DNA of 64,000 nucleotides from a virus. Below are positions 1 to 64,000 of the stretch, in pieces. Numbering within the stretch: the stretch's first letter is position 1; every line of letters starts with the position of its first letter. The DNA lies in the IMG/VR virus record IMGVR_UViG_3300034283_001919, positions 1 to 64,000 of that record; one strand, written 5' to 3'. Under the pieces are notes generated by a model that was not told where the DNA came from, did not search any database, and worked only from the letters and a program-made list of their open reading frames with translations. The position numbers were made by a program, and so were the translations under genes.

Positions 1-2
1 AT

Positions 3-1334
3 CACTGTATACATGTTGCCGCTGGAATTGCAAACTTGGATACTATTGAAACATCTGGTGCTAACGTTGCAGTTATAGGAGTCGATGGTGGTACTTGTAA
101 CCTGTTTCACTCTATAATTACAAGCGGTGGTGCTTATGCAGTAGATGTTTATGCTGGAGGAGTATTAACTACAGCAAATTGTCAAATAATAACAACAGCA
201 GCAAACTCGTCAGGTATAAAACTTGATGCAGCTACTGCTTACGCTGTTTTAGGAAATACGTTCTTTAGTGTGCCAGTTAGTGCAACTACGGGTAGAGCAA
301 TTTATGGAGTTGCCGGTACAGCTCTCTATTATTCAAACCTTACATTTTTGCCGGGATCAAACCTTCAAATTGATTCCGCAATTACAAAAACACAAATAGA
401 TGATTTTGGTGGACCAAAATCTGCGTACACATCTGCTATCACCTATACTGATACTGCAGTAAATCTTAAAGCCAACAGTGCAACGCCGACTTTTACTGGC
501 ATGGTTACCGCACCATATTTAACAGTTAATGGAATAGAAATACAAACTTCTGGAGCATCTGATACTGAAGTATTAAAATACAATGCCTCGCTAAATAAAT
601 ATATGCCAGGAGTAGCTTCTACGGTAGCTAATTTAGATGATTTAATAGACGTAAATGCACCATCGCCTAGTTCTGACCAAGTTTTAGCTTGGGATAACGC
701 AACTAGTAAATGGGTCAATAAAGCATTTACCGCTACAATATCTACTTTAGATGGTGTTGGTGACGTTCAGATAGTAAGCCCTGCTGTAAGTGATGTTTTA
801 TCTTGGGACGGAACAAAATGGATAAATGCTTATTTATCAATGGATGGAACTACACATAGTGAAGACGTTGGTGATGGCACAAGCAAAACAATTACAGTTA
901 ACCATAATTTAGCTACTCGAGATCTAGTAGTTCTTACTAAAGATAATTTTGCACCTTATTCTTCTTTTATTACGGCATGGGACGCAGTAACAACTGATTC
1001 TGTAGTTTTATATTTTGATTCACCACCCGCATTAAATGCTGTAAGAGTAAATGTCTACAGTACAATAAGTGGACAAGCTGTAGGCCCCGCTGGCCCTGCA
1101 GGTCCAACTGGCCCTACTGGAGCTGCTTCTAGTGTACCTGGCCCGACTGGTCCTACGGGCCCAGCTGGACCAACAGGTCCTACAGGAGCACCTGGCTCTA
1201 ATGGTGATGCGGGTGCTACTGGACCAACAGGCCCTACTGGTCCTACTGGTCCTGCAGGATTTTCTGCTATAACAGTATCTTCAGCGACTCCATCAGGAGG
1301 CACTGACGGAGATTTCTGGGTCGTGTATTCCTAA
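3..1334 (+). CDS. Tail-fibre-like protein with collagen-like Gly-Pro-Thr repeats (5' partial)
   Basis: The reading frame is open to the left edge, so the N terminus lies outside the window; the first in-frame start-like codon is a TTG at 36, which I do not believe. The visible part is low-complexity and rich in Thr, Ala, Ser and Val, as in phage fibre shafts. Residues encoded by about 1081-1260 form collagen-like G-P-T/A triplets, common in phage tail fibres. The last 25 residues after the repeat form a short cap. The stop overlaps the next ATG (TAATG), so the two fibre genes are translationally coupled. Role inferred: a distal fibre or host-binding appendage. Confidence 0.75.
1081..1260 (+). 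repeat. Collagen-like GPT/GPA triplet repeat tract
   Basis: About 18 Gly-X-Y triplets (mostly GPT, GPA) with one interruption of small residues. Nucleotide variants of ggtcctactggt and ggcccagctgga recur. Such tracts form trimeric helices in phage fibres and vary in length between relatives. Confidence 0.85.
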
Positions 1335-3718
1335 TGAGTCTCAAGGTTAGGTCAGCTGGAATATGGCGTGACTCTATTCCATATGTTAAAGCAGCTGGTA
1401 CATGGAAGATTGCTGACTATGTTTGGAATAAGCAGTCGGGTCAATGGTATACATCTTTCATTAAGGGTGGTTTAATCGACAAGTCATGGGACTCACTTGA
1501 TCAGACCGGACAGTTCGGAACAGCAGCTAGTAGTTTTATCTACTCATTAGCTATCCAATCTGACGGTAAAATTTTACTAGGTGGAAGTTTCATCACTTGG
1601 AATGGTACAAGCGCAGGTCGTATCGTACGCCTGAACTCCAATGGAACTTTAGACACAACTTTTACGACAAATACTGGGACAGGAGCTAATGATTATGTTA
1701 ACTCAATAGCTATCCAGTCTGACGGTAAAATTTTAGTAGTTGGAGGTTTTACCTCTTGGAATGGTACGACCGTAGGGCGTATCCTTCGCTTAAATTCCGA
1801 CGGAACTTTAGACACAGCTTTTACCACAAATAATGGGGCAGGAGCTGCTTTTGCCCTCAACTCAATAGCTATCCAGTCTGACGGAAAAATTTTAGTGGGT
1901 GGAGATTATGATTTCTGGAATAATACGGGAGTAGGTTATATCGTACGCTTAAATTCCGACGGAACTAGAGACACCACTTTTACCACGAATAACGGAACAG
2001 GAGCTAATAGTCGTGTCTACTCAATAGCTGTTCAATCAGATGGTAAAATTTTAGTAGGTGGTCAATACACCACCTGGAATGGTACGACCGTAGGGCGTAT
2101 TGTCCGTCTAGATTCCACTGGAACTAGAGACACCACCTTTACTACGAATAACGGAACAGGGACTAATAGTACTATCTACTCATTTGCTATCCAATCTGAC
2201 GGAAAGATTTTAGTAGGTGGAAATTTTACATCCTGGAATGGTACGACCGTAGGGCGTATTGTCCGTCTAGATTCCGACGGAACTAGAGACGCCACTTTTA
2301 CCACGAATAACGGAACAGGAGCTAACAATTATATCTACTCAATAGCTATCCAGTCTGATGGAAAGATTTTGGTAGGTGGAGGTTTTACCTCTTGGAATGG
2401 TACGACCGTAGGGCGTATTGTCCGTCTAGATTCCACTGGAACTAGAGACACAGCTTTTAGCACGAATAACGGAACAGGAGCTAATAGTAACTATGTTGAC
2501 CCAATAGCTATCCAGTCTGATGGTAAAATTTTACTTGGTGGAGCTTTTTCCACCTGGAATGGTACAGGAGTAGGTTATATCGTACGCTTAAATTCCGATG
2601 GAACAAATGAAACACTATCCACTTTTGCTAACGCTGGTATTATCCCAGTAGTCGTCCAATCTGATGGAAAGATTTTAGTAGGTGGAAATTTTACCACCTG
2701 GAATGGTACAACAGTAGGTTATATCGTACGCTTAAATTCCGACGGAACTAGAGACACCACTTTTACCACGAATAACGGAACAGGGGCCAACGCTGCCATT
2801 GTCTCAATAGCTATCCAATCAGATGGTAAGATTTTAGTAGGTGGAAATTTCCAAACCTGGAATGGTACGAACGTATATACTATAGTTAGGCTGAACTCCG
2901 ATGGAACAAGGGACACGACTTTTACTACGAACACAGGAACAGCAGCCAGTGGCAGTGCAATTGGCTCAATAGCTATTCAGTCTGACGGAAAGATTTTGGT
3001 AGGTGGAGGTTTTACCTCTTGGAATGGTACGACTGTAGGCTATATCGTAAGGTTAAACTCAGATGGAACTTTAGACACAACTTTTACTACGAACACAGGA
3101 ACAGGGGCTAATAATAGCCTTAACTCAATAGTTGTTCAATCTGATGGTAAGATTTTGGTAGGTGGTCAACACACTGCTTGGAATGGTACAACCGTAGGTC
3201 GCATAGTTAGGCTGAACTCCGATGGAACAAGGGACACGACTTTTACTACGAACAATGGGACAGGGGCCAACAGTACTATTATTCCAATAGCTGTTCAGTC
3301 CGACGGTAAGATCATACTAGGTGGATTTAGTTTTAGCTCTTGGAATAGTACAGCTGTAGGTTCTATCGTTCGCTTAAACTCAGACGGAACTAGAGATACA
3401 GCTTTTACGACCAATACTGGGACAGGAGCCAATAGTACCATTAACGGAATAGCTATTCAGTCTGACGGTAAAATTTTACTTGGCGGATCTTTTACTACCT
3501 GGAATAGCACAACCGTAAACCGTATCGCAAGATTGAACTCCGATGGAACTTTAGACACAGCCTTCACTTCCAATACCGGGATAGCGCTCAATGGTAGTGT
3601 TAGCAGAATAGCTGTTCAATCCGATGGAAAAATTTTACTTGGTGGATTTTTCACTACGTTTAAAACAACTACTCAATTTAGAAGATATTTTGTTCGCATA
3701 GGAGGAGAGATAGCATGA
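1334..3718 (+). CDS. Delta-60 repeat (beta-propeller-like) tail protein
   Basis: 794 aa. An N-terminal region of about 65 residues is followed by 14 tandem units of about 50 residues, each with the core IQSDGKILVGG, then WNGTT, then IVRLNSDGT and DTTFTTNNGTG. This is the delta-60 repeat pattern, which folds into propeller blades. The DNA repeats are about 150 nt and nearly identical in places, which suggests recent expansion or gene conversion. The ATG overlaps the stop of the upstream fibre gene by one base and the TGA overlaps the next ATG. Likely a host-recognition or surface-binding adhesin on the virion. Confidence 0.75.
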   Translation: MSLKVRSAGIWRDSIPYVKAAGTWKIADYVWNKQSGQWYTSFIKGGLIDKSWDSLDQTGQFGTAASSFIYSLAIQSDGKILLGGSFITWNGTSAGRIVRLNSNGTLDTTFTTNTGTGANDYVNSIAIQSDGKILVVGGFTSWNGTTVGRILRLNSDGTLDTAFTTNNGAGAAFALNSIAIQSDGKILVGGDYDFWNNTGVGYIVRLNSDGTRDTTFTTNNGTGANSRVYSIAVQSDGKILVGGQYTTWNGTTVGRIVRLDSTGTRDTTFTTNNGTGTNSTIYSFAIQSDGKILVGGNFTSWNGTTVGRIVRLDSDGTRDATFTTNNGTGANNYIYSIAIQSDGKILVGGGFTSWNGTTVGRIVRLDSTGTRDTAFSTNNGTGANSNYVDPIAIQSDGKILLGGAFSTWNGTGVGYIVRLNSDGTNETLSTFANAGIIPVVVQSDGKILVGGNFTTWNGTTVGYIVRLNSDGTRDTTFTTNNGTGANAAIVSIAIQSDGKILVGGNFQTWNGTNVYTIVRLNSDGTRDTTFTTNTGTAASGSAIGSIAIQSDGKILVGGGFTSWNGTTVGYIVRLNSDGTLDTTFTTNTGTGANNSLNSIVVQSDGKILVGGQHTAWNGTTVGRIVRLNSDGTRDTTFTTNNGTGANSTIIPIAVQSDGKIILGGFSFSSWNSTAVGSIVRLNSDGTRDTAFTTNTGTGANSTINGIAIQSDGKILLGGSFTTWNSTTVNRIARLNSDGTLDTAFTSNTGIALNGSVSRIAVQSDGKILLGGFFTTFKTTTQFRRYFVRIGGEIA
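1530..3660 (+). repeat. 14 tandem ~150-bp repeats encoding delta-60 units
   Basis: Tandem in-frame repeats. The block around cagtctgacggtaaaatttt recurs roughly every 150 bp. Sequence identity between neighbouring units is high enough that copy number could be collapsed or expanded during assembly. Confidence 0.85.
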
Positions 3719-3891
3719 CATACGAATATCAGCCAATAACAAAAGAACAGTTTATAGAACAGAATCCATTTGGAACTATTTCTAAACAAAACCCAGACGG
3801 CTCAACAACTCTTTTAACTCAAGAAGAATACGATGATTGGGTTGAGTTCTCTAGGGGAATCTGGGATGACGCAACACCTATAGTAGAATAA
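3715..3891 (+). CDS. Small hypothetical protein after the tail gene
   Basis: 58 aa, starting MTYEYQPITK and ending in an acidic tail. The ATG overlaps the stop of the delta-60 gene (ATGA) and has GGAGGAG just upstream, so it is translationally coupled. Acidic, with Trp, Tyr and Glu. Its position directly after fibre genes suggests a fibre chaperone or accessory, but no family is recognised. Confidence 0.65.
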   Translation: MTYEYQPITKEQFIEQNPFGTISKQNPDGSTTLLTQEEYDDWVEFSRGIWDDATPIVE

Positions 3892-3895
3892 TATA

Positions 3896-4498
3896 CTATT
3901 TAAATTTAGGTCCCTCAACCCAAATTACAATAGACTTTCTAACTCCAGATAGAACTGGCTTTACTCCATGAAGCATGAATGATGGGAAAAAGATCATTTG
4001 TCCTTTAGACATCTTTAAGTTTGTTTCTTTTGCGCTTTGATGAATAAAGAAGTCACCACCAGTAAATTCTTTATCTGGTTCGCTTAAGAGTATTGTTACT
4101 GATAATTTTCTAGTGTCAAGCATATAGGTTGGTTTGGCCGAACCCATAATTAAATCTAAATGAGCATCATACTTTCCATTTTCAGAACCATCATACTCGG
4201 CATACTGAAAAAAGGAATAGCCATATAGATCAAAGCCATAAAAACGATCATTAACATTAACGATTGCTTCATTGATCTTTCTTATAAACCAAGAATTGTC
4301 AGCATCTACGTCATTAAAAGAGTTAGATGATATTCTCACTTTATCGTCGTTATTTACAGTGTTTGATTTACTTAATTCCTTAGAGGAACAATACTCTATA
4401 ATCGCAGATATTTCATCTTCGGTAAAAAGGTTTTCTACATAAGCCCAAGGCTCTGTGATCTTGTTTACAGCGTATGGGTTATTAGATATAAGCGTCAT
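3896..4498 (-). CDS. 2-oxoglutarate/Fe(II)-dependent oxygenase (prolyl-4-hydroxylase-like)
   Basis: 200 aa. The double-stranded beta-helix metal motif is visible: H-x-D in YDAHLDL (about residue 113) and the distal His in MLHGVKP (about 176), followed by the 2OG-binding Arg in GVRKSIV about 10 residues later. This matches PKHD-type hydroxylases common in aquatic phages. It lies antisense between rightward fibre genes, so it may hydroxylate virion proteins; the Pro-rich collagen repeats at 1.1-1.3 kb are an obvious candidate substrate, which is inference. Length is typical for the family. Confidence 0.8.
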   Translation of the reverse strand: MTLISNNPYAVNKITEPWAYVENLFTEDEISAIIEYCSSKELSKSNTVNNDDKVRISSNSFNDVDADNSWFIRKINEAIVNVNDRFYGFDLYGYSFFQYAEYDGSENGKYDAHLDLIMGSAKPTYMLDTRKLSVTILLSEPDKEFTGGDFFIHQSAKETNLKMSKGQMIFFPSFMLHGVKPVLSGVRKSIVIWVEGPKFK

Positions 4499-4615
4499 TC
4501 ACATACTATATCACATATTAGATTTATTTAACAAGTCAATAATTTGATTACTATATTGTATATCTGGTTAATCTCGAGGGGTTAATTTTAATTTAGAAAG
4601 GTTTGGTCGAGGCCA
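4499..4615. promoter_or_regulatory. Divergent intergenic region between 2OG oxygenase and fibre genes
   Basis: 117 bp with A+T-rich segments (tatatcacatatta, tactatattgtatat) suited to promoters in both directions. A weak RBS (gaaagg) precedes the ATG at 4616. No exact -35/-10 pair is claimed. Confidence 0.4.
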
Positions 4616-5743
4616 ATGCCCAATTTTTATAATAGAATTAAAGCATTAAAATTTAGTACATCTGCTGATACAGCAGTTGAGATAGGCCCCTCCAGCAGTG
4701 CTACACCTAACTTTAGTATTGATGCTGGTGGTAAGCTAAACTGGTCATCTGGCTCTGCAACAGCCGACACAAACCTTTACAGATCTTCAGCTAATGTTCT
4801 AAAAACAGATGATAGCTTTGACGTTGCTTCTGGGAAAACTTATAAGATAGATGGAACAGATGTTCTAAGTTCTACTTCCTTGGGTTCTTCTGTAGTAGGT
4901 TCTTCTTTAACTTCAGTTGGAAGCTTAACTGGATTAACTGCCGCAACACCAAACTTTACAGGACCTTTAACTTCTTCAGGTGCTGCAACTTTTTCTTCTA
5001 GCGTAACCGTAGCAGGAAACTTAACAGTAAACGGAACTACCACAACAATTAACGCAACAACAATATCTGTTGATGACAAAAACATTGAACTTGGATCAGT
5101 TGATACGCCCACTAATACCACTGCTGATGGCGGAGGGATAACACTTAAGGGCGATACCGATAAAACTATTATCTGGAACGATGCAGCTACTCCTTCTTGG
5201 AACTTAAGTGAAAACTTAAATTTAGCTTCTGGTAAAACTTTTAAAATAAATGATACAGATGTGTTGACGCCTTCCGCCATTCTAGGTTCAGCGACTGCTG
5301 CTAGTATTGGAGCATCAACGGGAACTACAACGGTAAATAATGGATTAGTAATTAAACAGGTTATAGAAACTACTACAATAGATACCACTACTAACTTAAG
5401 TGCATCTGCGACTAATGTTGACGTATTAAGTAGTTCTATTTATTATTTTAGTGGCACACCCTCTGCTAACTTTGCTATAAACATAAGAGGAAACTCTAGT
5501 GTTACTAACCTAAATGACATATTGTCAACTGGACAGACTATTACCATTAGCATTATCATAGATAGGGCTGCAAATACATATAAATTAAGCACCGTAAATA
5601 TTAATGGTTCTTCTCAAACAATAAATTGGTTTGGTGGGACAGCTCCATCTGCCGGGAATGCTTTAGACATTTATTCTATAACTGTACTTAAAACTGCAGC
5701 ATCAACATACAAAGTATTTGCTAGTCAAGCCAAGTTTGCATAG
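4616..5743 (+). CDS. Structural or tail-fibre protein, beta-repeat-rich
   Basis: 375 aa, rich in Thr, Ser, Ala and Asn. Two homologous segments can be seen: SGKTYKIDGTDVL (about residue 75) and SGKTFKINDTDVL (about 208). The section TTTINATTISVDDKNIELG resembles shaft regions found in many aquatic-phage structural proteins. It contains no enzyme motif. It precedes an FN3 protein by 12 bp, probably in one operon. Assigned to the fibre or baseplate periphery by composition and position. Confidence 0.65.
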   Translation: MPNFYNRIKALKFSTSADTAVEIGPSSSATPNFSIDAGGKLNWSSGSATADTNLYRSSANVLKTDDSFDVASGKTYKIDGTDVLSSTSLGSSVVGSSLTSVGSLTGLTAATPNFTGPLTSSGAATFSSSVTVAGNLTVNGTTTTINATTISVDDKNIELGSVDTPTNTTADGGGITLKGDTDKTIIWNDAATPSWNLSENLNLASGKTFKINDTDVLTPSAILGSATAASIGASTGTTTVNNGLVIKQVIETTTIDTTTNLSASATNVDVLSSSIYYFSGTPSANFAINIRGNSSVTNLNDILSTGQTITISIIIDRAANTYKLSTVNINGSSQTINWFGGTAPSAGNALDIYSITVLKTAASTYKVFASQAKFA

Positions 5744-5755
5744 TAGGTAATCAAC

Positions 5756-7208
5756 ATGCCATTTTTAACCTCACAAGGAAGTTTTAAACCAGGAAGAGGA
5801 TTTTCAGCTGCGGGAAGAATTCCTAATGCTCCTACGTTTCCAAACGGTATAAGTTCAGGAACAGTAAATGATAAAGCAGTTGGCGTAGTCTTAACTACTC
5901 CCAATTGGAATGGCCGGACTGCCAATAACAACATATAAGTATGCTATTTCTTATTCTGATGATAATATTACATATGGCGCATTTTCAGCTTATACAAGCT
6001 TATCTTCTATCGCTACTTCATTTTCAATTGGTAGTTTAAATAACGGACGTTATTATAAGATTAAGGCTAGAGCAGTTAATGCCCTTGGAGATGGGGAAGA
6101 ATCTGAGGTAATAGGTCCTTTTAGACCAGCATATGCAGCTGGCGCAACAGTAGCATCAGCCACTTCTACTCCAAACCCTGTTGCTCCAAATCGTGGCGTT
6201 AGAACATTTACTGTTACCGTAACTCCACCAAGTATAGTCAACTTTAGCTATGCTGTTCTACAAACCCAACTATCAGGTGGGGCTTGGACTACAAGAGAAG
6301 CTAACATAACCAATACTGGGACTACTTCTTATACATATTCTGCTACAGCATCACAAACATACAGCGCAAGATTAATAACCTATAATACTGACGGATATTC
6401 CGAGACTACTGTAATAGCTTCTAATATTAACATTCCTGCATTGATAGATGACTCTTATGTAGTTCCAGCATTTGCGGGATCTGGGTATCATCCAGCGGTT
6501 GCAGCTGTAGCTTACGTTGCACCTGTTGCAGCAGTGGCAGCTTACTGGGATGACCCACCACGAGATGGTTATTATGCAGATAACTATTATTACGATTACT
6601 ATACTTGGGGTTATGACTCAGACGGTGCTCAAGTGGGCTCGCCGGGAGAAACAGGAACATTTACAGTAACAGGGAATGCGTTTAGCCAAACATCGACCTA
6701 TTCAATTCCAAGCAATAACGTTTCTGTTACAAACCTTGTTGTAGAAGCTTACGTTGTTGTTAACTCAGTCACTATCGTGACTACAGGTAGAAGATTCTAC
6801 GTTGACTACAGTGGAGTTTATACAGACGGTAGAAACTCCGGACAGACGGCATTTGATGCTCTTGCGGCTCCACATAGCACTACCTCAGGAGCTAACGTAG
6901 TTGTCAGAAGAAGTTTTAACGTTGCAAATATAGGTTACGGAAATGCTGGTGCCGGTAGAGTTACCGTAAGAGGCGCAGGAACTATTGGGACATGGTCCAC
7001 TTCACCAGACCAAAGAATAAGAGTTAAAGTTAAGTATGGTGGACAAGAAAGATCCTACAATAACCACCCTTATTGGGTTGCAGCTTTTGCGGGATCGGGT
7101 TACCATCCAGCAGTAGCAGCTGTAGCTGAAGTCCAGGCCGTTGCTGCTGTAGCAGCGTATTGGGATAACCCTCCATATGCTCAGTACACTGTTACCCAAA
7201 GCTATTAA
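5756..7208 (+). CDS. FN3-domain tail protein interrupted by a +1 frame change
   Basis: The first frame (5756-5938) gives MPFLTSQGSF and ends at TAA 5936-5938. The second frame runs to 7208. Together they make one fibronectin type III domain: APTFPNG and VGVVLTTPNWNG come from frame 1, GLPITTYKYAISY from frame 2. FN3 domains conserve N-G-G-x-P-I just there, so the break falls inside a conserved loop. The minimal repair skips C5915 of GGC-CGG-ACT, giving GGC-(C)GGA-CTG and restoring the two glycines. The C-terminal half carries two copies of an AFAGSGYHPAVAAVA unit. The ORF-2 ATG at 5910 has no RBS, so independent start is unlikely. Either a recoding site or an indel. Confidence 0.7.
5915..5918 (+). 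other. Proposed +1 frameshift site CGGA (FN3 gene)
   Basis: Zero frame reads GGC CGG ACT; the protein homology requires GGC then GGA CTG, one base skipped. The +1 frame carries a TAA upstream (5890-5892), limiting where the shift can occur. See the two similar sites at 9404 and 17389. Confidence 0.5.
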
Positions 7209-7241
7209 ATAATAATACAATAAATAAAAAGGAAATTATAA

Positions 7242-7508
7242 ATGACCACATCAGATGATAAAATAAAGTTTGTATACGTAGTTGATGGAAAAGCCGCATT
7301 AAACTATATGGTTCCCGATCCCTCTAAATTGCCAATACCGACCACTGATGAAGAGCAGCTTGTTAGCGATTCTCATTCAAACATGCTTAACGTTCTTAGA
7401 TCTAATCCAATAATAATAGAGTGGGTAGAAACAGTCCCCATTGATACAGTTTGGAACGGTAGCTACTTTGAAGTACCACAAGTAGAACCAGAACCTGAAA
7501 TCGAATAG
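7242..7508 (+). CDS. Small acidic hypothetical protein downstream of fibre genes
   Basis: 88 aa with a strong RBS (aaaggaaat) upstream of the ATG. The N-terminal half has beta-rich segments (KFVYVVDGKAAL), and the acidic C terminus is rich in E, P and V. No family recognised; like the 3715-3891 gene it ends a fibre operon and could be an assembly accessory. Confidence 0.6.
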   Translation: MTTSDDKIKFVYVVDGKAALNYMVPDPSKLPIPTTDEEQLVSDSHSNMLNVLRSNPIIIEWVETVPIDTVWNGSYFEVPQVEPEPEIE

Positions 7509-7521
7509 ACAGAAGAATAGA

Positions 7522-7698
7522 TTAATTAGAAGTTTTATAAAATCCAGATCCATTAAATTGGATTACCGGCGCATCAAATACTCTTTTTAATTCAGAGCTA
7601 CACTCAGGGCATTTAGTATTCTTTTGATCTTCTGCAATAGATCTAATCTCTGTATAAGAATGTAGATTATCTTTACATTTGTAATTATACGTTGGCAT
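7522..7698 (-). CDS. FmdB-type zinc-ribbon protein
   Basis: 58 aa, starting MPTYNYKCKD, with a second metal pair CPEC near residue 30. This matches the FmdB/CxxC_CXXC_SSSS putative regulatory family, a single zinc ribbon in which the first pair here is reduced to one Cys (YKCKD). The ATG shares its last bases with the stop region of the upstream gene (7698-8051), showing translational coupling. Function of the family is unclear. Confidence 0.65.
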   Translation of the reverse strand: MPTYNYKCKDNLHSYTEIRSIAEDQKNTKCPECSSELKRVFDAPVIQFNGSGFYKTSN

Positions 7699-8051
7699 TA
7701 GTCTTCTTCGTCGTCACCTTGATCGTCGTCGTCGTCGTTATTATCTTTATTAACTACGCCATCTGGAATAGCAGCAAGTCTGCAATATCCGCCACCCTGT
7801 ACTTTTTGTTTAACAATTTTACAAACTCCAGAGCCCTCGTACTGAGCACAGTTGTTACACATGACGCCAATGCTTGCGTTGTCATTATCGGCTGCTTCAA
7901 CGTACCCAACCCAGATGCCATTGCCGTCACTGTTAGAAAGTTTCCCATATTTTTTAGCAATTGATCTCAAAGAATCAACAAACTCTTGCTCAGCTGGAGC
8001 CATCTTGTAGTTTGTATTTTTTACCATTTCACCAAGCCAATAATTTTTCAT
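7698..8051 (-). CDS. Cysteine-cluster protein with acidic tail
   Basis: 117 aa from the ATG at 8051, which has an ideal AAGGAAA RBS and avoids a 68-nt overlap with the upstream gene; a longer version from 8126 is less likely. The cysteines are spaced C-x2-C-x7-C-x11-C (MCNNC, GVC, GGGYC), a compact metal or Fe-S cluster arrangement. The C terminus is a run of Asp and Glu. Related proteins with this cluster occur near phage structural genes; role unknown. Confidence 0.55.
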   Translation of the reverse strand: MKNYWLGEMVKNTNYKMAPAEQEFVDSLRSIAKKYGKLSNSDGNGIWVGYVEAADNDNASIGVMCNNCAQYEGSGVCKIVKQKVQGGGYCRLAAIPDGVVNKDNNDDDDDQGDDEED

Positions 8052-8058
8052 ATTTTCC

Positions 8059-8277
8059 TTAAGATAAAGATTCTTCTTTTTTAGGAATACAAGTTCTGCA
8101 GCAATACTGAGAAGTTCCTTCTTCATATATTATACCCTTAATAAGGGTTCTGCTGCAAGAAGGACAAGTGAAACCTTTTCCAGGAACACCATAATACATT
8201 ATTGCTTTTCCTGGTAATTCCTTCTTCTTTTCTTGAGTATTTGCTACATTTTTCTTTGCTGGTTTTTTAGCTGCCAT
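8059..8277 (-). CDS. Small basic zinc-finger-like protein
   Basis: 72 aa. Lys/Ala-rich N terminus (MAAKKPAKKNV), then CPSC and CCRTC pairs about 20 residues apart. RBS gggagag precedes the ATG. A likely nucleic-acid-binding zinc ribbon of unknown role, first gene of a three-gene leftward operon ending at 7522. Confidence 0.6.
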   Translation of the reverse strand: MAAKKPAKKNVANTQEKKKELPGKAIMYYGVPGKGFTCPSCSRTLIKGIIYEEGTSQYCCRTCIPKKEESLS

Positions 8278-8434
8278 TTTTCTCTCCCTTTATCAATAAC
8301 TCAGTTACTATAACATTATGAGTTTTTTAAACATAATCCTTTATATAGTACATATGATTAAGACTTGGCGCACTTATTGGAGCTTGTTTACGAACCCTAA
8401 TTCTCTCATACCCAATATAGGCTAGGATTTTTAA
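8278..8434. promoter_or_regulatory. Divergent promoter region
   Basis: 157 bp between leftward and rightward operons, with A+T-rich stretches (tttatatagtacatatg, actataacattatg) suitable for -10 elements. No unique operator recognised. Confidence 0.4.
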
Positions 8435-9533
8435 ATGCCATACGTAGGAACTAGTAGATTTACGCAAGCCGATAATGGCTTATTCTTGCTTGGTAATACC
8501 GCTGCGCTAAATTATGGTGGAGAATCTCTTATAGATAGAGTCGCTGATCTGAATGAAAGTCTTTCTACTTCTACTGTTTGGTCTGGTCCTTTAGGATTTG
8601 GTGGAGAAACTACAACATCTAAAGATGTCTTTGATAGAACTTTGATGGGAGTATTTGACAGAGGGACACTTGAACGCCATGGCCTAGGGTTGGATCAATT
8701 ATCAGGTGGAAACATGTCTGGTAATTTAAGTAATTCACGTAGGTTAGCCTTAAGGGATTTGCTAAGAGGTGAAGGGGTAATGCCAGAAGGTGATAGGTTA
8801 TCTTCTATTAAAAACTTTATAGCTTTGCCAGCAGATCAAGTAGGTTCTAGAGGAGCCGGAAATCTTTTAGGAACTGCATTTCACGAAATAGGACATAGTG
8901 CTAGCTATACGATAGGGCACAACGCTGGGTTATCCCGTGAAATAGAAGCTTTTAGTAATATACAAAATCCCACTGCGATAGAACAAGTACAGCATTATCT
9001 TAGGCAAATGGCATACAGAGGAGCTGAAGAGGGTAGAGCTGAAGGTCTTGGAATTCTTGGATCTAGTGCAGGTGTAAAAGGCGATCAGTTTAGGGAAACA
9101 ATTACACGAGGGAAAAATATAGCCTATACTAACGCAACTTCTTTTAACTCGATGTATGGTGAAGAAATTCTGACTCAATTACCTGAAGCTCGAGGTGCAG
9201 GGCTTTTATTAACCGGAGAGCAAACCGCTAAACAAGCTTTTCATGAGAGTTTACTGCAGGGGCTTACCGCGGGAGGTGCTTCTGAGGAAACTGTAAAAGC
9301 TACTAAGTCTGGACTTTCCATATTAGGATCTGGTGAATGGGGAAAATCATTAGAGGCAATGGTAAAAAGCGCTTCTCAAGGAGGAGAAAAGTTAGGTCCA
9401 TTACGGTAAATGGGTAGCTAATGGCTTAGAGTCCTATGGCCAACAAGGGATGATGCAAGCTGGTGGAATGGGTTCGGGAACATTGAATAGACTAGTTCAA
9501 GATGCCCGAAATGCAGCGAGGATCATGAGGTAG
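8435..9533 (+). CDS. HEIGH-motif (metalloprotease-like) virion-associated protein with +1 frame change
   Basis: Frame 1 (8435-9409) gives 324 aa with a zincin-type HExxH motif in AFHEIGHSASY (about residue 150-160). After TAA 9407-9409 a +1 frame continues for 42 codons (GKWVANGLESYG...) to TAG 9531-9533, three bases before the next ATG. The tail frame has no good start with an RBS and composition like the main body, so the intact product is probably about 366 aa. The simplest repair skips C9404 of TTA-CGG-TAA. Operon with 9536 and 11155 genes. Proteolysis is inferred from the motif only; a third zinc ligand is not certain. Confidence 0.6.
9404..9407 (+). other. Proposed +1 frameshift site CGGT (HEIGH gene)
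   Basis: Zero frame TTA CGG TAA ends translation; skipping C gives TTA GGT AAA TGG and continues 42 codons. An upstream TAG in the +1 frame limits the shift window to about five codons ending here. The stop codon immediately after CGG could favour slippage. Confidence 0.5.
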
Positions 9534-9535
9534 TT

Positions 9536-11152
9536 ATGTCTGAATCAGCATGGAAGTTAATAGTCGAATCGTATGAGCGAGAATTAAAAAACGCTAAAAC
9601 ACCGGAAGAAAAAGCCCGTTGGCAAGCCGCTATAGATGAATCACTTAATCAGGCTAATGAACAATTTATTATATCTGAAGGTTCAATTAAATCTACTAGA
9701 CAAGAAAAAGCTGCTCAAAAAGCTGCAAAAATTGAAAGAGCAAAAAATAAAAAAGCCTTAGAAGATGTACCTGGATTAATAGAAGAAGGTAAAATTACAT
9801 ACTTTCCTGGACACAGGCAACCGGATAGTAATGAAGCTGAGTTACTCCAATCCCAATTTAGCCAAGAGCGTGAAGCTCAACAAGCTAGACCAAAGAGAAT
9901 TAGCCAAGATATTGATGCTCTTGCTGCAGCGGAAGATGAATCCAACGCAATGCTTAAACGAGATCGTGAAGCAAGGAGTGCTAAAACAAGCAGCTCAGCA
10001 AACAAACCTGCACCGAAAACAGTCAACGCCACAAACGCCAGAACAGCAGAAGAAAGACAAGCAATTCTAGATGCTATTGCAGCAAGAAGACAAGCAGCGA
10101 TAGATGCTGGCTCATCAAGATCTAATACACCAAAACCAGCTCCAAATGTGCCACAAGGCGTTTTAAATGGCATCGATAGAAGGCAAGCGGCAATAGATCG
10201 TGCAAGAGATAGAAATCAACAAAAAAAACAACCTATTGTTAAAGTAAATGAATTACCAGAACAAGTCTATGATGGTGTACCTGATTTTGAAACACCGGAC
10301 ATGGTGGGAGCAGATTGGACTCCGTTAGATGATTTTGCAGAGAATTTTGAAGATGATTTTGTAGAGAATTTTGAAGATAATCCCTTTCATGCTGTAGATG
10401 ATACTCTTCCCACCGGGCAAAGACTAGCAAAAGTTGATCAAATAGGTAAGGATCTAGCATCTGAAGCTGAAGCAAAAGCAAAAAAAAGAGCACAAAAAAA
10501 TGCTCAGAAACAAGAACTTATACAAAAAGATTTAGAAATAACAAAAAAAACAAGAATAGAAGAAATATTAAACAGAGAACCTCATCCAGGAGAAGCTATT
10601 AATGCAAGGATTCAATCTGGACAAATTAGCCTAGAAGATCTCAGCGTGAAGGAATACAGTCAATGGGAGAATCTACTAGCTGATCAAGCTAACGAACATG
10701 GTGGATTTTCCACAATGCATGGGTCTAAACCAATGATAAGTCCATCCACAGCTCCTAAAGTAGTAGCAGGATCGGTACCCCCCACAAAAATTACCCCCTT
10801 TCGTGCCATGCTAGGTAGGGCTAATGCAAGAGGAATGTCCGCATTGGAAGACACAATGGATCTTGTGGCTGATATATCTTATAACGCAAGAACCAGCAAT
10901 ACCTCAGGAATTATTGGGGATTTGATACCTCAAACTATCTCTAACTTAAAACCAGTAGTGCAAAACATAAAAAATCATAGTACTTCAAAAAATATAATAA
11001 AAAATATGGGAGTAGCACAAGATCTAGTAAAAGATAGTAAGTATTATAAATCGGTGTCAAAAAGCAGAGGACAGCAAATTGCACTTGGCGCTTCAGTTTT
11101 AGCAGGTATTGGCGTGGCTTCAAACAGGAACTTAAAAGAAAGAAGAGGATAA
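9536..11152 (+). CDS. Coiled-coil Lys/Gln/Ala-rich protein, probable virion component
   Basis: 538 aa. The N-terminal half is charged and helical (KAAQKAAKIERAK, EERQAILDAIAAR), the centre has two acidic repeats (NFEDDFVENFED), and the C terminus is less charged with a short hydrophobic stretch (IALGASVLAGIGVA). No enzyme motif. It sits between the HEIGH protein and a small basic protein in one operon, which suggests an internal virion, ejection or scaffold-like role. Not assigned to a family. Confidence 0.6.
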   Translation: MSESAWKLIVESYERELKNAKTPEEKARWQAAIDESLNQANEQFIISEGSIKSTRQEKAAQKAAKIERAKNKKALEDVPGLIEEGKITYFPGHRQPDSNEAELLQSQFSQEREAQQARPKRISQDIDALAAAEDESNAMLKRDREARSAKTSSSANKPAPKTVNATNARTAEERQAILDAIAARRQAAIDAGSSRSNTPKPAPNVPQGVLNGIDRRQAAIDRARDRNQQKKQPIVKVNELPEQVYDGVPDFETPDMVGADWTPLDDFAENFEDDFVENFEDNPFHAVDDTLPTGQRLAKVDQIGKDLASEAEAKAKKRAQKNAQKQELIQKDLEITKKTRIEEILNREPHPGEAINARIQSGQISLEDLSVKEYSQWENLLADQANEHGGFSTMHGSKPMISPSTAPKVVAGSVPPTKITPFRAMLGRANARGMSALEDTMDLVADISYNARTSNTSGIIGDLIPQTISNLKPVVQNIKNHSTSKNIIKNMGVAQDLVKDSKYYKSVSKSRGQQIALGASVLAGIGVASNRNLKERRG

Positions 11153-11154
11153 CT

Positions 11155-11502
11155 ATGCCCATTAGATTCACTGATTCTGGGATAAAACAGACTGGGCTCA
11201 TGTCGCAATCAAATGATCCAGCTGGTTATACTGGTTTATCTGGAGCTCTAAATTTTAAAAGAAATAAATATTCTAGAGAAGATCTAAAGCCACACTTATT
11301 GCAAGTCGGAATGAGAGAGCCAGGGTTTAGGCAAGCAAGTGTTCCAATTAGAGGTCTTCAGTCAAAAGCTCCACAAAGAGGAATTTCACTATCAGCAAGA
11401 GCAGCAGCTCGAGGTAATTTTAGCTTTGCTAAAGTTAAAAGAGATGATATGAAAAGAGATCTTAACTACAACAGAAATCCTAACATAAACCCTTATCAAT
11501 AA
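11155..11502 (+). CDS. Small basic hypothetical protein ending the rightward operon
   Basis: 115 aa, basic (many Arg and Lys), starting MPIRFTDSGIK, with RBS agaggat just upstream and only 2 bp after the previous stop. Rich in Gly, Arg, Gln and Ser; no domain recognised. Last rightward gene in the window, converging on the proteasome-like gene. Confidence 0.6.
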   Translation: MPIRFTDSGIKQTGLMSQSNDPAGYTGLSGALNFKRNKYSREDLKPHLLQVGMREPGFRQASVPIRGLQSKAPQRGISLSARAAARGNFSFAKVKRDDMKRDLNYNRNPNINPYQ

Positions 11503-11558
11503 AACGCTAAGACTTAAGACACTATAAAAAAAAATAACTCTTTAAATAAATAAATTAA

Positions 11559-12176
11559 TTACTTGTCTGTTGCATTCTGAACATAACAGTGGAATGGTGA
11601 TCCAGTATAAGGATCATACTTAGCTGCCACTGCAATGGCCTTGAGAGCGATTGCACGGGCTTGTGAGACGGTAGGGGACTTCTTACCCATAAGGATCTGT
11701 AGAGCGCCTAAGGCGTACGGAGAACCTGTTCCTAGGGCATAAAGGCCACTAGCATCAGATGTCCAAGAATAATCCCCTTCTACAACATAGATAGATCCAT
11801 TAAGGACTGTCAATATAGAAGAAGCATGTTCGTTAATGTGGTTTTTATCTTCATTGCTTTCAGGAGTAGCATAGCCCTGATTCTCAAAACAGTTTATTAA
11901 AGCAGGGACAAATTTAGATGTAATGAACTGATCTAGCTTTCTTCCTACTAAACCTGGAGTAGGCATGGGGGGTTGAAAAACGTGATGAAGAATATTGATT
12001 GCTCTCATGTCTCCGGCAGCACCGAGAAGGTATCTACCATTAGTTCCAACTTTATTAGTACTTTCTTTTAAAGTTGTTATCTGAGAAGCAAATCCACCAG
12101 AATCCATTGTTGATATTCTAGAGTCAGAACATATCAATGCGTAATTATCACCTTGTATACCTATAATAGTTGTCAT
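11559..12176 (-). CDS. Proteasome beta-subunit-like Ntn-hydrolase
   Basis: 205 aa. After Met removal the N terminus is T-T-I-I-G, as in processed proteasome beta subunits and HslV. Counting from that Thr as T1, D17 is conserved in CSDSR. A Lys follows in TTLKES (K36, close to the usual K33). LGTGSPYALGAL matches the GSG/Ser129 region, and KYDPYTGSP matches the Asp166/Ser169 region. So Thr nucleophile, Asp, Lys and Ser all appear present. There is no long propeptide, as in HslV and unlike host PrcB. Predicted role: ATP-dependent degradation together with an unfoldase; the AAA+ protein at 25711-27333 is the candidate partner, although not adjacent. Confidence 0.8.
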   Translation of the reverse strand: MTTIIGIQGDNYALICSDSRISTMDSGGFASQITTLKESTNKVGTNGRYLLGAAGDMRAINILHHVFQPPMPTPGLVGRKLDQFITSKFVPALINCFENQGYATPESNEDKNHINEHASSILTVLNGSIYVVEGDYSWTSDASGLYALGTGSPYALGALQILMGKKSPTVSQARAIALKAIAVAAKYDPYTGSPFHCYVQNATDK

Positions 12177-12411
12177 TTCAGCCTCTTTAAAGATTCAGAT
12201 ATGCATCTATTATACATTGAAGATGAGAAAAAAACAAGAAGTTAAAGCTATATTATAGGAGCTAATAACTTTATAACCAATTTAATGGAAGGCCATATAT
12301 CTTTAATAAATCTAACTGTAGAAGAAATAGCTTGGCGTAATTTCATGTATCCTCTTTTTGATTTGTGATTTGTTATTTTTAGAATATAACTACTCACAAC
12401 CAGTGAGAATA
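12177..12411. other. Intergenic region upstream of the proteasome-like gene
   Basis: 235 bp, A+T-rich. A 27-codon rightward ORF (12285-12368, MEGHISLINL) lies here with a weak upstream aggag; I cannot tell whether it is translated. Probably carries the promoter for 11559-12176. Confidence 0.35.
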
Positions 12412-12771
12412 CTATTTAGATGGTTTCTTCTTTATTTGTTCAAGAGCGTAAGCCCTCATAGCTCTCTTTTGACAACGATGCATAGGAGGTTCATTTATTC
12501 TGATCTCGACACCAATATAGACTAAACAAGTCGAACACTGCCAATGAGATGGAGCTTCTATCCAGGTCTTGTCTGAAGCTGTTTTAGGTTTTGCGGATTC
12601 AACTAAAACTTTTTGCAATGGCTTAGAAGTAGAAATCTTTTTAATAAAGATAGGAGCATTATCTAAAGAAAGAACCTTAATGCATTTAGGACAGTAATGA
12701 GGCTTTCTGCCTCTTATCTTATCTCTTCTCCAATTCTTGGAGCAATGATTGCAATTAAGTGTTTCTTTCAT
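12412..12771 (-). CDS. Double zinc-ribbon protein
   Basis: 119 aa with CNHC...CPKC at the N terminus (about residues 7-30) and CSTC plus a C-terminal Cys (about 79-100). Lys-rich linker and tail. A likely nucleic-acid or protein-binding zinc protein; no enzyme motif. Confidence 0.6.
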   Translation of the reverse strand: MKETLNCNHCSKNWRRDKIRGRKPHYCPKCIKVLSLDNAPIFIKKISTSKPLQKVLVESAKPKTASDKTWIEAPSHWQCSTCLVYIGVEIRINEPPMHRCQKRAMRAYALEQIKKKPSK

Positions 12772-12823
12772 GACTTTCTTTCGCTAAGGAACAGTAATAT
12801 ACTACAAGTTCTTATAGTAGAAA

Positions 12824-13033
12824 TCAACTCTGAATATTTAAATCTTTTTTATAAAGATCTTCCATTATCTCTGTGATTGTATTTAAGACACTTGGATAAT
12901 GTTCATTGGTAAGAGACCAAAGGTTGGCTATGGCTTCGCAAATAGATATAGCAGACTTATGAACAGCCTCATGTGGAAGATGTTCTGCTTGTAGCTCTGC
13001 ATAAACTTTATTGTAAATTTCTGTGTAATTCAT
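12824..13033 (-). CDS. Small helical hypothetical protein
   Basis: 69 aa, predicted all-helical and acidic, with an RBS (agaaggg) before the ATG. It sits directly downstream of the tRNA-Gly gene. No family recognised. Confidence 0.55.
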   Translation of the reverse strand: MNYTEIYNKVYAELQAEHLPHEAVHKSAISICEAIANLWSLTNEHYPSVLNTITEIMEDLYKKDLNIQS

Positions 13034-13046
13034 ATTTCCCTTCTAG

Positions 13047-13117
<71 letters not shown>

Positions 13118-13138
13118 GAAGGTATAAGTATATCACAT

Positions 13139-13312
13139 CTAGCGGTTAGGTTTCGAACCACGAGGACGTATTGGTGCGTCAGGCAAAGATTCACGACAAG
13201 CGTTACGTGTATGTAGCATAAGTCTATCTGGACTTACGTCTTCAAGGTCGTAACCAGCCCACCATTCAGCAAGCTCTCTTGGCATATAGACTAAAACAAC
13301 ATCATCAAACAT
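13139..13312 (-). CDS. Small hypothetical protein between tRNA-Gly and tRNA-Asn
   Basis: 57 aa, starting MFDDVVLVYM and ending in a basic, proline-containing tail (IRPRGSKPNR). Contains WWAGYDLEDVSPDRL. Coding is supported by clean fit between two tRNA genes and by codon composition. No family recognised. Confidence 0.55.
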   Translation of the reverse strand: MFDDVVLVYMPRELAEWWAGYDLEDVSPDRLMLHTRNACRESLPDAPIRPRGSKPNR

Positions 13313-13336
13313 AATCAATCTTTCTATTTTATTTAG

Positions 13337-13409
13337 CTCCCAGAGTAGGGCTCGAACCTACGACCAACGGATTAACAGTCCGTAGCTCTGCCAACTGAGC
13401 TATCTGGGA
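13337..13409 (-). tRNA. tRNA-Asn (GUU)
   Basis: Canonical 73-nt cloverleaf: acceptor TCCCAGA/TCTGGGA, D arm with AGCTCAGTTGGCAGAGCT, anticodon loop CTGTTAA, T arm GTAGG-TTCGAGC-CCTAC, discriminator G. CCA not encoded. Confidence 0.95.
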
Positions 13410-13415
13410 AAGTAG

Positions 13416-13679
13416 TTACCAACCACAGCGAGCAAAGATAAATGCTGATGAAAGTACAAAAACTAAAAGTAGTATTTCATTTCTATACTGCATATACTTA
13501 CGAGCATATCTTATGCCGTTTCTATATATCTTAGAACTAGCAGATAATTTAGAACCATCTGTGTCACCATGATAAGTAAAGAAATGTTTATCTTCAATAG
13601 TTTGAAAATGTTTTACTCCATAATCAAAACCAGTTAAAAACACTTTTGCAATGTAAATCCATTGTTTAATCTTGTTCAT
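13416..13679 (-). CDS. Small protein with C-terminal membrane segment
   Basis: 87 aa from ATG 13679, which has GAGGAT upstream; an upstream TTG at 13697 is less likely. The C terminus has a hydrophobic helix (ILLLVFVLSSAFIFA) followed by RCGW, so a C-tail-anchored membrane protein is predicted. Confidence 0.55.
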   Translation of the reverse strand: MNKIKQWIYIAKVFLTGFDYGVKHFQTIEDKHFFTYHGDTDGSKLSASSKIYRNGIRYARKYMQYRNEILLLVFVLSSAFIFARCGW

Positions 13680-14070
13680 ATTTTTGTATATCCTCAATAG
13701 TAGGTGATAACAGAGTAGCTGAGACCAATAGGCTGTCAGTAAATTTTAAATCATACTCAAGCCTAAAACTGTTAGTAGGAGTCATATACATAGACTCTTC
13801 ATCAAGTCGAACTATCGTATGAACTTCAATATGACCATGCATGTACATAGGCTCATAATTGGATATTTCAGGAGAATCAAAATTAAGATAATTACAAATG
13901 TGAAATCTTCCATCATTTGAAATAAAATAATCATCTAAACATTGATCTAAATCTTTTGTTTGAAATCCATCTTGAGAAATTGTTGAATGGATGAAGGATC
14001 TAATTTTAGAGGGAATATATTCCGGTATAGGCAAGGGATATTCTATGAATATAGTGTCGTATAATCCCAT
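13666..14070 (-). CDS. Hypothetical phage protein (MGLYDTI-type)
   Basis: 134 aa. The start MGLYDTIFIEYPLP is typical of a widespread group of uncharacterised phage proteins that begin with MG-YD. Beta-rich, acidic, no catalytic motif. Overlaps the next gene start by 14 bp, indicating coupling. Confidence 0.6.
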   Translation of the reverse strand: MGLYDTIFIEYPLPIPEYIPSKIRSFIHSTISQDGFQTKDLDQCLDDYFISNDGRFHICNYLNFDSPEISNYEPMYMHGHIEVHTIVRLDEESMYMTPTNSFRLEYDLKFTDSLLVSATLLSPTIEDIQKYEQD

Positions 14071-14077
14071 AAGTAAA

Positions 14078-14308
14078 TTATATCAGATCAGGATCTTCTG
14101 TACAATTGTATTCTTCACGTAAAGTGTTTATTTGAAGCTTAAGTTGGTCGTTTTCTTTTTCCAATAAAGTAGAACGATCAACCCAAAATTTAATTAATTG
14201 ACGTTGATTAGCTATTAATTCAGACTCAGTAAGATCAGGTTGATCAGTGTTGTTGGGATGACGCTTTAGTTTTTTAATTACTTCTGTAATTGGATTATGA
14301 TGTGTCAT
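14078..14308 (-). CDS. Small coiled-coil protein
   Basis: 76 aa. Residues about 45-68 form a heptad-like coil (LLEKENDQLKLQINTLREEY). Possibly a dimeric accessory. Start overlaps the stop of the 14305 gene by four bases (ATGA). Confidence 0.55.
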   Translation of the reverse strand: MTHHNPITEVIKKLKRHPNNTDQPDLTESELIANQRQLIKFWVDRSTLLEKENDQLKLQINTLREEYNCTEDPDLI

Positions 14309-14505
14309 TTTTTTCCTAAATCTTTTATTATACGAATAAAGAACTCTTCAAGAGTAATATCTGCAGATATAGCTGCAAGCTTTATCTTTAAAAATTCTCT
14401 GTCATTAAATTTAACAGTGCAAATCTTTTTATTGTTTGACTGAAGTCTAAAAATAACTTTATGTTTTCTACGATTTTTAATATTAACTAAAATATTCATC
14501 TTCAT
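14305..14505 (-). CDS. Small basic ribbon-helix-helix-like protein
   Basis: About 66 aa when started at the ATG at 14505 (a second ATG lies at 14499; the longer ORF to 14532 overlaps the upstream gene heavily). The segment CTVKFNDREFLKIKLAAISADITLEEF has the strand-helix-helix spacing of Arc/CopG regulators. Basic N terminus. DNA-binding regulator is inferred. Confidence 0.5.
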   Translation of the reverse strand: MKMNILVNIKNRRKHKVIFRLQSNNKKICTVKFNDREFLKIKLAAISADITLEEFFIRIIKDLGKK

Positions 14506-14686
14506 TTTCAACAACTTCAAAACAATCATCACAGTACCAAAGTTTATACATTTTACTAGCAGTTACAAGATCTGTGTATCCACCTTGATTTTCATCAAAT
14601 GAATTTTTACAATTGTTACAAAAATCATTATGTATCTCATCTAAGGCACGTGTCATTGCTTTTCTCATTTCTTCAAAATCACTCAT
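14483..14686 (-). CDS. Small zinc-binding acidic protein
   Basis: 67 aa with paired CNNC and CDDC motifs about 30 residues apart and an acidic C terminus. Probable structural zinc site. No enzyme motif. Confidence 0.55.
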   Translation of the reverse strand: MSDFEEMRKAMTRALDEIHNDFCNNCKNSFDENQGGYTDLVTASKMYKLWYCDDCFEVVENEDEYFS

Positions 14687-14882
14687 AATCTATTACCAAC
14701 GTTTCTTCAATAGGAAAGGTTATCAACCCATTTAATAAAGTATCTACTACAAACTCATCACCCTCAACCCAAAGGGAAGTAAAATGAACTTGTGATCCAT
14801 CATATAGTTGAGCAAAACCAGGACTAGAGTGTCCGGTAATTGAAGGATGATCGTGTTCAGCTCTTATAATCATTTGAGTCAT
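14679..14882 (-). CDS. Small acidic hypothetical protein
   Basis: 67 aa, beta-rich, with a histidine-rich N terminus (AEHDHPSITGHSS). Overlaps neighbours by a few bases on both sides. No family recognised. Confidence 0.5.
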   Translation of the reverse strand: MTQMIIRAEHDHPSITGHSSPGFAQLYDGSQVHFTSLWVEGDEFVVDTLLNGLITFPIEETLVIDYE

Positions 14883-15063
14883 TGTACTCTTCCCAGGTTA
14901 TAGGTAGCATCTTAGGCGTGTTGTGGCAAGATCCACATTTACCGTTTCCTCTTTGATGGAACATAGAATGACTTGGCCAATCTGTGCAACAACGAAGTAT
15001 AACTTCGGTTCCCCAATAAGAAGATAGTCTATCTCTTACTTCTTTAGAGGGTAAAAATATCAT
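14857..15063 (-). CDS. Small Cys-rich hypothetical protein
   Basis: 68 aa with RCC and KCGSC cysteines and nearby His residues, compatible with a zinc site. Overlaps the next gene by 26 bp. Unknown function. Confidence 0.5.
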   Translation of the reverse strand: MIFLPSKEVRDRLSSYWGTEVILRCCTDWPSHSMFHQRGNGKCGSCHNTPKMLPITWEEYNDSNDYKS

Positions 15064-15068
15064 TACAA

Positions 15069-15359
15069 CTAATCATCGTGGATATCCCATTCACTTAGTT
15101 GTTTACGTATTGCATCTAAGGAAGATGCAGTAGAAACGCTTTTAGTACTAATGGAATTATTAACTTTTTGGCTATTTAAATTTAAAGTATTTATTAGATC
15201 TAAAGCATCGTCTCGATCTGAGTCATTCATAGTTGCAAGCTTATGCCAAGTTAATCCGTTGTCATAAGATCTCATTATTACGTAAATATGCTGATCAACA
15301 TCATATTCAGTATCCCAGCCATCAGGACCTTCTATCATTAAAGAGTATAGAACGCTCAT
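15069..15359 (-). CDS. Hypothetical protein
   Basis: 96 aa, acidic. N-terminal beta-rich part (YSLMIEGPDGWDTEYDVDQ), Ser-rich linker, then a short C-terminal helix. No family recognised. Confidence 0.5.
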   Translation of the reverse strand: MSVLYSLMIEGPDGWDTEYDVDQHIYVIMRSYDNGLTWHKLATMNDSDRDDALDLINTLNLNSQKVNNSISTKSVSTASSLDAIRKQLSEWDIHDD

Positions 15360-15829
15360 TTTAATCCAGTCTGTTTTGAATCTTTAATTAACTCATCTAT
15401 TACAAGCCAAAGAGAAGGCCATTCTCGTCTGTGCTGATCTATAATTTTTTGATGAAGTTTAGGATTTACAGAACCAATATAATAAGACTGTAAAGAGTCT
15501 GATGCGTTATCGTTAAAGACAATATTGCGCAATCTTAAAATAAGAATATCTCTGTTATCTTTAGAGGATAGCTCTTCTATTTTTTGAGAAATATAATCAT
15601 GCTTGTGTTTTTGAAACTGGTCTTGAGATTTTTTTTGTTTCCAAACATCTTGATAAGGATTAGTGGTGTTAGCAACTTTGTAACTTGTTATTGCAACTTT
15701 GTTATCTACTGAAGTAGAAGTAGTTGGAATCGAAGTATGAGTCTTGGTAACTGCTTTATTATTTAAAGCGTCAGCTATTTTACCAAGAGATACAGCTATG
15801 TTGTTTAATGCTCTAACTATTGAATTCAT
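15356..15829 (-). CDS. Hypothetical protein with helical C-terminal half
   Basis: 157 aa. N-terminal amphipathic helix (VRALNNIAVSLGKIADAL), Ser/Thr/Val-rich linker, then a charged helical region with DILILRLRNIVF and HRREWPSLWLVIDELI. Start overlaps the neighbour (ATGA). No family recognised. Confidence 0.5.
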   Translation of the reverse strand: MNSIVRALNNIAVSLGKIADALNNKAVTKTHTSIPTTSTSVDNKVAITSYKVANTTNPYQDVWKQKKSQDQFQKHKHDYISQKIEELSSKDNRDILILRLRNIVFNDNASDSLQSYYIGSVNPKLHQKIIDQHRREWPSLWLVIDELIKDSKQTGLK

Positions 15830-16016
15830 TAAATTCTCCTTTTTGTACTCTTAACATAAAAGATATACCCCAATTGTACCACTGACAATCTTCACATTGA
15901 GGATCATAAGGATGATCATCAGGAAGAGCACCTAGCTTTATAGCCTGTTCAGCTTCGGCTAGTACATAAGGGTAAAACTCTTTTATAAGTTTAATGTTCC
16001 TATCATTCTGATTCAT
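15813..16016 (-). CDS. Small hypothetical protein with CxxC
   Basis: 67 aa, containing CEDCQWYNWG. Acidic. Overlaps both neighbours. No family recognised. Confidence 0.5.
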   Translation of the reverse strand: MNQNDRNIKLIKEFYPYVLAEAEQAIKLGALPDDHPYDPQCEDCQWYNWGISFMLRVQKGEFNEFNS

Positions 16017-16239
16017 ACGGTTTTCTCCAAATTGAAGGAGAATGAGATTCTTCTATAGATTGTTTATGTTCAGGATCTTCGTACAACCTTATCATGTGCA
16101 TACAAGGATCATTGCCTTCTTCAAACTCATTATCTTCTTCTAAGCTTATAGGAAAGCTATCATGAGTATAACACACAGCAGGACCACACCAGCCTTTGTC
16201 TAAACCAATTTTAATCCAATCATCGAATGAATTAACCAT
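16003..16239 (-). CDS. Small conserved-type phage protein (GWCGPAVC motif)
   Basis: 78 aa. Carries GWCGPAVCYTHDSFP and DPCMHMIRLYED; to my knowledge this pattern is found in small actinophage proteins of unknown function. Cys and His spacing suggests a metal site. Confidence 0.55.
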   Translation of the reverse strand: MVNSFDDWIKIGLDKGWCGPAVCYTHDSFPISLEEDNEFEEGNDPCMHMIRLYEDPEHKQSIEESHSPSIWRKPYESE

Positions 16240-16492
16240 GACCCAACTCCTTAGAAAGTCTTTCTACTTCAGAAGATAAATGTTGTACTCTTACTTTTAG
16301 CTGATCACGTTCTGTTAGAACTTTTTCATTGCCAGGACAATCTAAAATAACAACTTCTAAATATTTAATATGTTCTATTAAAGTTGTGATTACTTGACCA
16401 TTAATTATATATTCAGCATCAGGACCATCAGAAAATTCAATGTTCCAGTCTTTGTCGACTTTTATGGTTGCACCTGATTTAATATTATCCAT
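16232..16492 (-). CDS. Small hypothetical protein with C-terminal coil
   Basis: 86 aa. N-terminal beta-rich region, then an amphipathic helix (QLKVRVQHLSSEVERLSKEL). Possibly dimeric. No family recognised. Confidence 0.5.
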   Translation of the reverse strand: MDNIKSGATIKVDKDWNIEFSDGPDAEYIINGQVITTLIEHIKYLEVVILDCPGNEKVLTERDQLKVRVQHLSSEVERLSKELGHG

Positions 16493-16503
16493 GATCGATT
16501 ATA

Positions 16504-16890
16504 TCAAAACGGATCATCATTGGCAAGGCCATCTATAAATACAATTGGTTGTTCTTTAGGAAAAGGAATTTTACCTTTTGGATCATAGTTAATTTTATTA
16601 TGAAATTTATCTAAAAGACCGGCAGTATTTATTTGAACATCATCTAAATCAAAACCACCTAGCTTTTTATTAGCTATTACTTTATCTAAAGCATTTAAAG
16701 CATCCATCATTTGTGATGTATCAATATCTTTAAATAGAATTCCTAATTTTTGATTACTTTTAGAATCATTTAATAAAGTTTGAAACTTAGAAGAATATGT
16801 TTCTGAGTCTTGGGAAATTGGTTTTTCAACTCGTTTATTAATCTGAGGCGATGGGAGATTCCAATTATCTGCATATATCATATTGGTCAA
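16504..16890 (-). CDS. Hypothetical acidic protein
   Basis: 128 aa, helical centre (MMDALNALDKVIANKKLGG), Pro-containing C terminus. First gene after a terminator at 16907-16948, so its promoter should lie between that and the HicA-like gene or it may be read through. Confidence 0.5.
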   Translation of the reverse strand: MTNMIYADNWNLPSPQINKRVEKPISQDSETYSSKFQTLLNDSKSNQKLGILFKDIDTSQMMDALNALDKVIANKKLGGFDLDDVQINTAGLLDKFHNKINYDPKGKIPFPKEQPIVFIDGLANDDPF

Positions 16891-16906
16891 TCCTTCTGTG
16901 AGATAA

Positions 16907-16948
16907 AAAAAACCCTGGAGCTCTTACCACCAAAGAGATCCAGGGTTT
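16907..16948. terminator. Bidirectional rho-independent terminator
   Basis: Stem aaaccctgga(g)ctctt / aaagag(a)tccagggttt around a short loop, with A-run on one side and T-run on the other. It separates the HicA-like gene from the 16504-16890 operon. Confidence 0.8.
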
Positions 16949-16958
16949 TAATTAAGTA

Positions 16959-17174
16959 TTATAAAGTGAGTTCTACATTATAGAGCCGTTTAAAATCTCT
17001 CCGCATGGGATGGAGGGCTGATTCCGTCCCGTGTGTAGTGTAGATCGGTCCGCATGTTGTCGGAGGGGGGACAATCTTATATGTACCAGATTTATTCCTA
17101 ACTACGGAGAAACCTAACCGTTCTAATTCAGCTAAGACTTTCTTCATCGATTTAGATTGATGCTGTCTTGGCAA
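16959..17174 (-). CDS. HicA-like small RNA-binding-fold protein
   Basis: 71 aa. The order MKKVLAELERLGFSVVRNKSGTYKI then YTTHGTES then LKRLYNVEL-type C terminus matches HicA/YcfA (dsRBD-like) proteins, with the His in YTTHG at the usual place. No HicB antitoxin is adjacent, so a toxin role is uncertain; phage homologues often stand alone. Codon use differs from the neighbours: CGG appears three times in frame (GAA-CGG, ATG-CGG, AAA-CGG), which suggests more recent transfer. Flanked by its own terminator. Confidence 0.6.
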   Translation of the reverse strand: MPRQHQSKSMKKVLAELERLGFSVVRNKSGTYKIVPPPTTCGPIYTTHGTESALHPMRRDFKRLYNVELTL

Positions 17175-17241
17175 GTGAGCTCCTAACTTCTATAATATCT
17201 TGATAAAAGTATAGCGCTTACTGAAAGAAAACGCAAGTATA

Positions 17242-17545
17242 TTAAAAATCTTTTTCTATTAAAGTTATGATAGAAGATATAGGTATATTAATAATACTTG
17301 AATAAGATATTTGGTTAGAACCGGTCTTAGTGCCGACGGATAAAGCTACAGAATAATAAGAATCAATTGGGTTAGATGAGATAAGAAATCCGAAATGTTT
17401 CTACTTCATATGTGGAGTTTTCTATTTGATCTGGAGAAGTCCAAGTATCTTCTAGAGTATAAGAATCTAACCACTTAATATAAATAAGTTTATGATCAGT
17501 AATTTTGTTCTTTGTATTATATTTAAAATAATCAAAAATAGACAT
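17242..17545 (-). CDS. Hypothetical protein with +1 frame change at CGGA
   Basis: Frame 1 runs from ATG 17545 for 57 codons to TAA 17372-17374. From 17391 a +1 frame continues for 49 codons (GFLISSNPIDSYYS...) to TAA 17242-17244. The second frame has no ATG, GTG or TTG before its coding-like stretch and has a TAG just upstream, so it cannot start on its own. Skipping the C of TTT-CGG-ATT joins VETF to GFLI and gives a protein of about 100 aa. Product unknown; the second half is beta-rich with many Ser and Ile. Clearest of the three frame changes because nothing else explains the tail frame. Confidence 0.6.
17389..17392 (-). other. Proposed +1 frameshift site CGGA (17.4-kb gene)
   Basis: Minus strand reads ACA TTT CGG ATT TCT. 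Skipping C gives TTT GGA TTT CTT. The +1 frame is closed by TAG 11-13 nt upstream, so the shift must occur within about four codons of this CGG. Confidence 0.55.
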
Positions 17546-17560
17546 AGAATAATTATAACA

Positions 17561-17734
17561 TTAAAAAGAAGTTGAATCAACGTACAAAGAGCCAAAAACC
17601 TGTAAAGCTAAAGACTTTATTTGTTCAGGTGAAGCAGTACTCTTTGGACGTGCGTAATGAGAAACTACATCATTTCCGTAAAACCTGTTGTCTTTGTACG
17701 CATATTTGTTTTTGTTTCTACGTTTCTTGGACAA
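17561..17734 (-). CDS. Small basic hypothetical protein, TTG start
   Basis: 57 aa beginning with TTG (MSKKRRNKNKY). An in-frame stop upstream leaves TTG as the only reasonable start, with AAGGCGAAG just before it. Overlaps the end of the KTSC gene by 17 bp. Codon composition is like the neighbours. No family recognised. Confidence 0.5.
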   Translation of the reverse strand: MSKKRRNKNKYAYKDNRFYGNDVVSHYARPKSTASPEQIKSLALQVFGSLYVDSTSF

Positions 17735-17999
17735 TTTCTTCGCCTTTAGAATAAATGATATTTGAAGTTTTACCTAATTTAAATAAAACTTCTGCTCGAA
17801 ATTTGTTTCTAACTTCTTTGTTAAATACAGAACCAACTGATTTAGATTTAGTCATGTTAATAAAAACTTCTTTAGGCACATCGTAATATACCCAAACAGA
17901 ATTAGTAGCAAAAGTAATAATCATGTTACTGGTATCTTCATACCAATGAATGTGTTGAATAAAAGAACTGTCTATAAAATAGTGTTCGCTGACTGACAT
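17718..17999 (-). CDS. KTSC-domain protein
   Basis: 93 aa. The pattern of a beta segment, VWVYYDVPKEVF, then SVGSVFNKEVRNKF matches the KTSC domain (tyr-x-tyr, VP, S-x-G-x-F-N), a small domain often found with nucleases or RNA-binding modules. Here it stands alone. Starts immediately next to tRNA-Arg. Confidence 0.65.
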   Translation of the reverse strand: MSVSEHYFIDSSFIQHIHWYEDTSNMIITFATNSVWVYYDVPKEVFINMTKSKSVGSVFNKEVRNKFRAEVLFKLGKTSNIIYSKGEEIVQET

Positions 18000-18001
18000 G
18001 G

Positions 18002-18073
18002 CGCCTCCACTAGGACTCGAACCTAGAACGAGGGATTAGAAGTCCCTTGTTATATCCCTTTAACTATAGAGGC
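18002..18073 (-). tRNA. tRNA-Arg (UCU)
   Basis: Canonical: acceptor GCCTCTA/TGGAGGC, D stem GTTA/TAAC, anticodon AGGGA-CTTCTAA-TCCCT, T arm CTAGG-TTCGAGT-CCTAG, discriminator G. Reads AGA, a codon common in this A+T-rich genome. Confidence 0.93.
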
Positions 18074-18081
18074 AAAGTTTA

Positions 18082-18540
18082 TTAGCTTATTGTATCAGGA
18101 TAACTGTATCTTAATTTTGTTTTCTGATCAATAAATAAATTTGCTTCTAAGATAAAATCATTGTTTCTTACAAGATAAGCGAAGCCGTTTATCCAATAAA
18201 TGCCTTCTACTATAAATCCTTTTTGTTTTTTAAGAACAGAAGTAGAACACCAAAAGCCATCTTCTAACATCTTATATCTAAATAAACCAAGAGGAACAGA
18301 AGACCAAAATAAATTATCTTCAGTCGTTTGTTGGTCTTTACTAGACTTAAGTGGAACCATTCCATGGGAATAGCAAAAGGTATTGGCAAGTTTCTTAACG
18401 GAATCTAATGAAAAATCTTTAGAAGAGTAAGAATACCAGTCGGTATGCAACTGATAATCCTGAAGAAAATAATAAGAATCTTGCTCATCAAAAGTAGATT
18501 CTTTTGTAGATATATATTCTAAAGTATTTATCAGCTGCAT
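18082..18540 (-). CDS. Hypothetical protein
   Basis: 152 aa, rich in aromatic residues (Tyr, Trp, Phe), mixed alpha/beta, with FWCSTSVLKKQKGFIVEGIYWING. No motif recognised. Last gene before tRNA-Arg in the leftward operon. Confidence 0.5.
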   Translation of the reverse strand: MQLINTLEYISTKESTFDEQDSYYFLQDYQLHTDWYSYSSKDFSLDSVKKLANTFCYSHGMVPLKSSKDQQTTEDNLFWSSVPLGLFRYKMLEDGFWCSTSVLKKQKGFIVEGIYWINGFAYLVRNNDFILEANLFIDQKTKLRYSYPDTIS

Positions 18541-18552
18541 ATCAAACTAGAC

Positions 18553-18933
18553 CTAAGCGTATTCTTCTGAATCAGATAAGATTAACTTAACATAAAGCAT
18601 CTTGTGTTCGATGGCGGTAAGAAATCTTACTGCGCCCATTCTCCACTTATTTTGCTTTACTTTATAGTCATTAATTTCATTTTCATCATTAACTTCTGCT
18701 AATTCAATAAACTTAATTTTATCTTTAGACTTTTGAGAAGATAATTGAAACTCAACATCGCGGCGAATAACGCGCAATTGAAAAAGCCAAAGATCTAAAT
18801 TGTTAGAAAGGATTGTTTTATCCTCTGAGGAACCTTCGTTTTTAATGTCCTTTAAGACAAGATCATTAAAAGAGTTAAGTTGTGATTCTGTAAGATCTTC
18901 TATAGGAAGATCAGACCATATGTCTGTAGTCAT
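18553..18933 (-). CDS. Hypothetical helical protein
   Basis: 126 aa, charged and helical with repeated K/E/D-rich segments. C terminus MGAVRFLTAIEHKMLYVKLIL. Resembles small phage recombination accessory proteins in character only; no family assignment. Confidence 0.5.
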   Translation of the reverse strand: MTTDIWSDLPIEDLTESQLNSFNDLVLKDIKNEGSSEDKTILSNNLDLWLFQLRVIRRDVEFQLSSQKSKDKIKFIELAEVNDENEINDYKVKQNKWRMGAVRFLTAIEHKMLYVKLILSDSEEYA

Positions 18934-18941
18934 GATTTGTG

Positions 18942-19679
18942 TTAATCCTTGGTTGAAAAGTTATGTGCTGATTTAATGTCTGATAAAAATTGGTCTTGAA
19001 AATTCTGACCATTTCTTACAGCGTATATTGGTGAATATGTGGGAATGATTGGCCAGTATCCTAACCAAGTTAAATTACCCCTATACTCTTTAAGTTTTAC
19101 ATCTAATCCAAGTAATGAGATTAGAGGCACTGAACCTAACGTTACAATCAATTTAGGGTTTAATAGTTGAATCTCATTATGAAGATAAGGAGAACAATTA
19201 AAAACTTCTTGATTGGTATATTTTCTTTTGACTGGGCAACGGTTAACGTAAGTTAAACAAACATTAGATGATTCAAAACCGGCTTCTTTCAAAGCAGAAA
19301 GAAAGAAAGAAACTGAATCAGAATCTAAAGAAGGATTATCAGTAATGAATAAAACATCTGGGTTTTTTACATTCCACTTAGGAAGTTCCGGAGTAGTTTG
19401 TTGCATCTCACATTTGCGACAATTAAGTATAACTGTATGCAAGTCTTTTATTTGATGATTAGATTTTCTAGATAAAAGATCTAATCGCAAATCTTGATAG
19501 ATCTCTGATATAGCTGAAAGCGGAATCTTATTAGAAAGATGACCGCTTAACAGCTCCAACATATCAGTCTCCATAAAACCCACATGCATCCCAGATTTAG
19601 GATGCAGCGGGTTTACCGGAACAGATAGAGCTTCTTTAATCAGAGAATCTAAATCATCCTGATTAAACTCAGACTCCAT
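18942..19679 (-). CDS. Uracil-DNA-glycosylase-fold protein (family 4/5-like) with altered active motif
   Basis: 245 aa. After an 80-residue N-terminal extension, the Fe-S type UDG pattern is present: NCRKCEM, DVLFITDNPS, NVCLTYVNRCPVKRKYT, FNCSPYL, LIVTLGSVPLISLLG and PTYSP. Four Cys are placed as in 4Fe-4S UDGs. The usual catalytic GEAPG is TDNPS here, so the acidic and water-activating residues may be lost. It overlaps SSB by one base, so DNA-maintenance context fits. Either a divergent glycosylase or a DNA-binding scaffold. Confidence 0.7.
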   Translation of the reverse strand: MESEFNQDDLDSLIKEALSVPVNPLHPKSGMHVGFMETDMLELLSGHLSNKIPLSAISEIYQDLRLDLLSRKSNHQIKDLHTVILNCRKCEMQQTTPELPKWNVKNPDVLFITDNPSLDSDSVSFFLSALKEAGFESSNVCLTYVNRCPVKRKYTNQEVFNCSPYLHNEIQLLNPKLIVTLGSVPLISLLGLDVKLKEYRGNLTWLGYWPIIPTYSPIYAVRNGQNFQDQFLSDIKSAHNFSTKD

Positions 19680-20122
19680 TAAAACTGGTTAGGTACTGAA
19701 GAGTAAGAAGATGCTGGGGATCCGGCTTCTGCAGTCTTTGGTGCTTCACCTGACTCATTAGTCTTTGAGTAGTTAGATGCAGCGTAGGACACTGATTCAG
19801 CTACGATAACAACCTTAGAGCGGTTAGCTCCATCTTGTTGCCAACGCTCTTGCACTAAGCGTCCGAGGATTTGAAGTGGTGAACCCTTCTTGAGTTTTCC
19901 ACCTGTGATTTGAGAATGCAAGAACTGTGCATTCTTTGAAGCGAAGTTTGTACCTTCTTTGAGATAGTATACTACGTCGAAATAACCTGAGTTATTATCT
20001 CCGCCTTTTTCTGAACCAGCGTAATCAATAGCTACTCTAAACTTAGCTATTTTATCATTGATTATTTCTGGCTCTGAAACTATACCACCTGAGATGGTTA
20101 CTACATTCTTTGCGTCTAACAT
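19679..20122 (-). CDS. ssb: Single-stranded DNA-binding protein
   Basis: 147 aa. OB-fold order: VVTISGGIVSEPEI, FRVAIDYAG, YFDVVYYLKEG, LKKGSPLQILGRLVQERWQ, KVVIVAESVSYA, then a Ser/Ala-rich disordered tail. The tail ends VPNQF rather than the acidic DDDIPF type. Coupled to the UDG-fold gene. Confidence 0.85.
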   Translation of the reverse strand: MLDAKNVVTISGGIVSEPEIINDKIAKFRVAIDYAGSEKGGDNNSGYFDVVYYLKEGTNFASKNAQFLHSQITGGKLKKGSPLQILGRLVQERWQQDGANRSKVVIVAESVSYAASNYSKTNESGEAPKTAEAGSPASSYSSVPNQF

Positions 20123-20152
20123 GTTGTTTACTCCAATATTTAGTTTGATTTA

Positions 20153-20383
20153 TTATTCTTGATTTTCATTTTCAAGAGCTTGTTTGAATGTATCTACAAT
20201 ATAAAGTAGATAATTAGTTGATTCGATTATAGCATCACGAGGACCAACGTCTATGGACAAATGGTCGTACAAGTTAACAAATAGATTAAATATTCCAGAT
20301 TTTAATTCTGTAATATTATCAGTAGATACATTATCATCTACATCGTCTACTAGTGAAAACTTTTCTTCTTTATCATTTTGCAT
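20153..20383 (-). CDS. Small acidic hypothetical protein
   Basis: 76 aa from the ATG at 20383 (RBS GGAGC); a start at 20410 is less likely. Acidic N terminus (VDDVDDNVST), hydrophobic helical centre. Overlaps the HTH gene stop by 11 bp. No family recognised. Confidence 0.5.
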   Translation of the reverse strand: MQNDKEEKFSLVDDVDDNVSTDNITELKSGIFNLFVNLYDHLSIDVGPRDAIIESTNYLLYIVDTFKQALENENQE

Positions 20384-20681
20384 TTGCGTTGCTCCTACGA
20401 GATAGAACATTGTCTATCATTTCACCTAGATGCTTACTGTCTTTATACCCTTTATCAAAAAGAATAGATATCACAGGCTTTGGGTTGATATGGTTATAGG
20501 TAATAAGTTGAAGATTGAAAACATCATTCAAACTATATATTCTATAGTTATTCATATCTCTTTTTGGCTCAGGGTATTTTTTGTTCTTTTCCCTATTGGC
20601 TATGGTGAGGGTGGATACATTAAGTATTTCTGCTATTTCAGATCTAGTGAATACTGGTTCTGTCATCTTTTGTTTTGCCAT
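20373..20681 (-). CDS. MerR/excisionase-type helix-turn-helix protein
   Basis: 102 aa. FTRSEIAEILNVSTLTIANREK is a clear winged HTH of the MerR/Xis type, followed by the wing NNYRIYSLNDV. A DNA-binding regulator, possibly for the adjacent E2-like genes or SSB operon. No effector domain of normal MerR length. Confidence 0.7.
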   Translation of the reverse strand: MAKQKMTEPVFTRSEIAEILNVSTLTIANREKNKKYPEPKRDMNNYRIYSLNDVFNLQLITYNHINPKPVISILFDKGYKDSKHLGEMIDNVLSRRSNANAK

Positions 20682-20744
20682 TTTTAATACCTTTTTTAAA
20701 GTTTATATAAGTATATAATAGCATAATAGATTTGTCAAGTCGTT
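20682..20744 (-). promoter_or_regulatory. Promoter-like segment upstream of the HTH gene
   Basis: Contains tttaaagtttatataagtatataat, resembling the right-end promoter family (ttTAAAGatATATA) in core. Placed between the E2-like operon and the HTH gene. Confidence 0.35.
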
Positions 20745-21815
20745 TTATTCTGATGCTCGAGAAACAAGAATATTTTTGAGTTTTTTCTTAGAAACAGGGA
20801 AAGAAGTATGGCTAATGCAATAATTCATAATATCCTTAAATGTCTTAGAGATAGTTTTAGGATTAGGAAGAGATGATCTGAAACTATCAGATTGGTAGTA
20901 TTCATCATGCTCTTCGTCTGAATCTATGGATATACTGTTATTCTCACACCATTGATCAAATAAATCATGGACATCTACAGTAGCAAGATCTTCTTGAAAA
21001 GTCATTGCAAAAGCTGGATTTGGCCAATTAAAAGAAGTAACTTCAGATAACGGTAATGATTCCCAATGTGTGTAAAGCTGGTTTATGACACTCATGCCAA
21101 GCTTATAACTAAGGTGAGAACTGTCAGTTATGCCACGAGATAACTGAATAGGATTCTTTTGAACATAAACAGAAGAAATAGTTTCTGAAAGATCTAAGTT
21201 AAAGTTACTAGCCCAAACCCAATCGTAAGCTGATTCCATGATTCCAGGAACATCAGCAGAATATCTTTCTATATCATCCATGGAATTAAAGAACGGGCGA
21301 CACAATAATCCGTTAACATAAAAGTTAGGGATAGGAGGAAGAAAAAGCTGTTGATCAAAATTAACTAAGCTTGATTTGGAAAAGAACATTTTAACTAAAC
21401 AAGTCCTATTATTATTAGGATCAAATTCTACAATATAAACTTGCCAAGGAATAGGTAGGTAGTAAGAGTATAATCTTGTATCATCATTTATGTCATGAAG
21501 ATACTGGTTATAAATATTAATTAGCTTATGAGTAGGAGGCTTCTCAAAAACTAAAAAGTTTTTATCAATATGGATAAGACCTGGTGGAATAATGGAATTA
21601 GAATTGTAATTGTAAGTATCTTTTGAATCTCGATAAAGAGAAATAAAGATATTATCTTTCATCCACTCATTGTAGTAGGTAAATTCAAATTCGTTTTGGT
21701 CTTCTATAACATGGCTTATGCCAGAGGAATCAAATGCGGTAAGAGAATGAACAATTCCTGCATTGGTTGTTTCGTAATTTGAAGAAGTACTTTTAAAGTT
21801 TGTTAAGTTATACAT
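20745..21815 (-). CDS. E2-like (ubiquitin-conjugating fold) protein A
   Basis: 356 aa. Residues about 87-175 follow the prokaryotic E2-B/PRTRC-B order: strand FLVFEKPP, strand PWQVYIVEF, strand TCLVKMFF, then a loop LPPIPNFYVNGLLC with Cys172 where the catalytic Cys would sit after a G-x-x-C turn. This Cys aligns by eye with C161 and C149 in the two following paralogues and C156 in 30208-32130. The C-terminal 150 residues are helical and acidic. Stop region overlaps nothing; the start overlaps protein B by 8 bp. Function inferred: ubiquitin-like transfer or an inactive E2 variant. Confidence 0.55.
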   Translation of the reverse strand: MYNLTNFKSTSSNYETTNAGIVHSLTAFDSSGISHVIEDQNEFEFTYYNEWMKDNIFISLYRDSKDTYNYNSNSIIPPGLIHIDKNFLVFEKPPTHKLINIYNQYLHDINDDTRLYSYYLPIPWQVYIVEFDPNNNRTCLVKMFFSKSSLVNFDQQLFLPPIPNFYVNGLLCRPFFNSMDDIERYSADVPGIMESAYDWVWASNFNLDLSETISSVYVQKNPIQLSRGITDSSHLSYKLGMSVINQLYTHWESLPLSEVTSFNWPNPAFAMTFQEDLATVDVHDLFDQWCENNSISIDSDEEHDEYYQSDSFRSSLPNPKTISKTFKDIMNYCISHTSFPVSKKKLKNILVSRASE

Positions 21816-22962
21816 TCACCTGCTCCTCAATTGTAGAAGGAGAAATAAGAGGAATTTGATAATTTAATTCAATAGACATTGAGTTTCTAGAATTATAGCT
21901 TTCGTAAACTTGATCCATAATATCGTAGGAGTTTTCTTTAAAGAACTGCAATATTTCAGAAGGGATATCACGGCTATTAAGATTAGTAGCGTTAAGACTG
22001 TTATCTAAAACAAGTTTTACAACACAATAATTGTTAGAATAATTATCTGTAAAATTTATTGGATCAACATAATGATCTACAGAACTATCTACGTCAGTAG
22101 CTGCAATAGAACTAATTGGTTTAACTTGATGAAAATGCTTTTGTTTTACTTCAGTAACCATGTTCAAAGTTTCTTCAAGAGATAAAAGAGAAAGATTATA
22201 AAAAGAGTTAGCTATCTCATAAGCAGGATGATGAGATTTAAAGAACTTCAACTTTAATTTTTTAGCTCTTGCATCGATTGAGGAATCAGAAAGATTAATG
22301 TAATCTTTGATCATGTAAGAAGAATCTATACTTCTCATTAAAGAATACAAATTAGAACCTAAGTCAGTATTCCATCCACCAGAAAAGTATTCATTAAACA
22401 TATAAGAATGTAAAGTAGCAAAGTCTGTAATCTGATTATTTTGTAATTTATCTTGGATACCTTGAGCAGAACGGCCTAAACAAATTTTGCCATCACCATA
22501 AACATTACAAAAATAGTTAGTAACTAAACGATCTTCTAATGAAGATATAGAAGAGTCGTTAAAATATATCTTGTAAGAGTTGATCATTGTGTTTACATCT
22601 GCAGATAAATTATAAACAGAAACAGTCCAGGGGACCCAGACTGTAACTGGTTTAATTGGACGGCGAACACGATTGCTCTTAGTAGGTGAGTAGTCAATCT
22701 TCATTTGGAAAGGAGGCCTTTCAACAAGGAATACTCCTTTATCCATATAACGAACAGCTATTGGATAAGGACCGCTAAGAGAATCTATTAACCGGTTCTT
22801 TGGAAACGAATTAATATTTTCTTGAACTTGATCTAAAGAAATAATTCCAAGATGAGATGAGAATCTGTAGTATTCAGAATTTTGTCTTTGAAAACGATCA
22901 GAAATCAAAGATAGATAATAAAGGTTATCATCATATTGTTTATAGATATTAAATGTAGACAT
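21808..22962 (-). CDS. E2-like protein B
   Basis: 384 aa. The same fold order as protein A: GVFLVERPPFQ (about 76-86), PWTVSVYNL (111-119), SYKIYFND (129-136) and NVYGDGKICLG with Cys161. The GDGKICLG turn is close to the NGRVCVG signature of PRTRC protein B. The long C-terminal region is helical. Together with A and C it makes three consecutive paralogues, probably arising by tandem duplication. Start overlaps protein C by 14 bp. Confidence 0.6.
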   Translation of the reverse strand: MSTFNIYKQYDDNLYYLSLISDRFQRQNSEYYRFSSHLGIISLDQVQENINSFPKNRLIDSLSGPYPIAVRYMDKGVFLVERPPFQMKIDYSPTKSNRVRRPIKPVTVWVPWTVSVYNLSADVNTMINSYKIYFNDSSISSLEDRLVTNYFCNVYGDGKICLGRSAQGIQDKLQNNQITDFATLHSYMFNEYFSGGWNTDLGSNLYSLMRSIDSSYMIKDYINLSDSSIDARAKKLKLKFFKSHHPAYEIANSFYNLSLLSLEETLNMVTEVKQKHFHQVKPISSIAATDVDSSVDHYVDPINFTDNYSNNYCVVKLVLDNSLNATNLNSRDIPSEILQFFKENSYDIMDQVYESYNSRNSMSIELNYQIPLISPSTIEEQVNV

Positions 22963-23848
22963 CTTGATTCTCTCTTTCTATAAGAGAAGATATGAAACTT
23001 TTTCTTTCTATTTTAACTACTTGCGAAATAACATCTTGTGTATCAATATTAAAATCGTTTTTATATGATTCTAATATTTCATCAAGGATAGATTGAACCA
23101 TAGTAGGTATGGAATCTAATTGGTCTTTATCTAAAGAACTAAATTTAATGTCATGAAATACAGTGTTATTTATTTGATCTTTAAATAAAATATTGACCGT
23201 TTTACCTGCATCCATTCTGGATTGAGTAACAGTAATATTAATTTTATTTTCAGAATGCCTAGAAGAAAGATTTGTCAAAGAAAGAATCTTACTGTCAGCA
23301 GAGTAACCTTGGCAAGAATGTGCTGGCATATCAGCGAACAAGTTTTGGTAATAAGGGCAATAAGCAACGCCGCTAGACTTGGCATTTAGTACTGGCTCAG
23401 AGCAAATGTCGCCTTTTGATTTATTAGCATACTGGTATTCATCTGAAGAAAAGCTGCTATGAGGGTTAGTGTAAAACTTACAAGTAGAAACAGAAGAATA
23501 GTCTGTTCTAATATTAAAAACTAAATCAAATCTTAAATAGAAAGATTTGTCTTCAGGGTTAAAAGTTGCCCAGTTAGGAATGCTGTCATTGGGAGAAGGG
23601 ACATTGGCAAATTTTCCAGGAATTACAAACTTATTGTATACTTGAAGAAGGCTATCGCTAATAGAAGAAATTGTAGAATATTCTGGAAGATTATAAAACA
23701 TAAACCCAGTAGCTGTAGTATCCCAGCGCACAGTGCCAGGAATCATATCTTTGTCTTCAATAAGAATAATGCAGTTTTCTATTGAGCCATCCCAAGGTTG
23801 AGTAGGATAGAGAATAGTTTTTTCATCTTGAACAATGAAATTAGACAT
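22949..23848 (-). CDS. E2-like protein C (divergent)
   Basis: 299 aa from ATG 23848 with GGAGATAACTACT upstream; a longer TTG start is unlikely. The pattern is weaker: GFMFYNLPE (about 48-56), LVFNIRTD, TCKFYTNP (122-129) and SKGDICSEP with Cys149, plus further Cys (VAYCPYY, HSCQGYS) that could bind metal. I regard it as a diverged member of the A/B family. Operon with A, B and the upstream 206-aa gene. Confidence 0.45.
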   Translation of the reverse strand: MSNFIVQDEKTILYPTQPWDGSIENCIILIEDKDMIPGTVRWDTTATGFMFYNLPEYSTISSISDSLLQVYNKFVIPGKFANVPSPNDSIPNWATFNPEDKSFYLRFDLVFNIRTDYSSVSTCKFYTNPHSSFSSDEYQYANKSKGDICSEPVLNAKSSGVAYCPYYQNLFADMPAHSCQGYSADSKILSLTNLSSRHSENKINITVTQSRMDAGKTVNILFKDQINNTVFHDIKFSSLDKDQLDSIPTMVQSILDEILESYKNDFNIDTQDVISQVVKIERKSFISSLIERENQDVYI

Positions 23849-23853
23849 AGTAG

Positions 23854-24474
23854 TTATCTCCAAGTAGTTAGATAATCCTGAACTCGAGCGTTATTCATTG
23901 CTTGGTGTTCAAGGGATAAAATAGTATTAGTAGTTTGTAGTTCTTGATTTTGGTCAAGAAGGAATTTAATATCTGCTTGTTGGTTATTAACTAAAGCTGT
24001 GACGTTAACCATAGCTTCAATAACATGCTGATATTGTAATGGTTTTAAAAACTGAAGATCGTCTTCGGTGAAAGAAACAGGATTAAGCATAAGGCCTTTG
24101 CCTTTTCCAGCACCAATCTGGACAATTCTAGAAGTTGTTTTCATGTAAGATAAAACATGATTAGATAAGCTAGGAAGCATATCATTAAAGAACTGTTTAA
24201 TAAAATTATTTTTAGAATAAGGATAGAGTAAAGAATAATTAGATATGTACTGGTGTTCTGTTAAAGGACTGTAATTTAAGTTATACAAATCCTCATAATA
24301 AGAATAAGAATTATCATTATCTTCTAATATTATTCTAAGTTCTTCAATCCGGTTATTGACAAGGGCATCATTAACCATTGAGTCTAAAGGAAGAAAGAAA
24401 TCAGTTCTTTGAGAATCGTTAAAATTAATAAAACGATCATTAAACTGTTCTAAAGTATCAATGACTGTAATCAT
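23854..24474 (-). CDS. Hypothetical protein of the Ubl-associated operon
   Basis: 206 aa, helical, acidic N-terminal half, C-terminal coil (KFLLDQNQELQTTNTILSLEHQ). Contains VQIGAGKGKG, a Gly/Lys-rich loop that is not a Walker A. Overlaps the next gene by four bases. Conserved position between AAA+ and E2-like genes suggests a complex subunit; no family recognised. Confidence 0.5.
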   Translation of the reverse strand: MITVIDTLEQFNDRFINFNDSQRTDFFLPLDSMVNDALVNNRIEELRIILEDNDNSYSYYEDLYNLNYSPLTEHQYISNYSLLYPYSKNNFIKQFFNDMLPSLSNHVLSYMKTTSRIVQIGAGKGKGLMLNPVSFTEDDLQFLKPLQYQHVIEAMVNVTALVNNQQADIKFLLDQNQELQTTNTILSLEHQAMNNARVQDYLTTWR

Positions 24475-24734
24475 TTTATTACCTCTACTGTGTGTAGTTC
24501 TAAGACATTATTTTTAATGAAGAAAGAAACGGACGAAGATATAACATGCAGGGAAAGCATGTCAGGATGCAAAGATTTAACAAAAGGATAAATCTTATTT
24601 AAAGATGGTAGTGTATTAATGAATGGATAAGATTCTTTATCTACCAACAGAACACAAGCAGAATTAATTGGGGGTGTCAGTTGACTTTGAGTCAACCACG
24701 TCTTCAATGGCTGAGGCAAGTCCTTCATTTTCAT
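24471..24734 (-). CDS. Small hypothetical protein (start uncertain)
   Basis: Up to 87 aa from ATG 24734; other candidates are ATG 24758 and TTG 24695, the last with least overlap with the upstream gene. Beta-rich with hydrophobic strands (ACVLLVDKE, LSLHVISSSVSFFI). The strong overlap makes the true start unclear. Unknown function. Confidence 0.4.
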   Translation of the reverse strand: MKMKDLPQPLKTWLTQSQLTPPINSACVLLVDKESYPFINTLPSLNKIYPFVKSLHPDMLSLHVISSSVSFFIKNNVLELHTVEVIK

Positions 24735-25062
24735 CGGCCACGAGATCACGAGCACCATCTTTCATAATGTTCAACATTTGTTTTCTACTGTTGTTAAGAG
24801 TATCGTGAAAATCTTTTTGTGCTTCAGATGTAGCAAACTGGAGTTGACCCATTAAGGCCTCAAGGAATACTGCTTGTTCACCAAAACCAACTATAAGAGT
24901 AGCAGACTGCTTCTCATAATCTTCCATGGTCTTTTCAATCTGATTTATTTTCTCATCAAACTTAGCAGCAAGTCCTATAACTAATTCGTTAAGAAGTCTT
25001 TTAAGTTCTTCTATCTCAGTCAAAGGAGGAAGTTCAAGAAATTCTTCTTCTATATTTTCCAT
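24664..25062 (-). CDS. Coiled-coil protein
   Basis: 132 aa from ATG 25062 with GAGGT upstream. Acidic N terminus (ENIEEEFLELPP), then a continuous helical coil to about residue 115. Could oligomerise or act as an adaptor for the neighbouring AAA+ ATPase; this is inference from position. Confidence 0.5.
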   Translation of the reverse strand: MENIEEEFLELPPLTEIEELKRLLNELVIGLAAKFDEKINQIEKTMEDYEKQSATLIVGFGEQAVFLEALMGQLQFATSEAQKDFHDTLNNSRKQMLNIMKDGARDLVADENEGLASAIEDVVDSKSTDTPN

Positions 25063-25063
25063 A

Positions 25064-25690
25064 TCAGACCTCATACCAATCTGATTTATTAGCTACATGA
25101 GAAGCCATAGCCAGATCAACCATATAAGAAATAGAGTGGATATCTTGACGAGTTACTTTAATTGAATCAAAAGAAATAATATTCTTCATATCTGGAATGA
25201 AAGCTCCGGACTCAGCCATACGAGCTTCAAAGTGACCAGTCTTAAATACAAAGTTGTTAGAATCAAAGACATCTCCATTTTGCCAATAATGAGATTTAAA
25301 TATTCTACTTACTGGTTTGCCATTTATTTTAGCACCACCATAAGAAACAAATCCTTCAGCACTAGGTACACCAGTTCTTTCATTGGCTGGATAGCCAAGA
25401 GCTGCAGTGCCTGTAGTAATAGCCTTGAGATAGGCACCAAAGTCTACTACATCAACAAACACATTAGTGCTGCTCATAAGCTTGCCGTCTGAAGAAGTCT
25501 TACCAATATCAATACGAAGCTTTAGACCCTGAAACCAAGGACGGATTGAAAGAAATCCACTCTGAGTTTTAGAACGAAACCATTTCTTGTATAGATCTTT
25601 ATCATAAGTTTTTTGAACTTCACCAGTAGATGCATCAATTGCAGCTTCAGGGTTGTATGAATCATCGTGATAAGAAAATTCTTCAGACAT
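25064..25690 (-). CDS. Conserved-context hypothetical protein next to the AAA+ ATPase
   Basis: 208 aa, mixed beta/alpha, with FLSIRPWFQGLKLRIDIGK and VFVDVVDFGAYLKAI. No nucleotide-binding or protease motif. It lies 20 bp after the AAA+ gene and overlaps none of its neighbours, likely in the same transcript. Possible substrate-binding or structural subunit; not assigned. Confidence 0.5.
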   Translation of the reverse strand: MSEEFSYHDDSYNPEAAIDASTGEVQKTYDKDLYKKWFRSKTQSGFLSIRPWFQGLKLRIDIGKTSSDGKLMSSTNVFVDVVDFGAYLKAITTGTAALGYPANERTGVPSAEGFVSYGGAKINGKPVSRIFKSHYWQNGDVFDSNNFVFKTGHFEARMAESGAFIPDMKNIISFDSIKVTRQDIHSISYMVDLAMASHVANKSDWYEV

Positions 25691-25710
25691 ATTTATCCTT
25701 TATATTGTTG

Positions 25711-27333
25711 TTACCATTTAAAGCCACTGGCTTTTGCAGGTGCATTTGTTGTTTTAGATTCACCGCTAACTATTAGTTTAGCATCATTAAATTGATCTGT
25801 CGAGGCCCAGTCCCATTGCTCTATAGCAGTGACGTAGAGATCTTGAATCATTTGACGACTCTTATTCCAAAGAATATTTCTCTGCTTCGGAGCATAAGCC
25901 AGAATATCACGGGTATTGATTGGACGAAGTTCGGCAGAAGAAACGTTAAACTTAACTTCTTTAATCAAAGACTTCATCTCTGCACCAGTAAAGTATTGAG
26001 TAGCATGAGCTAGCTCTTCAAGATCAAAAACGTGATCTGTTTTAATTCCTTGAAGATAAATATCAAGGATGGACATACGCTCATTAAAAGAAGGAAGACC
26101 AACAAACATGATCTTGTCAAAACGATCAGCTCGTAGCATTTCTGGTTTAAGATGATCAAGCTGATTGGCAGCACACATCAAGAAGACGTTATCAGGAAGC
26201 TCTTGTAAACCAGTAAGGAACTCACCATGAACACGGTCAGTAGTACCGCCGTCGACTTGTCCAGAGCTTTGACCACCAGACATGTCTCGACCAAACTCAT
26301 CAATCCAAACGCACAACGGAGCCATAACACTAATCTGTTTAAAGACAGTACGCATGTTTTGCTCTGATTGACCAATGTAAGAATTCATAACTTGGCTAAC
26401 ACCAGTACGAGCAAGATCAAGCCCTAGTGCATTAGCAGTTGCTTCACAAATAGCTGATTTACCAGTACCGGGAACGCCAACCATAAGAATACGACGGATA
26501 GGACTAATCCCAAACTCAGCAGCTTTTTCTGGATTATGCCAAAGAACAGCGTTGCGAGTAATAAGTTCTTTAATGTTATCAAGACCACCAATATTATCAA
26601 AGGTAGTCTTAGGACGAATGATTTCAAGAATGCCATTCTTTTTAATGTCGGCCATCTTAAAATTATAAATATAATCTGGATCAATCTTTCCATTTTCAAG
26701 AACAGAATTAAGACAAACATTAATGAAATCAGATTCTGTCAAACCAATTGCGGCTTTAGCAATTGCAGGAAGAGATCCCTGATCAACAAGAGTGTTACCA
26801 GAAGAATCATCTATGTGATTAATAATAGTTGCGAGTTCTTCAAGGTTTGGTTCTTCAAAATCAGAAAGATAAAACATGTTTTTAAAATCTTCTGGACAAT
26901 CAAACCAAGACATAAACACCAACTGAAGAGGCATTTGTTCAAGATCATCAGACCAAAAAGCAGAACGATATTGAGTGTTGTTCATGGAGATCAATCCAGA
27001 AAACATTTCCATCATTGCTTCTGGTTTAGTGTAAACAGAATATAAAAATGTAGCAGATTCTTTGTTAGTGTTTAACTGGTCAAGAAGATGAGTGTAAGCT
27101 ACAGTAAAATCAAAAGTTGTAGTCTCACGAAGTTCCTCTGGGTTTTGAGGATCAGGCATTTGGACTAGTATGCTCTTCCATTCATTGTCTATGAACTTAG
27201 CATAACCTTTAAGGGGATCTATAGTGTAGAAAGAGCGTTGATTAAACTTGATAAGAGACTCTGTGGTTCTAGCATAATCAGTAGTCTTAAGCCAAATAGA
27301 AGGAACTCCAAGTTTAATTTGGGAGAATAGCAT
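25711..27333 (-). CDS. AAA+ ATPase (Cdc48/proteasomal-ATPase-like unfoldase)
   Basis: 540 aa. The N-terminal 240 residues are unique. The AAA module begins TFDNIGGLDNIKELI (244-258), Walker A GVPGTGKS (286-293), pore-loop-like region MNSYIGQSE (316-324), Walker B CVWIDEFGRD (341-350), sensor-1 FLMCAANQ and the Arg-finger/SRH LRADRFD. Only one AAA ring, as in FtsH and Mpa/ARC, without the FtsH protease. Adjacent to Ubl, E1 and JAB genes, so I infer unfolding of Ubl-tagged proteins, perhaps for the phage Ntn-peptidase (11559-12176). A C-terminal HbYX-type tail is not evident (it ends ASGFKW). Confidence 0.75.
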   Translation of the reverse strand: MLFSQIKLGVPSIWLKTTDYARTTESLIKFNQRSFYTIDPLKGYAKFIDNEWKSILVQMPDPQNPEELRETTTFDFTVAYTHLLDQLNTNKESATFLYSVYTKPEAMMEMFSGLISMNNTQYRSAFWSDDLEQMPLQLVFMSWFDCPEDFKNMFYLSDFEEPNLEELATIINHIDDSSGNTLVDQGSLPAIAKAAIGLTESDFINVCLNSVLENGKIDPDYIYNFKMADIKKNGILEIIRPKTTFDNIGGLDNIKELITRNAVLWHNPEKAAEFGISPIRRILMVGVPGTGKSAICEATANALGLDLARTGVSQVMNSYIGQSEQNMRTVFKQISVMAPLCVWIDEFGRDMSGGQSSGQVDGGTTDRVHGEFLTGLQELPDNVFLMCAANQLDHLKPEMLRADRFDKIMFVGLPSFNERMSILDIYLQGIKTDHVFDLEELAHATQYFTGAEMKSLIKEVKFNVSSAELRPINTRDILAYAPKQRNILWNKSRQMIQDLYVTAIEQWDWASTDQFNDAKLIVSGESKTTNAPAKASGFKW

Positions 27334-27379
27334 TAGGATACCTTTAAAATAAGTGGGGGCCTTTGTAAAAAATGTAAGA

Positions 27380-27431
27380 GTGGGGGAAGCTGTACTACAT
27401 CAAGTAAGAAGTTTAGTACATCCTCCCCCAC
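27380..27431 (-). terminator. Long hairpin terminator/attenuator between Ubl and AAA+ genes
   Basis: Near-perfect arms gtgggggaagctgtacta and tagtacatcctcccccac enclose a 15-nt loop. On the minus strand it is followed by TCTTACATTTTTT. It lies after the Ubl stop and before the AAA+ start, so it probably raises Ubl transcript over ATPase transcript. Confidence 0.75.
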
Positions 27432-27449
27432 GATCTTTGCAAGGGTTAG

Positions 27450-27701
27450 TTAGCCCTTTTCGCCGGCACGGCGATGGAACTCAAGGTTGTCACTTGGCTG
27501 AACGACATAGTCTTCGTCAAGCTTATCCTTGCCCTTGTAAGCAATTGCGTCGTTGGGGATTCCCCACAACTTGCTGAATTGCTCGCGAACTTCTTTAACG
27601 CTTTTGCCAGCAACTGGTGTTGGCTGACTGTAAACGCCAAATCTGACGTTAGCTACGCCAGAAGAAGACGCAGCCGAAGCTGATGATGATTGATTATTCA
27701 T
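27450..27701 (-). CDS. Ubiquitin-like beta-grasp modifier (PRTRC-C-like Ubl)
   Basis: 83 aa. A Ser/Ala-rich disordered N terminus (1-17) is followed by a compact beta-grasp: VRFGVYSQ, VKEVREQFSKLWG helix, AIAYKGKDKLDEDYVV and a last strand LEFHRRAGEKG. It ends exactly at Gly83 with a basic RR-x-GEKG tail; PRTRC protein C Ubls end in similar R...GTKG tails, and E1-activated modifiers need a C-terminal Gly. No extra residues follow, so no processing is required. The E1-like gene is 17 bp upstream. Strongly suggests a conjugated modifier. Confidence 0.75.
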   Translation of the reverse strand: MNNQSSSASAASSSGVANVRFGVYSQPTPVAGKSVKEVREQFSKLWGIPNDAIAYKGKDKLDEDYVVQPSDNLEFHRRAGEKG

Positions 27702-27718
27702 AGTAATAGATTCTCCTA

Positions 27719-28483
27719 TTATACTGGTAGTGGTACTAATTGAACCATACGGTTATATGGTTCTGATTTACCGACGCCGAGATCAAAGTAAATCTCAGAC
27801 TCTTCGGGGTTTTGGTTGTTCACAATTGTTTTGTGAATACGACCAAGAATAAAAGCTGCAACTGCCATGTTAGTTGCAAGTAACTGGGTTCCACCATTTA
27901 CTTCTGCTCGTTCTTGACAAGACATCTCACCGGGGTTTTTATCTGGTGGACTCTCATACTCTGGATGAAAGGTTACTGGATGCTCAGTAACATCTTTAGC
28001 ATCTCTGCGTTGATAATGATAGATAGAACCAAAAAGGTCATCATCATTGCCACCAGTAAAGACGTCAACATTATCAAGTTTAGATGCCGCATCGAACAAG
28101 ATTTTGCGTGCAGCAAAGTTATCTACTACTGCAAGAACAATATCTCCTTCAGTGATTAGCTCAGAAGCTTTAATCTTTGGAGATTCTTCATCTGTTACTC
28201 CAGCAAAGTTATCATCAACAACCCATTTAGGGACTGGAATAAACATTGTGTTTGGAAATGAAGGAGTAAGTTCCAAAGCTTTAACTGAAGCCTTGTTGCC
28301 CATCTGTTTAAAGTTCTGACGTTCTAAATTCTTTTGTTCATAGTTATCACCGTCAACAAGAATCAATGCAGAGCCAGGAAATTTCCACTCTAGCATTCGA
28401 GCTACGCCTTCAGCAAGCCAAGTGCCAATGCCACCGGCACCAACAAGAACTACTCTTCTAGGAGAATTATCTGTATGTGTCAT
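27719..28483 (-). CDS. E1-like ThiF/MoeB-family adenylyltransferase (PRTRC ThiF-like)
   Basis: 254 aa. Rossmann ATP-binding GAGGIG (15-20), the Asp-x-Asp and N-L-x-R-Q motif in LVDGDNYEQKNLERQ (42-56), VVDN (119-122) and a conserved Cys189 in EMSCQER followed by a helix GGTQLLATNMAVAAF. These are the hallmark residues of E1/ThiF adenylation domains. The protein is short and has no UFD domain, as in PRTRC ThiF. Predicted to adenylate the C-terminal Gly of the adjacent Ubl. Overlaps the JAB gene by 17 bp. Confidence 0.85.
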   Translation of the reverse strand: MTHTDNSPRRVVLVGAGGIGTWLAEGVARMLEWKFPGSALILVDGDNYEQKNLERQNFKQMGNKASVKALELTPSFPNTMFIPVPKWVVDDNFAGVTDEESPKIKASELITEGDIVLAVVDNFAARKILFDAASKLDNVDVFTGGNDDDLFGSIYHYQRRDAKDVTEHPVTFHPEYESPPDKNPGEMSCQERAEVNGGTQLLATNMAVAAFILGRIHKTIVNNQNPEESEIYFDLGVGKSEPYNRMVQLVPLPV

Positions 28484-30167
28484 AAATACCGCTATCTATA
28501 TCGTTAGCAACCTTGGAAAAATCAACCCAAGAATCACAGCCATCTATTGCTTTGGATGGCAACTGTTGTGTAGAAATAAATTCAATAATGTTGTTTCTAT
28601 AAGAATCACATTCAGGAAGACAATAGAAAGCACATGTTTGACAAATTGAATCAGCAACATATTTTTCTGTATTGTTTGCTGCTATTTCAAATCTTTCAAT
28701 GTCTTCCCAGTAAACCGTAGGTGCACACTTGCATTCAGTCCATGCTCTGTCAGCAGGACACGCACAACATAATGTTACGTCTTCTGCATAAAAGAACAAG
28801 CCATCTGATTCTTTAAGAAGAGATAAGCCAGCTTGATCAGCATCACCATACTCTTCGAATTCATCTATTCTAGAACCGATTGAAATGTCACGACTATCTA
28901 ATTCATCTGGTTTAATTTGAATAAGAAAGTTTTCATTCTTATCGTCTTTACACCAAAGGTAATAGGCACATCCTGTTTCTTTAGAACGATTGACAAGATG
29001 ATAATTAACTGCAAATTCAATAGATTTAAGAGAAGCATTTTTAGGAGCTAATGGGATGTCACAAGCTGGACAAAAGCCATGTCCTTCAACGTCTGCTTTA
29101 AATAGATATAGTTCACAAGAAGGACAGGTCATTGAAACATTTGAAGAAGTGTCAATCTCGGCAACGAGTTGACCATCGTATTCATCCATTTGAAAAGGGA
29201 TTGTTTGCTTACGAGATGGAACAGAACGTCCACCGTAATAGTTAATCCCAGTAGTGCCCGTATGTCCCGACACTAGACCCTGAGCCTGACCAGTTGGCAG
29301 GGCTTGGGTAGCCTGTGGTGTAACCCCCGCTTTGTACGGCGGGGGGGATACTTTTTTTACTTTGCCGGACCATTCAACAACTTGAGGATCTGGATCTTTA
29401 ATTTCAGTAGTGTCTTCAAAGACATCTTCAATATTCAAAAGATAAGCAGTACCGTTCATTTGCATCTCTGCATGATACTCAGTAGCTCCACCGTTCTTGG
29501 TCTTCATCCAGCCGTAGGTGATGTGGACCCCATCGAAGTCTGCTTGGTCCTCATGATCGGTCCCAGAGGCGTATGCTGCCATCTCAGGATGACTGTGGAC
29601 TGAGCCAACAATGATTACATGGTCAGGTTTAAGATCAACAATGGACTCAGCGTCATACTTGCAGTGTGCTGGAGTATTAGTCTGTTCAGGAACCAAGACA
29701 CCCCAACCATCAGATGTGTTTACATTAGGATCAAAAGTTAAGATGACTATAGACTCGGTGCCGTGCTGAGCGTGCACTAATCTAAAGAACTCGTCTAACT
29801 TTTTAACAATAACTTTAGGAATCTTTGGCATGTTGTATGTTGCAGATTCTTCTACTGAAGAAAGAATGTCTTGTCCAAATTCATCATCTGTTTCTGAAAC
29901 AGAACGACCAATAATGTTATTAACAACTTTAAGAACTCGGGCTTTATGAGTAGTCTCAATCCACGTAATTTCTTTAAATTGTTTATCTTTGCCTTTAACT
30001 TCTTTATTAATTGCAAGATCAGCGATTAAGTAATAGATCTGAAAACCTAGAGACTCAACTACTTCACAGATGTCTTCACGGTCAGCCATAAAACATGGTG
30101 CTCCGTTAGTCATCCAGAAGTAGTCTAGATCATCTAGAGTAACTGGTTCTTTAATTTTATTAGACAT
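28467..30167 (-). CDS. JAB/JAMM (MPN+) metallopeptidase with zinc ribbon, deubiquitinase-like
   Basis: 566 aa. JAMM motif complete: Glu138 in GTESIVIL, H191-S-H193-P, then S201 and D204 in AYASGTDHED. N-terminal region about 110 residues of unknown fold. The C-terminal half has a zinc ribbon CPSC...CPAC (about 355-380) and a Cys-rich region (CCACPADRAWTECKC, CQTCAFYCLPEC) probably binding further zinc. Predicted to release or process the Ubl, as PRTRC protein A is thought to do. Longer than typical prokaryotic JAB proteins because of the fused zinc modules. Confidence 0.8.
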   Translation of the reverse strand: MSNKIKEPVTLDDLDYFWMTNGAPCFMADREDICEVVESLGFQIYYLIADLAINKEVKGKDKQFKEITWIETTHKARVLKVVNNIIGRSVSETDDEFGQDILSSVEESATYNMPKIPKVIVKKLDEFFRLVHAQHGTESIVILTFDPNVNTSDGWGVLVPEQTNTPAHCKYDAESIVDLKPDHVIIVGSVHSHPEMAAYASGTDHEDQADFDGVHITYGWMKTKNGGATEYHAEMQMNGTAYLLNIEDVFEDTTEIKDPDPQVVEWSGKVKKVSPPPYKAGVTPQATQALPTGQAQGLVSGHTGTTGINYYGGRSVPSRKQTIPFQMDEYDGQLVAEIDTSSNVSMTCPSCELYLFKADVEGHGFCPACDIPLAPKNASLKSIEFAVNYHLVNRSKETGCAYYLWCKDDKNENFLIQIKPDELDSRDISIGSRIDEFEEYGDADQAGLSLLKESDGLFFYAEDVTLCCACPADRAWTECKCAPTVYWEDIERFEIAANNTEKYVADSICQTCAFYCLPECDSYRNNIIEFISTQQLPSKAIDGCDSWVDFSKVANDIDSGIYDTYR

Positions 30168-30207
30168 AATTTCTCCAATAGTATATTTGTAGTTGTAGTT
30201 TTAAATT

Positions 30208-32130
30208 TTAAAAAGGTTCTGGACTGTAATCTGAACCGTCAGTATTGAACAATTCAAATGTAGTAGAATATTGTGGATGAAGGTCGTAGTAAACTGAACT
30301 CAAAGCTCTGTAATAATAATGAGTATGAGTAAACAAAGATTTAACAGGATCATCTAAATCATATTTAGAGTTTAAACATCCTTGACAAACTTCTTTTATT
30401 TTAAGAATTATTTCATCGCCTTTAGAATTAACAAAAGGAGTAGAGACAAAAGGCATTATCGAAATATTACTCTTGTCAGTCCAATGTCCAGAAGGACAAT
30501 AGTGTTGTTTCTTTGCACATTGTAAACAAAACTTTTGACTGGCTAAAGTAAACGTAGAAATATCAATTTCAATGTCTTCCCAAAAGTTAGCGTTATGATG
30601 AAACAAAGAAGGAACGCTTACATAAGTGTGAGCAAGCTCAGGAACATCCACAAATATACCAACATTACAACCAGAACATACAGCATGGTTCTTAGTGTAA
30701 ACAGGCTTTTTACTGTAAGGGTTTAATCCAGAAGGAAGAAGATCAGGAAGATGTTCAGCTGCTTGTTCGTTAAAACATGATGGACAACAATCAACTAAAT
30801 CAACGTCTTCTTTTTGCGATTGAAACTGATAGAACGGAAATGATTCAGTAGAATCTTTAGTGATCCAATAAGACATGTCGCAATGGTTACATTCTTTTAT
30901 AGTTGCTTTCTTGGCATCTACATAATAAGAATAAGCTTCCATGTAAACAGCATCATCATCTTCTGCATGAAGATAAGTATCTACGTTTTCACAATAAACC
31001 CAATTTTCTTGGAAGCAACTTTGACACCAGTTAGATCCTTTAGGATCAGCAAAGAACTCTTCATTATCTTCAGAATAAGATTCTTCACATCCTGGGCAAG
31101 TAAACGTGTTATCATTATCATCGTCTGGTGAATTGAATAGCGAAGGTTGTACAAAAGTTTCTGCAATCTTTACCTTGCTTAAAGCAGCAGCATTAAACTG
31201 ATCTAGCTTTTGAGGTTCAGTTTTAGCAGAGTTGTGAGCTTGTACAAAGACATTAAATACTTGGTCTGTAGGAATATCAATATCAGTACGAGCAAAAGCG
31301 TTGATAAGCTTAGGGTGATAGTTATCATTGTAGTAAGAATTATAGTTACCTAACAAAGCCATTGCAAATGTTAATGGTTGACCATCATCGTAGTGCTTGT
31401 CTTGGTTATCCATATCTTTAACAAGAATAGGAATCCACATATCTTCATCAAGAGTCCAGTCTAATCCTTCTTCTTGAGATTTTTCTTGCCAAGCAGATGG
31501 GTTCCAAAGGTATTCTGGTTTATTGTTTTCACGATAAAACCTAGGACCATCAGTCTCTGACATGTTAGCATCGTTGTATGCTTCAATGCCTGAACAACGT
31601 TGAATCAACTTATTAACTTTATCGTTAAAAGAAATGTTAGTCCAGTCTTCATTGTGATACAAGCATTGCCAACCTACACCATTACCACGATAACCCTTGC
31701 AGTTAGTGTTAGGAAGGTTGATATGATAAAGAGGCTGATCAGGATGGCTGATTGGATAAGGGCTATAGAACATTCTAGCACCGTATAGATTGCCGTCTAA
31801 AAGATCTGCTACCCAAATACGATAAGGCTGAGCAAGCAAATAGGCTTTAGCGTTTCGGTCTCCTTCGTTAGCACCCCAGTTAATGTAAGCCAATGCTGGA
31901 GCATGCTGGAAAGCTATCTGAGTATGCCGTCCTGCAGAACGGATAGAAAGAATTCCAGTTCCATTAAGGGGCAAAAGACCGGTGTCAAATAAAGCCTGGT
32001 TAGAAATCTGACGATAATAAGAAGTAATATCTTTATCTGTCACATGATCTAAGTTAAAAGATTTTACAGTAGAGCGAGCTACAATAGTTGACTCTGTTTG
32101 CTCAATAGAATAGGTTATATTTTTAGACAT
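30208..32130 (-). CDS. E2-like domain fused to multiple zinc ribbons
   Basis: 640 aa. Residues about 60-165 have the prokaryotic E2 layout: LSIRSAGR, QIAFQHAPAL, PYRIWVADL, YGARMFYSPYP, LYHINLPN, then GVGWQCLYHNEDW with Cys156 at the catalytic position and a following Trp as in E2 enzymes. Residues 346-560 hold at least five CxxC pairs (CPGC, CQSC, CNHC, CPSC, CSGC, CLQC, CQGC), a RING-like or treble-clef array that might recruit substrate. First gene of the cassette, 40 bp before JAB. Candidate combined E2/E3-like ligase. Confidence 0.6.
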   Translation of the reverse strand: MSKNITYSIEQTESTIVARSTVKSFNLDHVTDKDITSYYRQISNQALFDTGLLPLNGTGILSIRSAGRHTQIAFQHAPALAYINWGANEGDRNAKAYLLAQPYRIWVADLLDGNLYGARMFYSPYPISHPDQPLYHINLPNTNCKGYRGNGVGWQCLYHNEDWTNISFNDKVNKLIQRCSGIEAYNDANMSETDGPRFYRENNKPEYLWNPSAWQEKSQEEGLDWTLDEDMWIPILVKDMDNQDKHYDDGQPLTFAMALLGNYNSYYNDNYHPKLINAFARTDIDIPTDQVFNVFVQAHNSAKTEPQKLDQFNAAALSKVKIAETFVQPSLFNSPDDDNDNTFTCPGCEESYSEDNEEFFADPKGSNWCQSCFQENWVYCENVDTYLHAEDDDAVYMEAYSYYVDAKKATIKECNHCDMSYWITKDSTESFPFYQFQSQKEDVDLVDCCPSCFNEQAAEHLPDLLPSGLNPYSKKPVYTKNHAVCSGCNVGIFVDVPELAHTYVSVPSLFHHNANFWEDIEIDISTFTLASQKFCLQCAKKQHYCPSGHWTDKSNISIMPFVSTPFVNSKGDEIILKIKEVCQGCLNSKYDLDDPVKSLFTHTHYYYRALSSVYYDLHPQYSTTFELFNTDGSDYSPEPF

Positions 32131-32132
32131 AA

Positions 32133-32525
32133 TCAGCTTTCGTCTAGAATAGATTCAATGTGCTTGTCGATTTCTTCAGAGAAATCACCAAAGGTCCAAG
32201 CGAACCAATCAGGATCTTTATGTGCGGTATCAATTATATTTAACCGAGTTTTAATATGATCAGATCCTTCAATCAAATCAGCAACTCTATCTAGACCTTT
32301 AGCTAAACGCTTAAGTTCTTTTTTATCGTGGCTGGTTTGAAGAATAGCTTTTAGTATAGGCATCCCGTCAACAGTAACCTTATTAACAATAGAATTTATT
32401 CTCTCTTCTATTGTAGAAAGTTCAGACTCTAGATCTTCTTTAACTTTGTTGGAAAGATTAAGAGAAAAGGTAAACTTATCCAAAGGCTTTTGTTCCTTTG
32501 GAATTTGTTCAGGATATTCAGACAT
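32133..32525 (-). CDS. Acidic coiled-coil hypothetical protein
   Basis: 130 aa, mostly helical, acidic. Two bases upstream of the E2/zinc gene, so likely co-transcribed. It contains LNLSNKVKEDLESELSTIEERI. Possibly an adaptor. No family recognised. Confidence 0.5.
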   Translation of the reverse strand: MSEYPEQIPKEQKPLDKFTFSLNLSNKVKEDLESELSTIEERINSIVNKVTVDGMPILKAILQTSHDKKELKRLAKGLDRVADLIEGSDHIKTRLNIIDTAHKDPDWFAWTFGDFSEEIDKHIESILDES

Positions 32526-32752
32526 TAAAGCCCCTTAGATAATTGATAAGTTTTTAGCAGAGTTTTGAGTTCTAACGATGACCACCAAACAGTCACAAGA
32601 CCAACACTAATCTTAGTCATAAGACGAACAAGTTGAGTCTCATTAAAAGAAATCTTAGTAGTCATTCCTTGAACATCAAAATAAGATTCTTCAAAGAAAT
32701 TATTGATTTTGTTTTCTAACATATTAGCTTTGGCCTTGTTGCTTTGATTCAT
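32525..32752 (-). CDS. Small helical hypothetical protein
   Basis: 75 aa from ATG 32752 (AGGAAAACC before it); the longer version uses TTG. One-base overlap with the next gene (stop/ATG). Amphipathic helices, no motif. Confidence 0.5.
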   Translation of the reverse strand: MNQSNKAKANMLENKINNFFEESYFDVQGMTTKISFNETQLVRLMTKISVGLVTVWWSSLELKTLLKTYQLSKGL

Positions 32753-32791
32753 GGTTTTCCTGTTCAATGATGATTTATGTTTTGTTTTGGT

Positions 32792-33235
32792 TTAGGAAGA
32801 TAGCAAAGAAAGTTTTGATTGACGGTATTTATTACCGTCTGATCCGAAATAGTTAAAGAACAATTCCAGAAACAAAAGAACAAATAAAGAAGAAAAAGTA
32901 AACATATGATATATAAAGTTATTAAAAATAACGTTTAAAATAAACAATGCAGAAAACAGAACTCCGGCAATAGCAACGGAAGCTCTGTGCTTGGGTAAGA
33001 GATTTTTAACTCTGGTTATACCTATACCTATAAAAGGAAGAGGTATAAAGAAAGGATAAGATGCATCTGCTTTAGCTAGTTTAGCAATAAGATAATGACC
33101 TAGTTCATGAACCAGTAACATCATAGTAAAGACAAACACTAAAGGGTTATGGATCAATGTATAGTTGATTGCAGCGAGAGCACCAATAGTACAAAAGCTA
33201 ACTGTAAAAGATTTAAACTTTTTTCCTATAAACAT
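32792..33235 (-). CDS. Site-2-protease-like (M50) intramembrane metalloprotease
   Basis: 147 aa with about four hydrophobic segments. The zinc motif HELGH lies in a membrane helix (MMLLVHELGHYLIAK) and a second motif FGSDGNKY near the C terminus is in the place of the N-x-P-D-G Asp of S2P proteases. PDZ domain absent; minimal core. Membrane location predicted. May cleave a host or phage membrane regulator. Rare in phages. Confidence 0.7.
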   Translation of the reverse strand: MFIGKKFKSFTVSFCTIGALAAINYTLIHNPLVFVFTMMLLVHELGHYLIAKLAKADASYPFFIPLPFIGIGITRVKNLLPKHRASVAIAGVLFSALFILNVIFNNFIYHMFTFSSLFVLLFLELFFNYFGSDGNKYRQSKLSLLSS

Positions 33236-33237
33236 AT

Positions 33238-33546
33238 CTATATTTCTTCATTTGGATCAAATACAATCAAATGTTCATCATTTTTAATAACCCCAGATTC
33301 AGTCATCTGATATTCATAACCTTCGTCATCATCTTCAATATCTCGGTATTTTGGTTGACCAGTTTCGGAATCTAATAACACAATTTGGGATTCTACTAAA
33401 GAAATTTTATTGTTTTTTATTCTTGCTACCTGTGAAGCAACTGTCATAAGAAGTTCAGCCATGTGGTAGCAATCAGTAACTTCAAGAGTTAAAAGAACTG
33501 AAACATATTCTTTTTGTTCAACGGGTATTATTACGGCTTCTGACAT
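33238..33546 (-). CDS. Hypothetical protein
   Basis: 102 aa, beta-rich and acidic, with VSVLLTLEVTDCYHMAELLM. Two bases upstream of the S2P gene. No family recognised. Confidence 0.5.
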   Translation of the reverse strand: MSEAVIIPVEQKEYVSVLLTLEVTDCYHMAELLMTVASQVARIKNNKISLVESQIVLLDSETGQPKYRDIEDDDEGYEYQMTESGVIKNDEHLIVFDPNEEI

Positions 33547-33562
33547 ATTTTAAAACTTTCTG

Positions 33563-34327
33563 TTATATATCTAGATCTTCTAAGTTCTTAACTCTTACAA
33601 AGGTCTTTATTGATTCAGATAATACTTCTGTAAGGATAGTCTTAAGTTCTTGATTATCCATAATGGCAAGAGAGAATTGATTAGAAGAAAATGTTTCATA
33701 GTCAATTGGAGAAAGAGCTCCTCCACTAACCTCTTTCATTATTGAGTCATCAAATGGAAGATCTAAGTACTGAGCTAGAGCTTTGTAATGAGAGAAGCAT
33801 TCTAAAATAGTAAACTGGTTTATATTAAAGTAAGATGCAAAGTAAGTAGTCACAAAATTAGGATCAACTGAAGAACCAATTTTATTAACTAGTTGTTCTA
33901 TTTTTTCTGGAGAATTAACTACTTCTTGTAAGAATAAATTAACGACTCTCCGCATAGCTAAATCAGATTGAGCTGTATAGTACTTCTCATAAAAAGGAAA
34001 AGATTTTTGGTTACCTTTATTAAGAGATTCTAAATAAGAATGAAGAGCTTTCTTAAACTGATCATCATGATTAGATTGTATCCATTTAACAGAAGCTCCA
34101 TAAAAGTTAAGAGCAAGACTAGCAACAAAGCTAAAAGGTTTCTGTTCATCATCGTCTAATGACAAAGAATCGATAAGGTCTTTCAACTCTTTGTCTGAAT
34201 CAGAAACTTTATCTTTAACATCTTCTTTAAAGTTTTTTTGTTCTTTAGGTTTAGAACTAGTTAAAGTTTTTTCTTCATCAAAGATGTCATCATCGTTATC
34301 GTTAAAAGAATAGTTGTGCATACACAC
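33563..34327 (-). CDS. Helical hypothetical protein
   Basis: 254 aa. Acidic, Lys/Glu/Asp-rich N terminus (first 75 residues disordered) and an all-helical remainder. No catalytic motif. First gene after the WhiB gene in the leftward operon. Confidence 0.5.
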   Translation of the reverse strand: MCMHNYSFNDNDDDIFDEEKTLTSSKPKEQKNFKEDVKDKVSDSDKELKDLIDSLSLDDDEQKPFSFVASLALNFYGASVKWIQSNHDDQFKKALHSYLESLNKGNQKSFPFYEKYYTAQSDLAMRRVVNLFLQEVVNSPEKIEQLVNKIGSSVDPNFVTTYFASYFNINQFTILECFSHYKALAQYLDLPFDDSIMKEVSGGALSPIDYETFSSNQFSLAIMDNQELKTILTEVLSESIKTFVRVKNLEDLDI

Positions 34328-34343
34328 TCCAGAATAGTTGTAC

Positions 34344-34751
34344 CTAACGTTTTATATGGACGTTAGTTGTATTGACAGGTTTACGCTGTCCAGATTGTTC
34401 TACATGATCATAGATTTGTTTTGCTTGCTCAAGGGTAAAAGAAGTCAAATCATTATTGAGGTAATGAACAATTATCTTATTACGGGCTTCTTGAGTATAG
34501 CCACCCCATATACCATGGTATTGATACATGATTGCATCGTAAAGACAATTAGCTTTAACAGGACAGTTTTTGCAAACGCTTAAAGCTCTATTGGCTTCAG
34601 GGGATTTAGGTTGAGCAAAGAACCAATTGCTATTGACTTCCTTAGAAGAGCAAGAAGCTTTGTGTCTCCAACCATTTTCATTAGCAGAAATAATATTAAA
34701 GTCATCTAGCTTTTTAGAGCCTTTTGGTTTTCTACTAGTTTTTTTCAACAA
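34344..34751 (-). CDS. WhiB-family Fe-S transcription factor
   Basis: 135 aa. The first Cys in HKASCSSKE, then CKNCPVKANC, giving the C...C-x2-C-x5-C pattern that binds a 4Fe-4S cluster, and the G[VI]WGG turn in GIWGGYT. The C-terminal tail is basic (GQRKPVNTTNVHIKR). WhiB proteins are confined to Actinobacteria and their phages, which fixes the host phylum. Likely a regulator of host or phage transcription through sigma factor binding. Confidence 0.9.
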   Translation of the reverse strand: MLKKTSRKPKGSKKLDDFNIISANENGWRHKASCSSKEVNSNWFFAQPKSPEANRALSVCKNCPVKANCLYDAIMYQYHGIWGGYTQEARNKIIVHYLNNDLTSFTLEQAKQIYDHVEQSGQRKPVNTTNVHIKR

Positions 34752-35019
34752 CTTCTCCAGATTTGATTAACTCAATTGATTGATTGATTTTTTTGTTTAA
34801 TGATTCAAGGATTGCACTAGTTTCTTGTAGCGCATCCAATGTTGATTTGGAATCTTTACTTTGCATATACTCAACAACAGAAGAAAGATTTATGAGAACT
34901 TGTTTGGGCATCCAAATAATTTCTTTGAATAAAGAATAGATATCGTTATAATTATTCAGTATAACATCATGTTCATTGATGACTGAATTAATTATATCAT
35001 CTAATTGTTCGGATTCCAT
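34735..35019 (-). CDS. Small acidic helical hypothetical protein
   Basis: 94 aa, starting MESEQLDDIINSV, all-helical. Overlaps WhiB by 17 bp. Could be coupled to WhiB. No family recognised. Confidence 0.5.
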   Translation of the reverse strand: MESEQLDDIINSVINEHDVILNNYNDIYSLFKEIIWMPKQVLINLSSVVEYMQSKDSKSTLDALQETSAILESLNKKINQSIELIKSGEVVEKN

Positions 35020-35037
35020 AAGAACCTTTCGGTAAAG

Positions 35038-35114
35038 TGCGGGTGACGGGATTTGAACCCGCGTGCCACCAACTACCCTTTCTACACTTTATAAGAGTGA
35101 GGGGATACACCCGC
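35038..35114 (-). tRNA. Atypical tRNA-like gene lacking a foldable D arm
   Basis: Acceptor GCGGGTG/CACCCGC and T arm GCGGG-TTCAAAT-CCCGT are canonical at the right spacing (77 nt in all). An anticodon-like arm TCACT-CTTATAA-AGTGT (anticodon UAU, Ile AUA) starts only seven bases after the acceptor, with no D arm. A stem TATCC/GGGTA closes around it. If functional this is an armless tRNA; alternatively a tRNA mimic. Flanking sequence also forms a long stem ACTACCC/GGGTAGT. Confidence 0.45.
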
Positions 35115-35157
35115 TTGATAAGCTGGGGTAGTATCGGTGGTTATTCGAAAGTCTAAT

Positions 35158-35445
35158 TTAAATGATAGATGCTTTGTCATTGTATCTCGGTAATGGTTGT
35201 TGTGCGGTTATAAAACAAAGAGCCTCTTTACCTCGTGGAGTAATAGTATACTGTTTGTTTTTGCAAATAGCAAATTGCTGATCAATTAAATTGTTAAGCA
35301 AATCCTGAACATCATAAGAAGAATCAAACTTATTAGGATTAAATGTATAAATATCTTTTTGAGTTGAAGGTCTAGAATTTTTCATCTTTAAATATTTTAA
35401 TACTAGATGAATGCTAGAATCTCTTTTGATATTAATTATAGTCAT
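35158..35445 (-). CDS. Winged-helix-like DNA-binding protein
   Basis: 95 aa. The order of helices and KQYTITPRGKEAL (wing) resembles small winged helix proteins (PadR or ArsR-like). Weak call; DNA binding inferred. Confidence 0.4.
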   Translation of the reverse strand: MTIINIKRDSSIHLVLKYLKMKNSRPSTQKDIYTFNPNKFDSSYDVQDLLNNLIDQQFAICKNKQYTITPRGKEALCFITAQQPLPRYNDKASII

Positions 35446-35665
35446 CGTATTCTTCTTCTTCCTTAGGCATAAAAGATTTTCTGGTATAGAATCGTTGTCT
35501 TAACCATGGATTAAACCTATGGTAAAGTCCACCCATAGTATTTTTATAAAGAACAAGTGCATCAATATGATCTGACTCACTGAGCTTTTTATAATATACT
35601 TCAAGAACTTTCATTCTCATACTCAAAGGAGGATGTTTAATGCTCTGCTTGTTTTGAAATGACAT
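35432..35665 (-). CDS. Small basic hypothetical protein
   Basis: 77 aa from ATG 35665 (AGGATTT upstream) rather than the GTG further up, which overlaps the upstream gene. Basic with acidic tail (EEEEYDDYN). No family recognised. Confidence 0.5.
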   Translation of the reverse strand: MSFQNKQSIKHPPLSMRMKVLEVYYKKLSESDHIDALVLYKNTMGGLYHRFNPWLRQRFYTRKSFMPKEEEEYDDYN

Positions 35666-35666
35666 A

Positions 35667-36149
35667 TTAGCAAATCCTAAATCCGCCACAATTTTGCAAG
35701 AATAGTTGGAACTCTACGAGAAGATCATAATCCATATGGTAATGAGTAGCAAAGTTAGCTACTTTTAAAGTACCTTGGCAAGAGTTACATTGTTTAGTAA
35801 CACTCTGTTCTTGACCATTAGCATCTGCTTCTTTCCAAACACGAACACCTAAGCCTTCACAATACTTGCAATCATCCAATGGAAGAGAATCCATGTGGGC
35901 TTTGTATTGTTCAATATATGCTTTTATAGTTCCATCTTCTAAATCTTTTTTTAAAAGTTTAGCAAGAGTTATAGAGTCTTTAGCACTTAAACCTGCGCCA
36001 GAATTATCATGGGGGCTTTCGCACTTAGAACAAATAGTAGGGTGGAGTTGGTCTAAACAATCCCACATAGGATGCCAGTACCATACGTTGGCACGAAAGT
36101 ATTCACCAAGTTCGTTCTTTGGCTTATTGCCATAGACGTCCATACCCAT
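35667..36149 (-). CDS. Conserved phage hypothetical (MGMDVYG) with zinc motif
   Basis: 160 aa. Start MGMDVYGNKP and WYWHPMWD are typical of a widespread phage protein of unknown function. CSKC and a DnaJ-like CKYCEGLG...CNSCQGT pair (about residues 95-130) suggest two bound zincs. A start at M3 is equally possible. Confidence 0.6.
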   Translation of the reverse strand: MGMDVYGNKPKNELGEYFRANVWYWHPMWDCLDQLHPTICSKCESPHDNSGAGLSAKDSITLAKLLKKDLEDGTIKAYIEQYKAHMDSLPLDDCKYCEGLGVRVWKEADANGQEQSVTKQCNSCQGTLKVANFATHYHMDYDLLVEFQLFLQNCGGFRIC

Positions 36150-36164
36150 TTGGGTTCTCCTTAA

Positions 36165-36428
36165 TTAGGCGGTGTAAACATCACCGTTTTGTTGTATCTT
36201 TGCATCTTCATAAGGTGCTGCAATTCTACGATAAAGTTCAAGTTTTGCGCATTCTAATACGCCAATAGCTTCATTGATACTAGAATAGTTTTTACCATGA
36301 CTTGAAATATAATGATCAACTATCTTGGTAATGAAATAGTTTAACTCACCTGGAGTTTGTATTGCATTATTTTTAAAAGAAATCTTTTCATCAAAAAAGC
36401 TTCTATCAGATTGTTCAATATATGGCAT
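36165..36428 (-). CDS. Hypothetical protein
   Basis: 87 aa, helical, starts [10 protein letters not shown]. Overlaps the next start by one base. No family recognised. Confidence 0.5.
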
Positions 36429-36625
36429 TAGTTACCTTCTTGAAATGCGGACCAAACATCTACCTCATCGAGTGATAGATCTTCAGGTTTGATTTTTAAT
36501 AAGAGTCTATTCTTAAGACTAACTACTCTAGTAGGATGTTTTTCAAAACCATTATTAACTAAGTAGTTCTGTAAAGCGTCGACAAGAAGATCTACATCTT
36601 CACGGTTTAAATTATATCTTGGCAT
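36428..36625 (-). CDS. Small acidic hypothetical protein
   Basis: 65 aa from ATG 36625 ([10 protein letters not shown]); the longer ORF starts inside the membrane-protein gene and is unlikely. Helical. Confidence 0.5.
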
Positions 36626-36626
36626 A

Positions 36627-36782
36627 TTAGTCTTCCTGTTTGGGATAATACCAATTATCAGTAGGGGCGTATGCAATTCGAGAAGCAACATAAAATATAA
36701 GTATTGCTGCAAACTGCATAACTATAGACTCGGTTAATCCAATATAGAATAACCAAATATAGGTGAATAAAAGATTTATCAT
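36627..36782 (-). CDS. Small two-helix membrane protein
   Basis: 51 aa from ATG 36782, three bases beyond the tRNA 3' end. Two hydrophobic segments (INLLFTYIWLFYIG and VMQFAAILIFYVA). Location inner membrane. No family recognised. Confidence 0.5.
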   Translation of the reverse strand: MINLLFTYIWLFYIGLTESIVMQFAAILIFYVASRIAYAPTDNWYYPKQED

Positions 36783-36784
36783 AG

Positions 36785-36858
36785 TGGGCCTTCCCGGACT
36801 CGAACCGAGGACCAAGGCGTTATGAGCACCCTGCTCTAACCAACTGAGCTAAAGGCCC
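36785..36858 (-). tRNA. tRNA with CAU anticodon (probably Ile2, else Met)
   Basis: 74 nt. Acceptor GGGCCTT/AAGGCCC, D arm AGCTCAGTTGGTTAGAGC, anticodon loop CTCATAA, T arm CTCGG-TTCGAGT-CCGGG, discriminator A. The loop CTCATAA fits tRNA-Ile2 (lysidine-modified, AUA) better than initiator Met. Confidence 0.9.
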
Positions 36859-36994
36859 GTAGGACAGTTGTGACCACCTTATCTGGGGAGAAAGGTGGAT
36901 TGGTATATTCACTTTGTGGACGGGCCAGTCGTAAACGAGTGGGGATCCGTAACAATGGGGACTGTAAGCTCCCGAAATAAAATGCCTAGAGCAA
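36859..36994. other. Non-coding segment with hairpins beside the tRNA
   Basis: 136 bp without an ORF. Hairpin ccacctt-atctggggaga-aaggtgg at about 36876. No further family recognised. Confidence 0.4.
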
Positions 36995-37195
36995 TTAAAC
37001 TCTTCCGGCAGTTACAAAATAACTACGAACTTCTGCAGTTAGAAACATAAGAGAAGGTTGATCGTACTTATCGTACTCAACTTCTGTCTCTAGTCTATCC
37101 CGAAGTTCTTCTGTAATCAGTTGAACTGCATCTGCATCGTCTTGAAATTCACCAGGAATATCCATGGTTATTTCAGCTGTAAATTTAATTTTCAT
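36995..37195 (-). CDS. Small acidic hypothetical protein
   Basis: 66 aa from ATG 37195 (MKIKFTAEIT); the longer ORF overlaps the cold-shock gene. Alternating beta and acidic helix (DDADAVQLITEELRDRLE). Cold-shock gene lies 11 bp upstream. Confidence 0.5.
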   Translation of the reverse strand: MKIKFTAEITMDIPGEFQDDADAVQLITEELRDRLETEVEYDKYDQPSLMFLTAEVRSYFVTAGRV

Positions 37196-37205
37196 AACTA
37201 CCTTA

Positions 37206-37406
37206 TTAGAGTGGGCGGACGTTCTTAGCTTCCATGCCTTTTTGGCCTTGACCAACTTCAAACTCTACTTCTTGACCGGTAGCCAAAGAACGGCGACCTG
37301 TACCTTCGATGTTTGAGAAGTGAACGAATAAATCGTCACCGTTTTCACGTGAAATAAAGCCGAAGCCTTTTTCATCATTGAAGAATTTTACTGTACCTTT
37401 GTTCAT
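37206..37406 (-). CDS. CspA-type cold-shock protein
   Basis: 66 aa. Starts [18 protein letters not shown] with RNP-1 KGFGFI and RNP-2 DLFVHF, full-length for CspA. Single-stranded RNA/DNA chaperone; often carried by actinophages. Confidence 0.9.
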
Positions 37407-37458
37407 TATATATCTTTCATTTGTTTCTAATATTTATTAAGTATAGCATAGATTAGAT

Positions 37459-37614
37459 CTACTGGGGGACTGGCTCTTCTTGAGCCAGAAGATAAAGCCT
37501 AATATCAAGAAGAAGATCAGTCATTTCATTGGTGGAAACAAGATCTCTACCTGATATATCTTTAATAGCTTTATCTATGAGATTAGTTGCTAGTTGTTTA
37601 GGAGTTGCTTCCAT
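37459..37614 (-). CDS. Small hypothetical protein
   Basis: 51 aa, helical (MEATPKQLATNLIDKAIKD) and ending EEPVPQ. Fits between the cold-shock gene and tRNA-Lys. No family recognised. Confidence 0.5.
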   Translation of the reverse strand: MEATPKQLATNLIDKAIKDISGRDLVSTNEMTDLLLDIRLYLLAQEEPVPQ

Positions 37615-37674
37615 TGTGTTTACCCTCTAACTTTTGGATTTGTATTGTATATAGTACAGACACATCTTTAATAG

Positions 37675-37747
37675 TGCGCCCTCCGGGGTTCGAACCCGGG
37701 ACACATGGATTAAAAGTCCACTGCTCTACCAACTGAGCTAAAGGCGC
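37675..37747 (-). tRNA. tRNA-Lys (UUU)
   Basis: Canonical 73-nt cloverleaf: acceptor GCGCCTT/AGGGCGC, anticodon loop CTTTTAA, T arm CCGGG-TTCGAAC-CCCGG, discriminator A. Confidence 0.95.
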
Positions 37748-37872
37748 TTGTTTTCAGTTGCTTTGCGAGCAGATTCAATCATCTCTTTAATTTCTTTATC
37801 TTCTTCATGGAACCCAATAAAAGTTAAGATGCCCCACAAAGAACCAATAGCAATGATTACATAAGCTATCAT
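37738..37872 (-). CDS. Small membrane protein overlapping tRNA-Lys
   Basis: 44 aa. N-terminal membrane helix (MIAYVIIAIGSLWGILTFIG), then a charged cytoplasmic helix. Its stop TAG lies in the first bases of tRNA-Lys (10-bp overlap). Confidence 0.5.
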   Translation of the reverse strand: MIAYVIIAIGSLWGILTFIGFHEEDKEIKEMIESARKATENKRL

Positions 37873-38060
37873 TATAAGTATGGTTGATTCTTAGATGTAA
37901 GGTTTTTAAAATTCTTACGCTTTTTTATCTTATAGCCATTAGCTTTAAGTTCATCAACTATCTGTTCTGGTATACCATACCAAACAGTAATGCCATTACG
38001 AGTTAAAACATGAGCAATAATGTCTAGCTTATCTTTAACATGCATTTTAATGTAAGTCAT
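37872..38060 (-). CDS. Small basic hypothetical protein
   Basis: 62 aa, basic C terminus (YKIKKRKNFKN). Stop overlaps the next ATG by one base. No family recognised. Confidence 0.5.
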   Translation of the reverse strand: MTYIKMHVKDKLDIIAHVLTRNGITVWYGIPEQIVDELKANGYKIKKRKNFKNLTSKNQPYL

Positions 38061-38191
38061 TCGTAATATCCTTGATTTCTAGTGGGAACTCCATAAGGAG
38101 TCTGATGCATTTTATTGTATGATTTATGACGTTGTCTAGCTGTTCGTTTAAAACGAATACGGATAATAAGTTGTTTAATAGAATGAATCAT
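38057..38191 (-). CDS. Very small basic protein
   Basis: 44 aa, starting MIHSIKQLIIRIRF, Arg/Lys/His-rich. TGA overlaps the next ATG (ATGA), and the RBS is within aggac. Possibly nucleic-acid binding. Confidence 0.5.
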   Translation of the reverse strand: MIHSIKQLIIRIRFKRTARQRHKSYNKMHQTPYGVPTRNQGYYE

Positions 38192-38193
38192 AT

Positions 38194-38283
38194 TCAGTCC
38201 TTATATTTATAAGCATCATATATAATGCAAAGTATTGTTCCACCAACAATTGATATGCACATAGTCATAGCAAAAAAGTTCAT
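38194..38283 (-). CDS. 29-aa membrane peptide
   Basis: Single hydrophobic helix (FFAMTMCISIVGGTILCIIY) followed by a charged tail. Ends two bases before the next ATG. Coding supported by tight operon packing. Confidence 0.4.
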   Translation of the reverse strand: MNFFAMTMCISIVGGTILCIIYDAYKYKD

Positions 38284-38312
38284 AAAAAATACTGCCTTTA
38301 AATTTAAATTAA

Positions 38313-38428
38313 TTGATGGTAGGTAACGGGGCGATATGGGGCCACTAGTATCGTTACTTTTAGTTAGCAATTCACACCGGCTTATTTCTGCGAAAATCGC
38401 TTAGTAGGAATTTACCAGCTACCATCAA
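38313..38428 (-). ncRNA. Structured RNA element, copy 1
   Basis: A 10-bp closing stem TTGATGGTAG/CTACCATCAA encloses an inner stem GTAACG/CGTTAC with GGGG and GGGGCCAC in the apical loop, and a small hairpin GCGAAAATCGC. No coding potential. Homologous in layout to the next element. Class unknown. Confidence 0.5.
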
Positions 38429-38435
38429 ACTTATC

Positions 38436-38534
38436 TAGCTAGTAGTAGTTACGGGGAATATAGGCCCACGTGCTGTGTGTAACTATTAATATCGTTCCGA
38501 ATTCCAAATAGTAAATCGAACACGCTACTAGCTA
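38436..38534 (-). ncRNA. Structured RNA element, copy 2
   Basis: Closing stem TAGCTAGTAG/CTACTAGCTA, inner stem AGTTAC/GTAACT, and the same TAAC-GGGG-xATAT-GG-CCAC core as copy 1, despite different flanking bases. The two arose by duplication with covariation-like changes. Confidence 0.5.
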
Positions 38535-38539
38535 AAATC

Positions 38540-38836
38540 TTAAGAAGAAAAATCAACGTAAGTTACGTTGTCATTATTGTTGTGCAAATTTTGAGGATCA
38601 TAAACAAGAACTTTAGAGACAGCTTGTTTGTAGTTCCTCCATGCAGGGTGATTTAACTTTTCTTCAGGAATGTCATCGCCATATTCTCCCCGATGAATAA
38701 AAAGAAATCTTCCATCTGGGAACATGAAATCTATTCTATAACCATCAGCAGCCATAAAAGCCTCTAATGATTCTTCTAATGTTTTGTGTTCTAATGTCAC
38801 TCCTTCGAGTGACCGTGTTCCAAATGTAATAGTCAT
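38540..38836 (-). CDS. Hypothetical protein
   Basis: 98 aa, mixed alpha/beta, starting MTITFGTRSL. Contains FMFPDGRFLFIHRGEYG. Start overlaps the next gene stop by four bases. No family recognised. Confidence 0.5.
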   Translation of the reverse strand: MTITFGTRSLEGVTLEHKTLEESLEAFMAADGYRIDFMFPDGRFLFIHRGEYGDDIPEEKLNHPAWRNYKQAVSKVLVYDPQNLHNNNDNVTYVDFSS

Positions 38837-39045
38837 TTAATATACTTCCATTTATCTATTCCAGGGATAAGACCTAATGCAGATCCGTTATCCCAATCAA
38901 CAAAGACTGTACCAATATCATCTATATAAGATATAGTTCCTTTGGTACCAGGTGTCATTGGGGTGAACTCATCAGTGCAATCAACAAGTTCTATCCTTCT
39001 ACCAATAAGAGAAGACATCTGTGCTTTAATTATTTGACTGTCCAT
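38833..39045 (-). CDS. Small beta-barrel-like protein
   Basis: 70 aa. IGRRIELVDCTDEFT, GTKGTISYIDDIGTVFVDWDNGS resembles the KOW/SH3-like fold of small phage proteins that often start with a size-limiting KGTV pattern. Located directly before the P450. Confidence 0.5.
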   Translation of the reverse strand: MDSQIIKAQMSSLIGRRIELVDCTDEFTPMTPGTKGTISYIDDIGTVFVDWDNGSALGLIPGIDKWKYIK

Positions 39046-39048
39046 ATA

Positions 39049-40281
39049 TCAAATCTTAATGTTAGGTGTAAAAGTCACAGGGATAGATCTTGGACCGACT
39101 ACTGATTCGTAAGCTTCTTTATAAAGAACTTCTCCAGTAATTTTATAATCTGGCATTCTTTTTGCAACAACTTTCATACATTCCTGCATTTGAGCTCGTG
39201 CTAAAGAAGCACCGAGACAGTAATGAATTCCACCACCATAAGACAGGGTAATGCCCTTTGTTGCTTTACGATCAAGAATAAATTCAGATGCGTTTTCAAA
39301 AGCTAAGTCATCGTAATTATTAACACCCAATGCTGGGGAGATAATTGTTCCCTTAGGGAATAAGACTCCATTGTATTCAATGTCTTCTGAAGCAATTCTC
39401 ATTACATATTTAAAAACAGAATCTAAGCGAGTAGACTCTTCTATTATATCTTCAACATTTAAATCATTGGCTAACATCGATATTAAATCTGGTCTCTCAG
39501 ATAGCATAACTGCTATAAGACCAAGCTGTGCTCTAGTCGTATCCATGCCTGCCATCAGAACTACTTGGATAAGAGATTGTATTTCTTGATCTGATAATTT
39601 TTGACCATCAAATTCTGCGTCAATTAACATAGAAACAAGGTCATTGCCTTTGTTTTCTTTTTTGCTGATGATTAAATTATTAGTATATTGATCTAATTCA
39701 TTTTGAGTATTTAATATAACTTCGCTATGGTGTTCAAAGTTTCCACCAAATGTTTTGAAGGTATCATCAGCCCATTGACTAAACTTCTCCCAATCTGAAT
39801 TGGGGACTCCTACTATCTTAGAGATAATGTATGATGGATACTTGTTGAATACATCTTTTTGCAAATCGCATTGACCGCTTTCGATGACATCATTAAGAAC
39901 TTGATTGATAGCATCTTGCATGTCTGGTCGAAGAAGCTCAGCTGTCTTTGGTGAAAAAACTGGAGCAATTATCTTTCTGAGTCTTGAATGATCTTCGCCT
40001 TCTAAGTTAATTATTAATTTTTTCCTACTCATCTTAATCTCTTCAGTAAAATGAGGATTAAGTTCGCTTAATAAATACAAACCATTGTGCCATCTCTTGT
40101 CTTTCAACATAGCAGCAGAATGCTTGTGGTCTAAAATCACATAAGAAAGTTTTGTTGTGCCAATCCAGTTTTGCTTATGAGCTTCTAAACCAATTTTAAA
40201 TTGATCATAAGTTGTTAAATCAGATTTAATAAGTTTAGGTGGTACATAAGGAAGATCTAGTTCAGATACTAGAATAGACAT
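39049..40281 (-). CDS. Cytochrome P450
   Basis: 410 aa, full bacterial class I length. I-helix MAGMDTTRAQ (A-G-x-D-T-T), K-helix ExxR in EESTRL, and heme-binding loop YGGGIHYCLGASLAR with the Cys ligand (canonical F-G-G-G-x-H-x-C-x-G has Y for F). Needs host ferredoxin and reductase; none is encoded nearby. Substrate unknown. P450s are very rare in phages. Codon use and coupling to the next genes suggest it is a settled component. Confidence 0.93.
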   Translation of the reverse strand: MSILVSELDLPYVPPKLIKSDLTTYDQFKIGLEAHKQNWIGTTKLSYVILDHKHSAAMLKDKRWHNGLYLLSELNPHFTEEIKMSRKKLIINLEGEDHSRLRKIIAPVFSPKTAELLRPDMQDAINQVLNDVIESGQCDLQKDVFNKYPSYIISKIVGVPNSDWEKFSQWADDTFKTFGGNFEHHSEVILNTQNELDQYTNNLIISKKENKGNDLVSMLIDAEFDGQKLSDQEIQSLIQVVLMAGMDTTRAQLGLIAVMLSERPDLISMLANDLNVEDIIEESTRLDSVFKYVMRIASEDIEYNGVLFPKGTIISPALGVNNYDDLAFENASEFILDRKATKGITLSYGGGIHYCLGASLARAQMQECMKVVAKRMPDYKITGEVLYKEAYESVVGPRSIPVTFTPNIKI

Positions 40282-40299
40282 AAAATGTTTCCTTAAATA

Positions 40300-40773
40300 T
40301 TAATTGGAGTTAGAAAGATAAAGGTTAAGATCACCTTTATATTCATCGCAAATATAAGTGATAGCTCCAAAGATTACTGAAGCATACAAAGCAGCATCGG
40401 TTTCGCCAGAAGAACTATTTGAAAGATAACCTACGATATAAGGAATTGTTCTACCATTATCTAAGGCAGAACAAATAGTATCTCCATATTCAATAAGAGA
40501 AGCTTTAGTAATTGTATTAGCTTGACCAGAGTTATTATAAACATGGTCAAGATAAGCTTCATACTTGTTGACAACTGGAGCTGGAGCATAAGTTTGCACT
40601 GGGGCAGGCGGTGTGGTAACTACAGAATCTGATGTTTTACTCCCAGATGCTAAAAGAATACCAATGAGTAATGCAACAACTGCAATTAGTCCCATGATAA
40701 TTCCCATTTGTTTCATACCTGCACCTGGCTTAGGAGCTTGAGGTGTTGGTGGGTCTAGTAAAATATCGTTCAT
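40300..40773 (-). CDS. DUF732-like membrane-anchored protein
   Basis: 157 aa from ATG 40773 (AAGGAAAAAA before it). Proline-rich N terminus, one membrane helix (MGIIMGLIAVVALLIGILLA), Pro/Ala/Val-rich linker, then an extracytoplasmic domain with IEYGDTICSALDNG and ITYICDEY resembling DUF732 (two Cys). DUF732 is mainly mycobacterial and actinobacterial. 19 bp after the P450. Confidence 0.65.
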   Translation of the reverse strand: MNDILLDPPTPQAPKPGAGMKQMGIIMGLIAVVALLIGILLASGSKTSDSVVTTPPAPVQTYAPAPVVNKYEAYLDHVYNNSGQANTITKASLIEYGDTICSALDNGRTIPYIVGYLSNSSSGETDAALYASVIFGAITYICDEYKGDLNLYLSNSN

Positions 40774-40802
40774 TTTTTTCCTTATTATAGTGTATTGCAT
40801 AG

Positions 40803-40886
40803 TACCCGAGACCGGACTTGAACCGGTAAGAGGTTGCCCTCCGGGGGGTTTAAGCCCCCTGCGTCTGCCTATTCCGCCACTCGGGC
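40803..40886 (-). tRNA. tRNA-Leu (UAA)
   Basis: 84 nt with a long variable arm. Acceptor GCCCGAG/CTCGGGT, anticodon GGGGG-CTTAAAC-CCCCC, T arm ACCGG-TTCAAGT-CCGGT. Reads UUA. Confidence 0.93.
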
Positions 40887-40891
40887 AGATG

Positions 40892-41134
40892 TTAGACGAG
40901 GTTAGGTTCTAAGACTACGTCTTCGGTGTTTCCTGCATAAAGTATAACATCTTTCATTGACTTATACCAGTCAATAAGATATTCTACTTTTTCTCCATTA
41001 AATTCTCCACCTTCTAAATCTAATACAGATTGGTGTTGTGGAAGGATATTATGAAGGAATTCAAGTGCTGCAATCGTGTCCACGATGCGGGGGATATCGT
41101 CGGGATCTGATCCGACTAAAATGTTAATTGACAT
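40892..41134 (-). CDS. Small acidic hypothetical protein
   Basis: 80 aa, starting MSINILVGSD, acidic, alpha/beta. Six bases from tRNA-Leu. No family recognised. Confidence 0.5.
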   Translation of the reverse strand: MSINILVGSDPDDIPRIVDTIAALEFLHNILPQHQSVLDLEGGEFNGEKVEYLIDWYKSMKDVILYAGNTEDVVLEPNLV

Positions 41135-41150
41135 AAATGTCTCCTATTAA

Positions 41151-41312
41151 TTATAGATTATTTCTTATGTAATCTAATAGACAATCTATACAAAAGTATT
41201 TGTTAAACTTAATTGACTTTTCAACTTTAGTGGATTTTAATCCACATGCTGAACATGTGTTTTGTATAGATCTAATTTGTTTAATGTGAATAGATTTTCT
41301 ATCTTTTTTCAT
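41151..41312 (-). CDS. Small zinc-ribbon protein
   Basis: 53 aa, basic N terminus (MKKDRKSIHIKQIRS) then CSAC and CIDC pairs. A typical single zinc ribbon. Start overlaps the upstream stop (ATGA). Confidence 0.6.
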   Translation of the reverse strand: MKKDRKSIHIKQIRSIQNTCSACGLKSTKVEKSIKFNKYFCIDCLLDYIRNNL

Positions 41313-41704
41313 AATACATTAAACCTGTTAATAATTTCATTCATATACAAAGTAGATATGGAATGAAATCTTTCGTTGTCTTGTATTAAGATAGAGTTGT
41401 AACCCAATATTACAGCATTACCATATATAACTTCATTAATATAATAAGTATTAGTGTAGTCTCTATATATAGAAGTTGCTAGGATATTAGATTCTTTAAT
41501 TGATCTTTCATGGTCTTCATGAAAGATTAGACAATGGTTATTCTTTAATATTAATAAAGATAAGTTCTCTTCTGATAATCCAGCGTAATTAAAAACATCA
41601 TTCAATGAAGCTTTAATAACTTGTGGATAAGAATCAAAAGGTATTAGAATAGATTGAAAGAAATCATCATCAAAAGATTTATGAACATCTTTCAAGGTCT
41701 TCAT
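41309..41704 (-). CDS. Hypothetical protein
   Basis: 131 aa, alpha/beta, starting MKTLKDVHKSFDDDFF. Coupled to the subtilase (overlap 4 bp). No family recognised. Confidence 0.5.
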   Translation of the reverse strand: MKTLKDVHKSFDDDFFQSILIPFDSYPQVIKASLNDVFNYAGLSEENLSLLILKNNHCLIFHEDHERSIKESNILATSIYRDYTNTYYINEVIYGNAVILGYNSILIQDNERFHSISTLYMNEIINRFNVL

Positions 41705-43281
41705 CTATTGACGTCTTCCCACCAAGATTTTGGAGCAAGAAAGGATCCTACTGCACCTTGCAGGTAACACCTAATGATACCTGTAGCTTTAGCGTAGGTT
41801 CCATCTGTATTCTTTAATCTATAATAGTTTAAACGGCCAGTATAATCTACTGGAATAGTAAACGTTTGACCACTGTCGCAAGTCAATAGATAATGAGTTA
41901 AAACATCTTTGCCATAATAAACATCAAGATATGTAATCGTGAATACATCATGGAGGTAAGAGTTATAGACAGACGACATAGAGTCTAACGAAACAAGCAA
42001 TGGTTTTCCTACTGCATATCCAGTAACGGGAGGAAGGGTTGTAGTTACTGGGACAGTAGTAGTGGTCACCGGAACAGTAGTAGTAGTTGTTGTAGTAGGT
42101 AACGTTGTAGTTGTTGCATTTGGAATAGTAGTAGTAGTTACTACTGGAGGAACAACCGGTGTAGTAGTGGAATCAATCAAGGACTTCATATTAATTCGCT
42201 TAGTTATAATTCCAGTGAAATCATCAACAGCAGGCGAAGAAGTAGATTGAAAGTCAGTAATAACTTTATCTACAGATTGGACACCAAACTTGGAACGGTA
42301 CACGGCTAAAGCTCCGGCAACAAATGGAGTTGCCATTGAGGTACCAGAAGCTGAACCATAAGATCCCATCAACTTAGAAGAGTTAATGGCATAGCCAGGA
42401 GCCGACAGTGTAGTAAACTGAGATACGTTAGAAAATGTAGTTACTTTATCTGTAGAAGTATAAGTAGCAGCTACGCTAACGGCGGTAGAGATACAAGCAG
42501 GAGCTGACATACCAGCAGAATAATTGTTTCCAGAAGCAATAACTGTAGCAATATTCTTTGACTTTAAATTGTTAATAGCTTGAGTAACATCAGGAAGATA
42601 AGAATCGCAAGTAGATCTAAAAACAGTGTTACCACCAAGTGACATATTAACTGAAGTAATGTTGTAAGTATCAGCTAAAGAGTAGACATAGTTTAAAGCT
42701 TTAACCATATCATCATCATAGGCTGCACCATATACGTCAAAAATGTTGATAGCTATGATCTTTGCACCTGGGGCAATTCCATGAAACTGTGAGTTGCTAC
42801 CAGCAATGATACCAGCAACGTGTGTCCCGTGATAATGCACTGGGACAGCTGCTCCTGGTCCAATCATCTGATTGGTACCATTAGGGCAACGAGTAGCAAA
42901 GCAGGCTTCTAGAGCTATCTTATCGGCTAAGAAAGGATGTGCTTTTTCTACGCCGGTATCAATGACAACAACGTAAGATCCTTGCCCAGTATAACCAGAA
43001 TCATAAGAATAGTCTGCACCTATCTTAGGAATAGCTGTGGACAAAGAAAGTTTAAATTTAACTTTAGAGTTAGCAGTAGCAACTTTAGACTTAGTCTTTA
43101 CAACTTTCTTATAAGAATGAGACTTAACTCTTTTGTTAGTCTTTTTCTTAGGTTTAGAATTGGGTTTAGTTATTTCTGAACCGCCCTTGTTTTGGGCAGC
43201 TTGGGCTGGAATAGCATTAGTAAGTGTAAACGTAGTTAACATAACTAATGCTGTTATGTATTTAGTTAATTTATTGTTCAT
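41701..43281 (-). CDS. Secreted subtilisin-like serine protease (S8)
   Basis: 526 aa from ATG 43281 with GGAAAC upstream. N-terminal signal peptide (ITALVMLTTFTLTNAIPAQA) with an Ala-x-Ala cleavage site. Basic pro-like segment, then catalytic Asp in VVVIDTGVEKAHP, His in HYHGTHVAGIIAGS and Ser in SGTSMATPFVAGAL, all intact. A Thr/Val/Pro-rich linker (TTTTTVPVTTT) leads to a C-terminal beta domain of about 90 residues. Export from the host cell, or virion attachment, is likely. Unusual for a phage. Confidence 0.9.
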   Translation of the reverse strand: MNNKLTKYITALVMLTTFTLTNAIPAQAAQNKGGSEITKPNSKPKKKTNKRVKSHSYKKVVKTKSKVATANSKVKFKLSLSTAIPKIGADYSYDSGYTGQGSYVVVIDTGVEKAHPFLADKIALEACFATRCPNGTNQMIGPGAAVPVHYHGTHVAGIIAGSNSQFHGIAPGAKIIAINIFDVYGAAYDDDMVKALNYVYSLADTYNITSVNMSLGGNTVFRSTCDSYLPDVTQAINNLKSKNIATVIASGNNYSAGMSAPACISTAVSVAATYTSTDKVTTFSNVSQFTTLSAPGYAINSSKLMGSYGSASGTSMATPFVAGALAVYRSKFGVQSVDKVITDFQSTSSPAVDDFTGIITKRINMKSLIDSTTTPVVPPVVTTTTIPNATTTTLPTTTTTTTVPVTTTTVPVTTTLPPVTGYAVGKPLLVSLDSMSSVYNSYLHDVFTITYLDVYYGKDVLTHYLLTCDSGQTFTIPVDYTGRLNYYRLKNTDGTYAKATGIIRCYLQGAVGSFLAPKSWWEDVNR

Positions 43282-43307
43282 AGAATAGTTTCCGTAGGTG
43301 GTATTGA

Positions 43308-44987
43308 CTACCAACGTTTTTTAGATTCAATCTTATTTTGAAGCCATTTAGGCTTAGGATTGTTTTCGTAATACTTAGATATGATTTGAGAAGCCATACC
43401 TTTAGTCATGTCAGCAGTAAGGGGTATACCTAAACGCTTTAACATTTTCTTTTGAGGATCAGTAGGTCCATCAGTTCTCCATTGAGCAGAAGAATCGATT
43501 AGAACTAAAGATGCTGCACGATTCTCTTGAATCCATTTGTCAGTGCCGGAAAATACTGATCTAAGATTATCAGCTCTACCAATAATCTTAACTGAAGTTT
43601 TATCATTATCTTTATAATGAAGCTCAGTATTCCAACGACCCAAAGCATCTAATGTTATATGCATGGACTCATTATTATTAAGACCTAGGTGGTAAGAGTT
43701 TTCACCGATCTCTGCCCATACATACTTAGAGTATTCTAAGATAGCAGGGTTTGGTGGTGGTGGCATAAACAAGTTAATGCGTTTGTATGCACCTTGAATA
43801 TCATCTGGATTAAGTACACGAATAGCTTCACCAGGACAATAGTCTTCTAGCTCTTCATACTTCTTAGCGACGTCTGTTAGGCTCTGTCCTTGTAAATCGA
43901 ACTCTGGTGGCATTCCCAAAAGAGTAGGAAGGCCAATAGGCTTCTTCCCCCTCGTGGTGTCTGCAATATCGATAATCGTACAATGTTCTTTGCCTTCGAA
44001 TAGACGGGTACCTCGACCAACAATCTGAGTATACAGAAGTGTTGATCTGGTTGGTTTAGCTAAGATAATTGTTTCCAATGAGGGTTCATCAAAACCTTCG
44101 GTGAGAACACCTACATTGACAATTACTTTAAGTTTATTCGTAGAAAAATCCTGAAGGATCTTTTGACGTTCTTCGTGAGGAGTTGTCCCCACGATTACTT
44201 CGCATTCTACCGACGCTTGTCGAAAGGATAAGGCCAGGTTTTCGGCGTGTCGAACGCCGGATGCGAATACAATGGCTTTCGTAGCCATTGCCAAATTGCG
44301 ATAGGTAGCGACAACAAAAGCGTTGCGCTCAGGAGTATCCACTTTTTCTTCGAGTTGATCTTGAGCATATTCACCGTTTCTAATTTCGACATCTGATATG
44401 TCTACATTTGTTTTAACTCTATATCCGATGAGGGGACTAAGCCAGCCATCTTCAATGAGATCTTGTATTGATTTATAGTAAACTATCTCATCGAAAACAT
44501 CAATGAGTCTAACCGAATCCGACCTTTGCGGCGTTGCCGTAACTCCCAACAGAAAAGGAGGATTAAAGTAATCAACAATTCTTCTGTAAGAAGGAGCAGC
44601 AGCATGGTGGGCTTCGTCAATAACGATAGACTTAAAATAGTCATTAGGATATCCTTCAATACGGGGTGTGCCACTACGACCTAAGGTAGCTACAGAAGCT
44701 ACCACTACGTCTACATGGCCAGCTTTACGATCAGCTTGCTCTATCTCTACAGTAAGTGTAGGGTTAGATGCCATGATCTTATTGCGGGCCTGCTCTAATA
44801 GCTCTGCACGATGTGCAAGAACGAGCATAGGTAGAGTGTTCTTGCGAATAACTGGTAGATGAGAAAACAAAACTGTTTTACCGGCACCAGTAGGGAGTAC
44901 TACAAGTTGTTTACTAATTCCTTTTCCTTCATGGAATAGGATAGCATCAAGAGCTTCTTGCTGGTAGGGTCTAAGGGTAACGGTCAT
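43308..44987 (-). CDS. SF2 DEAD/DEAH-box helicase (RadD/UvsW-like)
   Basis: 559 aa. Q-tip FRPYQQEAL-like start (LRPYQQEALDAI), Walker A PTGAGKT, DEAH in IDEAHHAA, motif III VTATPQR, motif V/VI GVLTEGFDEPS and QIVGRGTR. The C-terminal 180 residues are extra and unlike a nuclease. Unwinding of recombination or replication intermediates is expected. Long compared with UvsW-type minimal helicases. Confidence 0.85.
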   Translation of the reverse strand: MTVTLRPYQQEALDAILFHEGKGISKQLVVLPTGAGKTVLFSHLPVIRKNTLPMLVLAHRAELLEQARNKIMASNPTLTVEIEQADRKAGHVDVVVASVATLGRSGTPRIEGYPNDYFKSIVIDEAHHAAAPSYRRIVDYFNPPFLLGVTATPQRSDSVRLIDVFDEIVYYKSIQDLIEDGWLSPLIGYRVKTNVDISDVEIRNGEYAQDQLEEKVDTPERNAFVVATYRNLAMATKAIVFASGVRHAENLALSFRQASVECEVIVGTTPHEERQKILQDFSTNKLKVIVNVGVLTEGFDEPSLETIILAKPTRSTLLYTQIVGRGTRLFEGKEHCTIIDIADTTRGKKPIGLPTLLGMPPEFDLQGQSLTDVAKKYEELEDYCPGEAIRVLNPDDIQGAYKRINLFMPPPPNPAILEYSKYVWAEIGENSYHLGLNNNESMHITLDALGRWNTELHYKDNDKTSVKIIGRADNLRSVFSGTDKWIQENRAASLVLIDSSAQWRTDGPTDPQKKMLKRLGIPLTADMTKGMASQIISKYYENNPKPKWLQNKIESKKRW

Positions 44988-44998
44988 GTTTAAATTCC

Positions 44999-45073
44999 TT
45001 AAAAGAATTTGTTAGAATAATGGACAATAATTCTAATTGTAAAGTAGATTACCAAACAAGTTGGAATAATCAT
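44999..45073 (-). CDS. Possible 24-aa hydrophobic peptide
   Basis: MIIPTCLVIYFTIRIIV with no clear RBS; it fills the gap before the helicase. Low support. Confidence 0.2.
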   Translation of the reverse strand: MIIPTCLVIYFTIRIIVHYSNKFF

Positions 45074-45075
45074 AA

Positions 45076-45285
45076 TTAGAATAAAGGTTCATAGAAGATT
45101 TCATCAACCATGAACTCATCCATTTTATCATATGGATTATCAAAAGAAACAACTTGATTAACCAAGTAACAATCTTCTTTAGTGACAAGATATTTATCTT
45201 GATTAGAAATAGAAGCTTTAGCTTTTGAATTTTTTGTATTATAAGTTTTACTTAAGCTACGTTTAGTTATATTTTTTATTAACAT
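45076..45285 (-). CDS. Small hypothetical protein
   Basis: 69 aa, basic N-terminal half, acidic C-terminal half (YDKMDEFMVDEIF). No family recognised. Confidence 0.45.
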   Translation of the reverse strand: MLIKNITKRSLSKTYNTKNSKAKASISNQDKYLVTKEDCYLVNQVVSFDNPYDKMDEFMVDEIFYEPLF

Positions 45286-45300
45286 ATATTTATATAATTT

Positions 45301-45930
45301 CTAGATCTTGACAAGTATCTTGTCACCGATCATTGATGGGGGAAGTGTGTAGGGAAAATCCCTAAAAGAATAATAATTAATTAAAGTATTAAAAGGAAAT
45401 GGAGATTGTTTAATGTGTGACATGATATAAAACAACTCAGTAAGAGTACCACTTGCATCCAAAGATACAGCAGCTTCATCATCAAGCATAGAAGCAATAT
45501 TAAATTCATCATGTAACCAGATAACATTGTTATCAGAATCTACTTGATAGGGCATGATTACAAGACAAGATGAACTACGAGAAGCAAAGCTAAGAGTAAG
45601 ACAATCTTCTTTCTTAGTAGCTTCACCAGTAGATTCATGAGACCTTAAGGTAACGTCACTAGACATCATGAATGAATGACCCTCTAATGCGCTATAGGAA
45701 TAGAGCATTTCGGCAAAGCAGGTGTACATGTCTTTCTTAGAAGTATAAGGACGAGCTTCTAGTGCAAACATAGGACTTGAATCATGGTCGTAAATTACAA
45801 GCATTGGGTTGTAAGAGTCAGGTCCGTTTTCTTTAACGCAAGCTTCAAAGGTCTTTTGAAGACTAGCGATTTCTACTTCAGGATTCTGATGAATACCAAA
45901 TTCATTTAGAAGATCAACATCAAAACTCAT
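45301..45930 (-). CDS. Hypothetical protein
   Basis: 209 aa, mixed alpha/beta, with no recognised motif. Contains AVSLDASGTLTELFYIM near the C terminus. Overlaps the 45927 gene by 4 bp. Confidence 0.5.
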   Translation of the reverse strand: MSFDVDLLNEFGIHQNPEVEIASLQKTFEACVKENGPDSYNPMLVIYDHDSSPMFALEARPYTSKKDMYTCFAEMLYSYSALEGHSFMMSSDVTLRSHESTGEATKKEDCLTLSFASRSSSCLVIMPYQVDSDNNVIWLHDEFNIASMLDDEAAVSLDASGTLTELFYIMSHIKQSPFPFNTLINYYSFRDFPYTLPPSMIGDKILVKI

Positions 45931-46274
45931 AGTTGAACCTCATTGATAACGCCAAATGTAGCGTAGGTAAGATAGGCAAAGATAGCAAGAGTAAATCCTG
46001 CAGGAACAAACATGCCCATGGATATAAATGCGTAGACTCCAAGAGCAGAGATTAAAGCCTCAGTTGCCCAATAGGAAATCAAAGATCCAACTTTAACTTC
46101 TGGTCTAGCAAAGAACTCTTTTGTTTTAGTTGCACTAATACGTGTAAGCCTTTTACTTTTAGTAAAGAGCGTATCTTGAGATACGTACTGTGGTACATGA
46201 TAAGCGATTTCAAGATCGTTCATCTTGAGTCTATCGAAGAACGATGCGTATGGGGTTGGTGTAATAATAGTCAT
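45927..46274 (-). CDS. Membrane protein with two helices
   Basis: 115 aa. Soluble N-terminal half, then hydrophobic hairpin (ALISALGVYAFISMGMFVPAGFTLAIF in two helices). Possibly a holin-like or superinfection protein; inference only. Confidence 0.5.
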   Translation of the reverse strand: MTIITPTPYASFFDRLKMNDLEIAYHVPQYVSQDTLFTKSKRLTRISATKTKEFFARPEVKVGSLISYWATEALISALGVYAFISMGMFVPAGFTLAIFAYLTYATFGVINEVQL

Positions 46275-46448
46275 AACTATTCCTTACTGTAAAGATAATA
46301 TATTTTTGTTTTGTATATACTTAAAAGGATAAGTATATGGCTGTACGATCCACTAATAATCCGGTGCCGAAGAACTCCGTTTATTTTTTTTTTTGAGAAT
46401 ATTAAATAGTTTTTTCTTTGTATAAACTAAACATGATTAATTCAAATC
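46275..46448. other. Intergenic region with long T-run
   Basis: 174 bp; contains a run of 13 T (plus strand, about 46384) and a 19-codon rightward ORF with aaaagg before its ATG at 46336. Likely a promoter for 45927. I see no other structure. Confidence 0.35.
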
Positions 46449-46685
46449 TTATTCAGAAAACATTTCATCCCAACACTTCGGGTGAGTACCTGAAATCATC
46501 CATTCACGAATGTCTGGAGCTGTATCAGGAAAAACATCTTGAGCATACTCTAGATTTTTAACCCATCGATCGTACTGATCTTGTGTCATTAAAAAGAATA
46601 CTTCATCATTACAATGAAGGCATATCTTTTGAACAAAACAAGGAGCTACTTCTTTAGTGAGTCTATAATAGATCACATTGGTCAT
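46449..46685 (-). CDS. Small hypothetical protein with CxxH/C residues
   Basis: 78 aa, with FVQKICLHCNDEVFF and a Trp-rich C-terminal part. Downstream of a structured leader. No family recognised. Confidence 0.5.
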   Translation of the reverse strand: MTNVIYYRLTKEVAPCFVQKICLHCNDEVFFLMTQDQYDRWVKNLEYAQDVFPDTAPDIREWMISGTHPKCWDEMFSE

Positions 46686-46689
46686 AATG

Positions 46690-46905
46690 GTACCTTTTAA
46701 AAATAGAGTAAAAGCCAGCTGTCATATTTAGTGAGCCGAGCTGGCGTCGGTCATTCTCCTGCATATGACTAAGCAGGTCTTAAGACTTTAATCCTAGAGC
46801 ACAAGAAAGGATTATTTCTTTGTACCCAATAAACACACACATTTAATCATAATACATCTAAGCATTATAAGTTCAATGAACTTGTACTCTAGGAAATCTT
46901 AATTG
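46690..46905 (-). promoter_or_regulatory. Structured 5' leader of the 46449 gene
   Basis: 216 bp without an ORF. Hairpins GCCAGCT/AGCTGGC, CCTGC/GCAGG, AATCCT/AGGATT and palindrome AAGTTCATTGAACTT. Looks like a regulatory leader or small RNA; class unknown. Confidence 0.4.
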
Positions 46906-46907
46906 GG

Positions 46908-47252
46908 TTAGGCTGTAAGCATTACCCAAAGATCGATCATCTTTGTTTGTTCGTTGAGAACAGACGCTGAAGAGATACTGAGATTATCTTTTGCTGCGCG
47001 AGCAAACAATGATGCACGAAGGGTGCTCAGTTGCTTTTTGTCGGTGATGGGAATGTTTACGTGGAACCACTGGTTACGCTTACCTACAAGCTCGTTGTAG
47101 ATTGCGGTAATCACTGGATTACGCTTACGGCCTTTGCCTGCACCGATTGGTGGCTCGCCTTGGATTGGTGTGAGCAGCTTGGTTGGCTCAGCCATCTTGA
47201 ACCGCCCTGGGTTCTGATGTACTTGAGTCTCTGTACTTGTTATCATAGGCAT
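46908..47252 (-). CDS. Small basic hypothetical protein
   Basis: 114 aa, basic, with KGRKRNPVITAIYNELVGKRNQWFHVNI. Arg/Lys-rich centre suggests nucleic-acid binding. No family recognised. Start could be M3. Confidence 0.5.
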   Translation of the reverse strand: MPMITSTETQVHQNPGRFKMAEPTKLLTPIQGEPPIGAGKGRKRNPVITAIYNELVGKRNQWFHVNIPITDKKQLSTLRASLFARAAKDNLSISSASVLNEQTKMIDLWVMLTA

Positions 47253-47309
47253 GATTTACCTCTTATTATATAGTGGTGATAGGAACTGAAATTGTTCATT
47301 GCTTTTTAT

Positions 47310-48065
47310 TCAATAAGGATTATTAGGTGGGGCAATGTAACTAGAATTTTTGAATGAAGATGATGGCTCTTGTCCAATAACTTCTATGTATCGGATCTGA
47401 TGCCAGTGAGACAAGAAGATCTTAGTTGCATAGCGTCGAGCTTGAGCTTCTAGCCTGGAGTCTTCTGTGTCAGCACCTGAATCATCTCGTTGTTTGATTC
47501 TACGGTCAAGCTCTTTAGTATAGAGTTGACCGTAAAAGGAATCAGGAACAGTAGCAAAAGATTTGCCGATCTTCCAAGTAAGATTCTTTAAGAATGGGTT
47601 CCAAGATCCTGGTTGAGCAGTACTTGGATTAAGACCACAATAGCTCCATAAGTTATTAAAGTTAGGAGCTTTGTGAATATCTATCGTAGACAACAACGCA
47701 GCAGAGGCAGCTTGTCCGATACCAGGCTGTTGTAAAGCCCAGGTACCAGTCACAGTGGAGTGGTTATAGTCACTAAAGATGGGAGTAGTAGAATTCTCTA
47801 ATCCTCTTAGATAATGAGAATATGATTTAAAAACAGATGAGTTCTTAGAATCATTGAGATCTAGCAACGAGATCCGTGTGTCTTCTATGTCATAATAGAA
47901 AGATACAAGGTTTTCCATTTCTGTAGTATCAAAACCACGAGAAATAAAATTAAATTTGCGTGACATTATAGACACAACATCTACGCTCATAAGGGTGTCT
48001 GATTCAATATCTAATTGGGCTAGATCTTGATTGTGAACATGGTCATAGTTAATTTGATTATTCAT
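47310..48065 (-). CDS. Protein with IS110-transposase-C-terminal-like (HhH) domain
   Basis: 251 aa. QPGIGQAASAALLSTIDI followed by FNNLWSYCGLNPS and a C-terminal helix matches the Transposase_20 helix-hairpin-helix of IS110 elements, but the N-terminal DEDD domain is absent and there are no flanking repeats. Many phages carry this domain without transposition activity, so a DNA-binding role is more likely. Confidence 0.55.
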   Translation of the reverse strand: MNNQINYDHVHNQDLAQLDIESDTLMSVDVVSIMSRKFNFISRGFDTTEMENLVSFYYDIEDTRISLLDLNDSKNSSVFKSYSHYLRGLENSTTPIFSDYNHSTVTGTWALQQPGIGQAASAALLSTIDIHKAPNFNNLWSYCGLNPSTAQPGSWNPFLKNLTWKIGKSFATVPDSFYGQLYTKELDRRIKQRDDSGADTEDSRLEAQARRYATKIFLSHWHQIRYIEVIGQEPSSSFKNSSYIAPPNNPY

Positions 48066-48327
48066 TAGGTGTTTCTTGAAGTTTAAAGTTATTATAGATG
48101 AATCTTACTAGTAGGGCAGCAAGATGTTCATCGTAGCCAGGAAAATCAGAATGACATGAGCAGTCGCTGCAGTCAGCATCTTCATACGAGCAATCGTCAC
48201 AGCAGTCGCCGTCGTCATCGTCGTATTCATACTCTTCTACATTGGCATCGATAATGTATTGTAGTATGATTTCTTTTATTTTAGACTTAGAGTCTAGTTC
48301 TTCTGGTAGGTAGTTAGTTTTAGGCAT
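48058..48327 (-). CDS. Acidic Cys/Asp-rich protein
   Basis: 89 aa from ATG 48327 (AAGGATATCCCT before it). The centre has DDDDGDCCDDCSYEDADCSDCSC, a Cys/Asp cluster likely to bind metals. Overlaps the HhH gene by 8 bp. Confidence 0.55.
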   Translation of the reverse strand: MPKTNYLPEELDSKSKIKEIILQYIIDANVEEYEYDDDDGDCCDDCSYEDADCSDCSCHSDFPGYDEHLAALLVRFIYNNFKLQETPNE

Positions 48328-48405
48328 AGGGATATCCTTATGATTAAGGGTAATGATTCTTGTGTTTTGCATTAAGGGGAATGGGTATTCCCCTTTTACT
48401 GCAAA

Positions 48406-49281
48406 CTAGCGTACAGAAGTAGCTTTAACATTCCAGTTTCTAAGTCTGCCACTAGAGAAGTGGAGAATCCAACTGGCGAATAAAGCATTGACTGCTGGTG
48501 TCATTAGATCGTCAGGGGCATAACCAAATTGTTCTCTTAATGTTTTAAACCATGAAGAGTTGATTTGGAGCAGACCTGAGTCGTATGAACCGTTAGAGTT
48601 GAGGGTCCAGACTATATGCCCGTTTTCCCATTTAGCATTGACGGCTCCAGGATTACACCTAGATTCACGCCAAGCGATATAAGAAAACACTTTGTGTGGC
48701 AGGGCATACTTCTTAAAAGTATCTTCAAACTGTGGACAGTAAAATTCTTTACCTACAGGAAGTTTAACTTTAAGAACTGTGTCTTTTTTAGGTTTGAGGT
48801 AAGTATTATTTTTAATACAGCCCCAACCATTAAAGCCAACAGCTGGTCTAAAGAATGGTGTGTTATTAGTTCTGTCTTCGACAGTCATAAACTCATTCTT
48901 TGTTTGGTAGCCAAACACTGCAATTCTGTTAGCCACTACGATCTGTTCAAGAACAGTCGCTTTGGAAGGATGAGATGCAAACTCTTTGCCACCATATCCT
49001 TGCCATGTGGATTTAGCTATGCCAAGTCCACCACCCCAGTTGCCACCGTCTTGCCAGTCCTGGCGAGTCTCGCATTGGGCTACTTTAGTCCAGTACTTAA
49101 TAGAAGGTCCCATCTTAAATTCGACGGACTTCCACTTAGTAGGAGTACTGAGTAGGGTGGTACTTCGGGGCTCGGAAGAAAGCTCCGAGACGCCTCCAGT
49201 TGCTGCACCAGCAGCAGAGCTAACAACAACAGATGTTACTAGCATTGTTAATATTAATATTATCACTCGTAGTATGCGCAT
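48406..49281 (-). CDS. Rpf-domain/lysozyme-like muralytic lysin with signal peptide
   Basis: 291 aa. Signal peptide (ILRVIILILTMLVTSVVVSSAAGA). Residues 60-120 form a resuscitation-promoting-factor domain: VAQCETRQDW, NWGGGLGIAKSTWQGYGG, with the catalytic Glu in QCE. The C-terminal part from about 195 is an SLT/lysozyme-like domain: SYIAWRESRCNPGAVN, YDSGLLQINSSWF, with Glu in WRES. Two glycosidase domains in one secreted protein are unusual. Cell-wall degradation for lysis or egress. Preceded by a structured leader. Confidence 0.85.
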   Translation of the reverse strand: MRILRVIILILTMLVTSVVVSSAAGAATGGVSELSSEPRSTTLLSTPTKWKSVEFKMGPSIKYWTKVAQCETRQDWQDGGNWGGGLGIAKSTWQGYGGKEFASHPSKATVLEQIVVANRIAVFGYQTKNEFMTVEDRTNNTPFFRPAVGFNGWGCIKNNTYLKPKKDTVLKVKLPVGKEFYCPQFEDTFKKYALPHKVFSYIAWRESRCNPGAVNAKWENGHIVWTLNSNGSYDSGLLQINSSWFKTLREQFGYAPDDLMTPAVNALFASWILHFSSGRLRNWNVKATSVR

Positions 49282-49515
49282 TTTATTCGCTCCTTTTCGA
49301 TTGGGTTTGAAATCTTAAAAACAGATTTCATTAGCATCGCGCAGGTTGCGAAATCGAATGTTCCGGACACAACGAATTGTCCGTTCAACAAAAGACAGGT
49401 TTGCCTTCTCCGACTTCACAGTATAACTGTTACGTAAGGGATTGTTTCCCTGCCCGCTTGTCAACGGGCATGTATATAGTATAACACATTGGATATGGGT
49501 GGTTCCAGTTGGTGT
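49282..49515 (-). promoter_or_regulatory. Structured leader of the Rpf-like lysin
   Basis: 234 bp with hairpins GCCCG/CGGGC, GGGAAACAATCCC, CGGACA.../...TGTCCG and CGCA/TGCG upstream of a GGAG RBS. In Actinobacteria rpf genes are often controlled by c-di-AMP (ydaO) riboswitches; I do not see that consensus, so class is unknown. Confidence 0.45.
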
Positions 49516-49674
49516 TCAGCTACATTCCTCCTTGTTAGGACTATTAGAAAGGTCTTGCCTAAGAAGACGAACTTCTTCGGTAAGTTGATCAATTTTTTGA
49601 GCAACCAAGACTATTGACCTAGTGAGTAGATTTACATCAACAGGGTGCTGTTGAGTTCTATCTTTCTTAGCCAT
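49516..49674 (-). CDS. Small coiled-coil protein
   Basis: 52 aa, starts MAKKDRTQQHP, one heptad helix (VLVAQKIDQLTEEVRLLRQDL). Good codon composition. Possibly dimeric. Confidence 0.5.
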   Translation of the reverse strand: MAKKDRTQQHPVDVNLLTRSIVLVAQKIDQLTEEVRLLRQDLSNSPNKEECS

Positions 49675-49861
49675 AGTCTATTCCTTAATAATAATCTTTT
49701 GAAAACAGGAAGCAATAGATAAAAAAAGGCCTCATATCTAACCATAACTTTAAAACAAAGAAGTAGATTTTTAGTTTACTTATTCGCTCTTAACAAAGCA
49801 AATGGTTAGCATGAAGCCGATTTATCGAGATTACTGCGCTGTTATCAATTGTTGATAACCT
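49675..49861. other. Intergenic region
   Basis: 187 bp, A+T-rich. Contains the inverted arms gttatcaatt/ttgataac near 49840-49860 just after the HTH gene stop, probably a terminator. Nothing else recognised. Confidence 0.35.
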
Positions 49862-50086
49862 CTATATAGTACCCTCGTTATTTAAAAAGAGGGTGTTTTG
49901 TGAGGAATTAATTTTAAAAGTACCACGCTTAACTGACTCAAAGCGTGATGCATTTGAACGAATAAAAGTGTATACTGTTTGAATGGTAGTTTCTACTGCA
50001 TCAGCAATCTGCTGAGGAGTAACTTCACTACCAATGTTCTGGTCAAGGTATTGTGTTATGAGTTGAGTTTTATTTCTCTTTTGCAT
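49862..50086 (-). CDS. Small HTH DNA-binding protein
   Basis: 74 aa. VTPQQIADAVETTIQTVYTFIRSNASRF is a helix-turn-helix of the MarR/Lrp-like or sigma-region-4 type. Likely transcription regulator. Confidence 0.6.
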   Translation of the reverse strand: MQKRNKTQLITQYLDQNIGSEVTPQQIADAVETTIQTVYTFIRSNASRFESVKRGTFKINSSQNTLFLNNEGTI

Positions 50087-50274
50087 TGTGGTTTCCTTTC
50101 CCGTTAACGGGGATTGTTTATGGATTTTTATTCATATAAAGGTATATAAATAATTGTGTTACATAGGAATAGTTTAGCAAATAAAGTTGATAAAATCAAG
50201 AACATCATTACAAATAATATAATATATATAGTGATGATGTCCTCGAAGGTATATAAAATCAATGGTCTAACAAA
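50087..50274 (-). promoter_or_regulatory. Upstream region of the HTH gene with promoter-family core
   Basis: 188 bp. catataaaggtatataaata at about 50133 and gaaggtatataaaatc at 50246 resemble the right-end element (TTTAAAGATATATA). Suggests the same promoter class drives the HTH gene. Confidence 0.4.
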
Positions 50275-50559
50275 TTAATCTTGACGTGGAGCTATCTTAG
50301 AGACTTGCATGAGAGCTTGAAAGAAAGTTATGATGGTTTCATGAACTTTGAAGTTAGCGTCCATTAATGAAGAAAGACTAACAACAGTATCTTCTGGAAG
50401 TGTGTAAAGATCTAATTCAAGAATATAATTTTGGATAGTGCTAACATTTTCAGACAGCACTGACATCATAGACATGAGCTCAGCGTGGTTAGCCAAGAAG
50501 AATTTCTCAATGTCTGCAGGGTCTTGTAAGTTATAACTTGAGATATCAATATCAGCCAT
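50275..50559 (-). CDS. Acidic helical hypothetical protein
   Basis: 94 aa from ATG 50559 (GAGAGG before it); the longer start at 50607 falls inside a terminator-like hairpin. Helical with MSMMSVLSENVSTIQN. No family recognised. Confidence 0.5.
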   Translation of the reverse strand: MADIDISSYNLQDPADIEKFFLANHAELMSMMSVLSENVSTIQNYILELDLYTLPEDTVVSLSSLMDANFKVHETIITFFQALMQVSKIAPRQD

Positions 50560-50705
50560 ATTAGTTGGTGCCTCTCGTTTAAAAAAAACCATAGTCAACT
50601 CTGCCATCTCTAGGACAGTGGTGATGGGGCACTGGGAGATTTTAATCTGAGCTAAGGAGGGTAAGTGCTCAAAGATTATTTCCTAGAGACAGCAGAGCTG
50701 ACTAC
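50560..50705 (-). promoter_or_regulatory. Attenuator-like long hairpin before 50275-50559
   Basis: Arms 50591-50615 and 50681-50705 are inverted repeats with about 20 of 25 bases paired, followed on the minus strand by TTTTTTTT. It looks like a rho-independent terminator placed inside a leader, which could act as an attenuator. Confidence 0.55.
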
Positions 50706-50731
50706 AGTTCGTTGTTTTTTATGGTAGCGGA

Positions 50732-50747
50732 TGTTTCACGTGGAACA
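50732..50747. other. parS-like centromere site
   Basis: TGTTTCACGTGGAACA matches the bacterial parS consensus (TGTTTCACGTGAAACA) with one asymmetric base. It lies in an intergenic region free of genes. No parB gene was found in this window. May bind host ParB. Confidence 0.6.
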
Positions 50748-50789
50748 TTGTAAGTTGGTGTTAACCCTCGTACGCGTTCGCCCGCGTGA

Positions 50790-50838
50790 GAAAAAAAACC
50801 CCCAGAATACTAGCAACGTGCTAATACTCTGGGGGTTC
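50790..50838. terminator. Strong hairpin terminator after the 847-aa gene
   Basis: cccccagaatactag / ctaatactctggggg stem, flanked by an A-run on the plus strand (T-run on minus). Eight bases after the 50847 stop. Confidence 0.8.
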
Positions 50839-50846
50839 ATAAACTG

Positions 50847-53390
50847 TTAAGCAGTTTTCTTTGCGTTGGTAAACACAATAGGGCTAATCTTACCACGGAA
50901 TCTTTGGTATTCAATGGCTTCATCAAAGGTATGATAACTGCCATCTTCATCGATGCCAATCCATTCAGATGTCTTGCTCTGCATTACTCGGACTGTGCCA
51001 TCTTTGTTTCTAATGAAAGAAACTACGTTAGCCAATCCATAATATTGGAGTGCTCGTTCAAGGAACGGAAAGACATGTCGATTGAATACGATTTGGTCAC
51101 TTACTTTACCATTTGAAGTTGGGTGCTTCAAGCTGGCAGAATAGAGACCAAGTACTAGATCGTGTCGATCAGACTCATTGTCATGTAGTTCAATCTTATC
51201 AACGATTGATTGATACAGGAAGTCCCAGCTACTGCTGTCAAGATAACCACTAGATTCATTCATGTCTGATTGATTCAAGTTGTAAATATCTTTACGGAAT
51301 TGTTTTAAGATAGGAATAGCATTGAAGCTCAAGCGATAGCCAATCTTATGAATAACTTCATCAGGTTGACAGTTCTTTTGAGCCCATTCGGTAATCATCT
51401 TTACATACTCACGATATTTAGTTTTCGTGATCATATTAAGCTGAGTGATTTTACCTTCGTGCTTTTCTACAAATTGGCCTGGCTTGAGATAGTAGTCAAA
51501 CTTCTTAGCATCCCATAATGAACGGTCTACTGGAAGTCCAGAACTAATAACTTCATCAACCAATACTTTAGCTTCAAGCTCAATCGCTTCACGGTCAGCT
51601 GGTTCGTTTGTCTGAGTGCAACCGTCGATTGCATCTTCCAAACTACACAGTTGAAGTGGACGATGAGAATGGAACACAGAAGTATGTAGCATTACAGCAT
51701 TGACGAAACCGCCAACGCCTCCACCTGTCATACTAGATCGGATATCATTAAAGACATCTTGTCTAGTATAGGTTTCAGTACGTTCAGCTTTAGGAGCAGT
51801 AGAAGAAGGAAGTCCTACATAGCTAACTTTCCCTGCGTGAATGGCGGTAGATAGGCGCATAGGCCAACCACGTCCAGAACACTCAGGAAACTTAACTTGA
51901 GTACCGTCACTGGTCAACCAAGTTGGAGACCATTGTCCTTCTACATATCTAAATACAGAGTACTCACCAAGACCATTTGGAGATCGACGTGCAAAGACAA
52001 CCTTTTCTTTATCATATTGTCCACCAACTGGAGTCCTATAGAATAAACCAAAGAAGTCGTCACCGTCGCAGCCACCATGGCTCTCATACATCTCAATCCA
52101 ATCGAGATCATTAACTACGTGTACACCAAGGTCATTGATGCGTTGAATAGTTCCTTCTTCGACTTCTACATCATAACCAGATAAGCGAGCCATAGACTCG
52201 CTAATAATCTGTTCAGATACAGAACAAGGGATTGGGATACGTTCTTGAAGGGGTTTAGCATGGCTAGTAGCAAGGGTCTGGAATAACCAAGGGGAATCAG
52301 TTACCTTCATCCCCATTGCTTTCCAGCGATAACCTTGATATTGAAACCGTGCATAAGACTCTTCATCTTCAAGGTTAGTATCATCACGGAAAGAACGTTG
52401 GTATACATTCTTCCAGTTCATCAAAAGCTTATTGTTGATGGCATCGTTGAAGAGTTTCTTATATTCCTCGTCTAGCCAATATTCCATATCACTCTTGGTA
52501 AAGAGTTGTGGCATATTAATAAGAGTTTGATCGTCCGTACGGACTTTGGACTTAGGTCCTTGAGGCTCAGCAATGAGTTGATAGCCTTCAGAATATGAGA
52601 TCTCTGTCTTGACATTTCCATGCCAAGTCAATACATCTACACCTTCAGGAAGTTTATCGGTAACAAAGCAGTTGCCTTTAAGCTGACCCATTGGTCCAGT
52701 AAGTCTAATATTAAATACTTTAGCATTATATAGATTACGGATGCAATCCATACGCATAGTAGGATTAAGATAGTACTCACCTGGATCCTCGTTTTCAGCG
52801 GGATCAAAGATAGGTAGGTTATCAATACCTTTATGGATCAATCGTGGATGGATAGCAAAGCCACCGTCTAAGAGTCGATCCCAAACTTCAGGATTTTGAT
52901 AAAATTCTTGATAGTCTTCAGCATCTATAAGCCAATAGCCTTCTTCATCGCTATCGAAATAGCGACTAAAGTCGCCGGCTTCACAATAGCGTATTTTGAT
53001 TTCATCAAGATCAAAGTGAGCATTGATTAAAGTAGGTCGATGGAGAGTCTTCAACCGCTTAGCAGTCTTGCCTCCACCGTGGACAGTATAACCCATATCA
53101 GTAAAGATACTAAGCCATTCAGTATTGTTGCCAATTTGACAGATAACAATTTTGTTCTTGTCAACTAGAGCATACTGAATAGAAGGATCATTAATGATTT
53201 GTTGAATTTGGGTAAATTCATGTTCGTTTTGTGGGATAGGCAAAGAGCCTACCCGATAGAATGATTCGCCAGAATATTGTAATGCCTGGCGAAGGTGAGA
53301 TATATCGTAGAAACCTACTTGATATCCACCTGTAGAGCGAATAGGTCCATCAGCATAGCAGATAGTTCTTGTTTTGGGGTTAATGGCCAA
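50847..53390 (-). CDS. Large protein with DGD motif, candidate two-barrel (DPBB) RNA polymerase-like
   Basis: 847 aa, the largest protein here. Residues 384-452 read RIPIPCSVSEQ ... YESHGGCDGDDFFGLFYR. Eukaryotic RdRPs and phage YonO/crAss-like polymerases have, in the same order, a conserved R-x-P-C segment, a Gly-rich turn and a D-x-D-G-D metal motif (here CDGDD, 441-445). QLKGNCFVTDKLPEGVDVL (236-254) resembles the first DPBB strand pair. The match is by eye and incomplete. Monocistronic with its own terminator. CGG codons occur in frame here (R46, R112). Alternative: unknown large phage protein. Confidence 0.4.
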   Translation of the reverse strand: MAINPKTRTICYADGPIRSTGGYQVGFYDISHLRQALQYSGESFYRVGSLPIPQNEHEFTQIQQIINDPSIQYALVDKNKIVICQIGNNTEWLSIFTDMGYTVHGGGKTAKRLKTLHRPTLINAHFDLDEIKIRYCEAGDFSRYFDSDEEGYWLIDAEDYQEFYQNPEVWDRLLDGGFAIHPRLIHKGIDNLPIFDPAENEDPGEYYLNPTMRMDCIRNLYNAKVFNIRLTGPMGQLKGNCFVTDKLPEGVDVLTWHGNVKTEISYSEGYQLIAEPQGPKSKVRTDDQTLINMPQLFTKSDMEYWLDEEYKKLFNDAINNKLLMNWKNVYQRSFRDDTNLEDEESYARFQYQGYRWKAMGMKVTDSPWLFQTLATSHAKPLQERIPIPCSVSEQIISESMARLSGYDVEVEEGTIQRINDLGVHVVNDLDWIEMYESHGGCDGDDFFGLFYRTPVGGQYDKEKVVFARRSPNGLGEYSVFRYVEGQWSPTWLTSDGTQVKFPECSGRGWPMRLSTAIHAGKVSYVGLPSSTAPKAERTETYTRQDVFNDIRSSMTGGGVGGFVNAVMLHTSVFHSHRPLQLCSLEDAIDGCTQTNEPADREAIELEAKVLVDEVISSGLPVDRSLWDAKKFDYYLKPGQFVEKHEGKITQLNMITKTKYREYVKMITEWAQKNCQPDEVIHKIGYRLSFNAIPILKQFRKDIYNLNQSDMNESSGYLDSSSWDFLYQSIVDKIELHDNESDRHDLVLGLYSASLKHPTSNGKVSDQIVFNRHVFPFLERALQYYGLANVVSFIRNKDGTVRVMQSKTSEWIGIDEDGSYHTFDEAIEYQRFRGKISPIVFTNAKKTA

Positions 53391-53469
53391 AATCCCTCCT
53401 TAAGAGATTGTGTAATTATAATTATATTTTTGTATGTCTTTGCATAAACATAAAAAAGTATGATGGGGG

Positions 53470-53510
53470 GTGTAAGTGGGAGTATACATTTCTGCATACT
53501 CCCACCTACG
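53470..53510 (-). terminator. Terminator after 53534-54595
   Basis: GTGGGAGTATACATTTCTGCATACTCCCAC hairpin region (stem GTGGGAGTAT/ATACTCCCAC) followed on the minus strand by a C-rich stretch and TTTTTT. Confidence 0.7.
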
Positions 53511-53533
53511 GTAGGGCTTAGTTAGATGATTGC

Positions 53534-54595
53534 TTATTCCCAGGAAATTGGAGCTTCACCAGCAACAGCCGAAGCTGGTGCAGATGCAGTCGTATTACCT
53601 GAGGTATTAGCTTGCAATGAGTTTGTCCAAAGATCAACTGGCATTACTTTGTCGTTAACGACAACAGAGAAACGTCCGCAGTTAGCTTTGGTTGCATACC
53701 ACTGGTCTTGAAGTTCAATAACAGAAGGATCTTTCTCGTCGATAACTTTACCTTGAGAAGAACCAGACCAAACGCTTGACCAGTTCTGAGAAATGCGCAT
53801 CAAAGCATTTGCATGCTCTTCAACGGCTTTAATTTTCTCAGGAGACCATGCTTCTACAACAGAGTTTGTAGTGATATCGTTCTTCATAGCTGCTGAAGTC
53901 TTACGAAGATCTACAATACGCTTGTAGTTAGCTGTAATGGCATCTACGAAATCAAGGAAACCTTGACCTGTCTTAGATTCTTCGCGCTTTGCACGGCTAA
54001 CTTCAAAGCCTACAATTGCAGGACCAGTAAGGTTCTTTGGCATTTCCCAAACTTCTTTAACTTTAGCAGGCAAGTTCTTAGTACCGAGACCACTTACTGC
54101 ACCAAGTGACTTGAATGAGTCACGAAGTTCGTTGTAGCTATCGATATTAGAGCCAAACTGTTGCCAGAAGAAGGTCATACCTGAGTTGAAACGGAAGCCA
54201 AGGCTTTCGAGTGTAGGCATGAATTCTTCCAATGTAACTTGGTTTTGAGCTGAAGCATTAGACATTGCAAGAAGAAGTTCTTGAAGGCTAATAATTTCAG
54301 TTCCAATCATTACTTCTACGTCCATTTGAACGTTGTTAAAGATACCTGATACTAATGGCTTTGTGCCATTTGCAGAAGTGTGATCTTCAACGCTAAGACG
54401 CTGGAGATTTGCAGATTTTAAGGTAACGAAACCAGGAAGCATGTTGCCATTAAAGGAAGCCTGAAATGGAACACGACGGCCAAGGATTAAGTTAGCTGTT
54501 TTTGGTGTGGACTGCAGTATTTCGGGTGAATCTACTGCAATTCCAAGTGAACCTTCTGGGTCGAAGGACTTAACAAGTGTATTTAGAATAGACAT
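53534..54595 (-). CDS. Hypothetical protein of the late leftward region
   Basis: 353 aa, alpha/beta, starting MSILNTLVKSFDPEG, with a Ser/Ala/Thr-rich C terminus (TASAPASAVAGEAP). Contains no motif I recognise. Probably abundant, because it lies between strong terminators and has good codon use. Confidence 0.5.
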   Translation of the reverse strand: MSILNTLVKSFDPEGSLGIAVDSPEILQSTPKTANLILGRRVPFQASFNGNMLPGFVTLKSANLQRLSVEDHTSANGTKPLVSGIFNNVQMDVEVMIGTEIISLQELLLAMSNASAQNQVTLEEFMPTLESLGFRFNSGMTFFWQQFGSNIDSYNELRDSFKSLGAVSGLGTKNLPAKVKEVWEMPKNLTGPAIVGFEVSRAKREESKTGQGFLDFVDAITANYKRIVDLRKTSAAMKNDITTNSVVEAWSPEKIKAVEEHANALMRISQNWSSVWSGSSQGKVIDEKDPSVIELQDQWYATKANCGRFSVVVNDKVMPVDLWTNSLQANTSGNTTASAPASAVAGEAPISWE

Positions 54596-54655
54596 AGTGT
54601 CAATAATTCTTTCTGTATAAATAGGGATAATATTTGGGTTTTTAATTGGGCTTTA

Positions 54656-54685
54656 TGACCTAGGGATTGGGTGATCCCTAGGTCA
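54656..54685. terminator. Perfect hairpin (terminator-like)
   Basis: tgacctagggat-tgggtg-atccctaggtca, 12-bp stem, followed on the plus strand by ttgttttttatttt. It separates two leftward genes; acts in plus polarity or both. Confidence 0.6.
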
Positions 54686-54710
54686 TTGTTTTTTATTTTA
54701 ATGAATTTAT

Positions 54711-54800
54711 TTATTTCTTTGTTACAAAGCCAGTGATGAACGCACCAAAGATGCGAACACGCTGACTGATTGCAACAACAGTATTTTTAATGATACTCAT
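54711..54800 (-). CDS. 29-aa small protein
   Basis: MSIIKNTVVAISQRVRIF, amphipathic, with RBS and four-base stop/start overlap with 54797. Possibly membrane-associated. Confidence 0.4.
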   Translation of the reverse strand: MSIIKNTVVAISQRVRIFGAFITGFVTKK

Positions 54801-55000
54801 TGTGCTGTCTCCTTTAAGAGATCTAGTTGATAAGCGGAATATCCTGGAAGGGATGAACCTTCATCAGGGGAATGGTCGAAACACCAAGGCTCGTCATCGT
54901 ACAAGACGAATTCTGAGCAAGATGGTTCTATACATTTGTGTCTATATATACCGTTACTAGGGTTTGCTTGGTATGCACCTATTGTATTGGAAATGGTCAT
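54797..55000 (-). CDS. Small Cys/His protein
   Basis: 67 aa, from ATG 55000, which overlaps the stop of the next gene (ATGA). C-x4-C-x12-C-x2-H pattern (CIEPSC, WCFDH) consistent with a zinc finger. Confidence 0.55.
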   Translation of the reverse strand: MTISNTIGAYQANPSNGIYRHKCIEPSCSEFVLYDDEPWCFDHSPDEGSSLPGYSAYQLDLLKETAQ

Positions 55001-55068
55001 TTTGACCACCCAAAAGCAAACGCTACGGAAGTGATAGTGAGCCCAATGTATTGTGCTACACGTTTCAT
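54997..55068 (-). CDS. 23-aa membrane peptide
   Basis: MKRVAQYIGLTITSVAFAFGW, one hydrophobic helix; stop overlaps the next start. Coding is supported by operon packing. Confidence 0.4.
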   Translation of the reverse strand: MKRVAQYIGLTITSVAFAFGWSK

Positions 55069-55580
55069 GGTGTTGTCCTTATCTTAGCCAGACGTTTTCT
55101 AGCTACATAGTTGTTATACTTAACCACATATGGACGAACCCATACGATAAAGTCGCGGGTCATCCAGATAGGGAAAGTAAGGAATCGGATAAAGCTATAC
55201 ATAAGTTTACCTAGATCATTCAAAGCTACACCCCATTTAGCGAGGGTAACTTTATAGTTTTCTAGTTTAGACTTAAAGATAGCATGGTGATATTTGTATT
55301 CACTTCCACCGTGTGCACGAGCACGAGGTGTGTCATAGTTCCATTTAAGGAACTGATAACCTGGAACTGAAAGTACAGTTGAGATAACACCAGCACCCAT
55401 TGCTACAAGACCTGCTGCACCAAATGCTATACCCATTATGAATGAGATAACAAGAGAGTTTAGTAGGTTGAACAATGGATATTTAGCTGACATTTGACGC
55501 CAGATTGGAACCTTAGCAGCAATCATGAGCTCTAAAGCACACGATGTAATTGCTAAGATAATCATCATAGATAATAACAT
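55065..55580 (-). CDS. Membrane protein with four helices
   Basis: 171 aa. Helices at the N terminus (MLLSMMIILAITSCALELMIAA, LLNSLVISFIMGIAFGAAGLVAMGAGVI) and a basic soluble C-terminal part (RKRLAKIRTTP). Inner membrane. Possibly holin-like, but longer than usual. Confidence 0.5.
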   Translation of the reverse strand: MLLSMMIILAITSCALELMIAAKVPIWRQMSAKYPLFNLLNSLVISFIMGIAFGAAGLVAMGAGVISTVLSVPGYQFLKWNYDTPRARAHGGSEYKYHHAIFKSKLENYKVTLAKWGVALNDLGKLMYSFIRFLTFPIWMTRDFIVWVRPYVVKYNNYVARKRLAKIRTTP

Positions 55581-55774
55581 TAGTTACTCCTTTGGGTTTC
55601 ACCAGTGATGTCTTGTTTGGCCCAATCATACAGGGCTTTATCAGCTCCTGTAAGTTGGGATGATTTTGATTTAGATTTTGTATAGGTTATAAAACCAAAC
55701 ACAAATCCTACATTGATTACGGCAGATACCAGCAAGAAAGCTGAAATCATACCTGAAAGATACCAATACCACAT
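55580..55774 (-). CDS. Small membrane protein
   Basis: 64 aa, one long hydrophobic helix (MISAFLLVSAVINVGFVFGFI) after a short start MWYWYLSG. One-base overlap with the 55065 gene. Confidence 0.5.
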   Translation of the reverse strand: MWYWYLSGMISAFLLVSAVINVGFVFGFITYTKSKSKSSQLTGADKALYDWAKQDITGETQRSN

Positions 55775-55825
55775 TTTAATTTCTCCTAATGTTAGTGGGT
55801 TATTGTTTGGGCTAAGGATAATGAC

Positions 55826-56347
55826 CTAGAGGAAATCCTCTAAGTCATCATCCAAATATTGTCGCTTTACCCAAGTTAATTCGGGTGTAGCTATGTAAGT
55901 AGTGGATTGATTGTATGGACCAGACTTTTCAGTCTGATCCCAAGTCCAAGCGTATGGACAACAAGGTGGAACAAGTGTTCCATTCTCAATGTGGCTAAGT
56001 TCGCCACCTGAGAAACACCATCCTCCGGTGATGTTGCCATGACCACCATGAACTCCTGCAAATTTTGCAAGTCCAGGTAGTGCATTGAAAAGTATCACAC
56101 TGCAGTCATGGCACAAATGTGCTAGGTATGGATTAGAATCATACTCAGAAATTGAGTACACTTCACCCCGAGTTTGATCGGGGATGCAGTCAGTGAATCC
56201 GCCATAGTGTCCAAGTGACAAGGTATTGATAGAAATACCGTCGTCAATAAACATACCCTGTTGTTGAGTCGTGGGATTGGGTATCCCACAGTTTGTACAG
56301 TTGAGTAGTGGATATTTATCCACTAATTCTTGAGAATGATTAAGCAT
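55826..56347 (-). CDS. Cys-rich hypothetical protein
   Basis: 173 aa with CTNCGIPNP, CHDC and CC-P-Y near the C terminus; several His. Probable zinc-binding phage protein of unknown role. Confidence 0.55.
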   Translation of the reverse strand: MLNHSQELVDKYPLLNCTNCGIPNPTTQQQGMFIDDGISINTLSLGHYGGFTDCIPDQTRGEVYSISEYDSNPYLAHLCHDCSVILFNALPGLAKFAGVHGGHGNITGGWCFSGGELSHIENGTLVPPCCPYAWTWDQTEKSGPYNQSTTYIATPELTWVKRQYLDDDLEDFL

Positions 56348-56365
56348 ACTCTTTCATTTTTTTCT

Positions 56366-56983
56366 TTATTGTTTTGGACGATGACCCGTAACTGTTGGGT
56401 TCTTGAGAACAAATGCAATCCAGAAGTATTCTAAAACTGCAGCAACAGCATAAAAATGATCTGGTTCAGATGAGTTTCTAGGATCAACGGCCATATAATC
56501 TAAGATTTCAGACCAAGACAAATCTGTTTTGCCATAGTCTTCTAAAAGAGATTGAAAAGTTTTAAAGTCATCTTCAGAAATATAAATATTGTCAGAAGCA
56601 ATAACTTTATTAATAGCAGAAAGCTGTTGTTGAACCATATGGCCAACAACATGAACTGAATTTTTGTGCAATTGAATGTTGTCTATAGGTTCTGAGATAT
56701 TATAACCTTCAATACGAGCAATTGCTTCACAGTCTGCACAAGGGCATGGATTAAATCCATAGCCAATTTCTGTGTGTTCACTGTGACAATAGCACGAATA
56801 GACAGGTCTAGTGGTATTAAACATAGATAGAATGTCAGTTGCTAAAGTATCATTAACACCGCTTTGAACAAGCGATGAGTAAATGCCAACTTCAGCTTCA
56901 ATATCCCATTCAGGATTTGAAACAACTTTGTAAGACTCTGTTTCAGGATCCCATATTACTTTTTTGTCATTAGGTTGATTCAT
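56366..56983 (-). CDS. Hypothetical protein with Cys-cluster
   Basis: 205 aa, acidic. CYCHSEH and PCPCADCEAIAR (about residues 58-90) suggest a small metal centre. Helical C terminus. No family recognised. Confidence 0.5.
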   Translation of the reverse strand: MNQPNDKKVIWDPETESYKVVSNPEWDIEAEVGIYSSLVQSGVNDTLATDILSMFNTTRPVYSCYCHSEHTEIGYGFNPCPCADCEAIARIEGYNISEPIDNIQLHKNSVHVVGHMVQQQLSAINKVIASDNIYISEDDFKTFQSLLEDYGKTDLSWSEILDYMAVDPRNSSEPDHFYAVAAVLEYFWIAFVLKNPTVTGHRPKQ

Positions 56984-57001
56984 TTTAAATTTACTCTTTC
57001 T

Positions 57002-57184
57002 TTAGAAATAATACCAAACTGAAGTTTTCATTTCCTCAGTCAGTTGTGACTCTTGATAGATAAGAACTCCTCCATATTGTTGTTCAAGGACCTGTTCACA
57101 GTCTTGAAGATTACCACGATAAAGGATGAATTCATCTGCAGGGTCAACTACGTAATAGATAGTTTGATTATTATTGTTCATTAT
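57002..57184 (-). CDS. Small acidic hypothetical protein
   Basis: 60 aa from ATG 57184 (AGGAGAACT before it) rather than the ORF start in the tRNA-like element. YYVVDPADEFILYRG. No family recognised. Confidence 0.5.
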   Translation of the reverse strand: MMNNNNQTIYYVVDPADEFILYRGNLQDCEQVLEQQYGGVLIYQESQLTEEMKTSVWYYF

Positions 57185-57212
57185 AGTTCTCCTAACTATA
57201 GATTTGATTTTA

Positions 57213-57306
57213 GTGGGTGTAATGGGATTTGAACCCAATTATGTATCTCACAGCTGATATAGCGGGGGAAGGCTATATTCAGGGTGGTCATTACCTTCCA
57301 GGCACC
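57213..57306 (-). other. tRNA-like 3' half and hairpin
   Basis: T-arm-like TTGGG-TTCAAAT-CCCAT with TACACCCAC downstream, as in tRNA 3' ends, but no matching 5' acceptor. A stem ATATAGC/GCTATAT lies in place of the anticodon region. May be a degenerate tRNA or an RNA element. Confidence 0.35.
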
Positions 57307-57410
57307 CGAAGGTGAGCATATTTGTGCAGAGCATACTCAGGCTCCGTTAGCTAGCATTTTACCCTGGCTTACTACCATCCAGGTAACCTATAAATAGGAA
57401 ATGCATTTTG

Positions 57411-57635
57411 TTACCAATCGTTACGAACGTGTGGGTTTTTGATTTCATTGATATACTCAACAGTATTTGTGACTGAATCATTAGCAATGGTTTTTAGGGC
57501 AAAACCAGTAGATTTAGTGATGTGCCATAGACCAAGAGCAGTGCCATAAAGCAATGTTCCTGCACCAATGGCTGGCGCAACAACTCCATATTGAGCTGTT
57601 TTCTTAAATGTTGATTTAATTTTTGTAGTGTTCAT
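57411..57635 (-). CDS. Small membrane protein
   Basis: 74 aa from ATG 57635 (AGGAGTTATT). Basic start, one hydrophobic helix (GVVAPAIGAGTLLYGTALGLW), charged tail. Unknown. Confidence 0.5.
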   Translation of the reverse strand: MNTTKIKSTFKKTAQYGVVAPAIGAGTLLYGTALGLWHITKSTGFALKTIANDSVTNTVEYINEIKNPHVRNDW

Positions 57636-57639
57636 AATA

Positions 57640-58858
57640 ACTCCTGTTATTCTGGTTTTGTATGGGCGTATGGTCAATTGCCCGCAGGCAAATATCTTAT
57701 AGAATGGAAGCACTTTACATCATGATACTCAGCATGAGTTACTTTTAAATTAAGTAAGTAACAAACCATAAGTGGTATATTCGGTTAGAAGAGCCTCAAT
57801 ATACCAGTGAGGGGTTTTTATCGCTAACCGTGCGATATTTCTACACGCACACACAATAAGCAGTGTGCAGTTGGAAACTTTAATCTTAAGAAGATTGGTC
57901 CTATTTTGCAAGGATAACAATGGGTACTAGATGGCTAACATACGCTGGGTTGGGATTGTACAATCCAACAATTGAACCAGGGTAATGCATTCGTTCGCAG
58001 AGGTTATCACGGGATTTCGTATCAACCATAGTCTCAAAGAGACAGTTCTGTAGTCTCGGCTAAAGTGGCACTTGATTAGGCACTTCTCAATTGGAAACTT
58101 AAGGGTAACTCAATCGGGTTTTAGTCTAATCAGTTACAGACTCGCTATACAGACTCTTCTTAAGAAATCTTGTGGTTCGCCGGCAAAACCAACGAACACG
58201 AATATTCTCAGGGGTATATCATATACTCTAGAAAGGAATAAGAGAGTATAGAGACACCTAATATAGGGGGAGATAATCTCCCATATTGGGTATACTTACA
58301 TTTGCCGTGTCTAGTATACCCAAATGCATAACACCTTGGCAGGTTACATATGCATAGTTTTATAATGGGTATACCCCTGAGAGATATTAATATAAGCATT
58401 TGTCCAACAATAATATATATATTGCTATAGATACATTAGGGGATAAGTATACTTATACTAACGAAAAGGGTAGTTTCTTGGCAATCAGCCGTAGGTATCT
58501 ACCAAACTATCATATGTTTGCTTTTGTTGCCTGGCCGGCAAATCCAAATGGAAATGCCTTAAAGCGGGACAACGGGCTAAAGATATCGATATGATACCTG
58601 CAATCATCTAACTGGGGGCCCAACCCCAGAGAACTTGAGATCGATTATAGATTTAGAATCTATGTAGGTACGAGTGTTACCTAATGTAGTAATGTACTCG
58701 TCAGTACACAACTACACAAGGTAGGACACAAGGATTGTTTCAGCGGATCAGTGCTAGGTGAAATCAAACCTAAGGATATATAGAGGGGGTTACACACAGC
58801 CTAGTCACCGAAGTGACCAGACTGGTGTCTTCACCAAGAGAACTTGGTGGCAAATCTC
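57640..58858. other. Hairpin-rich non-coding region
   Basis: 1.2 kb with no convincing gene (a 64-codon plus ORF at 58400 lacks an RBS). Hairpins include CGGTTAG/CTAACCG at 57782-57830, GCACACAC/GTGTGC at 57850-57871, GGATTGTACAATCC and GGGTATACCC. Candidate large structured RNA, origin or intergenic regulator. Confidence 0.5.
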
Positions 58859-58859
58859 A

Positions 58860-59285
58860 TCAAACGAACTTGATGGCGGGCACTGGTGCCAAACCGCAAA
58901 TGCGTTCCGCAAAGCGGTCAGCATTCAGGATGATGGTCTGATAAGTGACACCCTTCTCAGAGAGATAGGGGACAGACTTGTCAGCGGTCAAGCAAGTGAA
59001 CTCATAGTACACAACTTGGCCAGAAGCCTTTGCTGTGTTGAACCGAGAAACAATCTCAGAGTTCTCTTCTGCTGAAAACCAGAGTTCATACGCACCAGAG
59101 AAGTTCTGGTACTTGACGCCATCAGAGGCAACCGAGTCGAAACGAAGGTCGACTGGTACAGTGTTGGTAGCATCCATAATGCTAACCAAGAAAGCGAAGC
59201 GTTGACCATCAGCGGAACGCTTTTGGATTGGTGCTTGCTGAGTTGAGCCCTTGCCAGAAGCAAGAGCGTTGATACGGACTTTCAT
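58860..59285 (-). CDS. Hypothetical beta-rich protein
   Basis: 141 aa, starting MKVRINALASGKG; RBS ggagaaact. Beta-rich in the centre (VVYYEFTCLTADKSV). No family recognised. Possibly a nucleic-acid-binding OB-type fold. Confidence 0.5.
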   Translation of the reverse strand: MKVRINALASGKGSTQQAPIQKRSADGQRFAFLVSIMDATNTVPVDLRFDSVASDGVKYQNFSGAYELWFSAEENSEIVSRFNTAKASGQVVYYEFTCLTADKSVPYLSEKGVTYQTIILNADRFAERICGLAPVPAIKFV

Positions 59286-59558
59286 AGTTTCTCCAAACTA
59301 CTACAAGAAACCCACGGATTGGGTCCCTATTTGAAAATTTAGAATAATATAATATTAAAACTTAAGATATATGTCTATTAATAATATAGACGTAATTGTT
59401 TGCCGGCAAAATAACTATGCCTGATCAAGTCTAAGACATTGCTCCAACATATATATAAACATATATAAGATACTATTACAGCGTTCAGTAGGACAATCGT
59501 TCGCGGACTCCTCATACTATTCACTTAGTTCACTGGTTTCCAATCCCTGAAACGTGAG
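59286..59558. other. Non-coding stretch between first right-end gene and element copy 1
   Basis: 273 bp, A+T-rich; palindrome TTTGCCGGCAAA at about 59398 (also near 58182 and 58543). No ORF. Confidence 0.35.
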
Positions 59559-59597
59559 ACTATAGATATAAACTAAAGACATATAAACGGTTGAAGG

Positions 59598-59750
59598 TCA
59601 CCCAGCTTTCGCTGGGGCCTTCTTCGCACGAGCCTTGCGAGGCTTCGACGAAGCAGCATGGAATGCTGCGTAATGACCACGGATGTGGTCGATGGACTGT
59701 GGTGTGATGTTGTTGCTTTCCAAGCGACAACGTGCGCAAATAGCGGACAT
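59598..59750 (-). CDS. Small basic CxxC protein ending KKAPAKAG
   Basis: 50 aa, MSAICARCRLES then basic tail (KPRKARAKKAPAKAG). GGAGGT before ATG. The 3' end forms a hairpin CCCAGC-GAAA-GCTGGG, probably terminating transcription. DNA-binding suggested by charge. Confidence 0.6.
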   Translation of the reverse strand: MSAICARCRLESNNITPQSIDHIRGHYAAFHAASSKPRKARAKKAPAKAG

Positions 59751-59794
59751 AGTGTACCTCCTAAGGACACTATGACATTTAAAGATCTATATAG

Positions 59795-59960
59795 ATACAA
59801 GACTACATCTCTCGTCAGAGATGCAATCCTTGTGTGCCCGGACAGTCCTTGTTACAACTCCAGTCGGCACTATAAGATTTAAAGATATACACACAGTATA
59901 ATCACTACACCATCTGTATAGCACTATGTGCATACAAGCTGGCGCGTGATAGTGGACGAC
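59795..59960 (-). ncRNA. Putative short RNAs downstream of element copies 3 and 4
   Basis: Two units of about 75 bases with no RBS or gene. The 59892-59957 unit shares the 5' part GTCCACTATCACGCGC with the unit beginning near 61918. Class unknown. Confidence 0.4.
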
Positions 59961-60003
59961 AACTATAAGCTAAAGATATATATAAAGACCACAGTAACCC
60001 GAG

Positions 60004-60192
60004 CTAAGAAGCTCGAGCACTGCGGCGGTAACCAGCTTTGATTTCCAACAGCTTGAGAACCTGCTTGTCAGACAAGTTACCCTTAGCCCTGAAGGTCAGA
60101 AACATTGCACGACAAAACTTGTTTGAACGTTGATGTAGTTCTGCAAAGTCTAAAGCTTGGTCCACCATTTTTGGTGTTACCCAGTCATTCAT
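60004..60192 (-). CDS. Small basic hypothetical protein
   Basis: 62 aa, MNDWVTPKMVDQ, helical with basic tail (GYRRSARAS). RBS gaaaggagt. Preceded by element copy 5. Confidence 0.55.
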   Translation of the reverse strand: MNDWVTPKMVDQALDFAELHQRSNKFCRAMFLTFRAKGNLSDKQVLKLLEIKAGYRRSARAS

Positions 60193-60246
60193 GATGATGA
60201 CTCCTTTCGTCCCACTATAATTTAAAGATATATAATCCAGCTAAAC

Positions 60247-60588
60247 TCAGCCTTCCGAAGAAGACTGAGTAAAGCCAAGGGCTGCAAAGCGTTGGTCAAT
60301 CGCTAGTGCTCCATAGCTCGGATGGTCAGGATTCCGAAGAGCGTTGAGAGTACTAGAGAACCGAAGAAGAACTTGGTTAGTAGGGCAGACAGCCTTGGCC
60401 AAAGCCTTCTGAATCTCCCAAGTCAAATAATCAAGACGCTTACGGTCCTGCTCATAAGCGTTGATTTGAGACTCGCACTCCTTCATGGTCTGATGAAGCG
60501 CAGCAATCTTGCTGTCAACAGAATCAATTTGCGTTTGCAAATCTTCCTGTTGTAATAGTAGGGATGTGACGGATGGCGTTGTTGCCAT
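60247..60588 (-). CDS. Coiled-coil hypothetical protein
   Basis: 113 aa, helical coil (LLQQEDLQTQIDSVDSKI). GGAGGTTCATT before ATG; element copy 6 follows. Oligomeric accessory predicted. Confidence 0.55.
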   Translation of the reverse strand: MATTPSVTSLLLQQEDLQTQIDSVDSKIAALHQTMKECESQINAYEQDRKRLDYLTWEIQKALAKAVCPTNQVLLRFSSTLNALRNPDHPSYGALAIDQRFAALGFTQSSSEG

Positions 60589-60647
60589 AATGAACCTCCT
60601 TAGGTCACTATGAAATTTAAAGATATATAAAGCTCAAACAACGAACC

Positions 60648-60806
60648 CTAAAAGGGCTCGTCGTCCGATGACTGGTAATCGTCGTCAGAAACAACGACTT
60701 CGCCAAATCCATTCAAACGATGATGAAAACACCATTCGTCTTGATGTGATGGACTCTCAAAGTCAGGCGCAAGTTGCCCGCAACGAGGACAGTTAGTAAC
60801 AAACAT
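60648..60806 (-). CDS. Small zinc-binding protein
   Basis: 52 aa from ATG 60806 (GGAGGTT). CPRCGQ near the start, WCFHHR, then an acidic tail (SDDDYQSSDDEPF). Preceded by element copy 7. Confidence 0.55.
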   Translation of the reverse strand: MFVTNCPRCGQLAPDFESPSHQDEWCFHHRLNGFGEVVVSDDDYQSSDDEPF

Positions 60807-60847
60807 GTTGAACCTCCTTAGTTCGCTATGAAATTTAAAGATATATA

Positions 60848-60967
60848 ATAATAGAAAAACCCAGAACGATAAACGTTCTGAGCTTTCTGGTACCCAGCTG
60901 ATGGAGCCTGCGCTGTGTTGACCCACCATTTACTCCGACCATCGAATAGCCGTCGGTACAGCCTACC
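60848..60967 (-). ncRNA. Putative short RNA with terminator (element copy 8)
   Basis: No RBS; element copy 8 at one end and a hairpin CAGAACG-TTTAT-CGTTCTG followed by GGTTTTTCT at the other. Shares CTGGGTACCAGA with the 63205-63284 unit. Confidence 0.55.
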
Positions 60968-61011
60968 ACTATGAAATTTAAAGATATATAAACAAGGAAA
61001 AGTCCCTCAGC

Positions 61012-61245
61012 CTAAGCTGAGGTCCCTTCCTTGGGCAAACGCAGAAGTGTAATGGTCTTCCAAGATTTACGCTTGTTCGCGGATGTTTTCAACACGAGGC
61101 AACGGTCATGGGTGCTCCAATGCAAGCCAGAGCCTGCGTAATCAGCCCAGTCGCTAAAAGCCCAAATGTTGAAACAGCCAATCTTGCGCCATTCCATGCC
61201 GTGTGGATTGCCAATGTTACGAAAGAATAAAATCGCATTCTTCAT
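61012..61245 (-). CDS. Small hypothetical protein
   Basis: 77 aa, MKNAILFFRNIG, Trp-rich centre (WRKIGCFNIWAFSDW). RBS gaaaggag. Preceded by element copy 9. Confidence 0.55.
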   Translation of the reverse strand: MKNAILFFRNIGNPHGMEWRKIGCFNIWAFSDWADYAGSGLHWSTHDRCLVLKTSANKRKSWKTITLLRLPKEGTSA

Positions 61246-61311
61246 TGTGTTCTCCTTTCAAGAGTTCATATAAGTATTTAAAGGTATATAAGACATGAGA
61301 GTTAACCCAGC

Positions 61312-61506
61312 CTAAGCCGAGTCAACTCCACACAACCAACAATACGATGCAGCAGGTGCAACATCGAGCCCGTTTAAGTAGCGCTGCTGCTCAAGGTCAC
61401 TCATACCGTTGTTCTCGTTGATGTCGTAGTCATTTTCAATACAACGTTCACAGACCACAGCATCGACGCCTTCGCCTTTTCCATCTGGCATAATAAATAA
61501 TCTCAT
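61312..61506 (-). CDS. Small Cys-containing protein
   Basis: 64 aa from ATG 61506 (GAAAGGAGTTATT). CERC and CWLCG pairs give a possible zinc site. Preceded by element copy 10. Confidence 0.55.
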   Translation of the reverse strand: MRLFIMPDGKGEGVDAVVCERCIENDYDINENNGMSDLEQQRYLNGLDVAPAASYCWLCGVDSA

Positions 61507-61551
61507 AATAACTCCTTTCAAAAGTCGAACTATAATTTAAAGATATATACC

Positions 61552-61662
61552 TTTCAGCATAGATCCTCGGGAGAATGACTCCCGAAGATCTTAGTTGCAT
61601 TATCGCCTAGTGCTGTGCTAGACCCGAAGAACCACTTCGCTGGTTGGTTTTGTTGGCAACTC
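61552..61662 (-). ncRNA. Putative short RNA with terminator (element copy 11)
   Basis: Hairpin GATC-TTCGGGAG / CTCCCGAGGATC near the 3' end and no RBS or ATG of good quality. Shares ATGCAACT with 63205-63284. Confidence 0.5.
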
Positions 61663-61697
61663 ACTATAAAATTTAAAAGATATATACAAGTGGATAA

Positions 61698-61853
61698 TCA
61701 CGACGCCGAAACGTCGTGATCACCACTGACCAGAAGTGTGTAAATGGCAGACTCGCATTCACCACAATCTGGGTCATAGTCAATAACCATCTGCTTGAGA
61801 TCGATGTGACAAGTCGAACAATACCAAGCATCTTTGTCAAAATCATAATACAT
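61698..61853 (-). CDS. Small zinc-ribbon protein
   Basis: 51 aa. CSTCH and CGECE pairs about 20 residues apart. GGAGGTTCATT before ATG; element copy 12 upstream. Likely a zinc ribbon. Confidence 0.6.
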   Translation of the reverse strand: MYYDFDKDAWYCSTCHIDLKQMVIDYDPDCGECESAIYTLLVSGDHDVSAS

Positions 61854-61949
61854 AATGAACCTCCTTAGTTCACTAAAGTATTTAAAGATATATAATCACC
61901 CTGCGCGTGATAGTGGACTATGGACTAAAGGTGTATAAATACAACGGAC

Positions 61950-62129
61950 TTACCCTGGATTACTCCAGGGGGTCTCGCCGGGTGCCCCAACGGCCAACCA
62001 TGTTTCAAACATGTTGATTTCCTTTAGGGTGAACCCATTGTCACACATTTCACATAGTTCATCAATCAATACTTGATTACGACCACATTTCACACATGCT
62101 CCACGTCCGTCTTCGTCTACATTAGACAT
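61950..62129 (-). CDS. Small zinc-ribbon protein
   Basis: 59 aa from ATG 62129 (AAAGGAGTTATT). CVKCG and CEMCD pairs, acidic. Element copy 14 upstream. Confidence 0.6.
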   Translation of the reverse strand: MSNVDEDGRGACVKCGRNQVLIDELCEMCDNGFTLKEINMFETWLAVGAPGETPWSNPG

Positions 62130-62174
62130 AATAACTCCTTTCACAAGTCACACTATAAAATTTAAAGATATATA

Positions 62175-62384
62175 CACAATAAGAAACAATGCACTGCAGT
62201 CCAGTGCCCCATCGGTTTGCAATTGCTTCTCACTCTATAATTTAAAGATATATAACAATTAGGTAAATAGTCACTGCACCGCTCTTAAGCGGGTAAGATC
62301 AGTGACTACCAACAAGATCCCAGTTCATGACGAACCGGACTGCACGTCTGCAGCGGGATGAGTCTTGTCTGTGCCATCTCTCCC
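62175..62384 (-). ncRNA. Two putative short RNAs (element copies 15 and 16)
   Basis: Unit 1 has hairpin GCACTGGACTGCAGTGC. Unit 2 has GTCACTG/CAGTGAC around a stem-loop, and a 23-codon ORF (MAQTRLIPLQ) with gggagag before it. No other genes. Confidence 0.45.
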
Positions 62385-62455
62385 ACTATAAGATTTAAAG
62401 ATATATACAATAGCCAAATACACCCAACCTAAAAGGCTGAGTGTACTTGACCTGG

Positions 62456-62710
62456 TCAAGGCAACTGAATGCGGTCACCGACATCGATAACACCACCATA
62501 CTGATCTACCAATTGATCAATGGCGGTGATGATACCGGAGGTGCAATGCGCATGTGCGATTGACCAAATAGTCTCGCCTCTTGCAACAACATGCAATGCA
62601 TGGTCGCAATCGGCAGGTGGCTCTTGAACGAGCACCTTGATGACTGGGATAAAGGCGATAAACAGTACAACTGCTACCGCAATACGACGTCGTAGATACA
62701 CGTAATACAT
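62456..62710 (-). CDS. Membrane-anchored LysM-domain protein
   Basis: 84 aa from ATG 62710 (GGAGATT). N-terminal membrane helix (AVAVVLFIAFIPVIKVLV), then a LysM repeat (HVVARGETIWSIA ... DRIQLP). Predicted peptidoglycan binding on the outside of the host membrane. Element copy 17 upstream. Confidence 0.7.
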   Translation of the reverse strand: MYYVYLRRRIAVAVVLFIAFIPVIKVLVQEPPADCDHALHVVARGETIWSIAHAHCTSGIITAIDQLVDQYGGVIDVGDRIQLP

Positions 62711-62767
62711 GTAATCTCCATTCTGTAGGGACATACTATAATTTAAAGATATATAAATAGTTGAAGG

Positions 62768-62938
62768 TTACCCAGCTTTCGCTGGGGCCTTCTTGAGCTG
62801 ACCATTAACCAACTCAAACTTGAGCTGACGATTAGCAAACTCAACGTTAGCCTCGATGAGGGTGATGAGTGCACGACGTGAATCGTCGCTAATCAACGAC
62901 CAGATAGAGTGCCGACAGATAATAGCTTTCTTAGCCAT
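62768..62938 (-). CDS. Small basic protein ending KKAPAKAG
   Basis: 56 aa from ATG 62938 (GGAGGTTC). Helical with the same KKAPAKAG tail and hairpin as 59598-59750. Element copy 18 upstream. Confidence 0.55.
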   Translation of the reverse strand: MAKKAIICRHSIWSLISDDSRRALITLIEANVEFANRQLKFELVNGQLKKAPAKAG

Positions 62939-63000
62939 AATGAACCTCCTAAGTTCTCTATGAAATTTAAAGGTATATAAATCAGGGAAGTTAACCCAGC

Positions 63001-63162
63001 TTACGCTGAGCCAACTCCAGTGCAATCATGATCTTCCACATCGGTAGAACCACATTTGCAAACGCAACGATGATCATCCAACGTGCATCCACAGTATTCA
63101 CACCATCCACAGTAATCATACTTGTCTTCAATTTCCTTAGTGCAGTGTCCACATGTCCACAT
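63001..63162 (-). CDS. Small Cys-rich zinc protein
   Basis: 53 aa from ATG 63162 (AAAGGAG). CGHC, CGWCEYCGC and CVCKCG: at least eight Cys, two zinc sites likely. Element copy 19 upstream. Confidence 0.6.
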   Translation of the reverse strand: MWTCGHCTKEIEDKYDYCGWCEYCGCTLDDHRCVCKCGSTDVEDHDCTGVGSA

Positions 63163-63204
63163 AATAACTCCTTTCACGAGCAAACTATAATTTAAAGATA
63201 TATA

Positions 63205-63284
63205 AATCAGTAGTCTCTACCTCCCAAAAGGGAAGTAAAGACCAAGTCCACGATAGCTCTGGTACCCAGTTGCATATCGCTCAT
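63205..63284 (-). ncRNA. Putative short RNA or 25-aa leaderless peptide (element copy 20)
   Basis: The element is immediately followed by ATGAGCGATATG, giving a 25-codon ORF with no RBS (possibly leaderless). Shares CTGGGTACCAGA with 60848-60967. Confidence 0.4.
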
Positions 63285-63306
63285 ACTATGATTTAAAGGT
63301 ATGTAC

Positions 63307-63382
63307 AATACATACATACATATATACATCACTATGCCTACCCTATCCCACTATGTGGACATAGGCTAGCCGTGATAGTGGG
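63307..63382 (-). ncRNA. Putative short RNA (element copy 21)
   Basis: About 75 bases with hairpin CCTATG/CATAGG-like arms and no ORF. Followed by GTGATAGTGGGC as in copies 4 and 13. Confidence 0.35.
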
Positions 63383-63455
63383 CTATAAACTAAAGATATA
63401 TAACAGTAACCGACTTACCCGACTTGCCTGGGGGAGAGGCAGCCGGAGCGGTTGG

Positions 63456-63560
63456 TCAGAGAATCTCGTCGCGATGCTTGTAGGCAAAAGCCAAAGCAAC
63501 GAACGAAAGAATCGCTGACACGATGTACGTAACATAGTACGCAGAACGTAAAGTCTTCAC
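63456..63560 (-). CDS. 34-aa membrane protein, GTG start
   Basis: MKTLRSAYYVTYIVSAILSF, one membrane helix, basic tail. GGGGATAAAC before GTG. Element copy 22 upstream. Confidence 0.5.
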   Translation of the reverse strand: MKTLRSAYYVTYIVSAILSFVALAFAYKHRDEIL

Positions 63561-63648
63561 GTTTATCCCCTTTCATGGAATTCATACTATAATTTAAAGA
63601 ACTATAATCCTTGGTGCCCGTCCCCCTTGCGGGGGAACAGGCTGGCGA

Positions 63649-63900
63649 TTAGACGAGTTCCGGATGGAGCTCGGCCAAGTGCGACGTGTGGTGAGTGTAT
63701 CCACCACCACGGTTTTCTGCAATGTAGGACTCTGCCCATCCACCGGTGTGGACTTCCATTGTTACTGGAAGACAAGCATGATCAATGATGATCACGTTGT
63801 TACCGTAACGGATGTAAGCCTGACCACCGTTGTAGTGGAGCAGATCGCCCTTGCTGATAGCCGTGTTGATGAGTGCGTCAACTTGCGCTAATGTAAACAT
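63649..63900 (-). CDS. Small hypothetical protein
   Basis: 83 aa from ATG 63900 (GAAAGG before it); the longer ORF start at 63942 lies within the element. His-rich C terminus (GGYTHHTSHLAELHPELV). Element copy 23 upstream. Confidence 0.5.
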   Translation of the reverse strand: MFTLAQVDALINTAISKGDLLHYNGGQAYIRYGNNVIIIDHACLPVTMEVHTGGWAESYIAENRGGGYTHHTSHLAELHPELV

Positions 63901-64000
63901 GTTTACCTTTCTGATACAAGTACTTGGGTTTCCTTGCGTCACTATAAGATTTAAAGGATATATACTCCTTTAACCCTCACCCCCCTTACGGGGAAGTGAG

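Follow-up and report, generated by a model that had tools for sequence, protein, structure and literature searches.

Organization of the locus

The window analysed here is a stretch of 64,000 nucleotides of viral DNA (IMG/VR record IMGVR_UViG_3300034283_001919, positions 1 to 64,000). Its minus strand carries four adjacent core genes for a ubiquitin-like modifier (Ubl), an E1-like enzyme, a JAB peptidase and an E2-like protein, accompanied by further genes and signals as follows:

11559-12176: HslV/proteasome-beta-like peptidase, 15 kb from the cassette
20745-21815, minus strand: E2c, 356 aa, motif N-F-Y-V-N-G-L-L-C, Cys172 (codon 21300-21302)
21808-22962, minus strand: E2b, 384 aa, motif N-V-Y-G-D-G-K-I-C, Cys161 (codon 22480-22482)
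25064-25690, minus strand: p208, highly conserved syntenic neighbour
25711-27333, minus strand: classical AAA ATPase, 540 aa (PF00004, 3.4e-24), syntenic conserved neighbour
27367-27437, minus strand: intrinsic terminator (GC-rich hairpin and T-run) between the Ubl and AAA genes
27450-27701, minus strand: Ubl modifier, 83 aa, ubiquitin fold with disordered N-terminal tail, C-terminus FHRRAGEKG, Gly83 (codon 27453-27455)
27719-28483, minus strand: E1-like adenylating enzyme, 254 aa, with GAGGIG, D44, N52, R55, K64, D121 and catalytic-loop Cys189 (codon 27917-27919)
28467-30167, minus strand: JAMM/JAB metallopeptidase, 566 aa, HSHP...SGTD, C-terminal zinc-ribbon and Cys-rich region
30208-32130, minus strand: E2a, 640 aa, E2-like domain with fused CxxC zinc modules, Cys156 (codon 31663-31665)
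32133-32525, minus strand: p130, helical protein of 130 aa, immediately upstream of E2a
32525-32767, minus strand: p80, small protein overlapping p130 by 1 base

The original prediction had described the core as four adjacent leftward genes, and all four open reading frames were confirmed. Of 46 viral loci, 42 have them collinear and the remaining four stop at contig edges. Each core reading frame is conserved and syntenic across dozens of viral contigs, and the dN/dS of 0.01-0.08 for Ubl and E1 indicates strong purifying selection; therefore, these are not chance reading frames. The core genes are packed tightly into a single operon that ends at a strong, conserved terminator (-32.4 kcal/mol, z -3.0); folding predicts a hairpin in seven other phages as well (z -2.1 to -7.1). 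On the upstream side, p130 belongs to the same operon in all loci reaching that far, including the most divergent ones and locus L124, and is separated from E2a by about -8 to +21 bases. Synteny of p80 holds in many, not all, loci, and it is probably the first gene of the operon. The earlier observation is thus real and larger than first noted, as it had missed both the two additional E2-like genes, which lie outside its coordinates, and the operon boundary formed by the conserved terminator directly after the Ubl gene.

The neighbourhood of the cassette includes SSB, UDG, helicase and MerR-like genes, and the tail-fibre-like genes of the window lie on the other strand at a distance of 16 kb. 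The AAA gene is probably a separate transcription unit; its homologues occur in isolated phages in which no relative of the cassette (E1 or E2a) was detected. A phage-wide AAA/p208 module was considered and rejected, as no p208 relatives were found in isolated phages and the gene after AAA in Rhizobium phage L338C is not similar to p208.

The predicted modifier and its E1-like enzyme

The small protein had been predicted to be a beta-grasp protein ending in Gly, and two grounds for abandoning the whole reading had been named: absence of that fold from the 83-aa protein, and grouping of the ThiF and JAB proteins with unrelated enzymes. On the first, the reading survives. AlphaFold2 predicts a beta-beta-alpha-beta-beta-beta fold (core pLDDT about 90), and the best PDB matches of the model by Foldseek are ubiquitin, NEDD8, SUMO and FAT10 (prob 1.00). 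Among 30 Ubl sequences R77, R78, G80, E81, K82 and G83 are invariant, and 4 of the 30 are precursors with a 2-residue extension past GEKG. Direct scans of Ubl against Pfam, NCBIfam and PHROG gave no match, and direct profile comparison with PRTRC_C was weak and not significant. The link to PRTRC_C, weak by that measure, is suggested by the fold, the C-terminal motif, the gene neighbourhood and an intermediate from Bacillus phage KLEB27-3, whose gp199 was used to connect Ubl to Prok_Ub and has repeats that inflate its score.

The E1 carries the predicted GAGGIG and N-L-x-R-Q motifs (the latter as N-L-E-R-Q), matches PF00899 in a Pfam scan (3.6e-13) and has a catalytic-loop Cys that is invariant among homologues. 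PRTRC_ThiF is its top NCBIfam family (E 3e-7), at 30.0 bits against a TIGR03736 cut-off of 144.75 bits. Comparison with plasmid PRTRC_ThiF by hhalign gives 98.7-98.8%, with E-values that are pairwise and not database-calibrated. In the tree, E1 groups with PRTRC ThiF, with which it shares the SC...Q..N catalytic-loop motif, and apart from E. coli MoeB, ThiF and TcdA. The solved structures nearest to its profile are the bacterial THIF-type proteins 9egb/9egc and UBA5, the E1 of UFM1.

Ubl, E1 and JAB by themselves also make up the core of CysO/QbsE-type operons (PMC1779556), in which light the cassette could serve as a ThiS/MoaD/CysO-like sulfur carrier, E1 and Ubl yielding a thiocarboxylate and JAB trimming Ubl as in CysO-Mec. 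Such a use is extremely improbable. It is disfavoured because 10 records, in which positive controls were detected, contained neither rhodanese (PF00581) nor cysteine desulfurase (PF00266); moreover, the placement of E1 in the tree, the Ubl C-terminus (EKG, not GG) and the three E2-like proteins all speak against it.

The JAB peptidase and three E2-like proteins

The JAMM peptidase, predicted from HSHP...S..D, has a complete metal site: E138, H191, H193, S201 and D204 are invariant in 36 sequences. It scores above the cut-off of PF14464 (Prok-JAB), whereas its match to PRTRC_A (3.6e-4, 20.2 bits) lies under the TIGR03735 cut-off of 101.8 bits; hhalign with PRTRC_A gives 90%, again with pairwise E-values that are not database-calibrated. 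With E1 beside PRTRC ThiF and JAB matching PRTRC_A, the second ground for abandoning the reading also fell away.

As direct Pfam, NCBIfam and PHROG scans of the single E2a, E2b and E2c sequences gave no match, the Ubl and E2 families were assigned by profile-profile comparison with plasmid PRTRC sets. Against Prok-E2_D/PRTRC_B, E2b and E2c reached 92.3% and 96.0% by hhalign, compared with 0.0-0.1% for column-shuffled controls. They were also the top hits in a blind scan of 1091 reading frames (hmmsearch E 5e-5 and 1.3e-7, respectively). Their active-site candidates align with the Cys of Prok-E2_D and are invariant, C161 in 29 and C172 in 26 sequences. By these profiles, E2b and E2c are the closest PRTRC_B counterparts and E2a is a third, more divergent paralogue. 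The phage thus has three E2-like genes, since E2b and E2c, closer to the plasmid E2, add to E2a.

For E2a, the predicted E2-like Cys156 domain fused to zinc ribbons stands in part. The CxxC modules are present, and H136, N141, C144 and C156 are invariant in 39 sequences. Comparison with E2b and E2c by hhalign gives 92.9% (E 3.8e-7, pairwise and not database-calibrated) and aligns Cys156 to their Cys, as against just 13.9% for E2a directly with Prok-E2_D. The predicted fold gives no such backing: the AlphaFold model of residues 1-330 (pLDDT 85) had no UBC match in the PDB, where Foldseek returned meaningless matches, and it structurally matches small phage proteins. E2a is accordingly termed E2-like on profile similarity and the invariant Cys156.

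Relationship to known conjugation systems

The PRTRC cassette of plasmids, type 6d in Iyer et al. 2006 (PMC1779556), was represented by NCBIfam TIGR03735/36/37/38 and Pfam PF14454 (Prok_Ub), PF14460 (Prok-E2_D) and PF14464 (Prok-JAB). The window cassette shares with it the same four kinds of protein, the JAMM motif, the E1 catalytic loop, the G-x-K-G end of Ubl and the E2 motif N-x(n)-G-x-x-C. Furthermore, the gene order E2a-JAB-E1 of the window and its relatives is that of plasmid PRTRC B-A-ThiF (loci L020, L028-L030 and L033). Unlike PRTRC, the set is phage-borne, has three E2-like genes instead of one, places the Ubl gene after the E1 gene, bears large zinc modules on E2a and JAB, and scores far under the NCBIfam cut-offs. 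The type 6d E2 has a conserved Cys, no classical upstream His and an absolutely conserved downstream His (PMC1779556); here, the Cys is kept, but E2b and E2c carry W..N.D in place of the downstream His and E2a has the invariant upstream H136.

Neither ParB nor PRTRC_F had a match in the window or in seven related loci, and PRTRC_E had one marginal match (0.014) outside the cassette. Because these three components are absent from it and the scores lie under the NCBIfam cut-offs, the cassette is a PRTRC-type variant and not PRTRC proper. The proposed correspondence to PRTRC A, B, C and ThiF is therefore to be narrowed: the kinship of JAB with PRTRC_A and of E1 with PRTRC_ThiF stands, while the closest PRTRC_B counterparts are the previously unlisted E2b and E2c, the tie of Ubl to PRTRC_C is weak, and ParB, PRTRC_E and PRTRC_F were not found. 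The wider description, a PRTRC-like set in a phage with zinc modules added, agrees with the viral contigs and with the modules on E2a and JAB.

Type II CBASS Cap2/Cap3 resembles the cassette in using E1, E2 and JAB chemistry for prokaryotic protein conjugation. However, E1 and E2 are fused in Cap2, which modifies a CD-NTase without a separate Ubl, whereas here the stand-alone 254-aa E1, the E2s and Ubl are encoded by separate genes. Bacterial defence is known to use Ubl conjugation: Cap2 conjugates CD-NTases (PMC10097602), the conjugation can be reversible (PMC11153139), and Bil is described as blocking phage assembly (Hor et al. 2024, as cited in PMC12660748). Together with the weak similarity of E1 to CBASS E1-E2 proteins (PADLOC), confined to the nucleotide-binding part, this makes counter-defence possible, though not probable; conjugation would inactivate host defence proteins, or JAB would remove tags set by host Bil or CBASS. 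Anti-defence genes are typically patchy, but this cassette is in 10 of 10 records (themselves identified by way of it), always in the same place and under strong purifying selection. PADLOC shows no Bil or Cap3 match, and the three E2s and dedicated Ubl imply conjugation as well as removal.

Viral relatives of parts of the system are also known. The lambda TAPI/TAPK genes place a phage Ubl with a C-terminal Gly beside a JAB domain, as here, but belong to tail assembly and have no E1 or E2 (PMC1779556). As the tail assembly genes of lambdoid phages include JAB and Ubl domains (PMC1779556) and the window contains tail-fibre-like genes, maturation of virion or tail may be envisaged, with Ubl attached to structural proteins or JAB processing virion proteins, as suggested for TAPI/TAPK. 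This is very unlikely, given that the cassette lies among SSB, UDG and helicase genes, separated by 16 kb from tail-fibre-like genes on the opposite strand, and that tail modules hold no counterpart of E1 or the E2s. The Borg deSAMPylases (PMC12660748) are likewise deubiquitinase-like enzymes of the JAMM type encoded by a virus-like element; unlike the present set, they strip a host-encoded modifier, and no self-contained conjugation pathway was described for them.

Distribution among phages

The cassette is carried by an uncultured family of large bacterial viruses. The cassette was detected by HMM at a fixed position in 10 of 10 records, all of which were found through the cassette itself; an attempt to delimit the lineage free of ascertainment bias, with other window genes, gave almost no relatives, and two records lacking E1 as well as AAA. 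In bacterial genomes a single E1 relative was found, on a 10-kb MAG contig; as p130, E2a, JAB and Ubl are present there too, this contig probably derives from a phage.

Related sets, annotated piecemeal only, occur in the cultured Bacillus phage vB_BauM_KLEB27-3, Vibrio phage D69 and Acinetobacter phage ME3. Each has ThiF and JAB like the window cassette, and Prok-E2_D is present in KLEB27-3 and D69. The modifier is a Prok_Ub-like protein in KLEB27-3 (four Prok_Ub units, 5e-27), tandem Ubl repeats ending in G-x-KG in D69, and a weak Ubl candidate in ME3. These phages differ from the window phage in lineage and in E1 clade, and KLEB27-3 and D69 also in their tandem poly-Ubl, whose repeats, each ending in G-x-KG, are encoded near the Prok-E2_D, JAB and ThiF genes. 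No relatives of the zinc-fused E2a were detected by sequence in the three phages, and searches for further cassettes from the ThiF of KLEB27-3, D69 and a gut phage yielded few or no relatives.

Proposed pathway and use

The phage probably encodes a complete reversible Ubl conjugation pathway of the PRTRC (Prok_Ub/E1/Prok-E2_D/JAB) kind with three E2-like carriers. The folds or families, catalytic residues, conservation and operon structure described above are the basis on which we infer each of its reaction steps. Gly83 of Ubl would be adenylated by E1 with ATP and moved to E1 Cys189, passed to the active-site Cys of E2a (Cys156), E2b (Cys161) or E2c (Cys172), and finally transferred to lysines of target proteins, for which the zinc modules fused to E2a might provide an E3-like choice of substrate. 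The JAMM peptidase, with Zn on E138, H191, H193 and D204, would strip the tag from targets and trim Ubl precursors with residues after Gly or tandem Ubl units.

One conceivable fate of the conjugates is degradation in a proteasome-like phage system, the AAA ATPase unfolding tagged proteins for the HslV/proteasome-beta-like peptidase. A Cdc48/PAN/FtsH-type AAA gene always adjoins the Ubl gene or stands a few genes on, and the peptidase gene is 15 kb away. The route is weakened because the peptidase is lacking in 5 of 10 cassette-bearing records, even by the phrog_1040 HMM. HslV-like peptidases are already an established phage protein family (phrog_1040), and the AAA gene sits behind the terminator and is also represented in isolated phages where no E1 or E2a relative was detected; degradation is thus distinctly unlikely. 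A Ubl signalling system of the lineage's own, independent of host Ubl systems, is rather unlikely; in it, the three E2s would aim a dedicated modifier at different phage or host proteins in the course of infection, the zinc modules would select substrates and the AAA ATPase would read conjugates.

The likeliest single use, put forward tentatively, is to regulate proteins involved in replicating or expressing the phage genome. It is suggested by the universality of the genes in the lineage and their position beside SSB, UDG and MerR-like genes, and by the ParB, SSB and sliding-clamp genes that adjoin the plasmid relatives, an argument from gene neighbourhood only.

Significance

The existence of complete E1-E2-Ubl-JAB pathways in bacteria was predicted as early as 2006, and pathways of this kind have so far been described from bacterial chromosomes and plasmids. 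In the literature, no report of a comparable system in a phage was found, nor any target of PRTRC/type 6d, the closest known type. An operon that is universal in a phage lineage and under strong constraint, three E2 paralogues and poly-Ubl relatives in cultured phages indicate that bacterial viruses carry protein-conjugation systems of their own. Cultured KLEB27-3, a phage of Bacillus australimaris, with its modifier, E1, E2 and peptidase, offers a testable model. The finding would bear on the origin of ubiquitin signalling as well as on phage-host conflict, where Ubl conjugation has so far been known mainly from the bacterial side.

Gene order and probable operon structure

An earlier reading of the sequence placed four adjacent leftward genes of a ubiquitin-type system in the window, and all four open reading frames lie exactly where it put them, on the minus strand.

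Cassette genes and further genes discussed with them
32133-32525, minus, p130
30208-32130, minus, E2a (E2-like, Cys156)
28467-30167, minus, JAB (JAMM peptidase)
27719-28483, minus, E1 (ThiF)
27450-27701, minus, Ubl (ubiquitin-like protein)
25711-27333, AAA (ATPase)
25064-25690, p208
21808-22962, E2b (E2-like, Cys161)
20745-21815, E2c (E2-like, Cys172)
32792-33235, minus, small membrane protein whose HELGHY motif resembles M50 site-2 proteases

The order p130-E2a-JAB-E1-Ubl, followed by AAA-p208-p136-...-E2b-E2c-MerR-like-SSB, is conserved in the 46 viral loci that a search with the E2a alignment gave, lineage membership being defined through the cassette itself. E2a, JAB, E1 and Ubl are all present in 42 loci, and the other four run off the contig end. 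Gaps from p130 to Ubl are short (about -59 to +54 bases), while the wider Ubl-AAA gap (85-140 bases in the loci measured) contains a strong predicted terminator hairpin and then a T-run, predicted also in seven other phages. This makes it probable that the cassette forms one operon closing with the Ubl gene and that the AAA gene starts another. On a divergent branch (L077, L080, L082), about 2 kb of extra genes, one of which encodes a conserved protein some 180 aa long, lie between Ubl and AAA. The HELGHY protein adjoins the cassette in many relatives.

Ubl, E1 and JAB proteins

Library scans gave no match for Ubl. Its predicted beta-grasp fold was borne out by an AlphaFold2 model from 30 phage homologues, with a confident core (pLDDT about 90), a predicted order strand-strand-helix-strand-strand-strand and a disordered N-terminal tail; the nearest Foldseek structures were ubiquitin variants, NEDD8, SUMO and FAT10 (all probability 1.00, TM about 0.6-0.7). 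The C-terminal end, F-H-R-R-x-G-E-K-G, is almost fully invariant in the 30 sequences. In four of the 30 the coding sequence runs on for two residues beyond the Gly, so precursor trimming would be needed there. In direct profile comparison PRTRC_C was the best partner among the Ubl pairs tried, without reaching significance. Protein gp199 of Bacillus phage KLEB27-3 matches Prok_Ub (PF14454) at 5e-27 over four domains and the phage Ubl profile at 9e-9, a score inflated by its repeats, and thus appears to bridge Ubl and PRTRC_C/Prok_Ub.

E1 matches PF00899 (3.6e-13), and PRTRC_ThiF is its best NCBIfam family (3e-7); against a profile of ten ThiF proteins from plasmid PRTRC sets it scored 98.7-98.8%. 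The 32 homologues share the core residues of GAGGIG, D44, N52, R55, K64, D121 and Cys189 without exception, Cys189 aligning with the PRTRC 'PSC' cysteine. Kinship with other enzymes was tested in a 39-row tree, where the phage E1s form one clade, PRTRC ThiF and the ThiF proteins of other phages lie beside it, and E. coli MoeB, ThiF and TcdA stand apart from all of these; owing to long branches, the positions of phages D69 and ME3 are only approximate. The motif SC...Q..N, common to PRTRC and phage E1s, is missing in the E. coli proteins.

JAB exceeds the Prok-JAB cut-off and matches PRTRC_A at 3.6e-4 (90% in profile comparison). All 36 sequences keep E138, H191, H193, S201 and D204, and several Cys pairs in the C-terminal zinc region are likewise invariant. 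The loci that diverge most (L077, L080, L082, L124) have a separate ORF that matches this C-terminal part.

Three E2-like proteins

The original prediction listed one E2-like gene; the phage has three. E2b and E2c are paralogues (98.9%, profile comparison), matching the plasmid PRTRC_B/Prok-E2_D profile at 92.3% and 96.0% after broadening of the reference set, against 0.0-0.1% for column-shuffled controls and at most 3.5% for other unrelated pairs; these hhalign statistics are pairwise and the sequences metagenomic. A blind hmmsearch of 1091 ORFs ranked E2c and E2b orthologues top (window E2c 1.3e-7, E2b 5.1e-5). The motif Cys is invariant in both (C161, C172) and aligns with that of PRTRC_B, whose assignment as an E2 comes from Pfam (PF14460) and Iyer et al. 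2006 (PMC1779556).

Compared with the E2b+E2c profile, E2a scores 92.9%, its Cys156 aligning with their Cys; the direct comparison with Prok-E2_D gives only 13.9%, and an AlphaFold model of residues 1-330 (pLDDT 85) found no match in PDB; E2a is thus likely, though not proven, to be an E2. In the viral library the model matched its own family, phage proteins of 241 and 438 aa and, at a weak level, one of 294 aa from phage ME3; an ME3 gene of equal length lies beside the gene annotated there as PRTRC protein A.

Across four genome pairs, dN/dS was 0.01-0.08 for Ubl and E1, 0.12-0.24 for JAB, 0.10-0.28 for E2a and 0.14-0.45 for E2b/E2c. Such a constrained core with faster-evolving E2s would be expected if the E2s meet varied partners.

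Relation to PRTRC and occurrence

The earlier likening to PRTRC holds for the type of pathway and fails for membership, since the phage cassette lacks the ParB, E and F of plasmid PRTRC, its proteins do not reach the NCBIfam PRTRC cut-offs, and the downstream E2 His is replaced by W..N.D. Judged by sequence, the pathway is of the PRTRC type; its setting is new, as is its architecture of three E2s and zinc fusions.

Related sets in other phages
KLEB27-3 (cultured): four-fold poly-Ubl gp199 (L026:2730-3437; tandem array of four almost identical ubiquitin-like repeats, each with GVKG at its end), Prok-E2_D gp196, JAB gp195, ThiF gp194
Vibrio phage D69 (cultured): gp307 (three repeats ending TGTKG), Prok-E2_D gp304, JAB gp303, ThiF gp301
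Phage ME3 (cultured): ThiF and PRTRC_A genes, weak Ubl candidate
Gut phage scaffold: ThiF, JAB, Prok-E2_D

The gp199 gene may be regarded as a phage polyubiquitin-like gene. Single genes of these sets had already been named by annotators; the literature searched yielded no paper describing a conjugation system in a phage, and a 2021 jumbo phage survey (PMC7824862) does not mention one. A scan covering 84,980 species genomes of bacteria and archaea yielded a single relative of the window E1, on a 10-kb MAG contig (PXAT01000157.1, L124) carrying the same cassette; the MAG is assigned to Ectothiorhodospiraceae, and the contig is likely phage DNA binned with the bacterium. Contig IMGVR_UViG_3300042868_009074 (267,766 bases; L001, L005) carries two different copies of the cassette as well as two HslV-like genes, of which one is identical to the window's; rather than a duplication, this is probably an assembly artefact that fused two related phages.

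Virus record and host

The window comes from a virus record of 104,067 bases, in which terminase large subunit matches and tail-fibre-like genes occur. The terminase matches (G000:C1:78853-80014) fall into two neighbouring pieces that are read in different frames, and there is an internal TGA; frameshift, intron or assembly error are the alternatives.

Other genes of the window
48406-49281, minus, double transglycosylase with Rpf-type domain (PF06737)
47310-48065, minus, IS110-type transposase domain protein (PF02371 7e-6, phrog_4285)
41701-43314, minus, subtilase with Thr-Val-Pro-rich tail
39049-40281, minus, cytochrome P450 (PF00067 9.4e-25)
11559-12176, minus, HslV/proteasome-beta-like peptidase (PF00227 1.5e-7, phrog_1040 1.6e-25)

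The subtilase and the transglycosylase hint at an actinobacterial host, the latter through the general character of the Rpf-type family.

Proposed mechanism and target

By analogy with known E1-E2-JAB pathways, E1 would adenylate Ubl and form a thioester, Ubl would be handed to an E2 Cys and conjugated to lysine, and the JAMM peptidase would remove Ubl and trim its precursor. Sulfur transfer as the pathway's use is disfavoured because E2s are encoded with it and rhodanese and cysteine desulfurase genes are absent in 10 records. A proteasome-like outlet through the HslV-like peptidase, which 14 of 20 related records encode, is possible but weak, since that peptidase is missing in half of the tested cassette-bearing records. 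For the target we first think of control of replication or expression because of the neighbourhoods: SSB, UDG and MerR-like genes around the phage cassette and, in plasmid relatives, ParB in several and a sliding clamp and SSB in Xanthomonas; the strongest rival to this guess is counter-defence.
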